A stretch of DNA of 52,283 nucleotides from a virus, in IMG/VR virus record IMGVR_UViG_3300006121_000010, positions 1 through 52,283 of that record; one strand, given 5' to 3'. Made by a program: the position numbers and the translations under genes. This document shows, piece after piece, positions 1 through 52,283 of this stretch. Positions within the stretch are counted from its first letter, which is position 1. Each line of letters opens with the position of its first letter. The notes under the pieces are model-generated. The model was given only the letters and a program-made list of their open reading frames with translations. It made no database searches and had not been told where the DNA came from.

Positions 1-51
1 ACCAATTTTCCATATTATTTGTGAGTCATCGGAACACAAGGAGACTTGAAA

Positions 52-453
52 ATGCTTACTCTTGTTGATATTGATCGTCTGACCAACTCGCATGATGGTT
101 CTATCTATTCGGACCTCTACAAGGACGTTTATGGTTTTCGTCCTCGCGGCCATACGTTTGCTTCCGTGGAAGAGTTTGACACTGAGGTTAAGAGTCTTTC
201 CGCCCGCCTTTCCCAGATCATTGGCGAGGAAGCGGCACAGCAAGCAAAGAACTGGGATCGCTTCCTTGCCCGCGTGTTTGAAGTTCGTGACACTGTGGTT
301 CAGACCACTACCGAAGATGCCATCTACATCATTGCTGATGCGGAAGGTATCACCACCGACGAACTCAAGTTCTATGGTTGGGAAATTCTTGAGCATGAAC
401 TGAACCTCAAATATGGTTCTATCAAGGCTTATCTTGCGGAAGGAGTAAATTAA
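52..453 (+). CDS. Conserved phage protein of unknown function
   Basis: A 133-residue soluble, acidic protein without signal peptide or membrane segment. The ATG at 52 is preferred over an in-frame TTG at 46 because the AAGGAG at 38-43 is correctly spaced from 52 and too close to 46. The segment near residues 18-33 (SDLYKDVYGFRPRG) resembles a family of small proteins I recall from many tailed phages, but no function is known to me. The stop codon overlaps the next start (TAATG), so the two genes are probably translationally coupled. The gene is probably early or middle, but its promoter lies outside the window. Confidence 0.75.
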   Translation: MLTLVDIDRLTNSHDGSIYSDLYKDVYGFRPRGHTFASVEEFDTEVKSLSARLSQIIGEEAAQQAKNWDRFLARVFEVRDTVVQTTTEDAIYIIADAEGITTDELKFYGWEILEHELNLKYGSIKAYLAEGVN

Positions 454-671
454 TGGACACGCCTGGCCAATATGATTTTGAAAATTTCGCAAAATTGTTT
501 AGTATTTTGAAATGTCGGTTCAAAGATCAGGATAATCCCGATCTTGCTGCGTTTGTCTATATTGCAGCCTTGGTGCCATCATATGTGCCATCTGACGTAT
601 TGAAGTTTCATGTTGAGTTTAATCAAAAGGCTGTATTAGACGAGACCATCAAACAGCAAGCAAAATGGTAA
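453..671 (+). CDS. Small unknown protein
   Basis: A 72-residue protein that starts on the A of the preceding stop codon, with a GGAAGGA ribosome binding site inside the end of the upstream gene. The sequence is hydrophobic in the middle (residues about 30-50) but has no clear membrane helix or motif. I do not recognise it. The coupled start and good ribosome binding site are the main evidence that it is real. Confidence 0.6.
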   Translation: MDTPGQYDFENFAKLFSILKCRFKDQDNPDLAAFVYIAALVPSYVPSDVLKFHVEFNQKAVLDETIKQQAKW

Positions 672-678
672 ATTTAAT

Positions 679-1008
679 ATGACCAACCCTAAAGTTACTA
701 TTAGACCAAATGGAACCAAGGAATGGTGGGTAAAAGGTCAGCTTCATCGCGAAGATGGACCTGCTATTGAATTTATAGATGGACATAAACAATGGTGGGT
801 AAAAGGTCAGCTTCATCGCGAAGATGGACCTGCTATTGAATTTACAGATGGTCAGAAGGAATGGTATCTGAATGGCAAACTCCATCGCGAAGATGGACCC
901 GCAGTTGAACGTGCAGATGGTTCCAAGTGGTGGTATCTAAATGGCAAGGAAGTAGATCAACTTGTTTTTTGGGTCACTACCAAGGAACGAATGAAGGTAA
1001 AATCATGA
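679..1008 (+). CDS. HREDGPA-repeat protein (MORN-like), 3 repeats
   Basis: A 109-residue protein built from 23-residue repeats of the form W-(Y/W)-x-x-G-(K/Q)-L-HREDGPA-x-E-x-x-D-G. Three copies are followed by a partial unit and a C-terminal cap (DQLVFWVTTKER). The DNA repeats with a period of 69 bases (copies begin near 722 and 791). The repeat is of the MORN-variant type often seen in phage and bacterial proteins, sometimes in antitoxin-like or phage-defence contexts; no function can be assigned. A longer paralogue with five repeats and the same cap lies at 27694-28167, so the family expands by repeat gain and loss. The last codons overlap the next start. Confidence 0.75.
   Translation: MTNPKVTIRPNGTKEWWVKGQLHREDGPAIEFIDGHKQWWVKGQLHREDGPAIEFTDGQKEWYLNGKLHREDGPAVERADGSKWWYLNGKEVDQLVFWVTTKERMKVKS
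722..930 (+). repeat. 69-bp in-frame tandem repeats
   Basis: Direct repeats with a period of 69 bases encode the HREDGPA units. The first two copies (from about 722 and 791) are almost identical in DNA over more than 55 bases. The third is diverged and closer to the copies in the paralogue near 27.8 kb. Confidence 0.8.
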
Positions 1009-1310
1009 ACATGGATGTAAATCAAAGACAGCTATTGATCAGTAAAAGCGATGATCTTTTTGATATTCTGCGTGATGAACAGGTTACCTTGTCCACTGCA
1101 GAATTGATTGAATTCAAAATAAATTTAGATATCTCCCCTTTATATAAGCTTCCTTTATTGAATATGTTTAAATTCGAGAGTTGTTTATTTACTAAAAATG
1201 GCAGTGAAGTAATAGCGCGTTATAACACATGGGAAAAGGCAGTTAAGGGACACCAGTTTCTTTCTGAAAAATATGGATTGACAATTCATGAAGAATATGT
1301 TATACCATAG
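1005..1310 (+). CDS. Small conserved phage-type protein
   Basis: A 101-residue protein. The reading frame is open back to 927, but the ATG at 1005 overlaps the upstream stop (ATGA) and follows an AAGG at 994-997, so it is preferred. The C-terminal part (ARYNTWEKAVKGHQFL) has the pattern of short phage proteins in which a strand-rich core is followed by an E-(E/K)-A-V-x-G-H helix. Function unknown. Confidence 0.6.
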   Translation: MNMDVNQRQLLISKSDDLFDILRDEQVTLSTAELIEFKINLDISPLYKLPLLNMFKFESCLFTKNGSEVIARYNTWEKAVKGHQFLSEKYGLTIHEEYVIP

Positions 1311-1312
1311 CT

Positions 1313-1825
1313 ATGATTGTGGATAGTTTTGGACAACAGGTATATACTGAACAAGACCTTTGTGACTTATATTTAACTAACCCCGACATTGAACTCAAAA
1401 ATGTTCTCGTTGCAGAGCAGATTAAGTTTGATGTCGCGCTTGATTTAGTTAAAGTCCCAACACTGAAACAGTATGATGTAAATGATCTTGATCTTACGAT
1501 TGAAGAGTTTGATCGGCGCGCGCGCAACAAATGGTTCATTCCAAACGACTATCGCGATTTTGATATTGCAAAATTTGTATTAGATCAATGCGCAGATGAA
1601 ACAGAATTGCAAAGAGCAGGAGAAGAACTTCTGCTATATCAAGAACGCGATATGTTCATGCTTTTAAGATATCTCAAATATCTTGTTGACACCATGCGTC
1701 AAAACAACATTGTATGGGGCGTTGGGCGCGGCTCCAGCGTAAGCAGTTTTGTTTTATATTTGATCGGAGTGCATCGCATTAATTCACTGTACTACGATCT
1801 TTCCGCAGATGAATTTTTCAAATAG
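1313..1825 (+). CDS. DnaE-like fragment protein (Pol III alpha palm-entry motif)
   Basis: A 170-residue protein whose C-terminal third (GVGRGSSVSSFVLYLIGVH, then I-N-S-L-Y-Y-D-L) matches the GPGRGSAAGSLVAY segment of bacterial DNA polymerase III alpha (DnaE), the start of its palm. The PHP domain, the catalytic aspartates and everything downstream are absent, so it cannot be a polymerase. The N-terminal two thirds are acidic and helical (about residues 40-130) and include R-A-R-N-K-W-F-I-P. I recall stand-alone proteins of this kind in other T4-like phages, so it is probably a stable gene rather than a ruin. It may bind or poison host DnaE partners (inference). No obvious ribosome binding site precedes the start. 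Confidence 0.65.
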   Translation: MIVDSFGQQVYTEQDLCDLYLTNPDIELKNVLVAEQIKFDVALDLVKVPTLKQYDVNDLDLTIEEFDRRARNKWFIPNDYRDFDIAKFVLDQCADETELQRAGEELLLYQERDMFMLLRYLKYLVDTMRQNNIVWGVGRGSSVSSFVLYLIGVHRINSLYYDLSADEFFK

Positions 1826-1865
1826 CAGTGTTTCTGAATATAAATACAAGACAGAGGAGATTAAA

Positions 1866-2222
1866 ATGGCACAATATAGAACAGCACAGGGAAAGAGTTT
1901 AGATATGGCAGCACTCGCAGCCAGAAATGAGCGCGTTCGTGCAGTTGGGAATATGCCCGTAAATGCAAGAGGCGATACTATTGACTCACAGGGAAAAATC
2001 ATCTTACCAGTGACACAGGCAACTTCGGAAGCATATAAAAGAACAGTAGCAGACCGTGCAGTAAATAATGTATCAAAAAATACGACACCCAACTATCCAG
2101 CAACAGTTGATTCAATTGAAGAATTTACTGCCGATGATCTTGGGTTTGATGATGCAGATTCAATTGAAATTGAAACGATTAAAGCACAAGAATTAAAAAC
2201 CACAAGTAGAAAAACTAAGTAA
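1866..2222 (+). CDS. Conserved T4-like phage protein upstream of co-chaperonin
   Basis: A 118-residue protein. The frame is open from 1809, but the ATG at 1866 follows a strong GAGGAG (1854-1859) and avoids overlap with the upstream gene. It has a basic, glutamine/alanine-rich N-terminus, then NMPVNARGDTID, a motif I recall from proteins of several T4-like phages, and a C-terminal acidic stretch ending in a lysine-rich tail. No enzymatic motif is visible. It lies two bases before the GroES-like gene and is likely co-transcribed with it. Confidence 0.65.
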   Translation: MAQYRTAQGKSLDMAALAARNERVRAVGNMPVNARGDTIDSQGKIILPVTQATSEAYKRTVADRAVNNVSKNTTPNYPATVDSIEEFTADDLGFDDADSIEIETIKAQELKTTSRKTK

Positions 2223-2224
2223 GT

Positions 2225-2596
2225 ATGGCAAACGCAGTACACATTACTAAATCTAAAATTAATAGTAAAACATTTAAAGCAACAAAAGGAACCATCTTAG
2301 TTCATGGGATGGATTTCAATGAAAGAATCACTCATTCAGGAATTATTCTTCCTGATGATGATATGAAGAGTGCTGGAATTAGGCCGCGATGGGCGCAAGT
2401 CTATGCGGTAGGTTCCGACATTCAAGATGTAAATGTAGATGATTATATTATGATAGCACACGGTCGCTGGTCAAGAGGTCAAGCAATTGAAGATGAGACC
2501 GGCGAGAAAGTAATCCGTAAAGTAGACCCTAAAGATATATTATTAATAAGTGATACTAAAATAGACGATTACACATTAAGTGATAAAGCAATTTAA
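2225..2596 (+). CDS. 31: GroES/gp31-like co-chaperonin
   Basis: A 123-residue protein with the GroES fold layout. An N-terminal beta segment (TKGTILVHGMDF, about residues 19-30) is followed by a mobile loop with the hydrophobic GroEL-binding tripeptide (SGIILPDDD, about 37-45), then RPRWAQVYAVG and a C-terminal VDPKDILLISD. T4 gp31 and related phage proteins replace host GroES on GroEL and allow folding of the major capsid protein; the same role is inferred here. The length is close to gp31 (111 residues). It begins two bases after the upstream stop. A promoter-containing gap follows. Confidence 0.85.
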   Translation: MANAVHITKSKINSKTFKATKGTILVHGMDFNERITHSGIILPDDDMKSAGIRPRWAQVYAVGSDIQDVNVDDYIMIAHGRWSRGQAIEDETGEKVIRKVDPKDILLISDTKIDDYTLSDKAI

Positions 2597-2678
2597 TAAT
2601 CAATGAGGCATGAATAATGGATTCATGTGTGGACGAAAATATGTGAGACTAAGTAAGTTTCACCCATTACTCATTAAA

Positions 2679-2735
2679 TTTTAGGGAGTGGATAAACATC
2701 TTGGCAGAATTGAAAACTGACCCCACTCCCTAAAA
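2679..2735 (+). other. 13-bp perfect hairpin in a 198-bp intergenic gap
   Basis: The gap between 2597 and 2794 has no convincing gene. It holds a perfect inverted repeat, TTTTAGGGAGTGG at 2679-2691 and its complement at 2723-2735, with a 31-base loop. The 3' arm is followed by A rather than T, so it is not a typical intrinsic terminator. It may be an RNA stability or processing structure, or a small RNA. A 24-codon ORF (2610-2684) after a GAGG is visible but unconvincing. Confidence 0.6.
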
Positions 2736-2738
2736 AAC

Positions 2739-2767
2739 TTGATATTTTCCTTAACATAGTATATTAT
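2739..2767 (+). promoter_or_regulatory. Sigma70-type promoter before the clamp loader gene
   Basis: TTGATA at 2739-2744 and TATTAT at 2762-2767 with a 17-base spacer. The start codon at 2795 lies 27 bases downstream. Confidence 0.55.
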
Positions 2768-2794
2768 ATAAACTCAAATAAATGAAAGTAGACA

Positions 2795-3721
2795 ATGAAA
2801 CAAAAACTTTGGGTTGAGGCTTACAGACCTACGTCTGTAAATGATTACGTATTTGTTAATGAACAACAGCAGAAGCAGGTAGAACATTGGATCGCAGAAG
2901 GCATTATTCCACACCTGCTTCTTTCTGGTAATCCGGGCACTGGCAAAACTACGCTTGCTAAAGTTCTTATTAAGGAACTTGGTGTAGAGGAATATGATGT
3001 CCTTGAAATTAATGCGTCACGTGAAAATGGTATTGATTTCCTTCGTGATAAAATCAATGGTTTTGTGCAGACTATGCCATTCGGTAAATTCAAGGTCGTT
3101 TTACTAGACGAAGCCGACTATTTGACGCAGGCATCACAGGCTGCATTACGTAATGACATGGAAGCATATGCTGATACCGTGCGTTACATTTTAACTTGTA
3201 ACTATGAACACAAGATCATTCCTGCATTACGTGAAAGCCGTTGCTACAAGTTTCATATTGCCAAGCCCGATATGACTGACTTTACCACCCGTGCTGCCAC
3301 TGTGCTGCTCACCGAGGGCGTTGAATTTGATTTAGATGATTTGGACACTTATGTTCGTAGCTGCTATCCTGACCTACGAAAATGCCTCAATCAATTGCAG
3401 CAGAATTCTACGAGTGGGACGCTGAGCAAACCGCAGTCAACCGGTAGTGGAGAAGACGAACTTCTGATGGTAGCCACGGAACTTTTTAAGTCTGGAAACA
3501 TTCTTGAAGGTCGTCAGCAGTTGTTGCAATACATTTCATTGTATCCTACACGTATTGAGGATTTGGTTCGCTGGGCATATGATAATCTTGATCTATGGGG
3601 AAAGACTAACGAACAAAAAGATGCAGCAATCATTACTATTCGGAACACACTAGCAAATTTGCCACTAGTGGGAATTCCTGAAATAAGCATTGCTGCTATG
3701 ATGGTAGAACTCACTGCCTAA
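2795..3721 (+). CDS. 44: Sliding clamp loader large subunit (gp44-like AAA+ ATPase)
   Basis: A 308-residue AAA+ protein of the RFC/gp44 type. It has a clamp-loader N-terminus (WVEAYRPTSVNDYV), Walker A SGNPGTGKT (residues 44-52), Walker B VVLLDEAD (101-108), sensor 1 (ILTCNY, about 132-137) and the SRC arginine-finger motif (148-150). T4 gp44 is 319 residues. In T4 four gp44 subunits and one gp62 load the gp45 clamp at primer ends; the gp45 homologue is at 40087-40818. No gp62 homologue is recognisable next to it; it may lie outside the window or be too diverged. It has its own sigma70-type promoter. Confidence 0.92.
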   Translation: MKQKLWVEAYRPTSVNDYVFVNEQQQKQVEHWIAEGIIPHLLLSGNPGTGKTTLAKVLIKELGVEEYDVLEINASRENGIDFLRDKINGFVQTMPFGKFKVVLLDEADYLTQASQAALRNDMEAYADTVRYILTCNYEHKIIPALRESRCYKFHIAKPDMTDFTTRAATVLLTEGVEFDLDDLDTYVRSCYPDLRKCLNQLQQNSTSGTLSKPQSTGSGEDELLMVATELFKSGNILEGRQQLLQYISLYPTRIEDLVRWAYDNLDLWGKTNEQKDAAIITIRNTLANLPLVGIPEISIAAMMVELTA

Positions 3722-3735
3722 ATTTGGTTTCCAGT

Positions 3736-4044
3736 ATGATCTATCTAGGTGCAAGCATTCGTTGGCCATGGTTTAAAGGCTATAAAAGTATTTATGATGA
3801 CTATTTGTATAAGTCATGGAGCGTGTCCAAGAACAAAACTCTTGAACTACAGGTTAGTAAAGGTGGCGATGACCTTATAGGGTTTATGTTTAGTTGGAGT
3901 ATGCGACGGGATCATGCAGGACTAGACATTGAGGTTTCGCTGTTCCGCCGTTTTATCCTTATCTCATTCCATGACAACCGACACTGGAATGATAATACAA
4001 GCCGCTATATCAACTATGATGATCCAGAAGAAGTTAAGGAGTAA
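3736..4044 (+). CDS. Conserved phage protein of unknown function
   Basis: A 102-residue protein rich in tryptophan, arginine and histidine. The ATG at 3736 is chosen; an in-frame TTG at 3724 would add four residues, and neither has a clear ribosome binding site. The body reads like a compact beta-rich domain containing SIRWPWFKGYKS, then K-L-E-L-Q-V, then RRDHAGLDIEV and a C-terminal SFHDNRHWND. I recall such DHAGL and DNRHWN patterns from proteins of unknown function in many phages. It could in principle occupy the gp62 slot after gp44, but I see no similarity to gp62. Confidence 0.65.
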   Translation: MIYLGASIRWPWFKGYKSIYDDYLYKSWSVSKNKTLELQVSKGGDDLIGFMFSWSMRRDHAGLDIEVSLFRRFILISFHDNRHWNDNTSRYINYDDPEEVKE

Positions 4045-4049
4045 TATGA

Positions 4050-4334
4050 ATGAGATATCTTGTAGTAAATTTTTTAAGAAAAAATAACGGCAGAATTGAT
4101 GAAATCGTTTCTGTTTCCAAAGACGTAACACCACGCGTCAAAGAAAATTCTAATGTCATTGTTGATTTTGGAACTAAGACTATCGTTAAGTCGGTAATTG
4201 AAGGTAAGGAACATGACGCTGATTTTGATAAACTTCGGGAATACTATTTGAAGATTTATCCTAATCTAATCGGTCAACTTGATAGGGAGGCTCCTATCAC
4301 CATGGCTGAACAGAAAAGTGGTAAGAAGAAATGA
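4050..4334 (+). CDS. Conserved small T4-like phage protein
   Basis: A 94-residue protein starting at an ATG eight bases after AAGGAG. It begins MRYLVVNFLRKNNGRIDE and continues with strand-forming segments (VIVDFGTKTIVKSVIEG) and a helix ending in a lysine-rich tail. I recall similar MRYL(I/V)V-type proteins in cyanophage-like T4 relatives, where they are unassigned. It ends just before a convergent terminator-like hairpin. Confidence 0.65.
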   Translation: MRYLVVNFLRKNNGRIDEIVSVSKDVTPRVKENSNVIVDFGTKTIVKSVIEGKEHDADFDKLREYYLKIYPNLIGQLDREAPITMAEQKSGKKK

Positions 4335-4361
4335 TTGAAAAGAATTAATTAAATAATTAAG

Positions 4362-4388
4362 TAACAGAACTCCTGTTAATTTTATTTT
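4362..4388 (+). terminator. Intrinsic terminator between convergent genes
   Basis: TAACAG (4362-4367), loop AACTC, CTGTTA (4373-4378), followed by ATTTTATTTT. It lies in the 47-base gap between the plus-strand gene ending at 4334 and the minus-strand gene ending at 4382. Confidence 0.55.
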
Positions 4389-5041
4389 GCCCAATTCCAA
4401 TTATTACTATTTTTTCTTTGCTTTTTAGATTTTTGCTGTCTTCTAAGTCGTTCTAAAAGTGCTCTTGTGGAACAATTATTTAATTTGGCAGCTTCAATTA
4501 CGGATTCATATAAAGTTCCATCTGGACCAATACATGAATTTTTTGCTAAATTGGTTTTTTTACCACCAAAAAATCTTTTGTCCCATGGTCCTCTACCGAG
4601 AACATAATCTGCAGGTTGTGTCCCTTCACTAACATAGATGCAATTTTGCCCATTGTTATACCAACGCAGATTTTGTTCGTTTATGGCAGATTTTCCAAAC
4701 ATCGGATTCAATGGACCCTTTACTTTTTCTGCCATTTTCGGGTCTTTCATCGGGTTTAATTGTCCAGATGCAAAACCATCACCTTCTTCTGGTTTTAGGT
4801 TGGCCCATTCATCACTTTCAACGACGTTCCACAATTCGCTATAATAAAGGCCCCAATGCTTTAATTCTTCAACTGTCAGACACTCTTTAAGAATTTCAGT
4901 AGTGACATCATATCCGTATTTTTTGATATGAGGAATCCAATCATTACCTGATCCCTTATATTTATATGGGTTTTGGACAGTTTTCCCAAGATACTTTAAT
5001 CCGGTTTTGTTGTGGGTTTTTTTGTATAGATAAATAGTCAT
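4382..5041 (-). CDS. GIY-YIG homing endonuclease with NUMOD3-type DNA-binding repeats
   Basis: A 219-residue protein. The GIY-YIG core appears as IYLYKKTH-x3-GLKYLGKT (residues 3-21), followed by YKGSGNDWIPHIKKYG and an acidic helix (TTEILKECLTVEEL). The middle carries two N-P-M-(K/F) units (GQLNPMKDPK and GPLNPMFGKS) typical of NUMOD3 DNA-binding modules, and the C-terminus is a lysine/arginine-rich helix-turn-helix-like region. Free-standing nucleases of this kind cut phage genomes lacking the gene and spread by repair. It is inserted next to phoH on the same strand. A minus-strand late promoter and a nested hairpin lie upstream of its start. Confidence 0.85.
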   Translation of the reverse strand: MTIYLYKKTHNKTGLKYLGKTVQNPYKYKGSGNDWIPHIKKYGYDVTTEILKECLTVEELKHWGLYYSELWNVVESDEWANLKPEEGDGFASGQLNPMKDPKMAEKVKGPLNPMFGKSAINEQNLRWYNNGQNCIYVSEGTQPADYVLGRGPWDKRFFGGKKTNLAKNSCIGPDGTLYESVIEAAKLNNCSTRALLERLRRQQKSKKQRKNSNNWNWAK

Positions 5042-5069
5042 GCTGATTGCTTCTTAATAGCGTTAGATA

Positions 5070-5095
5070 GGGTGGGGACTGCACTCCCGCGACCC
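5070..5095. other. Nested hairpin in the leader of the GIY-YIG gene
   Basis: Outer arms GGGT (5070-5073) and ACCC (5092-5095) enclose inner arms GGGA (5075-5078) and TCCC (5085-5088). It lies in the minus-strand leader between the putative late promoter and the endonuclease start, so it may affect endonuclease mRNA folding or terminate readthrough from the plus strand. Confidence 0.4.
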
Positions 5096-5105
5096 TTATA
5101 TAATG

Positions 5106-5113
5106 TATTTATT
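5106..5113 (-). promoter_or_regulatory. Possible late promoter for the GIY-YIG endonuclease
   Basis: Reads AATAAATA on the minus strand, overlapping the 3' end of phoH and 65 bases upstream of the endonuclease start. T4 homing endonucleases often have their own late promoter, which fits, but the first base differs from the GATAAATA form used elsewhere here. Confidence 0.4.
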
Positions 5114-5894
5114 CTTCTCCATATAGTTTTAAAATATGTGTGATGATTTCATGTCTTCTAATATCTCTATTATCAAATGCGCAAAATGTCATTCCAGGAA
5201 CAGTGTGTGATTGTGCGCGATATATAAGGTCCAACAATCCATTGTCTGGTGTTTTTCTATCTGCCTGCTTGGTATCGCCTGTAATGACTAACTTACTGCC
5301 CTCACCAATTCTAGTCATTATCATTTTCATCAGGTGTGGCGAGCAATTCTGCATTTCGTCACATATGATCCACGCATTTTTAAATGTTCTCCCTCTACAA
5401 AATGCCAAGGGGGCAATCTCGATTATTTGTTCCTTTATCATATATTCTAGTTCAGTGACACTATAATATTCACGCATAACATCAAACAACGGTCTTACCC
5501 AAGGTTCCATTTTTGCGTTTAAATCTCCTGGTAAAAATCCATGTTGTTCTGCGTCCGCAGCTACTGCTGGTCTTGTAAGTAATATTTTATCACAGTCTCC
5601 TTGTCTCATTGCTTTGATTGCTGCTAACATAGCAAGGTATGTCTTTCCGGTTCCCGCTGGCCCACTAACCACTACGATGTCTGTTTCAGGGTCTGTCAAT
5701 GCGATGATATATTTTTCCTGATTTATGCTCTGAGGCACTAACTCTACTGGTTTAGTTTGCTTTTTGGGTTGGGATTGAGTGAAGTCAATAGTCTTTGATT
5801 CTTTAGTGTAAAATACTTTACCTTCAGTTTCTTGATATCTTCTTCCTGATCGGGTGTCTTTTTGTCTAAGGGCGCTTGTTTTGCGTTTAGTCAC
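5109..5894 (-). CDS. phoH: PhoH-like P-loop ATPase
   Basis: A 261-residue protein with a basic, disordered N-terminal 60 residues followed by a PhoH domain: Walker A SGPAGTGKT (77-85), LLTRPAVAADAEQHGFLPGD (105-124), Walker B WIICDEMQN (175-183) and GDTKQAD (206-212). PhoH is a helicase-like RNA-linked ATPase and is frequent in marine and freshwater T4-like phages; its role there is not settled. The start at 5894 follows AGGAGA on the minus strand. The divergent gap to 6067 holds two plus-strand late promoters. Confidence 0.9.
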   Translation of the reverse strand: MTKRKTSALRQKDTRSGRRYQETEGKVFYTKESKTIDFTQSQPKKQTKPVELVPQSINQEKYIIALTDPETDIVVVSGPAGTGKTYLAMLAAIKAMRQGDCDKILLTRPAVAADAEQHGFLPGDLNAKMEPWVRPLFDVMREYYSVTELEYMIKEQIIEIAPLAFCRGRTFKNAWIICDEMQNCSPHLMKMIMTRIGEGSKLVITGDTKQADRKTPDNGLLDLIYRAQSHTVPGMTFCAFDNRDIRRHEIITHILKLYGEE

Positions 5895-6001
5895 GTGGTT
5901 CTCCTAATTTGATACACCATTCTTGAAATACACTTGTATCTCAGACTTACTTAGAGCGGGAAAACGAGTAAACTATCGGCAAGTGTAATTTAGTTTGCTA
6001 A

Positions 6002-6009
6002 GATAAATA
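6002..6009 (+). promoter_or_regulatory. Late promoter (GATAAATA)
   Basis: A T4-like late box in the divergent gap between phoH and the gene at 6067. It is the first of two tandem copies 30 bases apart and likely drives the 6067-8097 late genes. Confidence 0.6.
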
Positions 6010-6031
6010 CTAATCACATTTACACAAAGAT

Positions 6032-6039
6032 GATAAATA
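6032..6039 (+). promoter_or_regulatory. Late promoter (GATAAATA), second copy
   Basis: The second GATAAATA, 27 bases upstream of the ATG at 6067. The 30-base repeat spacing puts both boxes on nearly the same face of the helix. Confidence 0.6.
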
Positions 6040-6066
6040 GTCATAACAAAGTGGATTAATACTTAG

Positions 6067-6657
6067 ATGAGCAGTCTTCCAGCAGATAAATTTTTCAACG
6101 ATGTCAACTTCGTAAGTATTGTTGATACCATCAAAAATGTGTATATGAGTGATGGTGCAATGTCCACATTACTTGATTTTGAGAGATGCTTGGACGAAGC
6201 AGACCTATATGCATACAAAAATTGGATTATTGGCGAATTGGTGGATGGTCCCAAAGTAGGAAGATATTCATGTAAATGTATTTTTATGTGGCCATATAAA
6301 CTTATGCCAGACCCAAGAGGCGCGCTGAGATTAGAGTCCGTGGGGTGTAAAGTTACTTTTGGTAAATCAGAAGTTGAAGTTCCAATAGAAGTCAAAGATT
6401 ATGATGACTTCGTTCCGGGCACACGTTATCCAAAAATGCATAATAGAAAAGTTTGGTTTGTTGAAATTAGAATCCCAATTGAACTTATGAATGACATCAA
6501 GGAAGGATCAATTGACCTTGCTGACCAATCAATTGACTTGTCAGACATTGAAGATGCATACAATGAAGATTTAGACAAAATGGATTCACCAGAAAGTGGT
6601 CCCGATACCATGCAGGATGAAAATCAAAATGTAGGCGCGATGGGAATGCAGGTTTAA
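6067..6657 (+). CDS. Conserved phage late protein, probably structural
   Basis: A 196-residue protein. Residues about 40-140 form a recognisable block: LLDFERCLDEADLYAYKNW, a GELVDGPKVGRY segment, MPDPRGALRL, a GCKVTFGK strand and FVPGTRYPK. I recall this pattern from late-region proteins of various large myophages, without a known function. The C-terminal 50 residues are acidic and low-complexity. Two GATAAATA boxes upstream mark it as late. It is followed after two bases by the next gene, so a virion or assembly role is inferred from position only. Confidence 0.6.
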   Translation: MSSLPADKFFNDVNFVSIVDTIKNVYMSDGAMSTLLDFERCLDEADLYAYKNWIIGELVDGPKVGRYSCKCIFMWPYKLMPDPRGALRLESVGCKVTFGKSEVEVPIEVKDYDDFVPGTRYPKMHNRKVWFVEIRIPIELMNDIKEGSIDLADQSIDLSDIEDAYNEDLDKMDSPESGPDTMQDENQNVGAMGMQV

Positions 6658-6659
6658 TT

Positions 6660-7202
6660 ATGGCTATTATCACTGAAAATTTAGATTTCATGGATATGGA
6701 AGGGCAAATAGCCGACAGAATATCAATTGATGAATACGCTGCAAAAATAGGCAGTGATGCTGATATTGTTACATTGGCTTTTATTGTTCATTCTGAATTG
6801 GCAGCAGATGATTTAGTAACATGGTTTGAACGCGGGTATGATTTTGTGCTTGATGCCAGCGTTAGCGATGGTGAAATTGAACCAGGCAAATATATGGTGT
6901 TTGTAGAAATGGATCGTAGAATGAAAGTTCCTGAGAGAATTTGTAATATTCTTTCTGATCTGGAAACCTTAACCGGATTTAAACTAAAAGATTGGACAGT
7001 TGATATACAAGGAGACGATTATGATGCGGACCCTGAAATTATTGCTAAAAAAATGATTCTCAATCCCAATGAATATAAAACTGCTCGTGAAACAGACGAG
7101 AAGTTAAATGAAATTCGCGAACTGGCAGGTATTGAGCCAATTACTGCCGGTCATACCAATGATGAATACATCAAAAATTTAAAAGCAATGGCAGGAATGT
7201 AA
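6660..7202 (+). CDS. Conserved phage late protein of unknown function
   Basis: A 180-residue acidic protein that begins two bases after the preceding stop in the same late operon. It has several predicted helices and strands (LAFIVHSELAADDLVTWFE, about residues 40-58, and KYMVFVEMDRRMKVP, about 80-94) but no motif I can name. The C-terminal part is helical and ends in an NLKAMAGM tail. It is probably a partner of its neighbours in virion assembly. Confidence 0.55.
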   Translation: MAIITENLDFMDMEGQIADRISIDEYAAKIGSDADIVTLAFIVHSELAADDLVTWFERGYDFVLDASVSDGEIEPGKYMVFVEMDRRMKVPERICNILSDLETLTGFKLKDWTVDIQGDDYDADPEIIAKKMILNPNEYKTARETDEKLNEIRELAGIEPITAGHTNDEYIKNLKAMAGM

Positions 7203-7206
7203 TTAC

Positions 7207-8097
7207 ATGTCCGATAATCAAGATTTGTCCCAAGGAAACCCAACTACAGATAATTCCTTACAGAACGGTGCTCTTTCACCAACTCCTTCATTAAATGATC
7301 AATCAAATGGAGATGATGATGGAAATCCGGATGATGATGAGGATGTTTCTCCTAAGCCATCATCAGAGCCTGCTGCTTTAGCCAATAAAAATCAAGATGA
7401 GCACATGCAGATTGTTGGAAAAAACGATGAACATGTTGCATCAATGACTAGTGATCCGGATATGTTTCAACATATGCAACAAATGAATACCGCTTACAAT
7501 CAAACATCTACCAGCATGGGCAGTGGCATGTCCGTTGGAATAGGCGTCACGCAATCAGGCATGGGCATGGGTGGTTCCATGGGTATGTCTGGTGGACTTG
7601 GTATGGGTGGTTCCATGGGTATGGGCGGCTCTATGGGCGGTGGACAGACAGGCATGGGGATGGGTGTAGTTGTTCAGGGCAACTTAACGGGCGCGGGCAA
7701 TAATGCCGCACAAGGCGCTGACGTACTCGTTGCCAATACTAATGAAGACTGGATCAATAAAAAATGGCGTCCAGTAATGGGATGGATGTATATGGCAGTT
7801 TGCGTATTTGACTTTGTTATTGCGCCTATTTTGTGGTCAATAGTTCAGGCATACGCACATGGCGCTGTAAACGTACAGTGGCAACCACTTACCCTTCAAG
7901 GTGCTGGATTGTTTCATCTTTCTATGGGTGCGGTTCTTGGTATCGCTGCATATGGGCGTACTCAAGAAAAGATTCAAGGCGTATCAAATGCATCAACAAC
8001 CACCTCAGCCTTAACCGGAATCACGCCTTCTGCTCCGCCAGCACCAACCGGTTTAACTAACCCAAGCATGCCAAACGGATTTGGTGGAATTCGTTAA
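7207..8097 (+). CDS. Holin-like three-helix membrane protein with Met/Gly-rich N-terminal region
   Basis: A 296-residue protein in three parts. Residues 1-75 are acidic and proline-rich. Residues about 95-160 are a low-complexity stretch of repeated GMGMGG and GGSMG units. Residues about 178-262 form a membrane domain that matches the 3TM holin family used by gene transfer agents: WINKKWRPVMGWMYMAVCVF, then DFVIAPILW, and a second hairpin ending in GIAAYGRTQEKI. Family members may act in host lysis or sit in the virion. The long Met/Gly region is unusual for a holin, so a structural role is possible. Confidence 0.65.
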   Translation: MSDNQDLSQGNPTTDNSLQNGALSPTPSLNDQSNGDDDGNPDDDEDVSPKPSSEPAALANKNQDEHMQIVGKNDEHVASMTSDPDMFQHMQQMNTAYNQTSTSMGSGMSVGIGVTQSGMGMGGSMGMSGGLGMGGSMGMGGSMGGGQTGMGMGVVVQGNLTGAGNNAAQGADVLVANTNEDWINKKWRPVMGWMYMAVCVFDFVIAPILWSIVQAYAHGAVNVQWQPLTLQGAGLFHLSMGAVLGIAAYGRTQEKIQGVSNASTTTSALTGITPSAPPAPTGLTNPSMPNGFGGIR

Positions 8098-8107
8098 AAC
8101 ATAATTG

Positions 8108-8136
8108 TTGACACTCAGTGCCTGATATGTTAGTAT
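8108..8136 (+). promoter_or_regulatory. Sigma70-type promoter for dnaJ, probably giving leaderless mRNA
   Basis: TTGACA at 8108-8113 and TAGTAT at 8131-8136 with a 17-base spacer. Only six bases separate the -10 box from the ATG at 8143, so transcription should begin at or next to the start codon. No ribosome binding site is present. Confidence 0.7.
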
Positions 8137-8142
8137 CTGAAT

Positions 8143-8943
8143 ATGGATCATTATAACACATTAGGCATTTCTCGTGATGCCACTTCGGAAGAAATCAAAA
8201 AAGCGTACCGCAAATTAGCAGTTCAACATCACCCCGATAAGCCGGGTGGTAATCTTGAAAAGTTTCAAGAAATTAGCAATGCATATGAAACATTAAGTGA
8301 TCCTGCTAAAAAAGCATCATATGATAATCCCCAGCCTCAGTTTAATGGTGCACCGGGTGGATTTAATTTCCATACTAATGGCTTTAACGTTGATGATTTG
8401 TTCAGTCAGTTATTTGGTCACCAAATGCACCATGGTGCGGCGAGGCAACCACAGAAGCCAATGTATCGCACGAGAGTCACTGTGTCTCTCTTAGATGCAT
8501 ATAATGGTGCCGATCATTTCCTGCAGGCCGCAACACCTACTGGCACAAAACTCATCAATATAAAGGTTCCAAAAGGTGTTGACTCAGGACACCAAATGCG
8601 GTATGAGAATCTAATAGACGATGGAACTCTAATCGTTGAATTTATCGTGCAGCCAGATTTGCATTTTGATCGTAAAGGAAATGATCTTTATACAAATCTC
8701 TCGATATCAGTGCTTGATCTGATTGTAGGAACCTCTGTAGAGGTGAATACGATTGGTGGGAAGAAACTTGAAGTTGCTATTAGTCCAAGGACTCAGCCAT
8801 ATCAACAGATTAGAATACCCGGATATGGAATGCCTACACAAAATGGACAACATGGTGATCAAATTCTCTTGCTAAAACCGACAATTCCTGATATAATTGC
8901 CGATGATATTATTGAAAGTATCAAGCGCAACCAAACTAACTAA
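8143..8943 (+). CDS. dnaJ: DnaJ/CbpA-type J-domain co-chaperone
   Basis: A 266-residue protein with an N-terminal J domain (residues 1-63, HPD at 30-32), a glycine/phenylalanine-rich linker (about 68-105) and two C-terminal substrate-binding beta domains (about 110-260). The cysteine-rich zinc domain of classical DnaJ is missing, so it is the shorter CbpA-like type. It should stimulate host DnaK (Hsp70). The next gene is a ClpA-like unfoldase 11 bases downstream, suggesting a phage proteostasis operon. Its mRNA is probably leaderless. Confidence 0.9.
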   Translation: MDHYNTLGISRDATSEEIKKAYRKLAVQHHPDKPGGNLEKFQEISNAYETLSDPAKKASYDNPQPQFNGAPGGFNFHTNGFNVDDLFSQLFGHQMHHGAARQPQKPMYRTRVTVSLLDAYNGADHFLQAATPTGTKLINIKVPKGVDSGHQMRYENLIDDGTLIVEFIVQPDLHFDRKGNDLYTNLSISVLDLIVGTSVEVNTIGGKKLEVAISPRTQPYQQIRIPGYGMPTQNGQHGDQILLLKPTIPDIIADDIIESIKRNQTN

Positions 8944-8954
8944 AGGATAACAAA

Positions 8955-11222
8955 TTGCAAACCTCTCCAGAAATTGAAAATATTATTGAACGTGCAATTG
9001 AAAGCGCAAAGACCAGACAGCATCAATATTGCACCGTAGAACATTTGCTACTTGCGCTAATCACTCATCCTCCTTTCAAGAAGTGCTTGAACAGTTTCAA
9101 CGTTGACACTGACCTCATGGTAGATGAAGTTGAAACATACATCAATTCTCTTCATGCAATTGAAACAAAAGACCCCAACTTTAGTCCACGCAAGACTAAT
9201 ACTCTTGAGCGCGTAATGAACCGTTCGGTTACGCAGGTTCTATTCAATGGTCGTCGTCAAGTAACTACTCTTGATTTGTATCTTTCTATTGCATCTGAAA
9301 ACAATTCCCATGCCCACTACTTCTTGCTCAAGTATGGTGTTACTAAGAATGAATTTTTCCGTCATTGGGAAAAAACATACAAGGGTGGCGCAGGAAACAC
9401 GAAACTCACCGAAACACAAGCCGACGAAATTCTTGAAGAATACACTACCAATCTTACTCAGCTTGCTCGTAATGAAAAGATTGAGCCGGTAATTGGTCGT
9501 GCTACTGAAATCAATGACATCATCAATGTGCTTGCAAAGCGTTTCAAGTCAAACGTGCTGATGGTCGGTGATCCGGGCGTAGGTAAGACTGCAATCGCAG
9601 AAGGAATCGCTCAGGCAATCGTTGATAAAAATGTTCCAGATTTCTTGCTGGATCATGACCTGTATTCTTTGGAAATCGGTTCTCTACTTGCTGGTTCTCG
9701 CTATCGCGGTGATTTTGAAGAAAAGATCAAGAACATTCTTGACGCACTAAACGTCAAGAAGAAAGCGATTCTTTTCATTGACGAGGCTCACACAATGCAG
9801 GGTGCAGGAAATGCTGGCAACGGTGGACCAGACTTTGCAAATATGATTAAGCCTGCAATCACCAAGGGAACTCTCAAGGTTATTGCTTCTACGACTTGGG
9901 AAGAATTTTACGAATCCTTTGAAAAGGATCGTGCTTTGATGCGCCGATTCTATCGCGTTAGCATTGATGAACCTTCGCAGGATTCAACTATTCGCATTTT
10001 GAGCGGACTTGCAACTCGTCTAAATGAATTTCACAATGTGGAAATCACTTCAGATGCAATTGAAGCCGCAGTTGATAGTTCTGCTCGTTATATCCATGAT
10101 CGTAAGAACCCTGACAAGTCTATTGATCTTATTGATGCTGCTTGCGCCAAGCAGAAGGTCCTTGGTAATGACGGTGCTGTTATTACTAAGCAAATGATCC
10201 ATGAGCAAGTTGAAAAGTTTACTGGTGTTCCTGCTGATAAACTCAGTGGTGACAACTTTGATCGTATTCAGAATCTTGAATTGAATGTCAAGAACAAGCT
10301 CTATGGTCAGGACCAAACTGTCAATGATGTTCTTGAGCGCGTGTATGTTTCTTTTGCTGGCATCGGCAATGAAAAGAAGCCAATTGCAAGTTTCTTGTTT
10401 TTGGGACCAACGGGTACCGGTAAGACTGAACTTGCAAAATTGCTTTCTTCCAATCTGGATATGCCACTTCATAAGTATGACATGTCCGAATATTCTGAGA
10501 AGCACAGTGTAAGCAGTTTGATTGGTCCTCCTCCGGGATATGTGGGTTTCAGTGACTCACAGGTTCAGGGTGGACGCCTGATTTCAGACTTGAGTAAGAA
10601 TCCACATTCAATTCTGCTGTTTGATGAAGTTGAAAAGGCGCATCCTGACATCTTTAATATTTTCTTGCAGATGCTTGATGAAGGTCGGATTACTGGATCA
10701 AACGGTAAGGAAGTATCATGTAAGAATACTATCATCATTCTTACTTCCAATCTGGGGTCGGCTGATAATGAGCGAAACAACATCGGTTTCGGTACTCTTG
10801 AGAAGTCCGGAGAAGACGACAAGGCGCTCAAGCAGTTCTTCAAGCCTGAATTCCGCAATCGTCTTGATATGGTTTGCAAGTTCAACAAACTTGATAATCT
10901 GTCAATCAAAAAGATCGTTGTAAAGTTCTTGGAAGATGTGAAGAAGCCTCTGTTGGAAAAGCACAACATTACTCTCAACCTAAGTGAGCCGGTCATTGAC
11001 TATCTGGCTGCACAGGGTTATGACAGTAAGATGGGTGCTCGCCCACTTAGTCGTAAAATTGACGAACTCATTCGCGTTCCGCTTTCAAAGAAGATTCTTT
11101 TTGAACGTATCAGCAATGCGAATGTGATGGCGACTCTTGTAGATAATCAGATTGTTTTCTCCATGACTGAAAAGCAATCTGCCCATATTAATGAGGATGG
11201 AATAATTGAAGTTCAGTCTTGA
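8955..11222 (+). CDS. clpA: ClpA-type Hsp100 unfoldase with ClpP-docking loop
   Basis: A 755-residue protein matching ClpA in length and order. A Clp N-domain (about 1-145) precedes AAA+ domain 1 with GDPGVGKT (about 204-211) and LFIDEAH, and AAA+ domain 2 with GPTGTGKT (about 484-491) and LLFDEVEKAHPD. It lacks the long coiled-coil insert of ClpB, so it is not a disaggregase of that type. The IGF tripeptide at 610-612 sits where ClpA carries its ClpP-binding loop, so it should dock on host ClpP and redirect proteolysis. Translation starts at TTG 8955 after AAAGGA. No ClpP is encoded in the window. Confidence 0.9.
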   Translation: MQTSPEIENIIERAIESAKTRQHQYCTVEHLLLALITHPPFKKCLNSFNVDTDLMVDEVETYINSLHAIETKDPNFSPRKTNTLERVMNRSVTQVLFNGRRQVTTLDLYLSIASENNSHAHYFLLKYGVTKNEFFRHWEKTYKGGAGNTKLTETQADEILEEYTTNLTQLARNEKIEPVIGRATEINDIINVLAKRFKSNVLMVGDPGVGKTAIAEGIAQAIVDKNVPDFLLDHDLYSLEIGSLLAGSRYRGDFEEKIKNILDALNVKKKAILFIDEAHTMQGAGNAGNGGPDFANMIKPAITKGTLKVIASTTWEEFYESFEKDRALMRRFYRVSIDEPSQDSTIRILSGLATRLNEFHNVEITSDAIEAAVDSSARYIHDRKNPDKSIDLIDAACAKQKVLGNDGAVITKQMIHEQVEKFTGVPADKLSGDNFDRIQNLELNVKNKLYGQDQTVNDVLERVYVSFAGIGNEKKPIASFLFLGPTGTGKTELAKLLSSNLDMPLHKYDMSEYSEKHSVSSLIGPPPGYVGFSDSQVQGGRLISDLSKNPHSILLFDEVEKAHPDIFNIFLQMLDEGRITGSNGKEVSCKNTIIILTSNLGSADNERNNIGFGTLEKSGEDDKALKQFFKPEFRNRLDMVCKFNKLDNLSIKKIVVKFLEDVKKPLLEKHNITLNLSEPVIDYLAAQGYDSKMGARPLSRKIDELIRVPLSKKILFERISNANVMATLVDNQIVFSMTEKQSAHINEDGIIEVQS

Positions 11223-11880
11223 AGAACGTGCTACCCTGTACTATAACAAACATAAGTACAGGGTAGCAATATCCGAAAAATGTTTGCGCCATGTGTATTA
11301 TGCTAAGAGCTTAAGAGGATTTAAGAAGAGTTTAGCCGAGTATATTAAATATGTTGAGGAGAGTCCATTTGCTACTGATCGTGACTTTTCCCTCACTCAA
11401 AAGCAATACAGAAAAATAAGTAAAATTATTAAATTTAGAAACAATTTTGCAAAATTGGAAAACACTTCCATTCGTCATTATAATGACACAATGAGTTTCT
11501 ATTGTGATGATCCTACTTTTTTTGATCCAATAAAAGAGTTCAGTCCGGATGCAACAATTACTGAAGTTAAGTTACTTCCATCAGGTATTAAATATTTCTC
11601 AAAAGAACCAAAAAATAAGTATAGGCTGTTCTTTAAGAATAAGCAAGTTGACGCTATAACTATTTCTGATCTGATAGAGTATTTTAATAAAAATAAGGAT
11701 ATAACTCCATCCAAATCTTTGAGCGGATGGTTGTTCTATCAAAGCCAAACATATTATTACAAGTATATCAGAGATTGTTTTTTTATTGATTATAATGATG
11801 AATCTACGTTAACAATCATGCATCTGTTATTTACTGGAATAATAGGCAAATCATTCAAATTGGAAAAGCGACCATCGTAA
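11206..11880 (+). CDS. Unknown protein overlapping the clpA gene
   Basis: A 224-residue basic protein rich in lysine, tyrosine and phenylalanine. Translation starts at TTG 11206, inside the end of clpA (17-base overlap), preceded by GAGGATGG. A helical region (about residues 30-90) resembles nucleic-acid-binding proteins in composition, but no domain is recognisable. The overlap with the unfoldase gene suggests coupled translation. I cannot assign a function. Confidence 0.6.
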   Translation: MKFSLEERATLYYNKHKYRVAISEKCLRHVYYAKSLRGFKKSLAEYIKYVEESPFATDRDFSLTQKQYRKISKIIKFRNNFAKLENTSIRHYNDTMSFYCDDPTFFDPIKEFSPDATITEVKLLPSGIKYFSKEPKNKYRLFFKNKQVDAITISDLIEYFNKNKDITPSKSLSGWLFYQSQTYYYKYIRDCFFIDYNDESTLTIMHLLFTGIIGKSFKLEKRPS

Positions 11881-11888
11881 GATAAATA
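11881..11888 (+). promoter_or_regulatory. Late promoter (GATAAATA) overlapping an RBS hairpin
   Basis: The box directly follows the upstream stop codon and overlaps the 5' arm of the hairpin at 11884-11909. By analogy with T4, transcription should begin near 11894, inside the hairpin loop. Confidence 0.65.
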
Positions 11889-11909
11889 CTCCATATATTT
11901 GGAGTATTT
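11884..11909 (+). promoter_or_regulatory. 9-bp hairpin sequestering a ribosome binding site
   Basis: AAATACTCC (11884-11892) pairs perfectly with GGAGTATTT (11901-11909). The 3' arm holds the GGAG for the ATG at 11911. Readthrough mRNA would hide this site; late mRNA starting in the loop would expose it, as described for T4 genes such as e, soc and I-TevI. Confidence 0.7.
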
Positions 11910-11910
11910 C

Positions 11911-12075
11911 ATGGCAAAGATGGTTGAAAATGTTCTCGTAATCAAACTTAGTAAGCTGATCAGAGACAATGAAGATGCATCAGACATCTTAAATAACGAA
12001 GTTCTGACAGCACTTGAACAAGTAACACAAGAACTGGTCGGTGCTGGTGTTCTGGTGGAAGTGGAAACGGCGTAA
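11911..12075 (+). CDS. Small conserved late phage protein (54 aa)
   Basis: A 54-residue protein (begins MAKMVENVLVIKLSKL, ends LVEVETA) whose start lies seven bases after a hairpin-embedded GGAG. I recall near-identical small proteins in many T4-like phages; their function is unknown. Its stop overlaps the next start (TAATG). The late promoter upstream and the coupling to the next gene point to virion assembly. Confidence 0.75.
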   Translation: MAKMVENVLVIKLSKLIRDNEDASDILNNEVLTALEQVTQELVGAGVLVEVETA

Positions 12076-12461
12076 TGGCACAGTCAACCACTCTCATACT
12101 GCTTCCACAGACTCCTTATGATAATCCGGGCAACGGTGCCCCTTATACTGTTACCGGTGAATATGTTCCAGCAGCATCATATTATCTTGGTAACCAAGAT
12201 TTACAAACCGTCAATATTAGTTTGACAGACTGCACCGGTAATATTGTCATTGAGGCAACACTTGCCACTACCCCACAAGAAATTGATTGGTTCAGTGTAT
12301 ATGAACTTGACGCAAATGCGAATGCAGCATCAAACTCTGCACCACAAATCGCATCTAATGCTTCAATATACACTAATATACAAGGAAACTTTGTGTTCAT
12401 GAGAGCCGCAGTTTACGATTTCCAAGGCGGCGGCGTGAACTATATCAAGCTGTCATATTGA
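12075..12461 (+). CDS. Putative virion beta-sandwich protein
   Basis: A 128-residue protein rich in small polar residues and predicted strands, without membrane segments. Segments such as SYYLGNQDLQTVNISLTDC and QGNFVFMRAAVYDF look like a compact beta domain. I recall similar proteins in structural regions of T4-like phages infecting aquatic bacteria. It is coupled to the preceding small late gene. A structural role is inferred from composition and context only. Confidence 0.6.
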   Translation: MAQSTTLILLPQTPYDNPGNGAPYTVTGEYVPAASYYLGNQDLQTVNISLTDCTGNIVIEATLATTPQEIDWFSVYELDANANAASNSAPQIASNASIYTNIQGNFVFMRAAVYDFQGGGVNYIKLSY

Positions 12462-12475
12462 ACGGAATTAATTAA

Positions 12476-13456
12476 ATGAAAATAGTAGCAGTCATGCCTG
12501 GCAGATATCATCCCTTTCATAAAGGTCATGCAGCAAGCTTCAAACAACTTGCTGAGAAATTTGGATTGCCCAATACACTTTTAGCAATTTCGGCTAAGCA
12601 AGAGCAGCCAAATAGCCCATTTATGCCACAAGACAGAGCCAAGATGGCGCAGCATCTTGGAATCCCATCAGAAAATATTATTATCGTCCGCAATCCATAT
12701 AGTGCTACAGAGTATGCAGATCATCTTGCAAGCAAAGGAATAGACCCAACAAAGACTGCATTGGTATTTGGAGTAAGTGCTAAGGACATGGAGGATGATC
12801 CGCGTTTTTCATTTAAACCTACTAAGAGCGGCAAGCCAAGTTATTTTCAGCCGTATTCTAAAGAAGCATTGGAAAATATGCAACCAATGACGAAAGGTGA
12901 ACCGGGAACTGGTCATGCATACGTGATGACTACCAATGTTCAAGAGTTTCCTATTGCTGGAAAAACTATGCGCGATGCAAGTGCCATTCGTAAAGCATAT
13001 GCGGGAGCTAAGCAACAGAAGAAAATGCGTATCCTTCGTGATCTATATGGCGATTCAGCGGAACAAATGAAGCAAACTTTTGACAACAATTTACAAATCA
13101 CAGAGAGTATTGCCGCACTTGTCAATAAGATAAAACCATTGATTAGTGAAGCCACCCTTGAACAAAAAGAAAAGTTTGTGCAGTTACTCAGTGAAGCAAA
13201 GAAGGCTATTATAGCTACAGCCGATGATACTGTAGATGAAGCGGCAAATGCTGCTCAACAGGCTGCTATTGCCATTAATATGAAGAAGCATCATAAGAAG
13301 CCAAAAAAGACCAGCGAATCCAAAATGATGGAATCTCTTGGCGATGGCTTCTATTTAATTGATGAGTCAGAAGTTGTATTCCTTTCAAAAGCAGATGAAG
13401 TCGTTAATGCGAAAAAAAATATTGATGAAACTGCAGATTATTTGACAGAAAAATAA
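12476..13456 (+). CDS. Nucleotidyltransferase (HxGH, cytidylyltransferase-like) with processed-type C-terminal tail
   Basis: A 326-residue protein. Residues 1-190 are a nucleotidyltransferase domain of the HxGH superfamily (PGRYHPFHKGH, H15 and H18; MRDASAIRKA near 166-175 as the second nucleotide-binding motif), like nicotinamide- or phosphopantetheine-type adenylyltransferases; the substrate is unclear. The rest is a helical, alanine/lysine-rich tail with three (I/L)-x-E sites followed by a small residue: I208-T-E-S, I223-S-E-A and L238-S-E-A, the consensus of the T4 prohead protease. The protein may be carried and trimmed in the capsid like its downstream neighbours. Confidence 0.75.
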   Translation: MKIVAVMPGRYHPFHKGHAASFKQLAEKFGLPNTLLAISAKQEQPNSPFMPQDRAKMAQHLGIPSENIIIVRNPYSATEYADHLASKGIDPTKTALVFGVSAKDMEDDPRFSFKPTKSGKPSYFQPYSKEALENMQPMTKGEPGTGHAYVMTTNVQEFPIAGKTMRDASAIRKAYAGAKQQKKMRILRDLYGDSAEQMKQTFDNNLQITESIAALVNKIKPLISEATLEQKEKFVQLLSEAKKAIIATADDTVDEAANAAQQAAIAINMKKHHKKPKKTSESKMMESLGDGFYLIDESEVVFLSKADEVVNAKKNIDETADYLTEK

Positions 13457-13464
13457 TTTCACCC

Positions 13465-13510
13465 CCTCTTCGCGGTGTAAATATCATTATAGTTTACAAC
13501 AAAGAAGAGG
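13465..13510 (+). promoter_or_regulatory. Inverted repeat that could hide the RBS of the glycosyltransferase gene
   Basis: CCTCTTC (13465-13471) complements GAAGAGG (13504-13510), which is the ribosome binding site for the ATG at 13516. A late-box variant lies in the 32-base loop, so the late transcript would lack the 5' arm. Confidence 0.4.
13476..13483 (+). promoter_or_regulatory. Possible late promoter variant (TGTAAATA)
   Basis: One base from TATAAATA, located 32 bases before the glycosyltransferase start and inside the loop of the 13465-13510 inverted repeat. Confidence 0.4.
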
Positions 13511-13515
13511 ACTAC

Positions 13516-14472
13516 ATGGCACGTAAACCAACAAATAAAACTAAAAATATCGCACCTAATGGTGAAGAACGCACTGTTCCCGTTGAACAGGTTCATGCAA
13601 TTGCTGAACAGGCTGCACAAGAACAACAGCAGCCACAAGAAGGGCAGATTCAAGTAAACGTTGACTACCTTCGCACTACCAAGGTTCACATTGCAATGCC
13701 ATGTTATGGCGGCATGTTAACTGAATCAACTTTCATGTCGTTTATCAAGTGGGCAAATACTGCTCGCCAGTTAGGTATTGACTGGACACTTGAAACGATG
13801 GTAAACGAATCACTTATCAGCAGAGCAAGAAACACTCTCACTGCTAAGTTCCTTGACATGCCTGACGCAACACACTTGTTCTTCGTTGATGCGGATATTG
13901 GATGGGAGCCATGGCACCTATTAGTTCTTATTAATCGTGACGTTGATGTTATCGGCGGATTGTATCCAATGAAGACTATGCCTATCAAGTGGGTAGTAAA
14001 TGGATTTGAAGGCGCAGAAGAAGGTCCAGATGGACTACAGGAAGTTTCTAAGGCTGGAACCGGGTTCCTTCTTATGAAGAAGCATGTATTTGAAAAACTC
14101 AATTCACATCCTGCAGTCAAGCAGTATAAGAATGATATCGGTCTTGACCCAAAGTATGACCAGTATTTGAAGACTTATTTTGATACTGCTGTTCGTCAGA
14201 ATCGCTACTATTCGGAAGACTGGACATTCTGTGAAAATTGGCGCGACATTGGTGGAAAGATTTATGTTGACAAGCGTGTGCTTCTTCGTCACTCCGGTTC
14301 ATATGTATTCTGCATGGAAAATCAGGAACATCTGCTCAATACGGTTGGTCCAATGTATGTTGAATCATTAAAGGCAAAGGCAGCAATTGAGGCACAGGTG
14401 GCAACCATTTCATCACCTGAAGATGTCGCAGCCGCTGCAATGTCAGCCGCAGGAATTAATCCTTCTGCATAA
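13516..14472 (+). CDS. GT-A fold glycosyltransferase-like protein
   Basis: A 318-residue protein. After a 50-residue glutamine-rich N-terminus comes a GT2-like domain: VHIAMPCYGGM, SRARNTLTAKFL, the FFVDADIGWEPW motif with a DxD-type metal site, and YSEDWTFCENWRD, which fits the E-D region. Such phage proteins may glycosylate virion or host surface molecules, or DNA. No membrane segment is visible. It has a good GAAGAGG ribosome binding site and is followed by a strong terminator. The acceptor is unknown. Confidence 0.75.
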   Translation: MARKPTNKTKNIAPNGEERTVPVEQVHAIAEQAAQEQQQPQEGQIQVNVDYLRTTKVHIAMPCYGGMLTESTFMSFIKWANTARQLGIDWTLETMVNESLISRARNTLTAKFLDMPDATHLFFVDADIGWEPWHLLVLINRDVDVIGGLYPMKTMPIKWVVNGFEGAEEGPDGLQEVSKAGTGFLLMKKHVFEKLNSHPAVKQYKNDIGLDPKYDQYLKTYFDTAVRQNRYYSEDWTFCENWRDIGGKIYVDKRVLLRHSGSYVFCMENQEHLLNTVGPMYVESLKAKAAIEAQVATISSPEDVAAAAMSAAGINPSA

Positions 14473-14500
14473 TACTTATTTTTTGAATAGTGTAAAAATT

Positions 14501-14528
14501 GAGACCTCAGAAATGGGGTCTCTTTTTT
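14501..14528 (+). terminator. Rho-independent terminator
   Basis: GAGACC (14501-14506) pairs with GGTCTC (14517-14522), followed by seven T. It ends the glycosyltransferase transcript immediately before the next late promoter. Confidence 0.85.
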
Positions 14529-14535
14529 TGTATGG

Positions 14536-14543
14536 GATAAATA
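14536..14543 (+). promoter_or_regulatory. Late promoter (GATAAATA)
   Basis: Directly follows the terminator at 14501-14528 and lies 23 bases before the ATG at 14567. It is a clean boundary that starts the 14.5-19.3 kb packaged-protein block. Confidence 0.7.
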
Positions 14544-14566
14544 CTCTATAATTAAGGGTCTTAATA

Positions 14567-15745
14567 ATGAAAATCAAAGATATTTGTGAATCAACATGCG
14601 CAGGTGGAATTGCTCCAGTAGCGATGCCAATGACTACACAAAAACGCACAAAAGAATCGGTAGACGTTAATGGCTTACAGCCTGCCGAAAAGGTGATGAA
14701 GGGCAAAGCTAAGAAAAAAGGTCCTTATATGAACTCAATTAGTGAATCAAAAAAGGTTTCTGAGGCACACCTTGATGAGGAAGATGTAATCATGATTCCA
14801 GGCCAAGGTCGCTCAATGAAAACTGGATTTGTTGCACATGATCCTGATCGTGCAGAGCATGAAGGTGAAACTCTTAAGAATAGCCTACGCACAATTGTTC
14901 GTTTGTCTTCTGAATTGGAAAAGCGTTTATCTGATAAAGATCAATTCCCTGAATGGGTATCAGAAAAGGTCGGCGGAATCAAGGCGATGATGACAAGTGT
15001 GATGCAATATCTTGCAAGTCAACAGGATGCCGGTAAACCTTTTGAAACGAAGAAGATTCCGAATGGCGGGACTATTGCTGGTGGTATTGCCGCAGAGAAT
15101 AAGAACAATCTACGTAAACGTAACGACAGTAAGAAAAATACACTCGGTCTTCAATGGGGTGACATTCCAACCGAAATCGCTAATATGGACAAAAAAATTA
15201 ATTTTTATGAGTCATATGTAGTAAACGATGGAAAACTATTTGAAACTAACGAAACATCTAACTTAGATGCATTCGATAAACTAAATGACCTTGCGGAGGC
15301 TAACCCAACTGTTGGTAACAAATATTTAATCATCGGTCTTTACCTATTGAATGATCAATTGGAAATATCACAATATCCAGAAATGTGTGAATTGCTATCA
15401 AAAACTTCCAACTCATTTAAAGTTAAACTTGGAAATGATAATAGAGTAGTAGAATTCCCATCAAAAACAATGTCAAAAGTAATGCCAGTAGTAACACTTC
15501 TATTTAAAAATGTTGGCGACTATGATAAAATGAGATCATATGTCAGTATTAAATTTGACGGTGACTCACTGCCAGCGTTCACTAATGATGTTGTAGAAGG
15601 CGCAAAAGTTGATCGCATGGCAAAGCATATTGCTAAGTCGGAACGCGAAGCAGGTAAATCTAAGGACAAGGCAGAAAATATTGCTTGGGCAACATTAAAT
15701 AAGCGTGGAATGTTAAACAACAAAAACCACAAAAAAGGCAAATAA
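14567..15745 (+). CDS. Putative capsid-packaged late protein, paralogous domain with the next gene
   Basis: A 392-residue protein of unknown function. It begins MKIKDICES, resembling a capsid-targeting peptide with an (I/L)-x-E site (I-C-E-S). A second site, SISES, lies near residue 59. A helical block (HDPDRAEHEGETLKNSL onward) is followed at about residues 215-330 by a domain shared with the next protein (the D-N-R-V-V-E-F-P core and a Y-D-K-(M/I)-R strand). The C-terminus (VDRMAKHIAKSEREAGKS, AWATLNKRGM) is a helix type common at the ends of phage proteins. It is driven by a late promoter. Confidence 0.65.
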   Translation: MKIKDICESTCAGGIAPVAMPMTTQKRTKESVDVNGLQPAEKVMKGKAKKKGPYMNSISESKKVSEAHLDEEDVIMIPGQGRSMKTGFVAHDPDRAEHEGETLKNSLRTIVRLSSELEKRLSDKDQFPEWVSEKVGGIKAMMTSVMQYLASQQDAGKPFETKKIPNGGTIAGGIAAENKNNLRKRNDSKKNTLGLQWGDIPTEIANMDKKINFYESYVVNDGKLFETNETSNLDAFDKLNDLAEANPTVGNKYLIIGLYLLNDQLEISQYPEMCELLSKTSNSFKVKLGNDNRVVEFPSKTMSKVMPVVTLLFKNVGDYDKMRSYVSIKFDGDSLPAFTNDVVEGAKVDRMAKHIAKSEREAGKSKDKAENIAWATLNKRGMLNNKNHKKGK

Positions 15746-15748
15746 TCC

Positions 15749-17242
15749 ATGAGTTCTGTAATGAAGGGCATCATTGATGAAGAAGACATTGATGAAGTCA
15801 ATCTTAATAGTTATAAGAAAAAAGAACGATTTGATTCTTATGTATTAGGAAAACGCCCACCAAAAGAAGCAAAATTAATAGGGGAAATAGGAAATAATTT
15901 TCCTGTCTATAGATATGCGGATGAATATGGTGAAAATGAATTCTTCGTTACCTCACCTAAATCAGGTAAAACTGTAATATTTCTTAGTACTGAAGTGCCA
16001 TCCAGTGCCAAAAACGTGCATAAAATTAATATAGTAGTGGCAAGTGATAAATCTCCCGGCGTAGATAAGCTATATCGTTTTCTGGTATTAAAAAAAGATT
16101 TGGTGCTGGTAGGTGATGATCAATCTGAGGGTGCCAGAAAAGTATGGAAAAAAGCCACCAGACATCCCGGAATTAATGTGCATGGATTTAATCCAAAAAC
16201 AGGCAATGCATTCCATCTTCGTGCATCCGACGAAGAAGGCTATTCAAATGCCACAGAAAGAGATAAATGGCGCGCAGATAAAAAGAACGCTTATGGTTCT
16301 GGACTTGAACCGGACAAACTACTGAAATATGACTCAGAAATTGATAATTTAATAGATGTGGGGAATTCCCAAATTGTTATGCACAAGCGTGACAAGAACA
16401 TGACCAAAGAAAGTATTGAATCATTGTTGCGTCCTTTGTGTGAGCACAAAATACGTCGCAGAAGTTCAATTCTTAAGGGAATTGTCGGAGAAGATTCAGA
16501 CATGCAGTTTGCCGCTGAAAAGACGCCAGCAGTTAATCCTTATGGTGGAAAAAAAGATAGGCAATTTAGAGGTGCCATCAGCGAAATGCCAGATACTTCT
16601 GGTCCAGTAGGAACACAAGATGGTGGATGGCGTCAAGTTAAATTAAAGCCTGCTGGTCAACTTGATGAATCTGATGTTCCTAAATGGTTAGAACTTGATC
16701 ATCTGGGTTCTATGGAAAATAAATTACAGTATTACGAAGCATATGCTAAAAATAAAGGTAATGTTCTTGAATCAAACGAGGATGATTACATTGATTCATT
16801 CGTGAGTCTGGCTAATATGGGAGATTCCCCGGACATTAACTCTGAATGCATCATGATATCATTTTTACTTCTAAACAATAAACTCAGTTTGATGCATCGT
16901 CCAGAATTAGTAAAGCTATTAAAAGTTGATTCAGGAAAATACACTGTAAAATTAATGGACCAAGACAATAGAGTTGTAGAATTTCCAATTAATAGCAATT
17001 CCGCAATAGCGCCTATCATAACACTTCTGTGCTCATCTACTGATACGTATGATAAAATACGAACATACGTAGAATTACGTTTTGACCTATCGTTACCGGA
17101 CTATATCAATGAGGACACTTCATATGGTGGTGGCGGTGGACAAGGTGGTTATGCTGGACAGTCCTATCGTAAGTTCAGACCAAAAATGGCCGGGACTCAT
17201 ATGAAAAAAGAAAGTGCGATTCTGAAAGGAATTCAGATGTGA
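15749..17242 (+). CDS. Putative capsid-packaged late protein with repeated K-G-I motif
   Basis: A 497-residue protein, not recognised. The motif S-(S/A)-(V/I)-(M/L)-K-G-I occurs at the N-terminus (SSVMKGIIDE), in the middle (SSILKGIVGE, about residue 245) and at the very C-terminus (SAILKGIQM). GIIDE fits the (I/L)-x-E processing pattern. Residues about 325-460 are paralogous to the domain in the preceding protein. A glycine-rich linker (YGGGGGQGGYAGQ) lies near the end. It overlaps the next gene by four bases. A structural or internal virion role is inferred from late transcription and neighbours. Confidence 0.6.
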   Translation: MSSVMKGIIDEEDIDEVNLNSYKKKERFDSYVLGKRPPKEAKLIGEIGNNFPVYRYADEYGENEFFVTSPKSGKTVIFLSTEVPSSAKNVHKINIVVASDKSPGVDKLYRFLVLKKDLVLVGDDQSEGARKVWKKATRHPGINVHGFNPKTGNAFHLRASDEEGYSNATERDKWRADKKNAYGSGLEPDKLLKYDSEIDNLIDVGNSQIVMHKRDKNMTKESIESLLRPLCEHKIRRRSSILKGIVGEDSDMQFAAEKTPAVNPYGGKKDRQFRGAISEMPDTSGPVGTQDGGWRQVKLKPAGQLDESDVPKWLELDHLGSMENKLQYYEAYAKNKGNVLESNEDDYIDSFVSLANMGDSPDINSECIMISFLLLNNKLSLMHRPELVKLLKVDSGKYTVKLMDQDNRVVEFPINSNSAIAPIITLLCSSTDTYDKIRTYVELRFDLSLPDYINEDTSYGGGGGQGGYAGQSYRKFRPKMAGTHMKKESAILKGIQM

Positions 17243-17760
17243 GAGCATTTGAGTTTCTGACAGAAGATCAGACAACCACTATTCAATATCATATTGGCAA
17301 TGCCAATAGTATTAACAGAGACGTCATGACTCAACTGTCACGCCTGATATCAGAAGGCGCAGAAGTTGATATGGGAGTTGTAAATCGCAACCTCGCATCA
17401 GCACCGTCTATAGGTTATGCGATGGATGGTAATCAGGCAGTCGGCGTTATCGTATTAAAAAATCCGGTGAGTTCATATCGCCAAAAATGCTTTGTCGCAG
17501 CAGGAGTTCCGGAATTAGAAAGCCGATATAATTTAGAAATCGGTTATGCGTTCGTCAAAGAAGAATATCGTGCAAGAGGCGTAGGAATTTATCTTTGTCG
17601 CAAAATGGTTCGTTCTATCAGTGCACCGATTTATGCAACTACTCGTGAGGCCAATACTACGATTAATAAATTATTGCAGTTTGGCGGATTTCATAAAGCA
17701 GGAAATTCTTGGAAAAGTGATCGCGGAAACTATAATCTTTTCTTGTGGATTAAAGGTTAA
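17239..17760 (+). CDS. GNAT acetyltransferase with capsid-targeting-like N-terminus
   Basis: A 173-residue protein. Residues 1-9 (MRAFEFLTE) resemble the T4 internal-protein leader MKTYQEFIAE and end in an L-T-E site. The remainder is a GNAT domain with GVIVLKNP, the acetyl-CoA-binding motif A (GYAFVKEEYRARGVGIYL, R-x-x-G-x-G) and a C-terminal GGFHKAG strand-helix. It should transfer an acetyl group from acetyl-CoA; the target is unknown. If packaged it would act on host molecules at once after DNA entry. It starts within the stop region of the previous gene (ATGTGA context). Confidence 0.75.
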   Translation: MRAFEFLTEDQTTTIQYHIGNANSINRDVMTQLSRLISEGAEVDMGVVNRNLASAPSIGYAMDGNQAVGVIVLKNPVSSYRQKCFVAAGVPELESRYNLEIGYAFVKEEYRARGVGIYLCRKMVRSISAPIYATTREANTTINKLLQFGGFHKAGNSWKSDRGNYNLFLWIKG

Positions 17761-17767
17761 ATAAAAA

Positions 17768-19303
17768 ATGAAAACCAATGACATTGAAACCATTAATTAT
17801 TTCGCATATGCACACAACGCCAATACTCATATCATGAAGAAACGCTGTCCTTCAGCAAAATTAATTGGCACTGGCGTTCTTAAAAATTTCAAGTTAGTTT
17901 TCCGCCATTATGCTGATATAGAAAATGAAGATAATACTGAATGCTATGGTGTTCTATGGAATATCAATATCAAAGAGTTAAAGACGCTTGATTATGACGA
18001 AGGCATTCACAAATCTTACAACAGAATTCCAGTATCCGTAGATACTGAAAATGGTCCAGTAAAAGCAATGGCATATATAATGGACCCCGCTAACAGTGTT
18101 AAAAAACTTACACCTGAATGGTATATCAAAAGCGTTGAAGAGGGATATAAAGAACATGGTCTTCCCGTTGAAGCCGTAGAAAATGCTCCTAAGAATGAAG
18201 GCTTTGACCAACCACTAAGCGAAGCAGGAGGGGTGCCTACGTATTATTTCTCTTACGGAATGCTATGTGATCCTAATAATATGCATAATGCTAAATTAGT
18301 GGGCGTCGGTGAACTTCGCAATTTTGAGTTTAAATTGTATCGTTTTGCAAATGTTGAACCAAGCACGGGAAGCAAGGTGTATGGTTGCCTGTGGGAAGTT
18401 GATCGCAGAATGTTAAGTGAGTTGGATTACTTAGAGGGATATCCTCAGATGTATGACCGTCGCACATACCCTATATACTGTGATGGTCAAAAATATCCAG
18501 CAGAAGTCTATCTGATGACCCCAGATACTATTAATCGCCTGCAAGGCACTATCCCAGCCAACTCATATATTATGTCAATTAAGTATGGCTATTCGCATGC
18601 GGGTGTTCCTTTATACCAACTGTATGATGCGCTTGATACATTAGACGATCACAAATATCATGGATACACTGATACTAAAAATGATTACTCCACGTGGAAT
18701 AATAGTAGCTATCTAGACGTTAAAGATGACAACGAGGATAATGGTGATTGGGACCCTTCTTATAGAGGACACCGAAACATTCAATATGAAACTGTCAGCA
18801 CGGGAATGGGAGGCGGATCAGCAGGTAATAGCGGCGGCGCAATGGTAGGTGGTCCAACTACCTATGAACAAGAACATGCTTTAACTAAACACAAAGGGCG
18901 TGGGCAGAGAAGAACATTAGCCAGCACTTATGAGAGTGTAGGTAACCAGACAATAACTCTATCAGACATTTATGATGGTGCTTATCCTGATCATGATGAA
19001 ATGGTTTGGAACTTTGTTGGCGATAACGACTTTGATATACCATTTGCTGTTCATACTATTCAACCATTTGTATTGGAACAATTGCTATCGAATCAACATG
19101 GTGTTGATGATTTAGAAGATTTGTTTGATAAAATGCAACCTGCTCAGGAAGCAATAGTATCTGATTATCAAAATAATCCTAATCTTTCTCAGGAAATAAT
19201 AGTGCTTGCGGGTGACAGAATTATTGACGGGCATCACAGGGCATTGGCAGCAGCATTATCTAATCGACCAATCAAGTATATTGATGTGACTGAGGAAGCA
19301 TAA
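17768..19303 (+). CDS. Tandem gamma-glutamylcyclotransferase-like domains plus ParB-like C-terminal domain
   Basis: A 511-residue protein. Residues about 8-140 and 155-290 are two AIG2/GGCT-type domains (YFAYAHNANTHIM with LDYDEG; YYFSYGMLCDPNNM with LDYLEGYP); both keep the catalytic glutamate. They are separated by P-L-S-E-A (L150-S-E-A), a predicted prohead-protease site. A disordered glycine-rich linker (about 345-375) leads to a C-terminal ParB/sulfiredoxin-like domain with IDGHHRALAA (about 480-490). GGCT enzymes release 5-oxoproline from gamma-glutamyl compounds; the substrate here is unknown. A third GGCT copy is at 43678-44124. Confidence 0.75.
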   Translation: MKTNDIETINYFAYAHNANTHIMKKRCPSAKLIGTGVLKNFKLVFRHYADIENEDNTECYGVLWNINIKELKTLDYDEGIHKSYNRIPVSVDTENGPVKAMAYIMDPANSVKKLTPEWYIKSVEEGYKEHGLPVEAVENAPKNEGFDQPLSEAGGVPTYYFSYGMLCDPNNMHNAKLVGVGELRNFEFKLYRFANVEPSTGSKVYGCLWEVDRRMLSELDYLEGYPQMYDRRTYPIYCDGQKYPAEVYLMTPDTINRLQGTIPANSYIMSIKYGYSHAGVPLYQLYDALDTLDDHKYHGYTDTKNDYSTWNNSSYLDVKDDNEDNGDWDPSYRGHRNIQYETVSTGMGGGSAGNSGGAMVGGPTTYEQEHALTKHKGRGQRRTLASTYESVGNQTITLSDIYDGAYPDHDEMVWNFVGDNDFDIPFAVHTIQPFVLEQLLSNQHGVDDLEDLFDKMQPAQEAIVSDYQNNPNLSQEIIVLAGDRIIDGHHRALAAALSNRPIKYIDVTEEA

Positions 19304-19306
19304 ATA
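19299..19306 (+). promoter_or_regulatory. Late promoter variant (CATAAATA)
   Basis: Overlaps the upstream stop codon and the 5' arm of the hairpin at 19303-19323. The expected start near 19312 falls in the loop. Confidence 0.5.
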
Positions 19307-19323
19307 CTCCAATAAGGACTATT
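19303..19323 (+). promoter_or_regulatory. Hairpin over the dps ribosome binding site
   Basis: AATA-C-TCC (19303-19310) pairs with GGA-C-TATT (19316-19323), seven base pairs with one C-C mismatch and a five-base loop. The 3' arm contains the AAGGA of dps. Confidence 0.5.
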
Positions 19324-19327
19324 AATA

Positions 19328-19768
19328 ATGCTGGCTGATAATTTAAAAACATTGCTCGGAAGCACTCACGTATTATATACTAAAATACACGGATTTCACT
19401 GGAACGTTCAAGGAAAGGATTTCCCTCAATATCACAAATTCTTGAATAAATTCTATGATGAAGTTTATGAAACGATTGATACAATTGCTGAATATATCAG
19501 AACATTAGATTCATTTGCTCCGGGAAGTCTCGCGAGATTTATGGAACTTACCATAATTGAAGAACAATTATTGGTTCCAAGAGCAGAACTAATGATGGCA
19601 GAATTGCTTGAAGATTCAGAAAAAATGATAGAGTTAGTAAAAGACATATTTGACGTTGCTACTGAAGCCAGAGAGCAGGCGATTGCAAATTTTATGGCAG
19701 ACCTACAAGAACTTTATGCTAAAAAAGCATGGATGTTGCGTTCAATTCTTAAAACTTCACGAGCATAA
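19328..19768 (+). CDS. dps: Dps-like ferritin-family protein
   Basis: A 146-residue four-helix protein of the Dps family (HGFHWNVQGKDFPQYH; DTIAEYIRTLD). Dps dodecamers store iron at inter-subunit ferroxidase sites and protect or compact DNA. The ligands H24, H36, D51 and E55 are present, but the aspartate usually found four residues after the second histidine is N40, so ferroxidase activity may be altered. There is no lysine-rich DNA-binding tail. It sits in the late packaged-protein block behind a hairpin-regulated late promoter, which suggests a role late in infection or in the particle. Confidence 0.85.
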   Translation: MLADNLKTLLGSTHVLYTKIHGFHWNVQGKDFPQYHKFLNKFYDEVYETIDTIAEYIRTLDSFAPGSLARFMELTIIEEQLLVPRAELMMAELLEDSEKMIELVKDIFDVATEAREQAIANFMADLQELYAKKAWMLRSILKTSRA

Positions 19769-19771
19769 TAT

Positions 19772-22369
19772 ATGAGAGCAAAACAATTTCTTGAACTGTA
19801 TGAGGCACAACAGCAACTATTTGAAGTGGAAATGTCCCCTTCAAGTTTAAGAAAACTTGCCAGTAATATTCCGGGTGCTTTAGCCGGTCTTGAGTATGAA
19901 ATGTTTGTTCCGGATGTTGATTTAGGAGGCGATGACGATGAGCCAGAAGAAGACATGGATATGGACGAATCCGCAATTGACATTGACGATATTGTTCGTT
20001 TCTTTGACGACAGCGAACATAATACTTCAAGAACAATCCGCGAACTGAGACGAGAATTAGAAGAAAAATATTCCGAGTATGTTGACCGTGAAATTGAAGA
20101 TGCCTGGCAGGGTTCCGAAGGTAAACGGCATCTTTACGACTGGATTAAAAATAATGTTGATAATGATGATCTTGCTGAATATTTAGACAAGACACCCGAA
20201 GAAGATGAAGAGGGCGATAAAGAAGAATTTAGTCCAACCGAGGAAGATTATGAAGAGGCAGCAGAAAAATCTTGGCAAGACGAAGATTCTTATTGTGATG
20301 ATGCTAAAGAAGATTTCATTAATGACTATGATAGAAGCAATTTCAGTGAGAGAGATTTCTTAAGAGATATCGGAATTTATCACATGTCAGACGTAAACGG
20401 TAGTGTTTATGTTGACCTCACATGGCCGCACTGGATTCGCGGGTCATCGGGTGAAAGGGGAATTACTGAAGTTGCCGAAGACATATCAGAATTTTTAGGA
20501 ATTCCGGTATATACGGGAGAATATCATTCTGGCGCAAGATCACCAAATGGCTATACATTAGAGACTGATGGTAGTTTACAAAAAGACGGTTATGCGGGTC
20601 TGGAATTGATAAGCCCGACCCCGCCGCCCCCAGTTGCCAAAACTCTTGAGGACATGGATAAAATTATTGAATGGGCACATGATAATGATTGCATAACTAA
20701 TAAATCATGCGGGCTTCACATGAATATTAGTATTCCAAATTATAACAGAGATAATTTGGATTATGTAAAACTTGCAATACTTACAGGTGATAAATATGTT
20801 CTTGATCAATTTGGAAGAGCAGCTAATACATATTGTAAATCCGCTATTGATATTATTAAAAGTAAAGCAGCTAATACAGAGCAAGCTGAACAACTTATTG
20901 ATAAGTTACGTAATAATGTAGAAGAAATTGCCAGTAAAATATTACATGGCGGTCGCACTGACAAATACACCAGTATTAATGTTAAAGAAAATCGTATAGA
21001 ATTTCGTTCACCCGGAAATGATTGGCTAAATGCCGGGACTGAAAAATTGACAAACACGTTACTGCGTTTTGTAGTGGCATTGGATGCGGCTTGCGATCCA
21101 AACAAATACAAAAAAGAATATTATAGGGCACTGTATAAATTACTTAAGCCAAAAGACCCCAAATCTGACATGAGTTATTTTGCTCGTTATATGTCAGGTG
21201 AAATGACTAAAGAAGCATTAGCCGGTGATCTTTTACGCGCAAGAAAAACTCGTCTTGGTAAAAGCGGTATTGAGGAACTAAGTGAGTCTGAGGTCGATGA
21301 TGGCGACTGGATTGTAACTGTAGGTGGTCGCGACAATAATACTAATACTATATATCTCAGATATACCAAACAAGTAAGTAATGGGACAGAAGCATTATCT
21401 GCCGCTCAAAAATTATATCCAAAAATATTTAATAAAAATAATGTTCAAAATACCACAGTTCAGAGATATAAAATTGATATTGATCCAGATTTAAAACTTT
21501 ATAGAGTATATTATGGTTACTTGAACACTGACGTTGTTGCCAAGTCTGAACAGGAAGCAGAAAAGTTAGTTAAGATCATTGATGCTAGGCAAATTTCTCA
21601 ATTTGGTGGTGACCCACGACTTAAGGCTGAAGAACTTGTGTCAGCTACTAAAAGAGCCATGAAAAATATGCTAATCATACAAAATAATAAGTTTGAAGAA
21701 GGTAAACATTGGCTTGAAAGTGACAAAATTTATATTATTAGAGGCAATTTAGAATATGACATACCCATCAAATATATTGCCGCTAAAACAGAGCAAGAAG
21801 CCGAAGTGATCGCCAAACTAATGTATCCTCAATTTGATGATGATGCTAATAATTGGTATATTGTTCGTGGTTCGGGCAATATTCTCTATCCAGAAGAATC
21901 TGCAACATATAGAAAAGCACAAGAAGAATTAATTAAAAATAATCAAACCAATCGTCAGTCAACAGATGACACGCATGCCACAGATATGTCAGATATTAAA
22001 ATGTATCGCGTTCATAATATAATTGGATATGATTATGTAATGGCTAAATCGGAGGAAGAGGCGGAGGCGCTGGCCACTAAGATTAATTATGTAAAATTCC
22101 CCGCTGGTTCAGTGACTGCAGTTAGGGCAGAATTAGACCCAAGCAATACCGAGGAATTCGTTAGAAGACAAAATCTTAGATTAGCAAATGCACCTAAACC
22201 TTATCATATTATTGACACAAGAACTAATCAGCCTGTGCCTGATTCTACATTCCCGGTGATTAATGATCATGATGCAGTTTTGAGATTGCGTGATTATGCA
22301 AGTTTTGGAAGACATGGTTTATCATCAGCCCGAGCGCGCGAAGTGTTTGCGGTTCGTCCAGTGTCTTGA
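19772..22369 (+). CDS. Amidoligase-like protein with C-terminal repeat modules (paralogue A)
   Basis: An 865-residue protein. The leader MRAKQFLELYEA ends in an L-Y-E-A site. The core (about 37-480) has the layout of the COOH-NH2 ligase 'amidoligase' family: GLEYEMFVPD near 38-48, LELISPTPPPP near 275, GLHMNISIPN near 312-322 and RIEFRSPGNDW. These are glutamine-synthetase-fold enzymes proposed to form amide bonds on peptides or cell-wall units; the target is unknown. The acidic insert at 50-190 is unusual. The last 380 residues contain about four modules with a Y-R-V strand and a (K/T/S)-x-(Q/E)-E-A helix. It is followed by a diverged tandem paralogue. Confidence 0.65.
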   Translation: MRAKQFLELYEAQQQLFEVEMSPSSLRKLASNIPGALAGLEYEMFVPDVDLGGDDDEPEEDMDMDESAIDIDDIVRFFDDSEHNTSRTIRELRRELEEKYSEYVDREIEDAWQGSEGKRHLYDWIKNNVDNDDLAEYLDKTPEEDEEGDKEEFSPTEEDYEEAAEKSWQDEDSYCDDAKEDFINDYDRSNFSERDFLRDIGIYHMSDVNGSVYVDLTWPHWIRGSSGERGITEVAEDISEFLGIPVYTGEYHSGARSPNGYTLETDGSLQKDGYAGLELISPTPPPPVAKTLEDMDKIIEWAHDNDCITNKSCGLHMNISIPNYNRDNLDYVKLAILTGDKYVLDQFGRAANTYCKSAIDIIKSKAANTEQAEQLIDKLRNNVEEIASKILHGGRTDKYTSINVKENRIEFRSPGNDWLNAGTEKLTNTLLRFVVALDAACDPNKYKKEYYRALYKLLKPKDPKSDMSYFARYMSGEMTKEALAGDLLRARKTRLGKSGIEELSESEVDDGDWIVTVGGRDNNTNTIYLRYTKQVSNGTEALSAAQKLYPKIFNKNNVQNTTVQRYKIDIDPDLKLYRVYYGYLNTDVVAKSEQEAEKLVKIIDARQISQFGGDPRLKAEELVSATKRAMKNMLIIQNNKFEEGKHWLESDKIYIIRGNLEYDIPIKYIAAKTEQEAEVIAKLMYPQFDDDANNWYIVRGSGNILYPEESATYRKAQEELIKNNQTNRQSTDDTHATDMSDIKMYRVHNIIGYDYVMAKSEEEAEALATKINYVKFPAGSVTAVRAELDPSNTEEFVRRQNLRLANAPKPYHIIDTRTNQPVPDSTFPVINDHDAVLRLRDYASFGRHGLSSARAREVFAVRPVS

Positions 22370-22375
22370 TAAATA
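22368..22375 (+). promoter_or_regulatory. Late promoter (GATAAATA)
   Basis: Overlaps the stop codon of the upstream paralogue, 21 bases before the ATG at 22396. Confidence 0.6.
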
Positions 22376-22395
22376 CTAATTAATATGAGAGCAGT

Positions 22396-25041
22396 ATGAG
22401 AGCAAAACAATTTCTTGAACTTTACGAAGCACAGCAGCAATTATTTGAAGTGGAAATGTCTCCTTCAAATTTAAGAAAACTTGCCAAAGGCATTGAAGGT
22501 GCCAAAGTTGGTATTGAATTTGAAATGGTTGTTCCAAACGTAAGTATAGAAAACAATGACGATGATGATGATGAAGTGAATTTTCCGGAACCAGAAATGA
22601 ATAACCTATATGAACCTGCAAGAAGCATAGATGACATTGTTGAGTTCTTTGATAACCCTGGTTACAATGACTCACGCACAATCACCAGACTTAGAAACAT
22701 ATTAGAGACTAAATACCGAGAATGGGCTAAGCAGTTCGTTGATAAACAATGGGACAAGAATGGAAAAGAATATCTTCTAAATTGGATTAGAAAAAATGTT
22801 AGCCCAAACAAAATTGCTGATTATTTAGATTTACCCGAAGATTTGTTAGGTGATCGCATTCCTTCTAAGGAAGATTATGAAGAAGTAGCGTATGAAGAAT
22901 GGATGCGCCCCGGCAATGCGGCTGGACATAATTATTATGATGCGGCATATGAATCATTTCGCGACGGTGATGTATTGCCTAATTATTATTATGATGAAGA
23001 TGATGAAGACTCTGATCCGGACGAAAATAAAGAATATATATTTGGTTTTGACAGCGATGATGCCGATGATGCTGATGAAGAAACATTCTTAGAAAGTCTC
23101 GGAATCAATGATATGGAAGATGTGTATCATAACTCATTGAATAGCAATCATGTATTATCATGGCCAAGCTGGACTGATCCACAACCTGAATATAACAGTA
23201 GTAGTAGTTCTTCTTCTGGCGGATCAGAATCAATACAAGATACCGCATTAGGGTTCATGAAGGCTCTCGGCTATGATTCAATTGCATATTCTACTTCATA
23301 TCACGGAACATATTATAAATGGGACGGTAACGATTGGGAATATTATGGTAATAAAAAACCAAATGATTGTTATGCGGTTGAGCCGGATACCAGCATAACA
23401 AAAAAGTCCGATGAGGCAGGTTTGGAGTTTGTGAGTCCACCACTTCCTCCAGAACAAATTATGGCAGATATTAAAAATATAAAAACATGGGCTAATCGCA
23501 TTGGAGCCTATACTAATAAATCTACTGCCATTCATACTAATGTTAGCGTTCCTAATTATGATATAGGAAAAGTTGACTATGTTAAACTTGCTCTATTATC
23601 TGGCGACAAATATGTCTTAGATCAGTTTGGTCGGACATTTAATGATTATACCAGTTCTTCACTAGATATTATCAAAAATAGATCATCTCGGTTATCTAAT
23701 GAACAAGTAGAAAAGTTGTTGGATAAACTAAAAAACAACGTGGAAGAAATAGCCAGCAATGAAATTCATGGACCATATTCAATGAAAAAAATGGTATCTG
23801 TTAATACCGGCGATCCGGCTGGTTACAATAAGAAAAGCGGTTATGTAGAGTTTCGTGCTCCGGGTGGCGATTGGCTTGGGACTAACTATGAAAAAATTGA
23901 GAATACGATTCTAAGATATATCGTCGCTCTTGATGCTGCCGGTAATCCTGAAAAATACAAACGTGAATATACTAAAGCGTTGTATAAAATACTAAAACCC
24001 AAGACTGCCACAGATAACATGAGTCTATTTGCTCAATATATGGCTGGTAATATTACCAAAGAAGCATTAGTAAGTAAACTTAAGGTTAAGAAAAAACCTT
24101 CACAAACAAACGATAAAATTGCTTCCACACAGTCAGGTGAAGATGAAACTATGTATAGATTCAGCACTCGTGATGGTTCAGTTGCGCCTGCTTATGCATC
24201 TGGTTCTGATCCAATGGAAGCATTTGATAGATTAACTGCACGTAATGCTGTATGGAGAACTATGCCTATTAGTAATGTTCTTACTCATGTTGCTGAACCC
24301 AGTCGAAGACAAACTCCTCCTGATGTTCAACAATTATCATCACCTGAACCTGATTCAATACCTGAATTAACCCGTGAATATCAACAGTGGTGTGAGCAAC
24401 AAGGTCTTCCATATGTGGCAACAGAATATCAGGACTTTGATGAACTAACCGATGCGCAACGTGATTGGATAATGCGCTTTAATGTTCGCTGGTCGGCTGC
24501 AGAAGAAGCGCGTGATGCGCCCCAACAACAATCATCTTCCGAAAGAAGATTGTATTCAGTAAGAAATACAGACACAGGTGACGTAATGCAAGTTTTTGCA
24601 GATAGCCCCCTTAACGCAATGATCGGTGCAAGAAGTGAAAATCCCGACTTCCGTAATGCTTCTCTTCATGCAGCAATAACTGCACCTGAACCAGATCAAA
24701 CTCCCCGCCACACAGAAGGCGAATCATTATATCGGGTGACCAATAATAACACTGGTGAGCAAATAACTATTGCCGCAGGTTCATTACAAACTGCATATGG
24801 CAGAGCGCAAAGAAACAATCCATCATGGCAAGGCTCCATACTGACTGCCCGTCAGATTGGCTCTGATGAAATTAGTCCAGAATCTCCGACATATGATGTG
24901 CGTGATACAGCAGGAACAATACATACATTACAAATACAAGCCAACAACGCCGATGAAGCCAGAAGAATAGCAAGATTACGTTATCCCGAACTTGACAGTC
25001 TTCCGGACACCAGACTTCTTGCAACAAGAAGATCATCATAA
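22396..25041 (+). CDS. Amidoligase-like protein with C-terminal repeat modules (paralogue B)
   Basis: An 881-residue paralogue of the preceding protein. The first 34 residues are almost identical to it in protein and DNA, while the rest is clearly diverged, so the leader is under special constraint or was recently converted. Core motifs: GIEFEMVVPN (about 38-47), LEFVSPPLPP (about 341-350), IHTNVSVPNY (about 378-387) and YVEFRAPGGDW. The C-terminal third holds four 45-50-residue modules, each a Y-x-(V/F)-x-x-x-(D/N)-(T/G) strand followed by an alanine-rich helix. It has its own late promoter. Predicted amide-bond ligase of unknown substrate, possibly capsid-packaged. Confidence 0.65.
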   Translation: MRAKQFLELYEAQQQLFEVEMSPSNLRKLAKGIEGAKVGIEFEMVVPNVSIENNDDDDDEVNFPEPEMNNLYEPARSIDDIVEFFDNPGYNDSRTITRLRNILETKYREWAKQFVDKQWDKNGKEYLLNWIRKNVSPNKIADYLDLPEDLLGDRIPSKEDYEEVAYEEWMRPGNAAGHNYYDAAYESFRDGDVLPNYYYDEDDEDSDPDENKEYIFGFDSDDADDADEETFLESLGINDMEDVYHNSLNSNHVLSWPSWTDPQPEYNSSSSSSSGGSESIQDTALGFMKALGYDSIAYSTSYHGTYYKWDGNDWEYYGNKKPNDCYAVEPDTSITKKSDEAGLEFVSPPLPPEQIMADIKNIKTWANRIGAYTNKSTAIHTNVSVPNYDIGKVDYVKLALLSGDKYVLDQFGRTFNDYTSSSLDIIKNRSSRLSNEQVEKLLDKLKNNVEEIASNEIHGPYSMKKMVSVNTGDPAGYNKKSGYVEFRAPGGDWLGTNYEKIENTILRYIVALDAAGNPEKYKREYTKALYKILKPKTATDNMSLFAQYMAGNITKEALVSKLKVKKKPSQTNDKIASTQSGEDETMYRFSTRDGSVAPAYASGSDPMEAFDRLTARNAVWRTMPISNVLTHVAEPSRRQTPPDVQQLSSPEPDSIPELTREYQQWCEQQGLPYVATEYQDFDELTDAQRDWIMRFNVRWSAAEEARDAPQQQSSSERRLYSVRNTDTGDVMQVFADSPLNAMIGARSENPDFRNASLHAAITAPEPDQTPRHTEGESLYRVTNNNTGEQITIAAGSLQTAYGRAQRNNPSWQGSILTARQIGSDEISPESPTYDVRDTAGTIHTLQIQANNADEARRIARLRYPELDSLPDTRLLATRRSS

Positions 25042-27242
25042 TGAGAGCAAATGAATTCATAACAGAGTCATCGGGAGTAAGACTCAAAGATTTAGCCACT
25101 GTGAAAACTAATTTTCCGGATGCCGATTTCTGGCTTCAGCGCAAAGGTAGCGAGAAGTCTGTAGGCACACCAACCAAAGAGTTTTCACCAGAAAATATCG
25201 GCATCAAGGTAACGGCTACTGATGTTCTTGATGCAAGATATCTGTATTACATGATGCAGCATATTCACAACATTGGATATTGGAAACAGTTTGCGAGTGG
25301 TGCATTGAGACTAGTCAATCTTCCATTACAACATGTTGCCAATCTTCCTCTTGGTATGAATGAATCTTTAAATGAAGATGAAAATGTTCAAATAAAAACT
25401 GACCTAACTTATACCGATAGCTATCAGGGACAGGCAGACGGATTCATACTTGCATCTGCTAACGGTAAATCACCATGGGCGGATGAAGGAAATGGCTATT
25501 GTCCTAATGCAGTTGGTGGATTGGATTTTAGTATCTACGAAGGCAAGGCATTAATCAAAATGGTGCAGGTTAAGCCCGAATATCAACGCATGGGAATCGG
25601 ATTGGCTTTAGTAAAAAGACTTGAACAAGAAGTTGGTAAGGGAAACATTGACTGGGGGATGATGACCGACACCGGAAAAGTATTACATGATAAGTATCAG
25701 AATTTAGATGAGGCGTTGCCAACTTGGGCTAAAAAAGGTGAGTTTATAATTGAGTCAATCGGACCTGATACGATCTTTAATCAGGTGAAAAAAATTCACC
25801 ATACCTTCCGAGATATAGAAGAAGGTGATTTACCTGACCGTATCTATTGGTTTAGTGAGTACAAGAAAAGTGAACTCCCGCTATCACTGCTTTATTTACA
25901 TGAATTTTTTGTTGATGAGCAATTGGTAGATGATTATGTAAAACTAATCCAATCTTCACCCAATACAATGCCGCCTATTGTATATGATCCTATCGCTGGT
26001 TCAATCATTGACGGTAATCATAGAGCCAATGCTTATGCTAAATTAGGCTATGACACTATACCCGCATACGTTGGGTTAACAAAATCTGACAGTTACGGTG
26101 AGCGTGAAAACGAAATTGACGAAGCATTTCCTTCTTGGGCTAAAAAAGGTGCATTGGCAGCAGGCGGCGCGGCTGCATTGGCGGCTGGTGGTGTAGCACT
26201 AAGGCATGCACAAGACGATAAGCCTCAAGTCAGATTTGAACTCCCAAATGCTAAATCAGCAGAGAACGCACTCCGCCAAGATGCAAAAATTCTCGCTCAT
26301 ACTATGTGGGGAGAAGCAAGAGACCAAGGCATTGATGGTATGATTGCCATCGGCAACGTCATAAATAATCGTGCCAAGGATACGAAACATGCAAGAATGT
26401 TTGGACAAGGCATCAAAAATATTGCAACCAAACACAAGCAATTTAGTTGCTGGAATCCCAATGATCCAAACTTTAAGTATGCTAAAGAAATGGAAAAAAT
26501 TGATCACATCGTCAACACAAAGCGCGCGCCGAACAACGAAGACTTCAATAAATGGTTATCAGAGTTTAAAAATACCGGAGAGTTTCTAGATTATAAAAAA
26601 TGGCGTAAGAGTTTAGAACTGGCAACTAAAATTCTGTCTGGTCAACTTCCTGATCCAACTCATGGAGCAGTGTATTATCACACTAAAAACGTTCATCCTG
26701 AATGGGCAAAGAGTATGAAAAAAATAGGCTCACTTGGTCAGCACGTTTTTTATTCTTTACCTACGGCTATAAAAGAAACTCATGAATTAGACGAATACAA
26801 AGTGGACAATGAAAATGGTTTGGGTCAAGTTCCATACAATGCTAATGTGGATTATATGGGATTACGAGTTTTAATGAAACCGAGTATATTTTTGAAACTT
26901 GCTCACAAATTAGAAAATCCCAGAAGCGTTGATCATATCGTGAATCACATTAAACAAGGTGGCGCATTGGGTTCTCCATTTTTGTCCATAGACATTCCCC
27001 GTGAATGGGAAGAGGGCGATTTCAAACATGATGCCAGAGTAAGCGGACACGAAGGACGCAATCGCATGATGGCTATTCAGCAAGTTGAAGGCGATGATCC
27101 AGTTGAAGTTCACCTATTTCCGCGTGGAGGAATGAGAGCCAGACATCTTACGTCAGAAATTATCAAGCATTTACAAGATAGTATGTTTGGACAAGACGGA
27201 AACTATGTGTGTGGAAATTTATTCCAATTAATGCAAAAATAA
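25041..27242 (+). CDS. Multidomain packaged polyprotein: GNAT, ParB-like, SleB-type cell-wall hydrolase
   Basis: A 733-residue protein starting with MRANEFITES. Domains in order: unknown (10-112); GNAT acetyltransferase (about 113-224; KPEYQRMGIGLALV); ParB-like (about 239-361; IIDGNHRANAYAKLG); SleB/Hydrolase_2-type cell-wall hydrolase (about 395-575; HTMWGEARDQGIDGMIAIGN, then AVYYHT and the H-P-E-W region); and an unknown C-terminal domain (586-733). Each border carries an (I/L)-x-E site: I-T-E-S at 7-10, L110-N-E-D, L222-D-E-A, I236-I-E-S, I359-D-E-A and L583-D-E-Y. Two of these are followed by near-repeats (ALPTWAKKG, AFPSWAKKG). It is likely cut by the prohead protease into separate virion proteins. 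Confidence 0.75.
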   Translation: MRANEFITESSGVRLKDLATVKTNFPDADFWLQRKGSEKSVGTPTKEFSPENIGIKVTATDVLDARYLYYMMQHIHNIGYWKQFASGALRLVNLPLQHVANLPLGMNESLNEDENVQIKTDLTYTDSYQGQADGFILASANGKSPWADEGNGYCPNAVGGLDFSIYEGKALIKMVQVKPEYQRMGIGLALVKRLEQEVGKGNIDWGMMTDTGKVLHDKYQNLDEALPTWAKKGEFIIESIGPDTIFNQVKKIHHTFRDIEEGDLPDRIYWFSEYKKSELPLSLLYLHEFFVDEQLVDDYVKLIQSSPNTMPPIVYDPIAGSIIDGNHRANAYAKLGYDTIPAYVGLTKSDSYGERENEIDEAFPSWAKKGALAAGGAAALAAGGVALRHAQDDKPQVRFELPNAKSAENALRQDAKILAHTMWGEARDQGIDGMIAIGNVINNRAKDTKHARMFGQGIKNIATKHKQFSCWNPNDPNFKYAKEMEKIDHIVNTKRAPNNEDFNKWLSEFKNTGEFLDYKKWRKSLELATKILSGQLPDPTHGAVYYHTKNVHPEWAKSMKKIGSLGQHVFYSLPTAIKETHELDEYKVDNENGLGQVPYNANVDYMGLRVLMKPSIFLKLAHKLENPRSVDHIVNHIKQGGALGSPFLSIDIPREWEEGDFKHDARVSGHEGRNRMMAIQQVEGDDPVEVHLFPRGGMRARHLTSEIIKHLQDSMFGQDGNYVCGNLFQLMQK

Positions 27243-27245
27243 CTG

Positions 27246-27274
27246 TTGACACGTTTATTCTCCCATCTTATAAG
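27246..27274 (+). promoter_or_regulatory. Sigma70-type promoter
   Basis: TTGACA (27246-27251), 17-base spacer, TATAAG (27269-27274). It drives the small genes from 27307 and marks the return to early transcription after the late block. Confidence 0.75.
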
Positions 27275-27306
27275 TCATCCATCATAAACAAAGAGCGAGA
27301 TGTAAC

Positions 27307-27657
27307 GTGACTTTCAAACTTAGTAATTCCGGTGTGGTTGCAGTTGTTACCATGGACCGTCTCGAATCTATTCGCGTGTCCAATATTATTCGTAGGGCAG
27401 GTATTCCGCGCGAAACTTATTTCACTGGCAACATCAAAAAGCAGATGAAGAAGTCTTCTGATTTGGAAGCAGTGATCCTTGTTCAGGATGGTGCTATCTT
27501 CATTAAGGACATGCTTACTGGCATTCAGCGTGAGGTCACCGGTGATCTCGTGAAATCTGTGGAATATGTTCTTTATTATGGCTATCATGAAGATGACGTT
27601 TGTGTCCGAGACAATGCTTACGATTTTGGTGATTTTTCGTTGTATGGCATCGTTTAA
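27307..27657 (+). CDS. Unknown small early protein
   Basis: A 116-residue protein starting at GTG 27307, about 32 bases after a strong promoter. It is mixed alpha/beta with no recognisable motif; segments such as SGVVAVVTMDRLESIRVSNI and LEAVILVQDGAIFIKDML suggest a small globular domain. I do not recognise it. Confidence 0.6.
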   Translation: MTFKLSNSGVVAVVTMDRLESIRVSNIIRRAGIPRETYFTGNIKKQMKKSSDLEAVILVQDGAIFIKDMLTGIQREVTGDLVKSVEYVLYYGYHEDDVCVRDNAYDFGDFSLYGIV

Positions 27658-27693
27658 AATTAAACACTACATGAAACATGAGGAAATTCCATA

Positions 27694-28167
27694 ATGTCTA
27701 ATAAACCCACTATGACCATTGACCAAGATGGACATAAAGAATGGCGTCTGGATGGCAAACTCCATCGCGAAGATGGACCTGCTTTTGAATATGCAGATGG
27801 TACTAAGAAATGGTATCTGAATGGCAAACTCCATCGTGAAGATGGGCCTGCTGTTGAATATACAAATGGCGAGAAGCAATGGTATCTAAATGGAAAACTC
27901 CATCGCGAAAATGGACCCGCTATTGAATATGCAAATGGCACCAAGATATGGTACCTGAATGGCAAACGCCATCGCGAAGATGGACCTGCTGTTGAATATG
28001 CAGATGGTTCCAAGCGTTGGTATTTAAATGACAAACGCCATCGCGAAGATGGACCTGCTGTTGAATATGCAGATGGTTCCAAGTGGTGGTATCTAAATGG
28101 AGAAAAAATAGATCAATTGGTTTTCTGGGTTACCACTAAAGAGCGCGAGCAACAGAAAACTTCTTGA
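27694..28167 (+). CDS. HREDGPA-repeat protein (MORN-like), 5 repeats
   Basis: A 157-residue paralogue of the protein at 679-1008, with five 23-residue HRE(D/N)GPA repeats and the same C-terminal cap (DQLVFWVTTKER). The DNA period is 69 bases and units differ by only a few bases, so unequal recombination between copies is likely. Function unknown; MORN-like repeat proteins of this type occur in phages and in bacterial toxin-antitoxin-like loci. The next promoter's -35 box overlaps its stop codon. Confidence 0.75.
   Translation: MSNKPTMTIDQDGHKEWRLDGKLHREDGPAFEYADGTKKWYLNGKLHREDGPAVEYTNGEKQWYLNGKLHRENGPAIEYANGTKIWYLNGKRHREDGPAVEYADGSKRWYLNDKRHREDGPAVEYADGSKWWYLNGEKIDQLVFWVTTKEREQQKTS
27735..28110 (+). 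repeat. 69-bp in-frame tandem repeats (second locus)
   Basis: Five consecutive 69-base units encode HREDGPA repeats; the fourth and fifth units are almost identical in DNA. They share long identical stretches with the array near 0.7-0.93 kb, 27 kb away. Confidence 0.8.
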
Positions 28168-28192
28168 CATACGATATCGCACGTATTATAAG
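28164..28192 (+). promoter_or_regulatory. Sigma70-type promoter
   Basis: TTGACA (28164-28169), 17-base spacer, TATAAG (28187-28192). It overlaps the stop codon of the repeat-protein gene and drives the gene at 28224. Confidence 0.75.
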
Positions 28193-28223
28193 CTTTTACA
28201 CAATTACAAAAGGATATTTCAAA

Positions 28224-28526
28224 ATGGCCAAGACCCTCCAAGAAAACGATGTTGTCAATGATGCTGATAATGATCGCATTCCCGTTCTTCCGATGCAACT
28301 TCGCAAAAGCATTGATGTTGGTGGTAATCGCGAAATCATTTTCCAAGACGGTGACAGGGTAAAGATTCCCCTTCGCACCATTGACGCGTTTTTTGACATT
28401 TATAATCGTCTTAAGCCCATTGATCGTGAAGCTATGCAAAATAAGGCGAGCAAGAGTGCGATGGACTTTGTTGATGCACTGATTGACTTTGCCCAAAAAG
28501 AGAAGATGCCGCGCAGTATCTACTGA
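28224..28526 (+). CDS. Small unknown early protein
   Basis: A 100-residue protein. The frame is open back to 28164, but that part is promoter DNA; the ATG at 28224 follows AAAAGGA (28208-28214). It contains VLPMQLRKSIDVGG and an amphipathic C-terminal half. No known motif. Confidence 0.6.
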   Translation: MAKTLQENDVVNDADNDRIPVLPMQLRKSIDVGGNREIIFQDGDRVKIPLRTIDAFFDIYNRLKPIDREAMQNKASKSAMDFVDALIDFAQKEKMPRSIY

Positions 28527-28559
28527 TATTAAAAATTTCCCATAATAGCTAAATAATAG

Positions 28560-28592
28560 TGCCTTGGTGTAAGAAAAACTTACACTTGGGCA
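28560..28592 (+). other. Long hairpin between early genes and the surface module
   Basis: TGCC-TTG-GTGTAAG (28560-28573), loop AAAAA, CTTACAC-TTG-GGCA (28579-28592): 11 base pairs with a symmetrical TTG/TTG internal loop. It is followed by TTGTTGTTT, so it could be a weak terminator insulating the curli module, or a leader structure of the gene at 28615. Confidence 0.55.
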
Positions 28593-28614
28593 TTGTTGTT
28601 TAAGGTGAGGATTT

Positions 28615-28896
28615 ATGGGAGATATCTTTAAAGTTATTGGTGACGTAGGATTTCCCATTGCCGCTGCATTTGGTGCCGGATATTTTGTATTCCTAACTCT
28701 CAAATTTATTCTTGCAGGAGTTACCAGTAGCGTTAAGAACATGGCTGGTATTATTACTGCACTTGATAACCGCGTAAAAACTATGAATCATGATGTCATT
28801 CGTATTGACACGGTTGTTTCAAACGCGCTTGGGCTAAGTCCTGACGTTGAGCGTATTGGTCGTTCTGACGGAAAAAATGATGCCAGGAGAGATTGA
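28615..28896 (+). CDS. Small single-helix membrane protein, YvrJ-like (copy 1)
   Basis: A 93-residue protein with one N-terminal membrane helix (residues about 10-33, GFPIAAAFGAGYFVFLTLKF) and a helical, probably coiled-coil soluble tail (MAGIITALDNRVKTMNHDV). It is paralogous to the next protein (shared G-F-P-I-x-A-A-x-G-x-G-Y-F-V-F). The layout recalls YvrJ-like and holin-accessory proteins found in phages. It opens the surface module that continues with the curli-like genes, and a ribosome binding site (AAGGTGAGG) precedes the ATG. Confidence 0.6.
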   Translation: MGDIFKVIGDVGFPIAAAFGAGYFVFLTLKFILAGVTSSVKNMAGIITALDNRVKTMNHDVIRIDTVVSNALGLSPDVERIGRSDGKNDARRD

Positions 28897-28983
28897 TAAA
28901 AATACACTTAGCAATTAAATAACGATCCACTTTACAGTCCATACTCGCAATAAAAAAGATGTATTAAATAAGAAGAAAAATAA

Positions 28984-29322
28984 ATGAGCATAGAAATAGC
29001 AGAATTGGTCAACAAGTATGGGTTTCCTATCATTGCCGCTGGTGGAATGGGCTATTTTGTATTTCATGTATGGGAATGGGCAACTAAAGAAGTTAAACCA
29101 GTTCTCAGTGAGACAAATACTGTCCTGATTGCGTTAATTGATCGTATACGTATGTTGGATAACGATCTAATACGTCTCAATCAAAAAGTCAATACCGTAT
29201 TGCATTTGCGCGGAAAAACGATTGAGCATGAACGTGTTGAGGCTGAAAAAATTATTAATCAGCCACGAGTTCGCCATAAAGACACGGAAGAATCTCAAGA
29301 AGCAGCATCAGGCAATAGTTAG
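28984..29322 (+). CDS. Small single-helix membrane protein, YvrJ-like (copy 2)
   Basis: A 112-residue paralogue of the preceding protein: a membrane helix at residues about 12-33 (GFPIIAAGGMGYFVFHVWEW), then a helical region (TNTVLIALIDRIRMLDNDLI) and a charged tail. It ends eight bases before csgF. Together the pair may anchor or regulate the secretion module, but this is inference from position. The 87-base gap between the two copies holds nothing recognisable except A/T-rich DNA. Confidence 0.6.
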   Translation: MSIEIAELVNKYGFPIIAAGGMGYFVFHVWEWATKEVKPVLSETNTVLIALIDRIRMLDNDLIRLNQKVNTVLHLRGKTIEHERVEAEKIINQPRVRHKDTEESQEAASGNS

Positions 29323-29330
29323 GTAAAATA

Positions 29331-29786
29331 ATGAAAACCATAACAACACTAATGCTTTTTGGTATGCTGTTTATGAGTGAAACTGCGCATGCTGATCAAA
29401 TAGTTCAGCAATTCAAAGACCCATCATTCAATGGTATTAACTGGTCTAACCATGTTTTATCAATTGAATCAATAGAGGCGTCCAATAAATCAGCAAATAC
29501 GAATGCACTTGCATCTGCACAGGCGGCTGCGGCAAATGCGGCTGCTAACACACCTCTTGCAAAATTTGTGTCTCTATTTGAATCTCAGGTATATTCACAA
29601 TTGGCAACGCAATTATCAAATAATCTGTTTTCAACAAGTGGACCATCATCAAATGCTGGAACATTTAACTTGGCTGGAAATAGTATTAGTTACGTAAAAA
29701 CAAACAATGATGTTACATTGACTGTAGTAGATACTTCCGGAAACAAAACTATAGTTACAGTTCCGATAGCAACATTTGCATTTTGA
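29331..29786 (+). CDS. csgF: CsgF-like curli assembly factor
   Basis: A 151-residue secreted protein with a Sec signal peptide (cleavage expected after AHA, residue 21). The mature N-terminus, QFKDPSFNGINWSNHVL, aligns with the CsgF region (F-R-N-P-N-F-G-G) that inserts into the CsgG channel. The C-terminal half (TLTVVDTSGNKTIVTVPI) matches the CsgF strand hairpin. E. coli CsgF is 138 residues. It would cap the CsgG pore and help nucleate curli fibres at the outer membrane. It lies 11 bases before csgG, the same order as the csgF-csgG end of the bacterial csgDEFG operon. Confidence 0.85.
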   Translation: MKTITTLMLFGMLFMSETAHADQIVQQFKDPSFNGINWSNHVLSIESIEASNKSANTNALASAQAAAANAAANTPLAKFVSLFESQVYSQLATQLSNNLFSTSGPSSNAGTFNLAGNSISYVKTNNDVTLTVVDTSGNKTIVTVPIATFAF

Positions 29787-29797
29787 AGGAATAGAGT

Positions 29798-30643
29798 GTG
29801 AATAAACAGATTGCTTTACCATTATTAATTCTATCAGCTTTATCCCTTTCTGGATGTATTGGTGCTATTAGTCCACGACTAAACAAAGACGTTGAAATCA
29901 TGCGTGAGAAGGCAAGAATAGAAGGTTTCGCAAATCCAAAAATATTTGTTAATTTACCTGAATTGGATGGTCCTGCTATTCCTATTGCAGTATATAGTTT
30001 TACAGATAAAACTGGCCAACGTAAAAATTCATCCAGTGTTAGTAGTTTTAGCACGGCAGTTACTCAAGGTGCAGATGCATACTTAGTAAAAACTCTCTCA
30101 GATGTAGGAAACGGAAAATGGTTTAAGCCTGTTGAGCGCGTGGGCATTGAAAGCCTTATAAAAGAGCGTCAGCTTATACGTCAAATGCGTGAATTGGAAT
30201 TCGGTGATAAGGCACCTCCATTGCCACCTCTTATGGTGTCAGGTCTTATTATTGAAGGTGGAATTATTGATTATAATAGTGACACCAAAACTGGAGGGAA
30301 CGGGGTTCGCTACCTTGGTATAGGTCCGAATACTCAATATAGCCAAGATATGGTTGTCATAAATATGCGTCTCGTGTCTACGCAAACTGGGGAAGTCTTA
30401 GATAGCGTAACCGTAACAAAAACTATTATCTCAACATCAGAAGGTTTAACTGCATTTAAATTTTTTGATTTAGGAACGCATGCTTTTGAACTTGACGCTC
30501 AACAGACAGCGAATGAACCGGGAAGTTATGCTATTCGTTCAGCAATTGAAGTTGGTGTAGTAGAACTAATCAAACATGGTGAAAAGAAAAAATTATGGCA
30601 CTATAAAACTAATACGTTACCAACCAATAAGGAATTAAAATAA
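29798..30643 (+). CDS. csgG: CsgG-like outer-membrane curli secretion lipoprotein
   Basis: A 281-residue lipoprotein. The GTG start follows GAAGGA; the signal peptide ends in the lipobox LSGC with C20 as the lipidated residue. Matches to CsgG run along the length: PIAVYSFTDKTGQRK, SFSTAVTQGADAYLV, GKWFKPVERVGIESL, VSGLIIEGGIIDYNSDTKTG, VRYLGIGPNTQYSQD (the transmembrane/constriction region), MRLVSTQTGEVLDSV and EPGSYAIRSAIEVGV. E. coli CsgG is 277 residues and forms a nonameric secretion pore. Its stop overlaps the next start (TAATG), so the pore and its likely substrate are coupled. No CsgE homologue is visible. Confidence 0.93.
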   Translation: MNKQIALPLLILSALSLSGCIGAISPRLNKDVEIMREKARIEGFANPKIFVNLPELDGPAIPIAVYSFTDKTGQRKNSSSVSSFSTAVTQGADAYLVKTLSDVGNGKWFKPVERVGIESLIKERQLIRQMRELEFGDKAPPLPPLMVSGLIIEGGIIDYNSDTKTGGNGVRYLGIGPNTQYSQDMVVINMRLVSTQTGEVLDSVTVTKTIISTSEGLTAFKFFDLGTHAFELDAQQTANEPGSYAIRSAIEVGVVELIKHGEKKKLWHYKTNTLPTNKELK

Positions 30644-31464
30644 TGAAAGCAATAAAAATAATAAAATACGCATTAATTCTTAGTTCGCTATTTGTATCCG
30701 ATGCTACATTTGCTCAGTCACTTACGGCGGAATCTAATCCAACAAGTGTCCCATCTGCCGTTTTACCAACTCTACCAAATCCTCCTGCAATTATCGCCTC
30801 ATCTCCTAATGAGCAGGCAGCATCTACGTTGGACACAACTAACCAAGTATATATCAACCAGTCAGGATTTAATGTCAATGTTAATATCCAACAAACTGGT
30901 GTATCAGACTTGATTGGAAGCCTATCATATCCAACTTTTCTACGTGGAGACAATCAAGTATTAACCGTGATTCAGACTGGAAACACAAACAATCTACAGT
31001 TAGGAATTATTGGTAACATTGGCGCAGGTGCCGGAACTACAGCAACTATTCAACAACTCGGCAATGGCAACTATGCTAATATTCAATGCGGAACTGGCAA
31101 AAACGATCCAAATTGTAATGGATTAAATTTGAATGATAAATTTAATGGTAATTTCAATACTCTTAACTTTCATGGATCAGCCGCAAATATCACTCAAACA
31201 GTTGATATTGAAGGTAACAACAACTACACTAATATCTTTTCCAACTCTCCAAATTCTTCACAGACATTATTGTTCAATGGTGAAAACAACACAATTAACG
31301 TAAATCAGACTGATGCAGGTGGAAACTATGGTCACAGTTTATTTGCAAATGTCATCGGAAGCAATAATACGCTTACTGTTCAACAATATGGTGCTTCAGA
31401 AACCGTAATCAATATTCAAAGCACTGGCTCAAATGGCATCTTTAATATTAAAACCGGTCATTAA
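30643..31464 (+). CDS. Curlin-like secreted repeat protein (probable CsgG substrate)
   Basis: A 273-residue secreted protein with a Sec signal (cleavage after TFA, residue 24) and a proline/serine-rich segment to about residue 65. The rest is a degenerate curlin array with units such as INQSGFNVNVNIQQTG, LTVIQTGNTNNLQLG, ATIQQLGNGNYANIQ and NTLTVQQYGASETVINIQ, each with the S/T-x-x-(Q)-x-G-x-x-N-x-x-x-(I/V)-x-Q pattern of CsgA/CsgB strand-turn-strand repeats. Units are less regular than in E. coli CsgA. It probably forms amyloid-like fibres or a cell-surface coat exported by CsgG. Only one such gene is present. Confidence 0.8.
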   Translation: MKAIKIIKYALILSSLFVSDATFAQSLTAESNPTSVPSAVLPTLPNPPAIIASSPNEQAASTLDTTNQVYINQSGFNVNVNIQQTGVSDLIGSLSYPTFLRGDNQVLTVIQTGNTNNLQLGIIGNIGAGAGTTATIQQLGNGNYANIQCGTGKNDPNCNGLNLNDKFNGNFNTLNFHGSAANITQTVDIEGNNNYTNIFSNSPNSSQTLLFNGENNTINVNQTDAGGNYGHSLFANVIGSNNTLTVQQYGASETVINIQSTGSNGIFNIKTGH

Positions 31465-32602
31465 TTTAATTGGATTACTATGCTTGCTAATTGCCACCCC
31501 GGCGTTAGCAAGCATAGGGTCTATTACCAATTTCAAAGGTGCTGGACAAATTAAACGTGGTTCCGCATCCATTCCTGCTAATCAAAATTCTGGCATTGAG
31601 AAAATGGACATTGTATCTACTAACTCGCAAGGTAAGATAAAAATAACATTCATTGATGCAACTACTGTCAACATTACTGAAAACAGTAGACTCGTGATTG
31701 ATGATTTTGTGTTTGATAGTAAAAATTCATCAAAGGGTAAATTGGGTCTTAAAGTGGCGTTAGGAACTATAAGATATACATCCGGCGCGCTGGCTCATGG
31801 AAATCCATCAGGCATTAACATACGCACTCCTACGGCAACTATAGCGGTTCGTGGAACAGATTTTGTGATGTCCGTTGACGAAACTGGAGAATCTACGGTT
31901 ATTCTTGTTCCAAATTGCTACGATGATAAAGACATAACAAAAACTGAGTTTGATTGCTCATCCGGTGTTATTGAAGTCATAACTGCGGCTGGAATAGTAA
32001 CTTTGAACAAGCCATTTCAGGCTACTGTAGTCCAGAATTCATTTATACCACCATCACCTCCTATAAAAATTACTACTGCACTAAAAGTAATGAATAATAA
32101 TATACAGATTTCTCCGCTTGCAACTGATGATGGAAAAAGTTTAATTAAATTTGCAAAGAATGCAGCCACAAAATATGCCAACCCATCTAAGGCAATAGCA
32201 GATTCAAATAAAGACCCCACAACAAATTCAAATGATAGCGCCGAAGAAGCAGAACTCGCCGTGCAACAAAAATCTTCAAGTCAAATCAATGATCAAAAAG
32301 ATACACTTATACCCAAAATTACTGTTTCTGGTAGAGTGATATATACGAATGTATCACCTACCTATGTCAAACAGGTTCAGGAGGGGTGGGCATATGCGCG
32401 TATGTCAAGTGATAAAAATCAAGTCGTTGCAATATGGGTTGATCTTAAAACCGATACACAAATTATTTCGTCACAAGAAGGATTAATTGACTTCTACGAT
32501 TTTGTGAATGCTAAGTATCCAACTTCGGGATCAGGTAAAGCAACTGGTAACATAAATATAATACAAAATGGAGCAGTTCCACCAACTAATAGCGGAAAAT
32601 AA
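31433..32602 (+). CDS. FecR-domain periplasmic/secreted protein
   Basis: A 389-residue protein that begins inside the end of the curlin-like gene (32-base overlap). This start gives a complete Sec signal (cleavage after ALA, residue 26); the next ATG, at 31479, would destroy it. The mature protein starts with a FecR domain of the outer-membrane/secreted type: GAGQIKRGSASIPANQNSGI, TFIDATTVNITENSRLVIDD, then IRTPTATIAVRGTDF, the hallmark of the family. After about residue 200 the chain is low-complexity, with a C-terminal domain (ITVSGRVIYTNVSPTYV). FecR-domain proteins of this type are often encoded next to CHASE2 cyclases, as here. Confidence 0.85.
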   Translation: MASLILKPVINLIGLLCLLIATPALASIGSITNFKGAGQIKRGSASIPANQNSGIEKMDIVSTNSQGKIKITFIDATTVNITENSRLVIDDFVFDSKNSSKGKLGLKVALGTIRYTSGALAHGNPSGINIRTPTATIAVRGTDFVMSVDETGESTVILVPNCYDDKDITKTEFDCSSGVIEVITAAGIVTLNKPFQATVVQNSFIPPSPPIKITTALKVMNNNIQISPLATDDGKSLIKFAKNAATKYANPSKAIADSNKDPTTNSNDSAEEAELAVQQKSSSQINDQKDTLIPKITVSGRVIYTNVSPTYVKQVQEGWAYARMSSDKNQVVAIWVDLKTDTQIISSQEGLIDFYDFVNAKYPTSGSGKATGNINIIQNGAVPPTNSGK

Positions 32603-32616
32603 TAAAGGATAGAGTC

Positions 32617-34674
32617 ATGAAAAAATTAAAAAAAATACTAATAAATCCGTGGTTGGCTCTCCTGACATTTGCAATATTGCTTATAGTTAAACTATCAAAT
32701 CCATATTTAATAGATGCAATGAAACTTAAATTTTATGACTATCTAATGTTAAGTAAACCAATTCACAGTGATCAGATTGTAATTGCAAATATTGGTGAAA
32801 GGGCATTAGAGAAATACGGACAATATCCATTTCCCAGAGATACATATGCAAAAATCGTCAACAATCTATATGATAATCATCATGCTGGTTTAGTTGGCAG
32901 CACCATAATGTTTCCAGAAAAGGATAGGTTTGGCGGAGATGATGTGTTTGCTAAGTCGCTTACAGAGCATCCAGTGGTTCTAAGTCAAACTGTTTCTGCC
33001 GATTGCACACGCAACAATAGTTCAACCCGTAAAACTGGCGTTGCAATAGTAGGTGATGGCAAGCCAACAGAATTTTTACCAAATTATCCATGTGTTCTTG
33101 ATAATATTTCAGTGTTGCAAGAGTCTGCTGTAGGTGTTGGTATAACATCAACGCTTCCTGAAACCGATGGTGTTGTTCGTCGCGTTCCTATGCTGGCAAC
33201 ATCAAAAGGAGATTATTATCCTTCGTTTGCATTAGAAATGCTACGTGCTGCTACAGGTGATCCAAGTTATCAGGCAAAAATAAATGAGACCGGCATTGAG
33301 GCAGTTCGTATTCCACAGTTTGGTAAAATTTCCACTGACGAATATGGTCGCGTGTTTGTTAATCCGAATTATGTATTCTCATCGTTTGAAGTAGGCGGGA
33401 ATATTCCGCATCTCGGTGGTAAGATCGTTCTACTCGGTGTGACTGCGAACGGTGTTGCAAACCCTGTAGCAACGCCGTCTGGTGCCCGAATGCCCCATCA
33501 GGTTCAGGCCAGCATTCTTCAGACTCTGATAAATCAGGATTCTGTATCAATTCCGAATTGGGTTGAATTGGTTGATCTTCTGGCATTTTTTATTCTTTCA
33601 GTTGCTGTTATTGGAATGTCAAACTTACGTTATTCTATTATATGGATCGCAATATTATTAACTGGATATATTTATGCTCCCTTCTATATGTATATACATA
33701 ATAAAATATTATTTGATGTGTCATTCAATGTACTGGCAGTTCTGATCATTTATATACATGTTTATTCAGTAAAGTTCATCAGTGAATTTCTACAGAAACA
33801 ACAAATCAAGAAACAGTTCGGCACATATCTAAGTCCTGATCTGGTTGCCCAATTGCAACGTCAGCCTGAATTGCTGCAATTGGGTGGCACTGAACAAGAA
33901 CTTTCAATCATGTTTACGGATGTTCGTGGATTCACGACGATTTCAGAACATTATGGTAAGAACGTGCAGGGCTTGACAAAAATTATGAATCGGTATATGA
34001 CTGCTATGACCAAAGCAATTTTAGAAAATAAAGGCACTTTGGACAAATACATCGGAGACGCTCAGATGGCGTTTTGGAATGCGCCGGTCAGCAATGAACA
34101 ACATGCTCTGGATGCCGTGCGTACTGCCTTTCAGATGTTAAAATCTCTTGAGGAATTTAATTATGAAGTCACCAAAGAAGGAGTCCCTGCTTTTGGAATG
34201 GGTCTGGGAATCAATACTGATACCGTTGTTGTTGGTAATATGGGAAGTGATCAGCGTTTTGACTATACTTGCTTGGGAGACGGTGTTAATCTTGCGTCAC
34301 GGTTGGAAGGGCAGTCAAAGCCTTATGGAGTCAGAATCATCATTGGTCCAAAGACCGCACAATATGTCAAAGACCGATACCAAATCGTAGAACTTGATCT
34401 TATTGCCGTTAAAGGTAAAACTGAGCCAGTAAGAATATATACGGTTTTGGAACAATTTAAAAAGATTGATGAAAATGCACATAATATGATTTTAAGTGCT
34501 TATAGGCTCGGTGCATGGAAAAGAGCACTGGTCATGATACAAACGCGTGGAAACATGTGGAATGGGCAACTGGATAATTATTACAAGATGCTTGAAGAGC
34601 GGATTTTAGAAATTCAAAAAAATCCGCCCGCTCCCAAAGATTGGGACGGGGTATATCGCGCTACATCAAAATAA
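32617..34674 (+). CDS. CHASE2-domain membrane adenylate cyclase (class III)
   Basis: A 685-residue inner-membrane sensor enzyme: an N-terminal membrane helix (about 12-28), an extracytoplasmic CHASE2 domain (about 30-310; GERALEKYGQYPFPRDTYAK), three membrane helices (about 315-390) and a class III cyclase domain (about 425-610). Catalytic features are intact: metal aspartates D435 (FTDVRGFT) and D481 (YIGDAQMAF), adenine-selecting K477 and the D-Y-T of 549-551, and transition-state residues N558 and R562 (VNLASR). It is therefore predicted to make cAMP from ATP in response to an envelope signal. The final 70 residues are helical. A good AAAGGAT ribosome binding site is present. Confidence 0.9.
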   Translation: MKKLKKILINPWLALLTFAILLIVKLSNPYLIDAMKLKFYDYLMLSKPIHSDQIVIANIGERALEKYGQYPFPRDTYAKIVNNLYDNHHAGLVGSTIMFPEKDRFGGDDVFAKSLTEHPVVLSQTVSADCTRNNSSTRKTGVAIVGDGKPTEFLPNYPCVLDNISVLQESAVGVGITSTLPETDGVVRRVPMLATSKGDYYPSFALEMLRAATGDPSYQAKINETGIEAVRIPQFGKISTDEYGRVFVNPNYVFSSFEVGGNIPHLGGKIVLLGVTANGVANPVATPSGARMPHQVQASILQTLINQDSVSIPNWVELVDLLAFFILSVAVIGMSNLRYSIIWIAILLTGYIYAPFYMYIHNKILFDVSFNVLAVLIIYIHVYSVKFISEFLQKQQIKKQFGTYLSPDLVAQLQRQPELLQLGGTEQELSIMFTDVRGFTTISEHYGKNVQGLTKIMNRYMTAMTKAILENKGTLDKYIGDAQMAFWNAPVSNEQHALDAVRTAFQMLKSLEEFNYEVTKEGVPAFGMGLGINTDTVVVGNMGSDQRFDYTCLGDGVNLASRLEGQSKPYGVRIIIGPKTAQYVKDRYQIVELDLIAVKGKTEPVRIYTVLEQFKKIDENAHNMILSAYRLGAWKRALVMIQTRGNMWNGQLDNYYKMLEERILEIQKNPPAPKDWDGVYRATSK

Positions 34675-34675
34675 A

Positions 34676-34683
34676 GATAAATA
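34676..34683 (+). promoter_or_regulatory. Late promoter (GATAAATA), leaderless arrangement
   Basis: Lies just after the cyclase stop codon. Five bases separate it from the ATG at 34689, so by T4 spacing (start about six bases downstream) the mRNA should begin at the A of the start codon. Confidence 0.65.
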
Positions 34684-34688
34684 TATTC

Positions 34689-35276
34689 ATGATAACAACC
34701 GAAATCATCCATGAATCTGCCGCTGATGTGCTGGCGAAGAAATTGCCTTCATTTGAAAAGCATGACTATGATACTATTGACAAATTAGTTCGTAATGTTG
34801 CTGATAAACATAGCATTACCAGTGATGCATTGCATGATATATTTGTCAAAAAATATCATAAAACTCCCAAGGCTTGGATTGAAGACCTCAAAGATTTGGA
34901 TGAAACCAGCGGTAATCCTTCTGATGATATTGGTGAAGAGGTAAAGAAATTTGCTGAATGGACCGGTCGCCGCCTCAACCTCAACCATCTTCCCAAAATT
35001 GAACTTAGTCATGACAGCGATGATGCACAAAATAACCATCATACTGGTGGACACATGCCCGGTTCAGGATCGGTATGGGTTTATGCAAAAAATAGAAATC
35101 TTGTAGACATACTGAGAACCGTAGCACACGAACTTACCCATGTACGACAAGAAGAACTCGGAATGATCAAACCAGGATCAAGCTATCCCGGAAGTCCAAT
35201 AGAATTACTAGCCGATATGGTAGCTGGAAAACTGATTAAGATTTATGGCGAAAAGAATCATCACATCTTTCAATAA
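34689..35276 (+). CDS. HExxH metallopeptidase-like protein with capsid-targeting-like N-terminus
   Basis: A 195-residue protein. The frame is open from 34641, but the late promoter and the leader-like N-terminus (MITTEIIHES, with an I-H-E-S site) point to 34689. The C-terminal half holds the zinc motif HELTH (147-151) in a helix after LVDILRTVA, and a downstream E-L-L-A-D-M-V-A-G-K helix that could supply the third ligand. A second L-D-E site lies at 70-72. It resembles small gluzincin-like phage peptidases. If packaged like its T4 counterparts it would be released by the prohead protease; the substrate is unknown. Confidence 0.7.
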   Translation: MITTEIIHESAADVLAKKLPSFEKHDYDTIDKLVRNVADKHSITSDALHDIFVKKYHKTPKAWIEDLKDLDETSGNPSDDIGEEVKKFAEWTGRRLNLNHLPKIELSHDSDDAQNNHHTGGHMPGSGSVWVYAKNRNLVDILRTVAHELTHVRQEELGMIKPGSSYPGSPIELLADMVAGKLIKIYGEKNHHIFQ

Positions 35277-35290
35277 ATTGGACAAAAACA

Positions 35291-35318
35291 TTGACTTATC
35301 TGCGTAGTGTGTTATAAT
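35291..35318 (+). promoter_or_regulatory. Sigma70-type promoter before dsbA-like and polymerase genes
   Basis: TTGACT (35291-35296), 16-base spacer, TATAAT (35313-35318). Followed by a strong AAGGAGA (35331-35337). Confidence 0.75.
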
Positions 35319-35341
35319 AACTAGACTAATAAGGAGATAAT

Positions 35342-35602
35342 ATGTCTAACAGAACTTTTAACGCAGAAGCCACTCTTAAATTGAAGCAGTTGATCAACGA
35401 AGGACTAAATGTCCTACAGGAAGTTGAAACTCTCAACGAAGGTCTAAATGACACCGTTAAGTCTATTGCTGAGGAATTGGAAATCAAATCGTCAATTCTC
35501 AAGAAGGCGATCAAAGTTGCCCACAAGCAGCGCCTTGAACAAACTAATGAAGAAAATGAAGCACTCAACCATATTCTACAGGTAGTCGGGAAAGCCAACT
35601 AA
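35342..35602 (+). CDS. dsbA: DsbA-like dsDNA-binding late-transcription accessory protein
   Basis: An 86-residue all-helical, charged protein. The pattern LKQLINEGLNVLQEVETLNE, L-N-D-T-V-K-S-I-A-E-E-L, then SILKKAIKVAHKQRL, matches the T4 DsbA-like family found in T4-type phages (T4 DsbA, 89 residues, binds double-stranded DNA near late promoters). It is unrelated to the thiol oxidase of the same name. It is transcribed from a strong sigma70-type promoter and its stop codon directly abuts the polymerase GTG start. Confidence 0.75.
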   Translation: MSNRTFNAEATLKLKQLINEGLNVLQEVETLNEGLNDTVKSIAEELEIKSSILKKAIKVAHKQRLEQTNEENEALNHILQVVGKAN

Positions 35603-37294
35603 GTGTCATATGTTGATGCCATCCTTTCAATAAAGGATGATAAAATACATGTGGTAGAGCGAAGCCCTGAAGGCAATCGGATATACAAAGAATATCCAAC
35701 AAATTATGTTTTTTATTACCCTGACCCAAAGGGAAAGCATCGTTCTATTTTTGGTAATCCACTTAGTAGATTTTCAACTCGCAAGAGAAATGAGTTTGAA
35801 AAGGAAAAGCGGATTCATGGTAACAAAAAACTATTTGAAAGTGATGTTAATGCGGTATTTAGATGCTTGGCAGACAACTATCTCAATGTAGAACCTCCCA
35901 AGTTACATACTTGCTTTTTTGATATTGAGACGGACTTTGATCCTGAAAAGGGTTTCAGTCCGACAGACGATCCATTTAATCCAGTCACGGCGATTTCTTT
36001 GTATTTGGATTGGAAAGATCAGTTAATCACTCTTGCTATTCCACCAAAACACATGACCGATGAAACGGCGCAAGAGTTAGTGCGTGACTTTCCTAACACG
36101 TTTCTGTTTCGTTCTGAAATTGAAATGTTTGAGACATTCTTCCAACTGATTGAAGATGCCGATATTCTCACTGGGTGGAACTCAGAGGGATACGATATTC
36201 CTTATTGTGTAAATCGGGTAACCCGAATTATGTCTAAGGATGATACACGTAAGTTCTGCCTTCTTGGTCAACTTCCGAAGATTCGCACATATGAACGATT
36301 TGGTAAAGAAGAAACTACCTACGATTTAGTCGGGCGAGTTCATATGGACTATTTGCAGTTATATAAAAAGTATAACTACGAATCGCGCCATAGTTATTCT
36401 CTTGATGCAATTGGTGAAATGGAAGTAGGTGAACGTAAGACTCAATATGAGGGTTCACTTGACCAGTTATACAATCAAGATTTCAAAACCTTTATTGAAT
36501 ATAACCGACAGGATACTATGCTTATGGTGAAGATTCATCGTAAGACTAAGTTTCTTGAATTAGCAAACGCACTGGCACATGAAAACACAGTGTTGTTACC
36601 AACGGCTATGGGTTCGGTGGCGATGATCGAAATGGCGGTCATCAATGACGCACATTCTCGTGGATTTGTCGTTCCCGATAAGAATAGGAAAGATGGACCA
36701 AGCGATGACCAACAGGCGGCTGGTGCATATGTTGCCACACCACAGGTTGGAATGCACGAATGGGTGGGAGCAGTGGATATTAACTCACTGTATCCTTCTG
36801 ACATTCGTGCATTGAACATGTCACCAGAAACCATCGTTGCTCAGGTTCGTCAGACTCTTACCGAACAGTATATGGCTGACAAAACCAAAAAAATCAAGCA
36901 AAGCAAAAAACAGAGCAAAAGAAAGGATAGCACTACTGACAAAGAAATAACTGCTGCTTTGTTATGGGAAAATCTTTTTGGATCGCTTGAATATACTGCG
37001 ATCATGAATCAGGAACGTGGCACTATATTGATCGTTGACTATGAAGACGGAAGATCAGTAGAAATGTCTGCTGCTGAAATCTGGAAGATGATATTTGACA
37101 GCAATAATCCATATATTCTCTCTGCGAATGGCACGATCTTTACCTATGAAAGGGAAGGAGTCATCCCCGGTTTGCTATCAAGATGGTATTCAGAACGTAA
37201 GGCTACACAAAAGCAAGCCAAGACGGTCAGAACTTTAAACTCTGGTATTGAAATCAATTCAAAATTAGCCGAAAAACTTAAAAAAATACTTTAA
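35603..37294 (+). CDS. 43: DNA polymerase (gp43) N-terminal part: exonuclease and palm motif A
   Basis: A 563-residue N-terminal portion of a T4-type family B replicative polymerase, starting at GTG directly after the upstream stop. The N-terminal domain is followed by the 3'-5' exonuclease (FFDIETDFD with D107 and E109; TGWNSEGYDIPY; YNRQDTML) and palm motif A (VDINSLYPSDI, D392). The chain then stops (EKLKKIL) before the fingers, where an HNH endonuclease gene follows. The remainder is encoded from 38493. Split gp43 proteins that assemble into an active enzyme are known in Aeromonas T4-like phages, so the two parts probably work together. Confidence 0.88.
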   Translation: MSYVDAILSIKDDKIHVVERSPEGNRIYKEYPTNYVFYYPDPKGKHRSIFGNPLSRFSTRKRNEFEKEKRIHGNKKLFESDVNAVFRCLADNYLNVEPPKLHTCFFDIETDFDPEKGFSPTDDPFNPVTAISLYLDWKDQLITLAIPPKHMTDETAQELVRDFPNTFLFRSEIEMFETFFQLIEDADILTGWNSEGYDIPYCVNRVTRIMSKDDTRKFCLLGQLPKIRTYERFGKEETTYDLVGRVHMDYLQLYKKYNYESRHSYSLDAIGEMEVGERKTQYEGSLDQLYNQDFKTFIEYNRQDTMLMVKIHRKTKFLELANALAHENTVLLPTAMGSVAMIEMAVINDAHSRGFVVPDKNRKDGPSDDQQAAGAYVATPQVGMHEWVGAVDINSLYPSDIRALNMSPETIVAQVRQTLTEQYMADKTKKIKQSKKQSKRKDSTTDKEITAALLWENLFGSLEYTAIMNQERGTILIVDYEDGRSVEMSAAEIWKMIFDSNNPYILSANGTIFTYEREGVIPGLLSRWYSERKATQKQAKTVRTLNSGIEINSKLAEKLKKIL

Positions 37295-37296
37295 GT

Positions 37297-37304
37297 GATA
37301 AATA
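37297..37304 (+). promoter_or_regulatory. Late promoter (GATAAATA) for the HNH endonuclease
   Basis: Begins three bases after the polymerase fragment stop codon and overlaps the 5' arm of the hairpin at 37301-37321. The expected start near 37310 lies in the loop. Confidence 0.65.
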
Positions 37305-37321
37305 CCCTATACGGAGGTATT
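37301..37321 (+). promoter_or_regulatory. RBS-sequestering hairpin of the HNH endonuclease
   Basis: AATACC (37301-37306) pairs with GGTATT (37316-37321). The GGAGG ribosome binding site (37313-37317) straddles loop and stem, and the ATG follows directly at 37322. This mirrors the T4 I-TevI control element. Confidence 0.6.
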
Positions 37322-38500
37322 ATGAACTTAATTGATATAGAAACCATTATGAGAGACATGTGCAGTATAAAACATGAACACTCATTTAAACGATACCTAA
37401 AATTGATTGAAATTTACAGAAAATTAAATTTATCCAAGAAAAGTTTTGGAAAAGGTGAGATTGAAGCGCATCACATTCTTCCAAGTAAAATATGGCAAGA
37501 ATATAAAAAAGAAAAATGGAATATAGTGAACCTACCCGTCCGTGCTCATGTTATCGCGCATTATCTACTTTATAAATTTTTACCAAAATCGGAGTGTGTG
37601 TTTGCGTTTAATCAGATGCACAGAGTTTCCGTAAAAACAGGAAAGTTAAACGCCAGATTATATGCCAAAGCGAGAATTGAATTGGCGCAGTTGGTAAGCA
37701 AAGTCAATTCCGGCAGAAAATGGTCAGATGAACAGCACAAATTGCATAGAAAAATTCATTGTGGTAAAAACACATATCGCAATATCACATCTGGAGAGTG
37801 TAAAAAGTTTATAGTAGGAGATGAACCGGCAGGATGGGAGCCGTTCCAGACTGGTCGGACAAAGAGTATTGCAGCAAAAGAAAAAATGGGAGAGTCAATG
37901 TCTGGAAGAATATGGCAATATCATTCGGAATCTAAAGAGGTTAAATTTGCAAACTTTTTAATAGATGGGTTTACGAAGGGAATACCGCCATGGTTTGTCT
38001 ATGATCATGCAGAAATTACGAAAACCTACAAATGGGCATATAATCCGGATACAAACGAAGTTATTCGGTGCGCAGAAATTGATATTCCCGTTGGGTTTGA
38101 ATTGGGGCGGGACCCGTCTTATGTTAACAAAGGATTTGAAAAAATAAATCAGTCCGGTTTATGTAGGATGCTGGACATTGAAGACAAATGTTATACGCTA
38201 GTATCAGAAGATATTTTACCTAACCCACGATATGTTAAACATGGTGCTTGTGTTGACGATATTTATGTGATATTATACAAAGACAGTATTTATTATTCTT
38301 GGGTTGATGTAGAACGAGAACACCCAGAATTGCCGAAAATGAACAAAAAGAGAGATATCTCTCTACTTGACTACGTTGTGCCTAAAAAGCATTTTAACCA
38401 AACACCAGATAGGCAACGTTTTTGTGAAATGCATCATGGTAAAACATTTGGAGAAATTGGAATATCTATGCGAAAACTAAAGGAAAATGACAATGATTGA
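37322..38500 (+). CDS. HNH homing endonuclease inserted in the polymerase gene
   Basis: A 392-residue protein. The HNH/zinc-finger-like nuclease core is near residues 47-85 (IEAHHILPSKIW, WNIVNLPVRAHVIAHYLL). Downstream lie NUMOD-like DNA-binding segments (NTYRNITSGECKKFIVGDE, GESMSGRIW) and a long C-terminal region with helix-turn-helix character (GKTFGEIGISMRKLK). Start chosen at ATG 37322 after GGAGG; the frame is open from 37295. It separates the two halves of the DNA polymerase gene, and its last eight bases overlap the start of the second half. It likely cuts polymerase genes lacking the insertion. Confidence 0.85.
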   Translation: MNLIDIETIMRDMCSIKHEHSFKRYLKLIEIYRKLNLSKKSFGKGEIEAHHILPSKIWQEYKKEKWNIVNLPVRAHVIAHYLLYKFLPKSECVFAFNQMHRVSVKTGKLNARLYAKARIELAQLVSKVNSGRKWSDEQHKLHRKIHCGKNTYRNITSGECKKFIVGDEPAGWEPFQTGRTKSIAAKEKMGESMSGRIWQYHSESKEVKFANFLIDGFTKGIPPWFVYDHAEITKTYKWAYNPDTNEVIRCAEIDIPVGFELGRDPSYVNKGFEKINQSGLCRMLDIEDKCYTLVSEDILPNPRYVKHGACVDDIYVILYKDSIYYSWVDVEREHPELPKMNKKRDISLLDYVVPKKHFNQTPDRQRFCEMHHGKTFGEIGISMRKLKENDND

Positions 38501-40023
38501 TACAGAATATATCAACACCCTAATAAAGACAGAAGACGTTGATGGTCTTGCCGCGTATATGAAAAAATATAAATTGCGATTATCCGCAGACAACAAAATT
38601 ATTGGTGATGCGGATGTTGTTGCTGAATCTTATGCTTACTGGGATAAAAGACAACTCGTGCGAAAAATTCTCCTAAACTCTGCGTTAATTCCTAGCGCCC
38701 TTGTGTAGTGATACACACTGAATAACCCGTCTAATTGCTGGAAACTCTCATTGCGTAATGGCAGAGACAATCAGCAGCCAAGTAGAAATAGATTATTTCT
38801 AAAGGTTCAACGACTAGCCCATAGTGGCGTAAGCAATAAGCCAATGATTGCTGAAACGGCGGGGGTCTATACTTAATAGATCGTGATATAGTCTGTTCTA
38901 ATATGAAAATATTAGCAGCATTTTAAATGCGGATGTGAAATTGCTAATCACATTGAACACTAAAGATGGTGCACTTCTAAACGAACACTGCCGATTCTAT
39001 GATAAACGAATCGGTCAGTCAGTAACTCTTTCTGGTCGTCAAATTGTTCGCCACATGATGAGCAAGATCAATGAGATTATTGAAGGGACTTATTCTCACG
39101 AAGGAAGTTCAATCGTATATGGAGATACTGACTCCTGCTATTTCTCTGCATATCCAATTCTTAAGAGTCAAATTGATTCTGGTGAAGTTGAATGGGACAA
39201 AGACACCTGCGTTGCATTGTATGATAACATAGCAGAACAGACCAATGAAAGTTTTCCTGCATTCATGGAGAAAGCATTTCATTGTCCACGCAAGAATGGT
39301 GCAGTCATTAAGGCTGGTCGCGAATTGATTGGTGATCGTGCTATCTTTATTGCCAAGAAGATTTATGCCATCAATATTTTTGATCTTGAAGGCGATAGAC
39401 TTGATCTGATTATTGACGAGAATGATGCTATCAAAAAAGGCGTAAATATCGGTTACGGTAAGGTAAAGGCTATGGGTGTCGCATTGAAGCGGTCGGATAC
39501 GCCAAAATACATTCAAGAGTTTTTAATGGATGTATTGTGTATGGTAATTCAACAATGCAAACAGCGCGAGGAAGTTATTCAAAAAATAAAAACGTTTAAA
39601 ACCTATCTTTCTGGTCAAGATAGTTGGACCAAAGGTAATCCCAAGTCTGTAAATAAACTAACGTATCATACTGCAAAATTTGAAAAAACTGGACAGTGTG
39701 GAGTTGGTCATGCCAAGGCAGCAATCAATTACAATTATCTGCGTAGAATGCACGGTGATAACTACAGCCAAAAAATTGTTGATGGCATGAAGGTAATTGT
39801 ATGTTCACTTAAACCCAATCCTCTCGGATTTACATCTATTGCATACCCAACCGATGAATTAAGATTGCCTCAATGGTTTTTGGATTTGCCATTTGATGAC
39901 AAGGACATGGAACGCAAATTGATAGATGAAAAAATTGAGAACTTGCTCGGCGTCCTAAAATGGGACTTACGAATTGATACTGATACAAACAGCACCTTCG
40001 CAGATTTGTTCAATTTTGGTTAA
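38493..40023 (+). CDS. 43: DNA polymerase (gp43) C-terminal part, interrupted by a group I intron
   Basis: Read as join(38493..38685, 38966..40023), giving 416 residues in one frame (1251 bases). ATG 38493 has AAGGA nine bases upstream and overlaps the HNH stop. Exon 1 ends AYWDKRQLVRKILLNS, the fingers helix; splicing after T38685 to A38966 creates N-S-A-Y-G-A-L-L-N, the conserved motif B region of family B polymerases. Exon 2 then gives RFYDKRIGQSVTLSGR, the catalytic YGDTDS (palm motif C, at about 39118-39135) and the thumb. Without splicing, exon 1 runs into a stop at 38708. With the part at 35603-37294 the enzyme totals about 979 residues (T4: 898). Confidence 0.85.
38686..38965 (+). other. 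Group I intron (280 nt, no internal ORF)
   Basis: Supports: (1) the flanking exons rejoin in frame to a conserved polymerase motif; (2) the 5' exon ends in T and the intron ends in G, as group I splicing needs; (3) P1 can form between exon GCGT (38682-38685) and intron GCGC (38695-38698) with a U-G wobble at the splice site; (4) the core carries GGTTCAACGACTA (38804-38816) and GATATAGTC (38885-38893), and GACTA/TAGTC pair as P7. It has no open reading frame of useful length, so mobility would need an endonuclease from elsewhere, perhaps the HNH gene 186 bases upstream. Confidence 0.85.
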
Positions 40024-40031
40024 CAGGCTTG

Positions 40032-40060
40032 TTGACTTATATCACAAATTCATGTAATAT
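40032..40060 (+). promoter_or_regulatory. Sigma70-type promoter for the sliding clamp
   Basis: TTGACT (40032-40037), 17-base spacer, TAATAT (40055-40060). Followed by AAAGGA and the ATG at 40087. Confidence 0.7.
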
Positions 40061-40086
40061 AGACATTATATAACAAAGGAAATACA

Positions 40087-40818
40087 ATGAAAGATTATCT
40101 TCTTGATATCATTCAACACACCCATGGTTTAGGTGGAGTTGATTTAGTTAAGGTTGTCGGAACGGATGCCGATACTCAAGTTACTGCCTCTTCGGAAGAC
40201 CGAACGGTTATCGTATATGGAAACTTTAAGGCTCCATTAGCAGATTTCATCGGCACGTTTGGAATGCCAAATTTGTCTAAGTTAAAGACTATCGTAAGTT
40301 TTGATGACTACGATGACGATTCCATTATCAATGTTACCCGAGGAACACACTCTGATGCGACTGCACCATCAGCCATTCACTTTGAAACTAAGTCGGGTGA
40401 CTTCATCAATGACTATCGTTTAATGGCTAAGACAATCGTTGAGGATAAAGTTAAGAATGTTACATTCAAAGGAACTACTTGGGATGTGGAATTTGAACCT
40501 TCAATGAACAGCATTCAGCGATTGAAGAATCAGGCACAGGCCAACAGTGAAGAACTTTATTTCAAGACCAAGACTGACAACGGCGACTTGAAGATTTATT
40601 TTGGGGATGCGTCAACGCACTCCGGTAATTTCGTGTTCCAATCAAATATTACTGGAAACTTAAGCAAGCCGTGGAATTGGCCAGTCAAGGTTTTCCTTGC
40701 AATCATGGGGCTTCCGGGCGACAAGACAGTCCGCATCGCGGATGCAGGTGTCACTGAAATTACAGTTGACAGTGGTCTTGCCATATGGCGTTATCTACTC
40801 CCAGCACAGGCTAAGTAA
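40087..40818 (+). CDS. 45: Sliding clamp (gp45-like processivity factor)
   Basis: A 243-residue protein with the composition and layout of T4 gp45 (228 residues): an N-terminal segment with a DIIQHTHGLG helix, FIGTFGMPNLSKLKTI, a long acidic strand-rich middle and a C-terminal LAIWRYLLPAQAK. gp45 trimers encircle DNA, tether the polymerase and, in T4, also activate late transcription. It has its own promoter and lies 64 bases after the polymerase gene; the loader subunit is at 2795-3721. Confidence 0.85.
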   Translation: MKDYLLDIIQHTHGLGGVDLVKVVGTDADTQVTASSEDRTVIVYGNFKAPLADFIGTFGMPNLSKLKTIVSFDDYDDDSIINVTRGTHSDATAPSAIHFETKSGDFINDYRLMAKTIVEDKVKNVTFKGTTWDVEFEPSMNSIQRLKNQAQANSEELYFKTKTDNGDLKIYFGDASTHSGNFVFQSNITGNLSKPWNWPVKVFLAIMGLPGDKTVRIADAGVTEITVDSGLAIWRYLLPAQAK

Positions 40819-40819
40819 T

Positions 40820-41197
40820 ATGATCAATGGAATTAGTTCAAGCAGTAAACATATAGTGACATATGGCACGACTTCAAACAAGCCATATATAAATTCTTCG
40901 TATAACACATTGCTGGGCATTGGTAATCTTCGCTATAATCCATCTACAGTCATGTTTGAAGTATACGATGGAAATTCATGGCTTCCTTTTCCCGAGTCAA
41001 TCACCAGTATTGGTATTACTACACAGGCGGAATCAGCACTTGATTGGGTAATACAAAAAATGAATGAAGAGAAGCAGATTGAAGAACTCGCAAAAACAAG
41101 CCCTGTCATTCAAGATTTGATTAATCAAATCAATGAAAAGAAAGAGCAGATCAAGGTAGTTCAAACTCTGCTCAAGGAAGAGTCTAAAATTGCATGA
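40820..41197 (+). CDS. Conserved T4-like phage protein, possibly virion-associated
   Basis: A 125-residue protein. The frame is open from 40697, but that part is inside the clamp gene; the ATG at 40820 directly follows the clamp stop. The N-terminus (HIVTYGTTSNKPYINSSYN, GIGNLRYNPSTVMFEVYDG, N-S-W-L-P) is typical of small phage structural-type proteins, and the C-terminal 55 residues form a coiled coil (KQIEELAKTSPVIQDLINQI). Function unknown. Confidence 0.6.
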   Translation: MINGISSSSKHIVTYGTTSNKPYINSSYNTLLGIGNLRYNPSTVMFEVYDGNSWLPFPESITSIGITTQAESALDWVIQKMNEEKQIEELAKTSPVIQDLINQINEKKEQIKVVQTLLKEESKIA

Positions 41198-41534
41198 CAT
41201 GCAGCGGCAGATGATTCTGTCTGACAATAGAAATATGATTAAAGATAGGGCGGCGCGTATTTTATGGGTTTCTCTATCTTTACCACTCCATAAAATTAAT
41301 GCTGGCATTCGGGTGCATGGCAGCGATAATGAATTTAATTTTGAAGAGTTCAAGAGTTTTGTAAAAAACTTTATTAATAGTGAAGCTCTTGAATTTACCC
41401 AAAAATCTTGCATTTTGATTAGTGATGAGGTATATGAGTATATAGCAACTCGCTATCCTAATCGCATGATTGAAATTACCGTTTCAACTAATGACGACAA
41501 TGACGGTTCAACCATTTACTATCACACCCTTTAG
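41190..41534 (+). CDS. Unknown small protein
   Basis: A 114-residue protein. TTG 41190 is nine bases after AAGGAAG and overlaps the upstream stop; ATG 41199 is an alternative start with poorer spacing. It is mixed alpha/beta (ARILWVSLSLPLHKINAGIR; TRYPNRMIEITVSTNDD). Not recognised. Confidence 0.55.
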   Translation: MHDMQRQMILSDNRNMIKDRAARILWVSLSLPLHKINAGIRVHGSDNEFNFEEFKSFVKNFINSEALEFTQKSCILISDEVYEYIATRYPNRMIEITVSTNDDNDGSTIYYHTL

Positions 41535-41550
41535 ACACAAGGAATATAAA

Positions 41551-41787
41551 ATGACTAAGAATATCAAATCCAATCCCAAGGTTCAACAGATTTTTGACGA
41601 TCTGGAAAAGTATCGTGAATTTTGCAGTAGCCATGGTTATATTTTTGATGAGGCAGAACTCTACAATAGCAAGAGTTTTTCGTATCGCCAGTTCCAAAGA
41701 CATGTCACAGGCAAGCCCGCCAAGGATCAGTGGGAAGCCGACTACATTAGATTCAAAGAACAAGATTCTACAAATCTGTATATGTGA
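41551..41787 (+). CDS. Small conserved phage protein
   Basis: A 78-residue protein starting after AAGGA at a correct distance. The pattern [29 protein letters not shown]-x-G-K-x-A-K-D-Q-W recalls a small helical protein family of T4-like phages of aquatic bacteria, function unknown. The upstream part of the open frame (from 41470) is inside the preceding gene and is rejected. Confidence 0.65.
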
Positions 41788-41792
41788 TAATC

Positions 41793-42815
41793 ATGAGAAT
41801 TGAAAACGAAATTTTGCTTGACTTCAATGACGTATTGATTCGTCCAAAACGGTCTACTCTTAATAGCCGTAAGGATGTCAACTTAGGGCGTTCATACACG
41901 TTTAAGCATAGCAAATATATTTGGTATGGCATTCCGATTATGGCTGCAAATATGGATTTTGTTGGCACTACTGAAATGGCAAAAGTATTGTCAACATTCA
42001 GTATGTTCACTTGCTTGACAAAAGATACTGCTCCACTTGGTATCTCAGATTTGAAGGGTGTCAGTACTAATTCCTACGCCATCAGTGCAGGAACAAGTGA
42101 TATTGATTTCATGAGAATCAAAGAAACACTGAATGTTTTTCCAGATATCCAATTTATTTGTATTGATGTTGCTAATGGATATAGTGAGCATTTTGGTAAT
42201 TTTGTTGCAAAAGTTCGCGAACTGTATCCAGATAAAACTATCATTGCCGGAAATGTCGTTACAGCAGATATGACACAGGAGTTAATTTTACGTGGTGCTG
42301 ATATTATTAAGGTGGGCATTGGACCTGGGTCTGTTTGTACTACTCGTATACAGACCGGTGTTGGTTATCCTCAACTCTCGGCCATCATTGAATGTGCTGA
42401 TGCTGCTCATGGGCTGGGTGCTCATATCATTGCTGACGGTGGTTGCACTTGTCCTGGCGACGTAGCTAAGGCATTTGGTGCAGGTGCTGACTTTGTAATG
42501 CTTGGTGGAATGTTTGCTGGACATAAAGAAGGTGGCGGAGAAGTTGATGCAATTAACAATACCGTTACTTTTTATGGAATGAGCAGTGACACTGCCATGA
42601 AAAAACATCATGGTGGCGTTGCTGATTATCGGTCAAGTGAGGGGAGGACCGTAGAGATTCCATACAAAGGCAATGTAGCATTTACTATCCAAGACCTCCT
42701 TGGCGGGCTGCGTAGCACTTGCACATATGTTGGTGCCTCTGAATTGAAACATTTGAGCAAATGCACAACATTTGTTCGGGTAAATAACCAATTCAATCGC
42801 GTATTCAGTAAGTAA
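41793..42815 (+). CDS. guaC: GMP reductase
   Basis: A 340-residue TIM-barrel enzyme of the IMPDH/GMPR family. Features: an N-terminal [22 protein letters not shown], the catalytic loop [11 protein letters not shown] with C182, [38 protein letters not shown], and [12 protein letters not shown] followed by [11 protein letters not shown]. The CTTR-x-x-TGVGYPQ form, the lack of CBS domains and the length (E. coli GuaC: 347) indicate GMP reductase rather than IMP dehydrogenase. It converts GMP to IMP with NADPH, releasing ammonia. ATG 41793 is chosen over GTG 41784; neither has a strong ribosome binding site. It would feed host guanine nucleotides toward adenine nucleotides for an A+T-rich genome (inference). 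Confidence 0.9.
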
Positions 42816-42821
42816 TCAATT

Positions 42822-43175
42822 ATGACTCAGAACGAAAATATTTCCAACACTGATTATGAATTGTATACGCATTTTAATCATGGTGGTAATCAAGAGGGCA
42901 TCATTCATATGGGTGGCATTGGTTACCATCATGATTTACAGGAGCGATGGCAAAAGACGATTAACTATAAATTTAATATTTTTCACATAAACGGCCCGAC
43001 AATTGATTCTGATGGGCACTGTTTGTATGTGCATACGCCATACAACTATCCAAAAAGTGCCAGAGATTTATATCCTAATGCTGTTAGAATAGAGAGTTAT
43101 AACGGCAACTCTGGTATTTTATATCGCGTGTTTGAATCAGACGAAGATTTGCTTTGGAACATATTAAAAAACTAA
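42822..43175 (+). CDS. Unknown small protein
   Basis: A 117-residue histidine- and asparagine-rich protein six bases after guaC. It contains HFNHGGNQEGIIHMGGIGYH, which could bind metal, and no known domain. Not recognised. Confidence 0.5.
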   Translation: MTQNENISNTDYELYTHFNHGGNQEGIIHMGGIGYHHDLQERWQKTINYKFNIFHINGPTIDSDGHCLYVHTPYNYPKSARDLYPNAVRIESYNGNSGILYRVFESDEDLLWNILKN

Positions 43176-43205
43176 AATGACATGGTTTTTGATGAGGTGG
43201 GCATA

Positions 43206-43478
43206 ATGAATATACCCGATTTTATTAATGGTAGTTTTGAAGCGTTTGGTGCGGTGGCAGCAACTATCAACATATTCACTCTTCGCAATCATAAAACTGT
43301 AAGGGGCACTTTCTGGCCCTCTAGTTTTTTTTGGGCTATTTGGGGATTTTGGAACGTGTATTTCTATTGGCATCTGCATCAATGGTTTTCATTGTTTGCG
43401 GGTGCCACTCTTGCTGTGATGACAAGCATTTGGTTGGTGATGGCTATCTACTATGTGAGAAAAGACAATGACACTTGA
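43206..43478 (+). CDS. Small three-helix membrane protein
   Basis: A 90-residue protein with three predicted membrane helices (about residues 9-24, 38-55 and 62-84), rich in tryptophan and phenylalanine (FFWAIWGFWNVYFYWHLHQW). ATG 43206 follows GAGGTGGG; the frame is open from 43182. I recall small phage membrane proteins with this G-F-W-N-x-Y-Y/F-Y pattern, of unknown function. Its last bases overlap the next start. Confidence 0.6.
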   Translation: MNIPDFINGSFEAFGAVAATINIFTLRNHKTVRGTFWPSSFFWAIWGFWNVYFYWHLHQWFSLFAGATLAVMTSIWLVMAIYYVRKDNDT

Positions 43479-43677
43479 CCTTCATGGCGTAAGGCACCAA
43501 GATGTTGATATGTTAGTGGAAAACTTTGTTTTGATGAACCAGAACAGTTTTCCATTGACAATTGTTTGCGGAAATAGTATAAGAATGATTAATATTGCCG
43601 AAAATGTGCTAAAGCGCATCGGCTGTGAAACTACCTCTTTAAGATATGGGGTATTAACAATAAGAAAGTTTAAATAA
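43468..43677 (+). CDS. Smr-domain-like small protein
   Basis: A 69-residue protein beginning T-L-D-L-H-G-V-R-H, the LDLHG motif that opens Smr (small MutS-related) domains, followed by an amphipathic helix and the strand-turn FPLTIVCGNS and a C-terminal helix-strand. Full Smr domains are about 80-90 residues with a H-G-x-G motif; here the second motif is CGNS, so nuclease activity is doubtful. It overlaps its upstream neighbour and ends directly before the next ATG. Confidence 0.6.
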   Translation: MTLDLHGVRHQDVDMLVENFVLMNQNSFPLTIVCGNSIRMINIAENVLKRIGCETTSLRYGVLTIRKFK

Positions 43678-44124
43678 ATGTTTTATCTCGCATACGGAAT
43701 GAATTCCAATACCAATCAGATGTCTAATCGTTGTCCAAAGGCAATGAGTTTTGGTAGATACGATTTGAAAGATCATCGCATTGTGTTTCGCGGAGTTGCC
43801 GATATTGAAGTCAGTGAAGGAAGTGTCGCACAATGCGTTTTGTGGGATATCACTCCGGAATGCGAGGTAGAACTGGATATTCTTGAGGGATATCCATTCT
43901 TTTATGATAAGAAATATATTACCGTTTCTGTTAATGGCAGAGAATATGAGGCCATGTTTTACCAGATGACAGAAGGTCATGTAAATTACTATCCTCCAAA
44001 TACATATTATCAGCAGATGCTGGAAGAAGGTTATTCCGAACATGGTTTGGAATTGGATCAGATATATACAGCAGAAGGGTTTACTTACGATGACTTGTGG
44101 ATGGAAGAATATGCGAATGGATAA
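43678..44124 (+). CDS. Gamma-glutamylcyclotransferase-like (AIG2/GGCT) protein
   Basis: A 148-residue single GGCT-fold domain. LAYGMNSNTNQM (Y-G-x-N loop) starts the domain and LDILEGYPFFYDK carries the catalytic glutamate. It is the stand-alone counterpart of the two domains at 17768-19303. Family members cleave gamma-glutamyl-amines or peptides to 5-oxoproline. It belongs to a cluster of small, overlapping, probably early genes, unlike the late tandem copy. Confidence 0.75.
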   Translation: MFYLAYGMNSNTNQMSNRCPKAMSFGRYDLKDHRIVFRGVADIEVSEGSVAQCVLWDITPECEVELDILEGYPFFYDKKYITVSVNGREYEAMFYQMTEGHVNYYPPNTYYQQMLEEGYSEHGLELDQIYTAEGFTYDDLWMEEYANG

Positions 44125-44272
44125 GAAAATCAACAAAAAGGCACTATATCCGATGGTTATTGGCATGAGTATTCTTTTGCCATTAGGTTCACTGATTCCT
44201 TTGTCAATAATGGCATGGAATTATTATCGGTCAAGAAAAGCCGATGATGTGGATTATTCTTCTGATGTTTGA
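44117..44272 (+). CDS. Small membrane protein
   Basis: A 51-residue protein with one or two hydrophobic segments (about residues 10-35: ALYPMVIGMSILLPLGSLIP), basic N-terminus and acidic C-terminus. ATG 44117 is nine bases after GGAAGA and lies inside the end of the GGCT gene. Function unknown. Confidence 0.5.
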   Translation: MDKKINKKALYPMVIGMSILLPLGSLIPLSIMAWNYYRSRKADDVDYSSDV

Positions 44273-44480
44273 TTTACCAACGCAAGTTGAGCTTAACTTT
44301 ATTAGGCGCGCGCAAGTCGTTATGTTTTTTTGTTTCTGGCCGCGCCGATCTAGTATCTCAAATAAATGGATATGGTTGACGAGGGGATATCGCGCTAGAT
44401 CATGGTATAACCATGAGCAGTGTCCTTGTGATCATTGGTATAGTGAACAGGAATATATTATACTAAAATTAAAAGGATGA
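44265..44480 (+). CDS. Small conserved phage protein
   Basis: A 71-residue basic, tryptophan-rich protein. ATG 44265 overlaps the preceding gene by eight bases. KWIWLTRGYRARSWYNH, C-P-C-D-H-W-Y-S-E-Q-E-Y and the C-terminal KLKG follow a pattern I recall from small proteins of many phages. Function unknown. Confidence 0.55.
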   Translation: MFDLPTQVELNFIRRAQVVMFFCFWPRRSSISNKWIWLTRGYRARSWYNHEQCPCDHWYSEQEYIILKLKG

Positions 44481-44483
44481 ATT

Positions 44484-45019
44484 GTGAATAATCAAGAAAT
44501 AAAAAATTAAAGGGACGAAAATGTCCGAGAACGGCTGAACACCAGACTAAGATTATTGATTCCAAAAGAAAAAACGGAACACTAAATCACACGCAATCCG
44601 CTAAAGATAATATCAGAAAAGGCGTTAACAAAGTTTACCAATCGGACAATCCTCCTTGTACTATTTCATCTGGATCACCTAAGGGATATATTACGGGTAA
44701 TATTAATGGAATTTTTTATCGTTCAAGTTACGAATTGAAATTCTTGGAATATTGCCATGCTAATAATATTCCTGTAGAAACAGCAAGTACCAAAGAATTT
44801 AGAGTACGTTATATAGCGGATGACGGGAAGCAACATTATTATTATCCGGATTTCTATCTACCAGATTATGACTGTATTATTGAAATAAAACCACTTGACA
44901 GGATAACTGATTTGGTGCATACTAAAAATCACGCAGGCGCAATGGAATATAATTTCTTGTTAGTAACTGAAGAAGAACTAAACAATCTGTCTGAATTTTT
45001 CAAATATCTTAAGGAGTAA
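44484..45019 (+). pseudogene. PD-(D/E)XK homing-type endonuclease with a frameshift at an A6 run
   Basis: The gene starts at GTG 44484 after AAAAGGA. Frame 0 ends after eight codons at TAA 44508-44510. A -1 shift on the heptamer A AAA AAT (44501-44507) continues into a frame that is open to 45019 and gives a 178-residue protein: KLKGRKCPRTAEHQTKIID, a NUMOD-like KRKNGTLNHTQSAKDNIRKG, then a nuclease core with SYELKFLEYC, YPDFYLPDYD and IIEIKP (E, D and E-x-K of a PD-(D/E)XK fold). It is either a one-base deletion that killed the gene, or programmed frameshifting or slippage. The downstream part alone has no convincing start codon. Confidence 0.7.
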
Positions 45020-45022
45020 TCC

Positions 45023-45628
45023 ATGAATATCTTTGTGATTGAGCAATGTCCCATAATATCAGCAATGGGTCTGGTAGATAAGCATGTAACTAAAATGTGC
45101 GTTGAATCGGCACAATTGCTTTCAACTGCTCATCGCGTTCTTGATGGCGTAGAAGTGACTAACATATCTCCTACTGGACGTAAGAAAAAAGAGTGGAAAT
45201 TCAATGATGTTCGTGATGAGTTACTTTACGCTAATACTCACATCAATCATCCTAGTGCTATTTGGGCGCGAGCAACTAGTGAAAACTATTTGTGGTTGTA
45301 TAATCATTTTGTGGCTCTTGGTGCAGAGTATACTCATCGCTACGGGAAACAACATCTGTCCTGCATTAAACTTGAATCTATCCTCAAATCACCACCATCT
45401 AATATACCCTTTGCACCTATAACTTTGATGCCATCTTGCATGGATGATAAGTATAAGGTCGGAGACGATCCGATAGAGAATTATCGCAACTATTACGCTG
45501 TAGGCAAGGCAAGTCTGCATCAGTGGTCTAATCGTCTCCCTCCACTGTGGATGCAGGGTGAAGTCGTTATTGTTCCTCGTGATGACGATACTGAAAGCAG
45601 CAGGATAGTGTACACAATTAAAAGGTAA
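45023..45628 (+). CDS. Conserved phage protein of unknown function
   Basis: A 201-residue protein. Recognisable segments are DKHVTKMCVESAQLLSTAHR, HINHPSAIWARATSENYLWL, FVALGAEYTHRYGKQH, ENYRNYYAVGKA and W-S-N-R-L-P-P-L-W. This combination recurs in my memory of many phages and some bacteria, without a named function. The distribution of histidines and the helical C-terminus faintly recall T4 endonuclease V (DenV), but catalytic residues cannot be matched. AAGGAG precedes the ATG. Confidence 0.65.
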   Translation: MNIFVIEQCPIISAMGLVDKHVTKMCVESAQLLSTAHRVLDGVEVTNISPTGRKKKEWKFNDVRDELLYANTHINHPSAIWARATSENYLWLYNHFVALGAEYTHRYGKQHLSCIKLESILKSPPSNIPFAPITLMPSCMDDKYKVGDDPIENYRNYYAVGKASLHQWSNRLPPLWMQGEVVIVPRDDDTESSRIVYTIKR

Positions 45629-45631
45629 AAT

Positions 45632-46084
45632 ATGCTAAAGAAATTTATAAAATGGTTAACGATGGAAGATGTTCTGTCAGGGAAAGTAGTACCTGAAACC
45701 CAACTTGAATCCCCAATGCCTCCGGTAAAGGCTCCACGTAAGCCTAAAGCGGCTCCCCTAGAGTTAACACCCAAGGAGCTTGCAACATCAAAGGGTGAGC
45801 CTTATATTGCCATCCTTAGTGTAGACCTTGATCCTTCCGATATTAATAATGGGTCGTTTGATCTTGATTGGAATGACAAGTTCATAATCAATCTGATCAA
45901 ACAGGGATACAAATACAGCAAGAACGATACAGATCAAATGATCGTTGATCGTTGGTTTCAAACCGTATGTCGTAATATCGCTCTTGAAGTATATGAACAA
46001 GAAATTGCCGATCCAGACAAGCGCGATGATGTTCGCATTATTCAGCAGCGTGATTTGGGCGGTGGGTTCACCGAAGTAAGTTAA
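45632..46084 (+). CDS. Conserved T4-like phage protein
   Basis: A 150-residue protein. Residues 1-55 are basic and proline-rich. The rest contains YIAILSVDLDPSDINNGSFD, LDWNDKFIINLIKQGYKY, IVDRWFQTVCRNIALEVYEQ and ADPDKRDD. I recall this LDWND/RWFQTVCRN pattern from T4-like cyanophage-type genomes, function unassigned. It starts three bases after the preceding gene. Confidence 0.65.
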   Translation: MLKKFIKWLTMEDVLSGKVVPETQLESPMPPVKAPRKPKAAPLELTPKELATSKGEPYIAILSVDLDPSDINNGSFDLDWNDKFIINLIKQGYKYSKNDTDQMIVDRWFQTVCRNIALEVYEQEIADPDKRDDVRIIQQRDLGGGFTEVS

Positions 46085-46107
46085 ATCAATAAAGGAAAAA
46101 ATATTTA

Positions 46108-46659
46108 ATGATTAAAAATGCACTTTCTCGTCCTGAAGCACAAATGATTTTAAAGAAAGCTACGGTTGATCCATTTAAAGGAACCGTATTAGAAGGCTAC
46201 AAAGCGATAGGACCAAAACAAAAGGGCGGATATGGAGAATACGTCATTTCTGATATGCTCAAAACGGATTATGGTTTTACTGTAGAAAAACCACAAAATG
46301 CAAGCCATGACCGGATTGTTCAAGGCCATAAAACTGAAATGAAGTTTTCTGTTGCGCTTACGGACCATGGAACTGGCGGATGTAAGGAAGACAGTTTCAT
46401 ATTTAATCATATTGCTATCTCTAAGGATTGGGATAGGATTATATTTTGCGGAATCAATTTGGAATTAGACAACTCGCATGTTGTTTGGATGTCCAAAGAA
46501 GATTTTATTGGCGCTCGTGATTCAGGAGAACTTCAAAAATATTTTACTCCCCAGCAAGGTGGTAAAAATGGCGGAAATGATGATTATATGCTCAATGGAG
46601 TTGAAACCTTTAAGCAGTTTTTAAATTCTGGATTGGCCAGAGATATCTCAACATGGTAA
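46108..46659 (+). CDS. Candidate type II restriction endonuclease (PD-(D/E)XK-like)
   Basis: A 183-residue protein. A probable PD-(D/E)XK active site is formed by E44 (GYGEYVISDML helix), D68 (SHDRIV) and E77-x-K79 (HKTEMKFS), a common restriction-enzyme layout; the next strand contains DWDRIIFCGINLE. It overlaps a DNA methyltransferase gene by seven bases, so the pair looks like a restriction-modification operon or a related immune/superinfection system. Alternatively it is a nicking or repair nuclease. AAAGGA lies upstream of the ATG. Confidence 0.6.
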   Translation: MIKNALSRPEAQMILKKATVDPFKGTVLEGYKAIGPKQKGGYGEYVISDMLKTDYGFTVEKPQNASHDRIVQGHKTEMKFSVALTDHGTGGCKEDSFIFNHIAISKDWDRIIFCGINLELDNSHVVWMSKEDFIGARDSGELQKYFTPQQGGKNGGNDDYMLNGVETFKQFLNSGLARDISTW

Positions 46660-47408
46660 ACTTTGATCTAAGACAAGGCGATTGCTTAGATATTCTAAAG
46701 ACTTTAGACGAAGATTCGGTTGATTTGCTCCTTGTTGATCTTCCGTATGGAACTACTGCCTGTAAGTGGGATAGCGTATTGCCTCTTGATGAATTGTGGA
46801 AAGAATACTACCGAGTCTGTAAAAAGTCTGCAGCGATGGTATTCACCGCTGCACAGCCATTTACCACTACACTGATAGCTTCCAATCTCAAGCACTTCAA
46901 GTATGAGTGGATTTGGGAGAAGCCGCAGGGAACAAATCCTATGTGTGCTAAGTCTATGCCTCTTAAATCACATGAAAACATTGTTGTGTTTTGTAGGCAG
47001 AAAACGATATACAATCCACAAATGACACAGGGAACACCATACAAAGGATTTTCCAGCGATAGCTCTAAGATTGGTGAGGTATACGGCAGCGCCAATTCTG
47101 TGCATAGAGATAACCCTGATGGAACACGTTACCCCAAAACGGTCTTGCGTTTTAAACAGGAAAAGGGATTTCATCCCACTCAAAAGCCAGTTGCTCTTAT
47201 GGAATACCTAATCAACACCTACAGCAATCCGAACGATGTTGTTTTGGACAATACTATGGGTTCCGGAACAACCGGAGTTGCTTGTAAAAATCTTGGAAGA
47301 AGCTTCATCGGGATAGAGAAGGAAGAAAAGTATTTTGAGATTGCAAAATCTCGTATTTTTCCGCCGCCCGTCCTCAACTCTGAATTGTTTGATGAAAGTT
47401 CAACGTAA
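46653..47408 (+). CDS. DNA adenine/cytosine-N4 methyltransferase (beta class)
   Basis: A 251-residue amino-methyltransferase in beta order: motif IV DLPYG (29-33; the usual D/N/S-P-P-Y/W with L in the second place), WIWEKPQGTNP, HPTQKPVALMEYLI, then motif I DNTMGSGTTGVACKN (from D199) for S-adenosylmethionine binding. The target base and recognition site cannot be read from the sequence. It overlaps the nuclease-like gene by seven bases, so the two are translated together. It may protect phage DNA from host enzymes and from its partner. Confidence 0.85.
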   Translation: MVNFDLRQGDCLDILKTLDEDSVDLLLVDLPYGTTACKWDSVLPLDELWKEYYRVCKKSAAMVFTAAQPFTTTLIASNLKHFKYEWIWEKPQGTNPMCAKSMPLKSHENIVVFCRQKTIYNPQMTQGTPYKGFSSDSSKIGEVYGSANSVHRDNPDGTRYPKTVLRFKQEKGFHPTQKPVALMEYLINTYSNPNDVVLDNTMGSGTTGVACKNLGRSFIGIEKEEKYFEIAKSRIFPPPVLNSELFDESST

Positions 47409-47411
47409 ATC

Positions 47412-47440
47412 TTGACATATAAGCATATTATGTGTATAAT
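47412..47440 (+). promoter_or_regulatory. Perfect-consensus sigma70 promoter
   Basis: TTGACA (47412-47417), 17-base spacer, TATAAT (47435-47440). It precedes the RNase H gene (ATG 47466, AAGGA upstream). Confidence 0.9.
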
Positions 47441-47465
47441 GTTTGTATATTAATGAAGGAATCAT

Positions 47466-48467
47466 ATGAACTACGCCCTGATCGATACTGCCAATACTTT
47501 TTTCCGTGCGCGACATGTCGCTTCTAAAAGTCATGACACGTGGGAAAAAATTGGCATGGCAATGCACCTTACGTTATCTTCGGTAAATCAGATGGTGCGT
47601 AAATTTGGTATTGATCATGTGATTTTTTGTCTTGAAGGACGTTCTTGGCGTAAGGAATTCTACAAGCCATATAAGGCTAACCGCTCGGTTGATCCTAAAA
47701 CGCTGACTCAAGCCCAAATTGAAGAAGACAAAATGTTCTGGGAAACCTACGAACATTTTGTAACTTTTCTTCGTGAAAAGACTAATGCATCTGTTCTTCG
47801 TTGCTCAACCGCCGAAGCAGATGATTTGATTGCAAGATTCATTCATTTACATCCTCATGACCAGCATTTTATTATCTCTTCTGACACTGATTTTGTTCAA
47901 TTGATCAGTGAAAACGTCCATCAATATAATGGTGTTGCTGGGCAGTTGATCAAACTTGATGGGTATTACGATGATCGTGATCGTCCGGTAAAGGACAAAA
48001 AAACCAAGGAACATAAGTTGCTTGAGGACCCTGAGTATCTTCTGTTTAAGAAGTGTATCAGGGGAGATGCTACTGACAATGTGTTCAGTGCTTATCCCGG
48101 CGTTCGCGAGAAAGGAACTAAAAATTCTGTTGGTATCAAAGAGGCGTTTGATGATCGGACCAAACAGGGGTTCAACTGGAATAACTTGATGCTGCAAAAG
48201 TGGGTAGATCACAATGATGTTGAACACCGAGTCAAAGATGATTATGAACGCAATCGCACTCTGATTGACCTGACTGCGCAACCACAAGAAATTAAAGATG
48301 CAGTTGATGATATCATTCGTTCAGAAATCAGGACCACAATAACTCCTCAAGTTGGAATTCACTTGATGAAATTTTGTGGAAAGTATGAACTTAATAAAAT
48401 TTCAGAATCCGCAGACATTTATGCAAAATGGCTGAATTCTCCGTATAAGGGGGTGCTTCATGGGTGA
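47466..48467 (+). CDS. rnh: RNase H / 5'-3' exonuclease (FEN family, T4 Rnh-like)
   Basis: A 333-residue flap-endonuclease-type protein (T4 RNase H: 305). Metal-site residues are visible: D7 (LIDTANTFFRA), E117/D119/D120 (AEADDLI) and D140/D142 (SSDTDF). The second position, usually D before the W-R-K-E-x-x-x-x-Y-K segment, is E57 (LEGRSWRKE). CIRGDATDNVFSAYPGV forms the helix-hairpin-helix region. In T4 this enzyme removes RNA primers from lagging-strand fragments. It is driven by the best promoter of the window and overlaps the next gene by eight bases. Confidence 0.9.
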   Translation: MNYALIDTANTFFRARHVASKSHDTWEKIGMAMHLTLSSVNQMVRKFGIDHVIFCLEGRSWRKEFYKPYKANRSVDPKTLTQAQIEEDKMFWETYEHFVTFLREKTNASVLRCSTAEADDLIARFIHLHPHDQHFIISSDTDFVQLISENVHQYNGVAGQLIKLDGYYDDRDRPVKDKKTKEHKLLEDPEYLLFKKCIRGDATDNVFSAYPGVREKGTKNSVGIKEAFDDRTKQGFNWNNLMLQKWVDHNDVEHRVKDDYERNRTLIDLTAQPQEIKDAVDDIIRSEIRTTITPQVGIHLMKFCGKYELNKISESADIYAKWLNSPYKGVLHG

Positions 48468-48666
48468 TTATGAACTCAATAAATGTGTTTGCGGTAAAAC
48501 TCCCATTTTGTGCGAGCCTAACTATGCAGATGACAGTGATACTATGGTAGTGTGCGAGTATTGTGACCGGCACACAGATGGTTTCATTTTCGGAGAGTAT
48601 AGAGAGGGGTCTGAACTGGCAGTTGAAGCATGGAATCGCGGGGAGATTAATCAATATCATGACTAA
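48460..48666 (+). CDS. Lar-like zinc-ribbon protein
   Basis: A 68-residue protein with C-V-C-G-K near residues 9-13 and C-E-Y-C near 32-35, and the terminal A-V-E-A-W-N-R-G of the Lar (restriction alleviation) family. Many phages carry such small zinc-ribbon proteins; only some counter type I restriction. The usual first motif is CPxCG; here it is reduced to C-V-C-G. Overlaps both neighbours by eight bases. Confidence 0.7.
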   Translation: MGDYELNKCVCGKTPILCEPNYADDSDTMVVCEYCDRHTDGFIFGEYREGSELAVEAWNRGEINQYHD

Positions 48667-49075
48667 TTGGGTTAAAATGTCTGACTGGTTGAACGATTTC
48701 CAAAGTGGAAACAGAGGTTTTCGTCCGGGAATGGAAGTTAAACTTGTTACTAGTGTCCGACAACAAGGCAAGTCTGTAATTATGGACATACAATCCGACA
48801 CGTTTACTGATTGGGAGCATGTTTTACGTCCACATTACGTAGAAATGTATAATGAATCTGATCAACTACAGTGGTACAGATATCCTAAGAAGCCAAATAT
48901 GAGCGTCATATATGAAGCTACCACAGTTGTTCGTCAGAATTCTGATGGCTCATTTGAGTACACCAAGAATCGCGCTGGCACTGGTATAAGAGTCCTTAAT
49001 GAAGAGGAAGAAAAGGAATTTCTGTTTATCATTCTGAAAGCAAAACCTATGCATCTTGGGGCAAAATTTACATGA
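48659..49075 (+). CDS. Unknown small protein
   Basis: A 138-residue protein. ATG 48659 overlaps the previous gene; ATG 48677 is an alternative. The C-terminal half is strand-rich (VIYEATTVVRQNSDGSFEYT) and ends in KAKPMHLGAKFT. No motif recognised. The next gene starts in its last four bases. Confidence 0.5.
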   Translation: MTNWVKMSDWLNDFQSGNRGFRPGMEVKLVTSVRQQGKSVIMDIQSDTFTDWEHVLRPHYVEMYNESDQLQWYRYPKKPNMSVIYEATTVVRQNSDGSFEYTKNRAGTGIRVLNEEEEKEFLFIILKAKPMHLGAKFT

Positions 49076-49530
49076 CCGGATTAGTAGCAAAACCAATCAT
49101 CAAGAACCAATTCTGGATTGTCACGGACGGAGAAAAGAAAGTTGGCAACATTGAAGCCAATAATGCTGGTTACGGTGTACAGCTTAATGGTAACTTCCTT
49201 CAGTTTGATAATGCAAACGAATTGAAGAAGACGACTCAAATTCGGTTTGAGCCACTTAAGTCAAATAATACCAAAGTGGCAATGCCATATCCACAGTATC
49301 CGACGCCACCAAAGATTTATAATTCTATCTTTGATGTTCAGCGTGGGCTTCATTTATTTACTACTTCTAAAAAGAGCAAATGTCTGCATGCCGCAGGATG
49401 GTTTGCGATAAATCAAAATGATGTTAAACAAGTAGTTTTTTGTCCAAAATATATATTCATTCAACGCTATTCTTATGATGGTCCATACAAAACCCAAGAA
49501 GAAGCACAGAGCATGATAAATACTCAATGA
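49072..49530 (+). CDS. Conserved phage protein of unknown function
   Basis: A 152-residue protein coupled to its neighbour by an ATGA overlap. Features: NQFWIVTDGEKKVGNIEAN, GYGVQLNGNFLQFDN, PPKIYNSIFDVQRGLHLFTT, KCLHAAGWFAI and FCPKYIFIQRYSYDGPYKT. I recall this pattern from T4-like phages of aquatic bacteria, where it is unassigned. The two beta-rich halves look like a tandem small domain. Confidence 0.65.
   Translation: MTGLVAKPIIKNQFWIVTDGEKKVGNIEANNAGYGVQLNGNFLQFDNANELKKTTQIRFEPLKSNNTKVAMPYPQYPTPPKIYNSIFDVQRGLHLFTTSKKSKCLHAAGWFAINQNDVKQVVFCPKYIFIQRYSYDGPYKTQEEAQSMINTQ
49515..49522 (+). promoter_or_regulatory. Late promoter (GATAAATA), nearly leaderless
   Basis: Inside the end of the preceding gene, four bases before the ATG at 49527. 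The expected transcript start coincides with the start codon. Confidence 0.5.
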
Positions 49531-49742
49531 ACCATATTCACATCAAAAAATTTATAGATAAATTAGCAGTCATGGAGACAAAACAATCACGAGATGTTGT
49601 TTTATCTGCTGCTGATGCTCGTGGATTACGCGATGAGATTTCAAAATTATTGTCAGATTTGTATGAGTTGAGTAATGCAAGGACGAACGAAAAATTAAAT
49701 GAAGTGATACAGGTAGAAATTAAAGGCGGTTCGTTTAAATGA
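49527..49742 (+). CDS. Small conserved phage protein
   Basis: A 71-residue helical protein (KKFIDKLAVMETKQSRDVVL; A-D-A-R-G-L-R-D-E-I-S-K-L-L) that starts in the stop of the previous gene and overlaps the next by four bases. I recall similar short proteins in T4-like phage late regions. Function unknown. Confidence 0.6.
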   Translation: MNHIHIKKFIDKLAVMETKQSRDVVLSAADARGLRDEISKLLSDLYELSNARTNEKLNEVIQVEIKGGSFK

Positions 49743-50038
49743 GCAGAACACAACCAAAAATTTTATTGGAACATGTAGATAAAAAAACATATAAAAATGA
49801 TCAGATCGTAGAAGCTGCCGGAATATGGGCTGTATTTTATGATGATCAGCCCATCAATCTCAAATCGTCACATTATCTTGCAAACGATGCTGCTCCGAAA
49901 TACAAGAAAACCAGTTTTTCTAATCCCGGACATGCTCGTAATTTATGTCGCAAATTAAATGCACAGTTTCATACTGATAAGTTTACTGTTGTTTTCCTAA
50001 ATTCTGGTCGCACCGTATATCCAGATGACTTATCATAA
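49739..50038 (+). CDS. Small conserved T4-like phage protein
   Basis: A 99-residue protein. IWAVFYDDQPINLKS, KYKKTSFSNPGHARNLCRKL and NAQFHTDKFTVVFL form a pattern I recall in T4-like phage genomes, function unknown. Coupled to both neighbours by short overlaps (4 and 14 bases). Confidence 0.65.
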   Translation: MSRTQPKILLEHVDKKTYKNDQIVEAAGIWAVFYDDQPINLKSSHYLANDAAPKYKKTSFSNPGHARNLCRKLNAQFHTDKFTVVFLNSGRTVYPDDLS

Positions 50039-50426
50039 AACTAAGAAAGAGATAACAGAAAAAATCCTTTCAGAATTTTCTGATGTTGAAGAAAATATCT
50101 GGGGTGAGTTACCAATTGATAAGCTCATATTTCGTTGGTGGACTACGGGTAGAGGTGGAAGTGGTCTCAGGCTGTCAGAAGAAGGTATGAGAGCCTTTGA
50201 AATTGCTAAAATAGCCCACTATGAATTTCCTTTGGGCGACCTTGATAGAAAAATATGGGATTCTTTTATAAAAGATTTAACAAAAAAGCTTGACTGTCCC
50301 TACTATCTTGGTGTATACAGAGAAGGTGATAGTAAGGGTCCCTATATCAGAATATATGACCATAAGATCGCAATGATGTTGACACTCTACGGAAATCTGA
50401 AAGAATATTTAGAATCTCGTAAGTAA
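50025..50426 (+). CDS. Conserved phage protein of unknown function
   Basis: A 133-residue protein. RWWTTGRGGSGLRLSEEGMR, HYEFPLGD, KKLDCPYYLGV and YIRIYDHKIAMMLTLYGNL recur in phage proteins I recall but cannot name; the winged-helix-like spacing could mean nucleic-acid binding. Overlaps the upstream gene by 14 bases. It is followed by a gap with a late box. Confidence 0.65.
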   Translation: MTYHKTKKEITEKILSEFSDVEENIWGELPIDKLIFRWWTTGRGGSGLRLSEEGMRAFEIAKIAHYEFPLGDLDRKIWDSFIKDLTKKLDCPYYLGVYREGDSKGPYIRIYDHKIAMMLTLYGNLKEYLESRK

Positions 50427-50451
50427 CTTGTGTTTTTGTGTAGCATCATAA

Positions 50452-50459
50452 TATAAATA
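50452..50459 (+). promoter_or_regulatory. Late promoter (TATAAATA, exact T4 consensus)
   Basis: The only exact T4-type box found here. A small hairpin, GTGG-GTTTT-CCAC (50465-50477), follows, then AAAAGGGA and the ATG at 50500. Confidence 0.6.
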
Positions 50460-50499
50460 TGACCGTGGGTTTTCCACTACAACCAAAAGGGAAAGTAAA

Positions 50500-50625
50500 A
50501 TGAGTAATTACTCAAATGCATCATATTTGACCAAAACTCCTATGGTAATCAAGGTTTCCAGAGTAGCAGGTCTAATTATTGTAAGTTTGTGCTTGGCAAC
50601 ACTGTACAACGTTTTAGGTCTATAA
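50500..50625 (+). CDS. Small single-helix membrane protein (41 aa)
   Basis: ATG at 50500 after AAAAGGGA. The polar N-terminus (about 20 residues) is followed by one membrane helix (VAGLIIVSLCLATLYNVLGL) reaching the C-terminus. Possible roles include a lysis-timing or tail-anchored membrane protein; no evidence favours any. It follows a late box. Confidence 0.6.
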   Translation: MSNYSNASYLTKTPMVIKVSRVAGLIIVSLCLATLYNVLGL

Positions 50626-50636
50626 GGAAGTTAGAT

Positions 50637-50699
50637 ATGTTTCCATATACAGAAGAAGAATGGGAATATATTTCTAAAGTCAAAATCATGAGTTTGTAA
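50637..50699 (+). CDS. Possible 20-residue peptide
   Basis: ATG 50637 lies six bases after AAGGAAG, and the frame reads MFPYTEEEWEYISKVK before a short end. It is too short to be judged by sequence alone; listed because of the good ribosome binding site and tight spacing after the membrane protein gene. Confidence 0.3.
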   Translation: MFPYTEEEWEYISKVKIMSL

Positions 50700-50740
50700 C
50701 AATCTAACTGGGACAAAATTTTTAATATTCCAGCAACGAT

Positions 50741-50766
50741 TGCCCGAAGGAAACTTCGGGCATTTT
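50741..50766 (+). terminator. Rho-independent terminator
   Basis: GCCCGAAG, tetraloop GAAA, CTTCGGGC, then ATTTTG. The strongest hairpin terminator in the window, just before the next early promoter. Confidence 0.85.
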
Positions 50767-50770
50767 GTTG

Positions 50771-50799
50771 TTGACAGGATATATAAATGTGGGTATAAG
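50771..50799 (+). promoter_or_regulatory. Sigma70-type promoter
   Basis: TTGACA (50771-50776), 17-base spacer, TATAAG (50794-50799). It drives 50824-51683. Confidence 0.8.
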
Positions 50800-50823
50800 T
50801 AAAGCATTCAACGGAGAAGTGTC

Positions 50824-50973
50824 ATGAAGAAGGAAGTAATTCAATTTCAGGCGGGTCGTCCCAAAACTCGTGCACACCATGTGTTGTACGGTGATACTCC
50901 GTTTAAGCCTAAAATCGTTGAAAACAAGACGCGCTACAAGCGTAAGCCTAAACATCCGAAAGGGGATTGGTAA
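50824..50973 (+). CDS. Small basic conserved phage protein (49 aa)
   Basis: ATG 50824 follows GGAGA. A highly basic protein (GRPKTRAHHVLYGDTPFKPK, then a K/R-rich tail ending GDW). I recall similar ~50-residue R-P-K-T-R / T-P-F-K-P-K proteins in many T4-like phages; function unknown, nucleic-acid binding likely from charge. Confidence 0.65.
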   Translation: MKKEVIQFQAGRPKTRAHHVLYGDTPFKPKIVENKTRYKRKPKHPKGDW

Positions 50974-50974
50974 C

Positions 50975-51379
50975 ATGAAAGATAAAATCATCAAATTTAA
51001 AATTTTGATCCTCGGGGCAGCACTTATTGCCGCAATTATTTCGTGTTACGTTATATACAAATATGTCATATACAAACCGTTGATTAATGATCATATTCCA
51101 AAACAAATTGATAAGTGCAGTGATCAAACAGTAGTTGCCGTGGTTTATTCTCTTCGCACAGACCCGCAATCATGGACATCTGATTCATATAATTTGAGTT
51201 ATGGAAATGCCGTTAAGATATGGGTGGCAAACGAAGATTATGGGCTTAATATCGGTCTTGGCAGTGATATATCCAATGGTGCGAAATATGATATGTCTGA
51301 TGAATGCCGCGCTTTGTTGTATTCTGCAACGCAGGATTGGCGCACAAATTACGTCACCACAAAATTGAAGGAAGAGTAA
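50975..51379 (+). CDS. Membrane-anchored unknown protein
   Basis: A 134-residue protein. A basic N-terminus is followed by a membrane helix (about residues 9-32) and a probably periplasmic or exposed domain with two cysteines. The frame is open from 50870, but ATG 50975 follows the upstream stop directly. It could be an envelope-acting early protein such as a superinfection-exclusion factor; this is only inference from topology. Confidence 0.6.
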   Translation: MKDKIIKFKILILGAALIAAIISCYVIYKYVIYKPLINDHIPKQIDKCSDQTVVAVVYSLRTDPQSWTSDSYNLSYGNAVKIWVANEDYGLNIGLGSDISNGAKYDMSDECRALLYSATQDWRTNYVTTKLKEE

Positions 51380-51380
51380 C

Positions 51381-51683
51381 ATGCCCTACGGCATTGAAGA
51401 CGCTATTCAAGATGAAATTGTGCTGCTTGATGATCTGATTATATGGGCAACCAAAAATGATAAGATTTTTTTGGAAAAAATTTACACCGTCAAGCGCCAA
51501 AGTCTAAATCATATTATTGAACGAATGAAAGGATATGATTTTAAGCTGTCTGTTAATAATGACGGAAAGGTGTTTGTTGGAGGATCACAATCTAACCGCA
51601 AAACTCTTGAAGAAGAATATCCTGCTTTGAAAAAAGTAGCAGAAGAATATGATATTATAAAAAATCTCGTAAAAAGCAGTTGA
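51381..51683 (+). CDS. Unknown small protein
   Basis: A 100-residue helical, acidic protein starting one base after the previous stop codon. DEIVLLDDLIIWATKNDKIF and a C-terminal coiled-coil-like region are visible. Not recognised. Confidence 0.5.
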   Translation: MPYGIEDAIQDEIVLLDDLIIWATKNDKIFLEKIYTVKRQSLNHIIERMKGYDFKLSVNNDGKVFVGGSQSNRKTLEEEYPALKKVAEEYDIIKNLVKSS

Positions 51684-51708
51684 CAGCCGGGTCATACAAA
51701 GCTATGCA
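51680..51708 (+). promoter_or_regulatory. Sigma70-type promoter
   Basis: TTGACA (51680-51685), 17-base spacer, TATGCA (51703-51708), overlapping the upstream stop codon. It precedes AAAGGA and the ATG at 51740. Confidence 0.65.
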
Positions 51709-51739
51709 TTGCTCATAGGTTCTAATAAAGGATTTCAAA

Positions 51740-52283
51740 ATGGGTTCTTATCGCAATAACTATGCTCGCAAGGTCGCTGATACTGCTCGCTTCAACACTC
51801 GCGAAGCGTTTGCTGCTGCATGTGCTGCTCAGCGCGTTAACGGTGACTATCTCAAGCTTTCCGAAACCGATCATCAAGGTGATCGGGTGCGTATCGCCAA
51901 TAAGCATCTTACTCGCGATTTTATTGACAGTAAGTTTGACATTCGCGAAGAAGACCGTGCGCAAGCCGAAAACGTGATTCTCCATTTTCAGGGGCTGACT
52001 TTCAAAATTCTTCAAGGCAAGGTCCTCAGTGATTTTGAGACTAAGGCCATGGAATGCGCAACTTGCGAAGAAGTTGGTGTTTTTGAACTCGCTGTGATTT
52101 CTTCACTTCCTTCTTGTTACATTCGCGCCAAGGCTCGTCAAGACACTGATTCTCGTCTTCGTGACACTGACGGTTATATCGGTAACGTTGGTGATAAGGT
52201 TGATATTTACGATTTTGAAATTGTGCGCTGCCGCTATTCTGAAAATTGGAACACCTACTTTGTTACGGGTATCACACCCGATA
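51740..52283 (+). CDS. Conserved phage protein, partial (runs off the window)
   Basis: Open from ATG 51740 (AAAGGAT upstream) to the window end, at least 181 residues, so the C-terminus is missing. It starts MGSYRNNYARKVADTARFN and includes AFAAACAAQRVNGDYLK, HFQGLTFKILQGKVLSDFET, SSLPSCYIRAKARQ and NWNTYFVTGI. I recall such proteins in other large phages; no function is known to me. Codon use is richer in G+C than in the surface module, like the first gene of the window. Confidence 0.65.
   Translation, partial: MGSYRNNYARKVADTARFNTREAFAAACAAQRVNGDYLKLSETDHQGDRVRIANKHLTRDFIDSKFDIREEDRAQAENVILHFQGLTFKILQGKVLSDFETKAMECATCEEVGVFELAVISSLPSCYIRAKARQDTDSRLRDTDGYIGNVGDKVDIYDFEIVRCRYSENWNTYFVTGITPD

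Follow-up and report, generated by a model that had tools for sequence, protein, structure and literature searches.

We identified a putative phage-encoded type VIII (curli) secretion module in the window, meaning the whole 52,283-nucleotide stretch of viral DNA analysed here (IMG/VR record IMGVR_UViG_3300006121_000010). We consider it fairly probable (roughly 0.6) that the module exports a curlin-like fibre and that its FecR-domain protein and CHASE2 cyclase act together as a sensor of the envelope or of secretion. This reading draws on gene identities, an intact cyclase active site, domain architecture, synteny, purifying selection, the pairing of two small proteins with the module and a curlin-like tail on the FecR protein, all of them features of the sequence.

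Gene content and integrity of the locus

As originally predicted, the module consists of seven consecutive ORFs at 28615-34674, all on the + strand. Their order is Y1, Y2, CsgF, CsgG, a curlin-repeat protein (CUR1), a FecR-domain protein and a CHASE2 class III cyclase:

28615..28896, + strand: Y1, 93 aa, with one hydrophobic segment (residues 11-29), a conserved charged stretch and a C-terminal DARRD (ORF, hydropathy, phrog_18771 E 4e-33, alignment)
28984..29322, + strand: Y2, 112 aa, a paralogue of Y1 that carries the conserved stretch LIALIDRIRMLDNDLIRLNQKV and has a weak hydrophobic stretch (best 19-mer 1.13) (ORF, phrog_18771 E 1e-31, alignment)
29331..29786, + strand: CsgF-like extracellular chaperone (Pfam CsgF, PF10614, E 8e-15; phrog_35372 E 2e-31)
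29798..30643, + strand: CsgG-like outer-membrane curli pore lipoprotein with lipobox LSGC (Pfam CsgG, PF03783, E 6e-49; residues 10-271 align with E. coli CsgG structure 3x2r, E 6e-44)
30643..31464, + strand: CUR1, curlin-repeat protein, with stacked short strands modelled from residue 66 on (family matches to Curlin_rpt; model pLDDT 81)
31433..32602, + strand: FecR-domain protein with a hydrophobic N-terminus and a curlin-like C-terminal repeat (Pfam FecR, residues 60-159, E 7e-12; model matches 4m0h and 6ovk)
32617..34674, + strand: CHASE2 class III adenylate-type cyclase with hydrophobic segments 4-27, 312-337 and 360-378 (Pfam CHASE2, PF05226, residues 20-329, E 5e-36; Pfam cyclase domain, E 1e-20; catalytic residues; hydropathy)

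The identities first given to CsgF, CsgG, FecR, CHASE2 and the cyclase were all recovered by Pfam, and both the CsgG lipobox and the FecR string IRTPTATIAVRGTDF are present in the translations. Signal peptides had also been claimed and, judged by eye and hydropathy, are plausible, with hydrophobic 11-mers in the N-termini of CsgF (mean 2.14), CUR1 (1.91) and the FecR protein (2.84).

A chimeric assembly, named at the outset as a way in which the prediction could fail, is ruled out by two other IMG/VR assemblies that are 99.995% identical over 18.8 kb covering the module and both flanks. GC content is even along the window (36-42%). A nearest-DNA search of 24 kb of the window against phages gave no match. 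Several of the IMG/VR sample numbers presumably stand for lakes. Pairwise comparison of the window with five relatives gave dN of 0.05-0.45 against dS of at least 1.3 for all seven genes, with dS mostly near or at saturation and two relatives giving identical values, which leaves four independent comparisons. At this level of sequence comparison, all seven genes show purifying selection.

A published gene set in a jumbo-phage clade

Sequence evidence places the window in an uncultured jumbo-phage clade: CsgG and the Y pair occur in each of the 17 records analysed, which range from 212 to 383 kb, as does a DNA polymerase sharing 53-87% identity with that of the window. The genes csgF, csgG, curlin and FecR are consecutive in 122/139 csgG-seeded IMG/VR loci. 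Of the 96 loci in which 5 kb or more followed csgG, 93 had this order and 89 had a cyclase in the locus.

The order also recurs in cultured phages, in line with the original view of one surface module. HTVC008M (KC465899; 147 kb, much smaller than members of the window's clade) encodes two small proteins, CsgF, CsgG, curlin, FecR, a second curlin and the cyclase, with 50% identity to the window in CsgG and 38% in the cyclase. The 141-kb phage Melnitz EXVC044M, for which an OM43 host is in culture, has the whole module in its record annotation, including FecR, the cyclase and a second curlin (CsgG 47% and cyclase 37% identical). Unlike in HTVC008M, no second curlin separates FecR from the cyclase in the window.

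The presence of FecR and a cyclase in the complete set had been singled out as what sets the locus apart. This combination is already in print: PMC9599517 (2022) describes CsgF-CsgG-CsgA/B-FecR-cyclase in pelagiphage podo- and myoviruses, following one or two 'histidine kinases'. New here are the jumbo-phage setting, the pairing of Y1 with Y2 and the likeness of the FecR tail to curlin, three points that the original prediction missed while getting the identities and the module right. We found no jumbo phage with curli genes in one open-access literature collection, in a search that was not exhaustive; one curli-bearing phage described there is 180 kb.

Compared with the E. coli csgBAC-csgDEFG system, the phage system shares CsgG, CsgF and curlin repeats, but it adds FecR, the CHASE2 cyclase and Y1/Y2, we found no CsgE in it, and its CsgG belongs to a separate phage-type clade. 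In the CsgG tree, the phage-type sequences form a single clade apart from 71 cellular rows (SH-aLRT 99). A locus of Hyphomonas sp. TMED17 (L087, NHBW01000006) has csgF-csgG-curlin-FecR-CHASE2 cyclase in a cellular setting, with a cyclase 45% identical to that of the window and a CsgG that falls inside the phage-type clade; it lacks Y1/Y2. A common ancestry in cellular curli operons with FecR and a cyclase was considered and rejected, as L087 was the only such operon among 73 bacterial-assembly loci without Y1/Y2, in a search with phage-trained profiles that distant FecR or cyclase genes may escape and in which some loci were short. Across 150 genomes from the taxonomic order of L087 (its own genome excluded), six cyclase matches at E<=1e-80 were the closest, sharing 35-37% identity.

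The curlin-like subunit, the predicted pore and the paired small proteins

The curlin repeats originally reported in CUR1 are borne out for the family and less directly for the window protein, which itself has no Pfam match at E<=1. Curlin_rpt was matched by 26/33 aligned family members at E<=1 (best 1e-6), and the model of the window protein is a stack of short strands (mean pLDDT 81). Foldseek returned no match for this model at E<=0.001. In VIA-align CsgA 8c50 ranked first (Z 19.3, 212 aligned at rmsd 8.6), with SufB 5awg level at Z 18.4; the model is thus compatible with a curlin but does not prove one. On repeats and modelled fold, the CUR1 family qualifies as a type VIII subunit with curlin repeats, and its secretion is predicted.

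An E. coli-type CsgE was found in 0/18 clade records, while the E. coli control was detected; without CsgE, the pore would have no gate or a different one. CsgE is described as non-essential in PMC7029224. An ungated CsgG could instead admit nutrients or cofactors to the infected cell, with curlin secondary, as PMC7029224 and PMC9599517 propose. The CsgE result fits such an uptake pore, which we nevertheless regard as very unlikely: CsgF and curlin lie beside csgG, before or after it, in 131/139 csgG-seeded loci although a pore needs neither, and CUR1 is under purifying selection.

Y1 and Y2 form an ordered pair of paralogues of about 100 residues, both matching phrog_18771 (function unknown), and they occupy the position of the published 'HK' gene(s). 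From this position we infer that the 'HK' genes of PMC9599517 are Y1/Y2. Histidine kinases they are not, as 18 Y1 and 21 Y2 members gave no HATPase_c or HisKA match in Pfam at E<=1 and the window proteins have just 93 and 112 aa. The 'YvrJ-like' label first attached to them also had to be dropped. Window Y1 scored 11.6 bits against a Pfam cut-off of 29.5 for PF12841 (E 0.21), window Y2 had no match, and the best members reached E 0.071 (of 18 Y1) and 0.094 (of 21 Y2). Both had been described as membrane proteins; by hydropathy this holds for Y1 (best 19-mer 1.91) and not clearly for Y2.

By gene content, the Y pair tracks the curli module. It is absent from 73/80 curli loci in bacterial assemblies, and among the remaining seven, which carry it, two contigs were checked and both are phage. 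In cultured phages, Y1/Y2 occurred only alongside a csg module (6 records of 2 species, among 50,697). A specific tie to the cyclase, instead of the whole module, found no support, as the cyclase was nearer than CsgG in just 65/119 distinct loci that have both of these genes.

This distribution bears on a role in lysis timing, in which the CsgG/CsgF pore or a holin-like Y1/Y2 would depolarise the cell and release progeny. Y1 is small with a single hydrophobic segment, and 7/18 Y1 members are weakly similar to the PHROG holin family phrog_4898 at E<=0.1 (best 2.7e-4). In 9/169 distinct loci, a family of D-alanyl-D-alanine carboxypeptidases, which act on peptidoglycan, is represented no more than 4.5 kb from Y. 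The Melnitz authors proposed lysis for CsgGF, treating the fibre genes as absent (PMC9004378); curlin-repeat subunits are, however, present and conserved. Lytic phages generally need lysis genes, yet among cultured phages Y1/Y2 are confined to those with the csg module. No endolysin was recognised in the 22 largest neighbour-gene clusters of Y1/Y2, inspected by eye and, for 10/22, by Pfam on example proteins, which gave a desaturase, T4 RNase H, unknown domains and the D-alanyl-D-alanine carboxypeptidase of the nine loci. Lysis timing also leaves FecR and the cyclase unexplained, and we consider it unlikely.

FecR, the CHASE2 cyclase and a possible secretion sensor

The model of the FecR protein matched the FecR-type domains 4m0h and 6ovk in Foldseek (E ~1e-4 to 2e-4). 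The protein has no N-terminal cytoplasmic anti-sigma domain (Pfam is empty before residue 60) and begins with a hydrophobic segment within residues 1-34, so that a role as an iron or sigma regulator is unsupported. From its sequence, the protein looks exported.

Its C-terminus resembles that of CUR1 (hhalign Prob 79, E 1.6e-5), whereas control FecR segments gave Prob <0.5 and E 0.14-0.82. The tail scored lower against the whole of CUR1 (Prob 35, E 4e-4), and the pattern of its two glutamines, Q348 and Q378, was defined post hoc, from an alignment already seen. The FecR tail of Hyphomonas L087 lacks the glutamines; the resemblance to curlin may thus have arisen by convergence or be of no importance. 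In 58 alphaproteobacterial genomes, a FecR domain lies within 4 kb of 16/57 CHASE2 genes against 0.35 expected from random placement; the genome set was built around the Hyphomonas curli locus, itself one of these pairs, and 15/56 remain without it.

The CHASE2 domain is predicted to sit between membrane segments. The cyclase site, originally called intact, carries D435, K477, D481, N558 and R562. We take these to be the two metal-binding Asp, the base-binding Lys and the transition-state Asn and Arg. D435, K477 and D481 are identical in 203/203 viral cyclase ORFs (>=550 aa; 142 distinct) and R562 in 202/203, and the Asn is replaced by Ser in 85/203. By these residues, the class III adenylate-type active site appears intact. 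The coupled cAMP signal of the original prediction is accordingly plausible from the active site, with no phage receptor found to receive it: a cNMP-binding domain (PF00027) occurs in 0/18 clade records, so a receptor for cAMP would have to come from the host or belong to a different class.

We infer export, fibre formation, contact between FecR and CHASE2, cAMP output and a benefit to the phage along the following lines. During infection, the host Sec system would export CUR1, CsgF, CsgG and the FecR protein. CsgG would form an outer-membrane pore with CsgF as its cap, and CUR1 would cross it unfolded and stack into a fibre resembling curli on the surface of the host cell. The FecR protein would stay in the envelope, where its curlin-like tail may bind curlin subunits or the base of the fibre. 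It could pass the state of secretion or of the envelope to the periplasmic CHASE2 domain, and the cyclase would then make cytoplasmic cAMP. As a pair peculiar to the phage version, Y1 and Y2 would probably sit at the inner membrane.

Most likely, the phage would benefit from a change to the infected cell's surface, with consequences for adhesion or superinfection; superinfection defence and aggregation were already suggested in PMC9599517 and PMC7029224. The exported curlin might rather serve the progeny, with fibre or debris holding new hosts near released virions ('sibling capture'). Conserved curlins agree with such a service to progeny, which was proposed in PMC7029224, with a similar idea in PMC7198788. 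We hold it to be quite unlikely, as Melnitz-infected cells showed no clumping according to PMC9004378 and it does not account for the sensor and the cyclase.

Within our preferred reading of an exported fibre with an envelope sensor, a more specific and tentative proposal is a secretion-sensing circuit around curli, standard in this uncultured jumbo-phage clade. The FecR tail would sample curlin or the fibre base, the FecR protein would signal through CHASE2 across the inner membrane to the cyclase, Y1/Y2 would couple the circuit to the cell, and cAMP would follow amyloid export. We think this possible, though doubtful.

The published names 'histidine kinase' and 'ferric citrate regulator' should be revisited. 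Why phages carry curli genes has been an open question since at least 2020, and two features, the Y1/Y2 pair and the FecR tail with its likeness to curlin, are concrete handles on it. If the module works, infected cells would export a phage-made amyloid together with a phage-made envelope signal, and the same set in jumbo and smaller aquatic phages would point to a general benefit.

The curli module and its precedents

ORF calling placed seven plus-strand genes almost end to end at window 28615-34674, and CsgF, CsgG, FecR, CHASE2 and the class III cyclase all exceeded Pfam cut-offs, bearing out the seven-gene set of the original prediction. Solved structures align with the window CsgG and cyclase, and the catalytic site of the cyclase is intact, as had been claimed. 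The window CUR1, the predicted curlin-like repeat protein, has no Pfam match of its own. That assignment is supported by its family, in which 26 of 33 aligned members match Curlin_rpt at E≤1 (best 1e-6), and by a model (33-sequence input, mean pLDDT 81) consisting of a stack of 19 short strands. The top VIA-align row for this model was a CsgA (Z 19.3, rmsd 8.6), and SufB tied at 18.4. Compared with five relatives (two with identical values), dN was far under dS for all seven genes, with the highest conservation in Y1, Y2, cyclase and CsgG.

The proposed synteny recurs. In 139 IMG/VR loci seeded with csgG (top 80 from each of two scans, combined), csgF-csgG-curlin were consecutive in 131 and csgF-csgG-curlin-FecR in 122. 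Where at least 5 kb followed csgG (n = 96), 93 loci had the csgF-csgG-curlin-FecR order and 89 contained the cyclase. In many relatives another curlin, larger and variable in length, lies between FecR and cyclase (e.g., L045:11766-13940; median 467 aa, 126 distinct); the window lineage does not have this second curlin there.

Earlier papers describe CsgF, CsgG and neighbouring genes in pelagimyophages (PMC7029224, 2020), Melnitz (PMC9004378, 2022) and a 180-kb T4-like virus (PMC7198788, 2020), and mention csgGF in temperate sediment viruses (PMC9636769). PMC9599517 (2022) describes the complete set, in which curlin, FecR and adenylate cyclase are joined by one or two "histidine kinases", and considers superinfection defence and aggregation. 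The full set with FecR and cyclase, presented in the original prediction as the standout feature, was therefore already known.

Two further genes precede the module. A repeat protein (window 27694-28167; GKLHREDGPAVEYADGxKxWYLN-like repeats) lies a short way before it, with similar repeat DNA near window 704-989. A 733-aa protein at window 25041-27242 combines GNAT-like and ParB-like stretches with a cell wall hydrolase domain (Pfam Hydrolase_2, E 1e-16).

Phage identity and origin of the module

The window is a virus record of 52 kb, and its other genes include a clamp-loader, a Clp-like protease and a DNA polymerase with a group I intron.

Window 35603-37294 and 38935-40023: split DNA polymerase, interrupted by the group I intron
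Window 37295-38500: homing-endonuclease ORF, inside the split polymerase region (35603-40023)
Window 38676-38915: group I intron (Rfam RF00028, 86.8 bits)

In a tblastn search of phage isolates with the polymerase, the best 15 of 2589 matches were all jumbo phages (284-490 kb). The matches listed, several of them near-identical, include Phosso (46.8%), PA5oct and Atu_ph07. We sampled the clade as all 17 distinct fetched records >200 kb (212-383 kb) plus a near-identical 110-kb record. The polymerase finds a match in each of the 18 (53-87% identity in the 17, 100% in the 110-kb record). The Y pair occurs in 18/18 and CsgG in 17/17 of those >200 kb (in the locus or by record search). Because similarity to CsgG or Y was the basis for fetching these records, one or the other is present by construction; the polymerase played no part in selection. 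In L009, a 360-kb virus record, gene order around the module is as in the window, with two differences: the second curlin and, ahead of the module, the repeat protein. CsgE was not found in the 18 clade records. A non-exhaustive search of the open-access literature found no earlier report of a jumbo phage with curli.

A CsgG tree (quick method, midpoint root) placed 80 phage rows, seven Y-bearing MAG contigs and two further genome contigs, L086 (6.9 kb) and L087, in a phage-type clade (SH-aLRT 99), with 71 cellular rows outside it. L087 has a cellular setting, with a TonB receptor plug, FAA hydrolase and alanine racemase nearby. Its operon (Hyphomonas sp. TMED17, L087:7255-13347) is a cellular curli operon with phage-type FecR and CHASE2 cyclase, as in the window; unlike in the window, there is no Y pair in the locus. 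Since its CsgG sits within the phage-type clade, transfer could have gone either way. Among matches listed at E≤1e-80 in 149 other genomes of the same order, no cyclase exceeded 37% identity.

The Y1/Y2 pair

Y1 and Y2, the first two module genes, are paralogous and keep a fixed order, with Y1 preceding Y2 in 100 of the 105 loci with any match (7 MAG contigs included). They lie 5' of csgF on the same strand, or close to the module on the opposite strand. Their reading as histidine kinases is rejected: Pfam searches of 18 Y1 and 21 Y2 members detected no kinase domain. Y1 has one clear hydrophobic segment and the window Y2 a weak one; given the weak similarity of Y1 to a holin family, the pair may perturb membranes. 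A D-alanyl-D-alanine carboxypeptidase gene (L348:7259-8116, Pfam E 6e-44) lies ≤4.5 kb from the pair in 9/169 distinct viral loci.

Scans seeded with Y alone yielded 148 new loci, many sharing contigs, with the cyclase in 130 and CsgG in 96; after removal of repeats (n = 108), the counts were 92 and 69. We searched whole records for 25 of the 52 Y-seeded loci without CsgG, plus L303, a locus that has it (22 records). CsgG was on the record in 17 (16/21 excluding L303), and the five records missing it are fragments of 17.7-63 kb. With L303 set aside, every searched record of at least 70 kb had CsgG (11/11). Conversely, for 28 of 43 csgG loci without a local Y, Y2 was found in eight of the records behind them. 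At or above 70 kb, 5/7 of these records had Y2, one of them matching only in part where the record ends; two, of 72.6 and 86.5 kb, had none. Among 50,697 phage isolate records, the six with the Y pair (two species) are also the ones that bear the module; a seventh CsgG record is an unannotated 1.5-kb stretch. From both record-level checks, the link between pair and module is therefore strong, though perhaps not universal.

The pair was missing from 73/80 curli loci in genome_contigs, and the seven with it all fall inside the phage-type CsgG clade. These bacterial-MAG-labelled contigs are L138, L145, L084, L085, L088, L114 and L141. The two inspected, L138 and L145, carry phage replication genes and so look like phage contigs binned with bacteria.

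The FecR protein, the cyclase and a putative circuit

The FecR protein has a hydrophobic, signal-peptide-like N-terminus and no anti-sigma domain, so the label of iron regulator is unearned. Modelled (mean pLDDT 74), it resembles the FecR-type domains found in anti-sigma regulators (E about 1e-4); the match to the cell-surface anchoring domain 5ix9 is weaker (E 5e-3, TM 0.75 by target). The C-terminal 50 residues resemble curlin repeats. A spaced-glutamine pattern, set post hoc from the alignment itself, occurs in this tail in 117/130 complete viral proteins versus 27% of shuffles. In profile comparisons the tail matched the end of CUR1 (Prob 79, E 1.6e-5) and whole CUR1 (Prob 35, E 4e-4), versus Prob <0.5 for two FecR control segments.

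In 58 alphaproteobacterial genomes, counting FecR and CHASE2 genes only, a FecR domain lies ≤4 kb from 16 of 57 CHASE2 genes, where random placement expects 0.35; the 16 include the Hyphomonas curli locus, the centre of the genome set. This adjacency suggests a FecR-CHASE2 partnership that existed beforehand. Among 203 viral cyclase ORFs, Ser replaces the transition-state Asn in 85, and Asp replaces the base-binding Thr, likewise in 85. No phage cNMP-binding domain was found in the 18 clade records.

Our best reading, at a probability of roughly 0.6, is that infected cells would export a curlin-like fibre via the phage module, with FecR-CHASE2-cyclase acting as an envelope sensor. A full circuit, in which the FecR tail would also sense curlin and Y1/Y2 would take part, is a rather unlikely extension. 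The module is real and well conserved, and its core is already in print; what is new here is the jumbo-phage clade, the FecR tail, and, for Y1/Y2, a corrected identity and a close pairing with the module.
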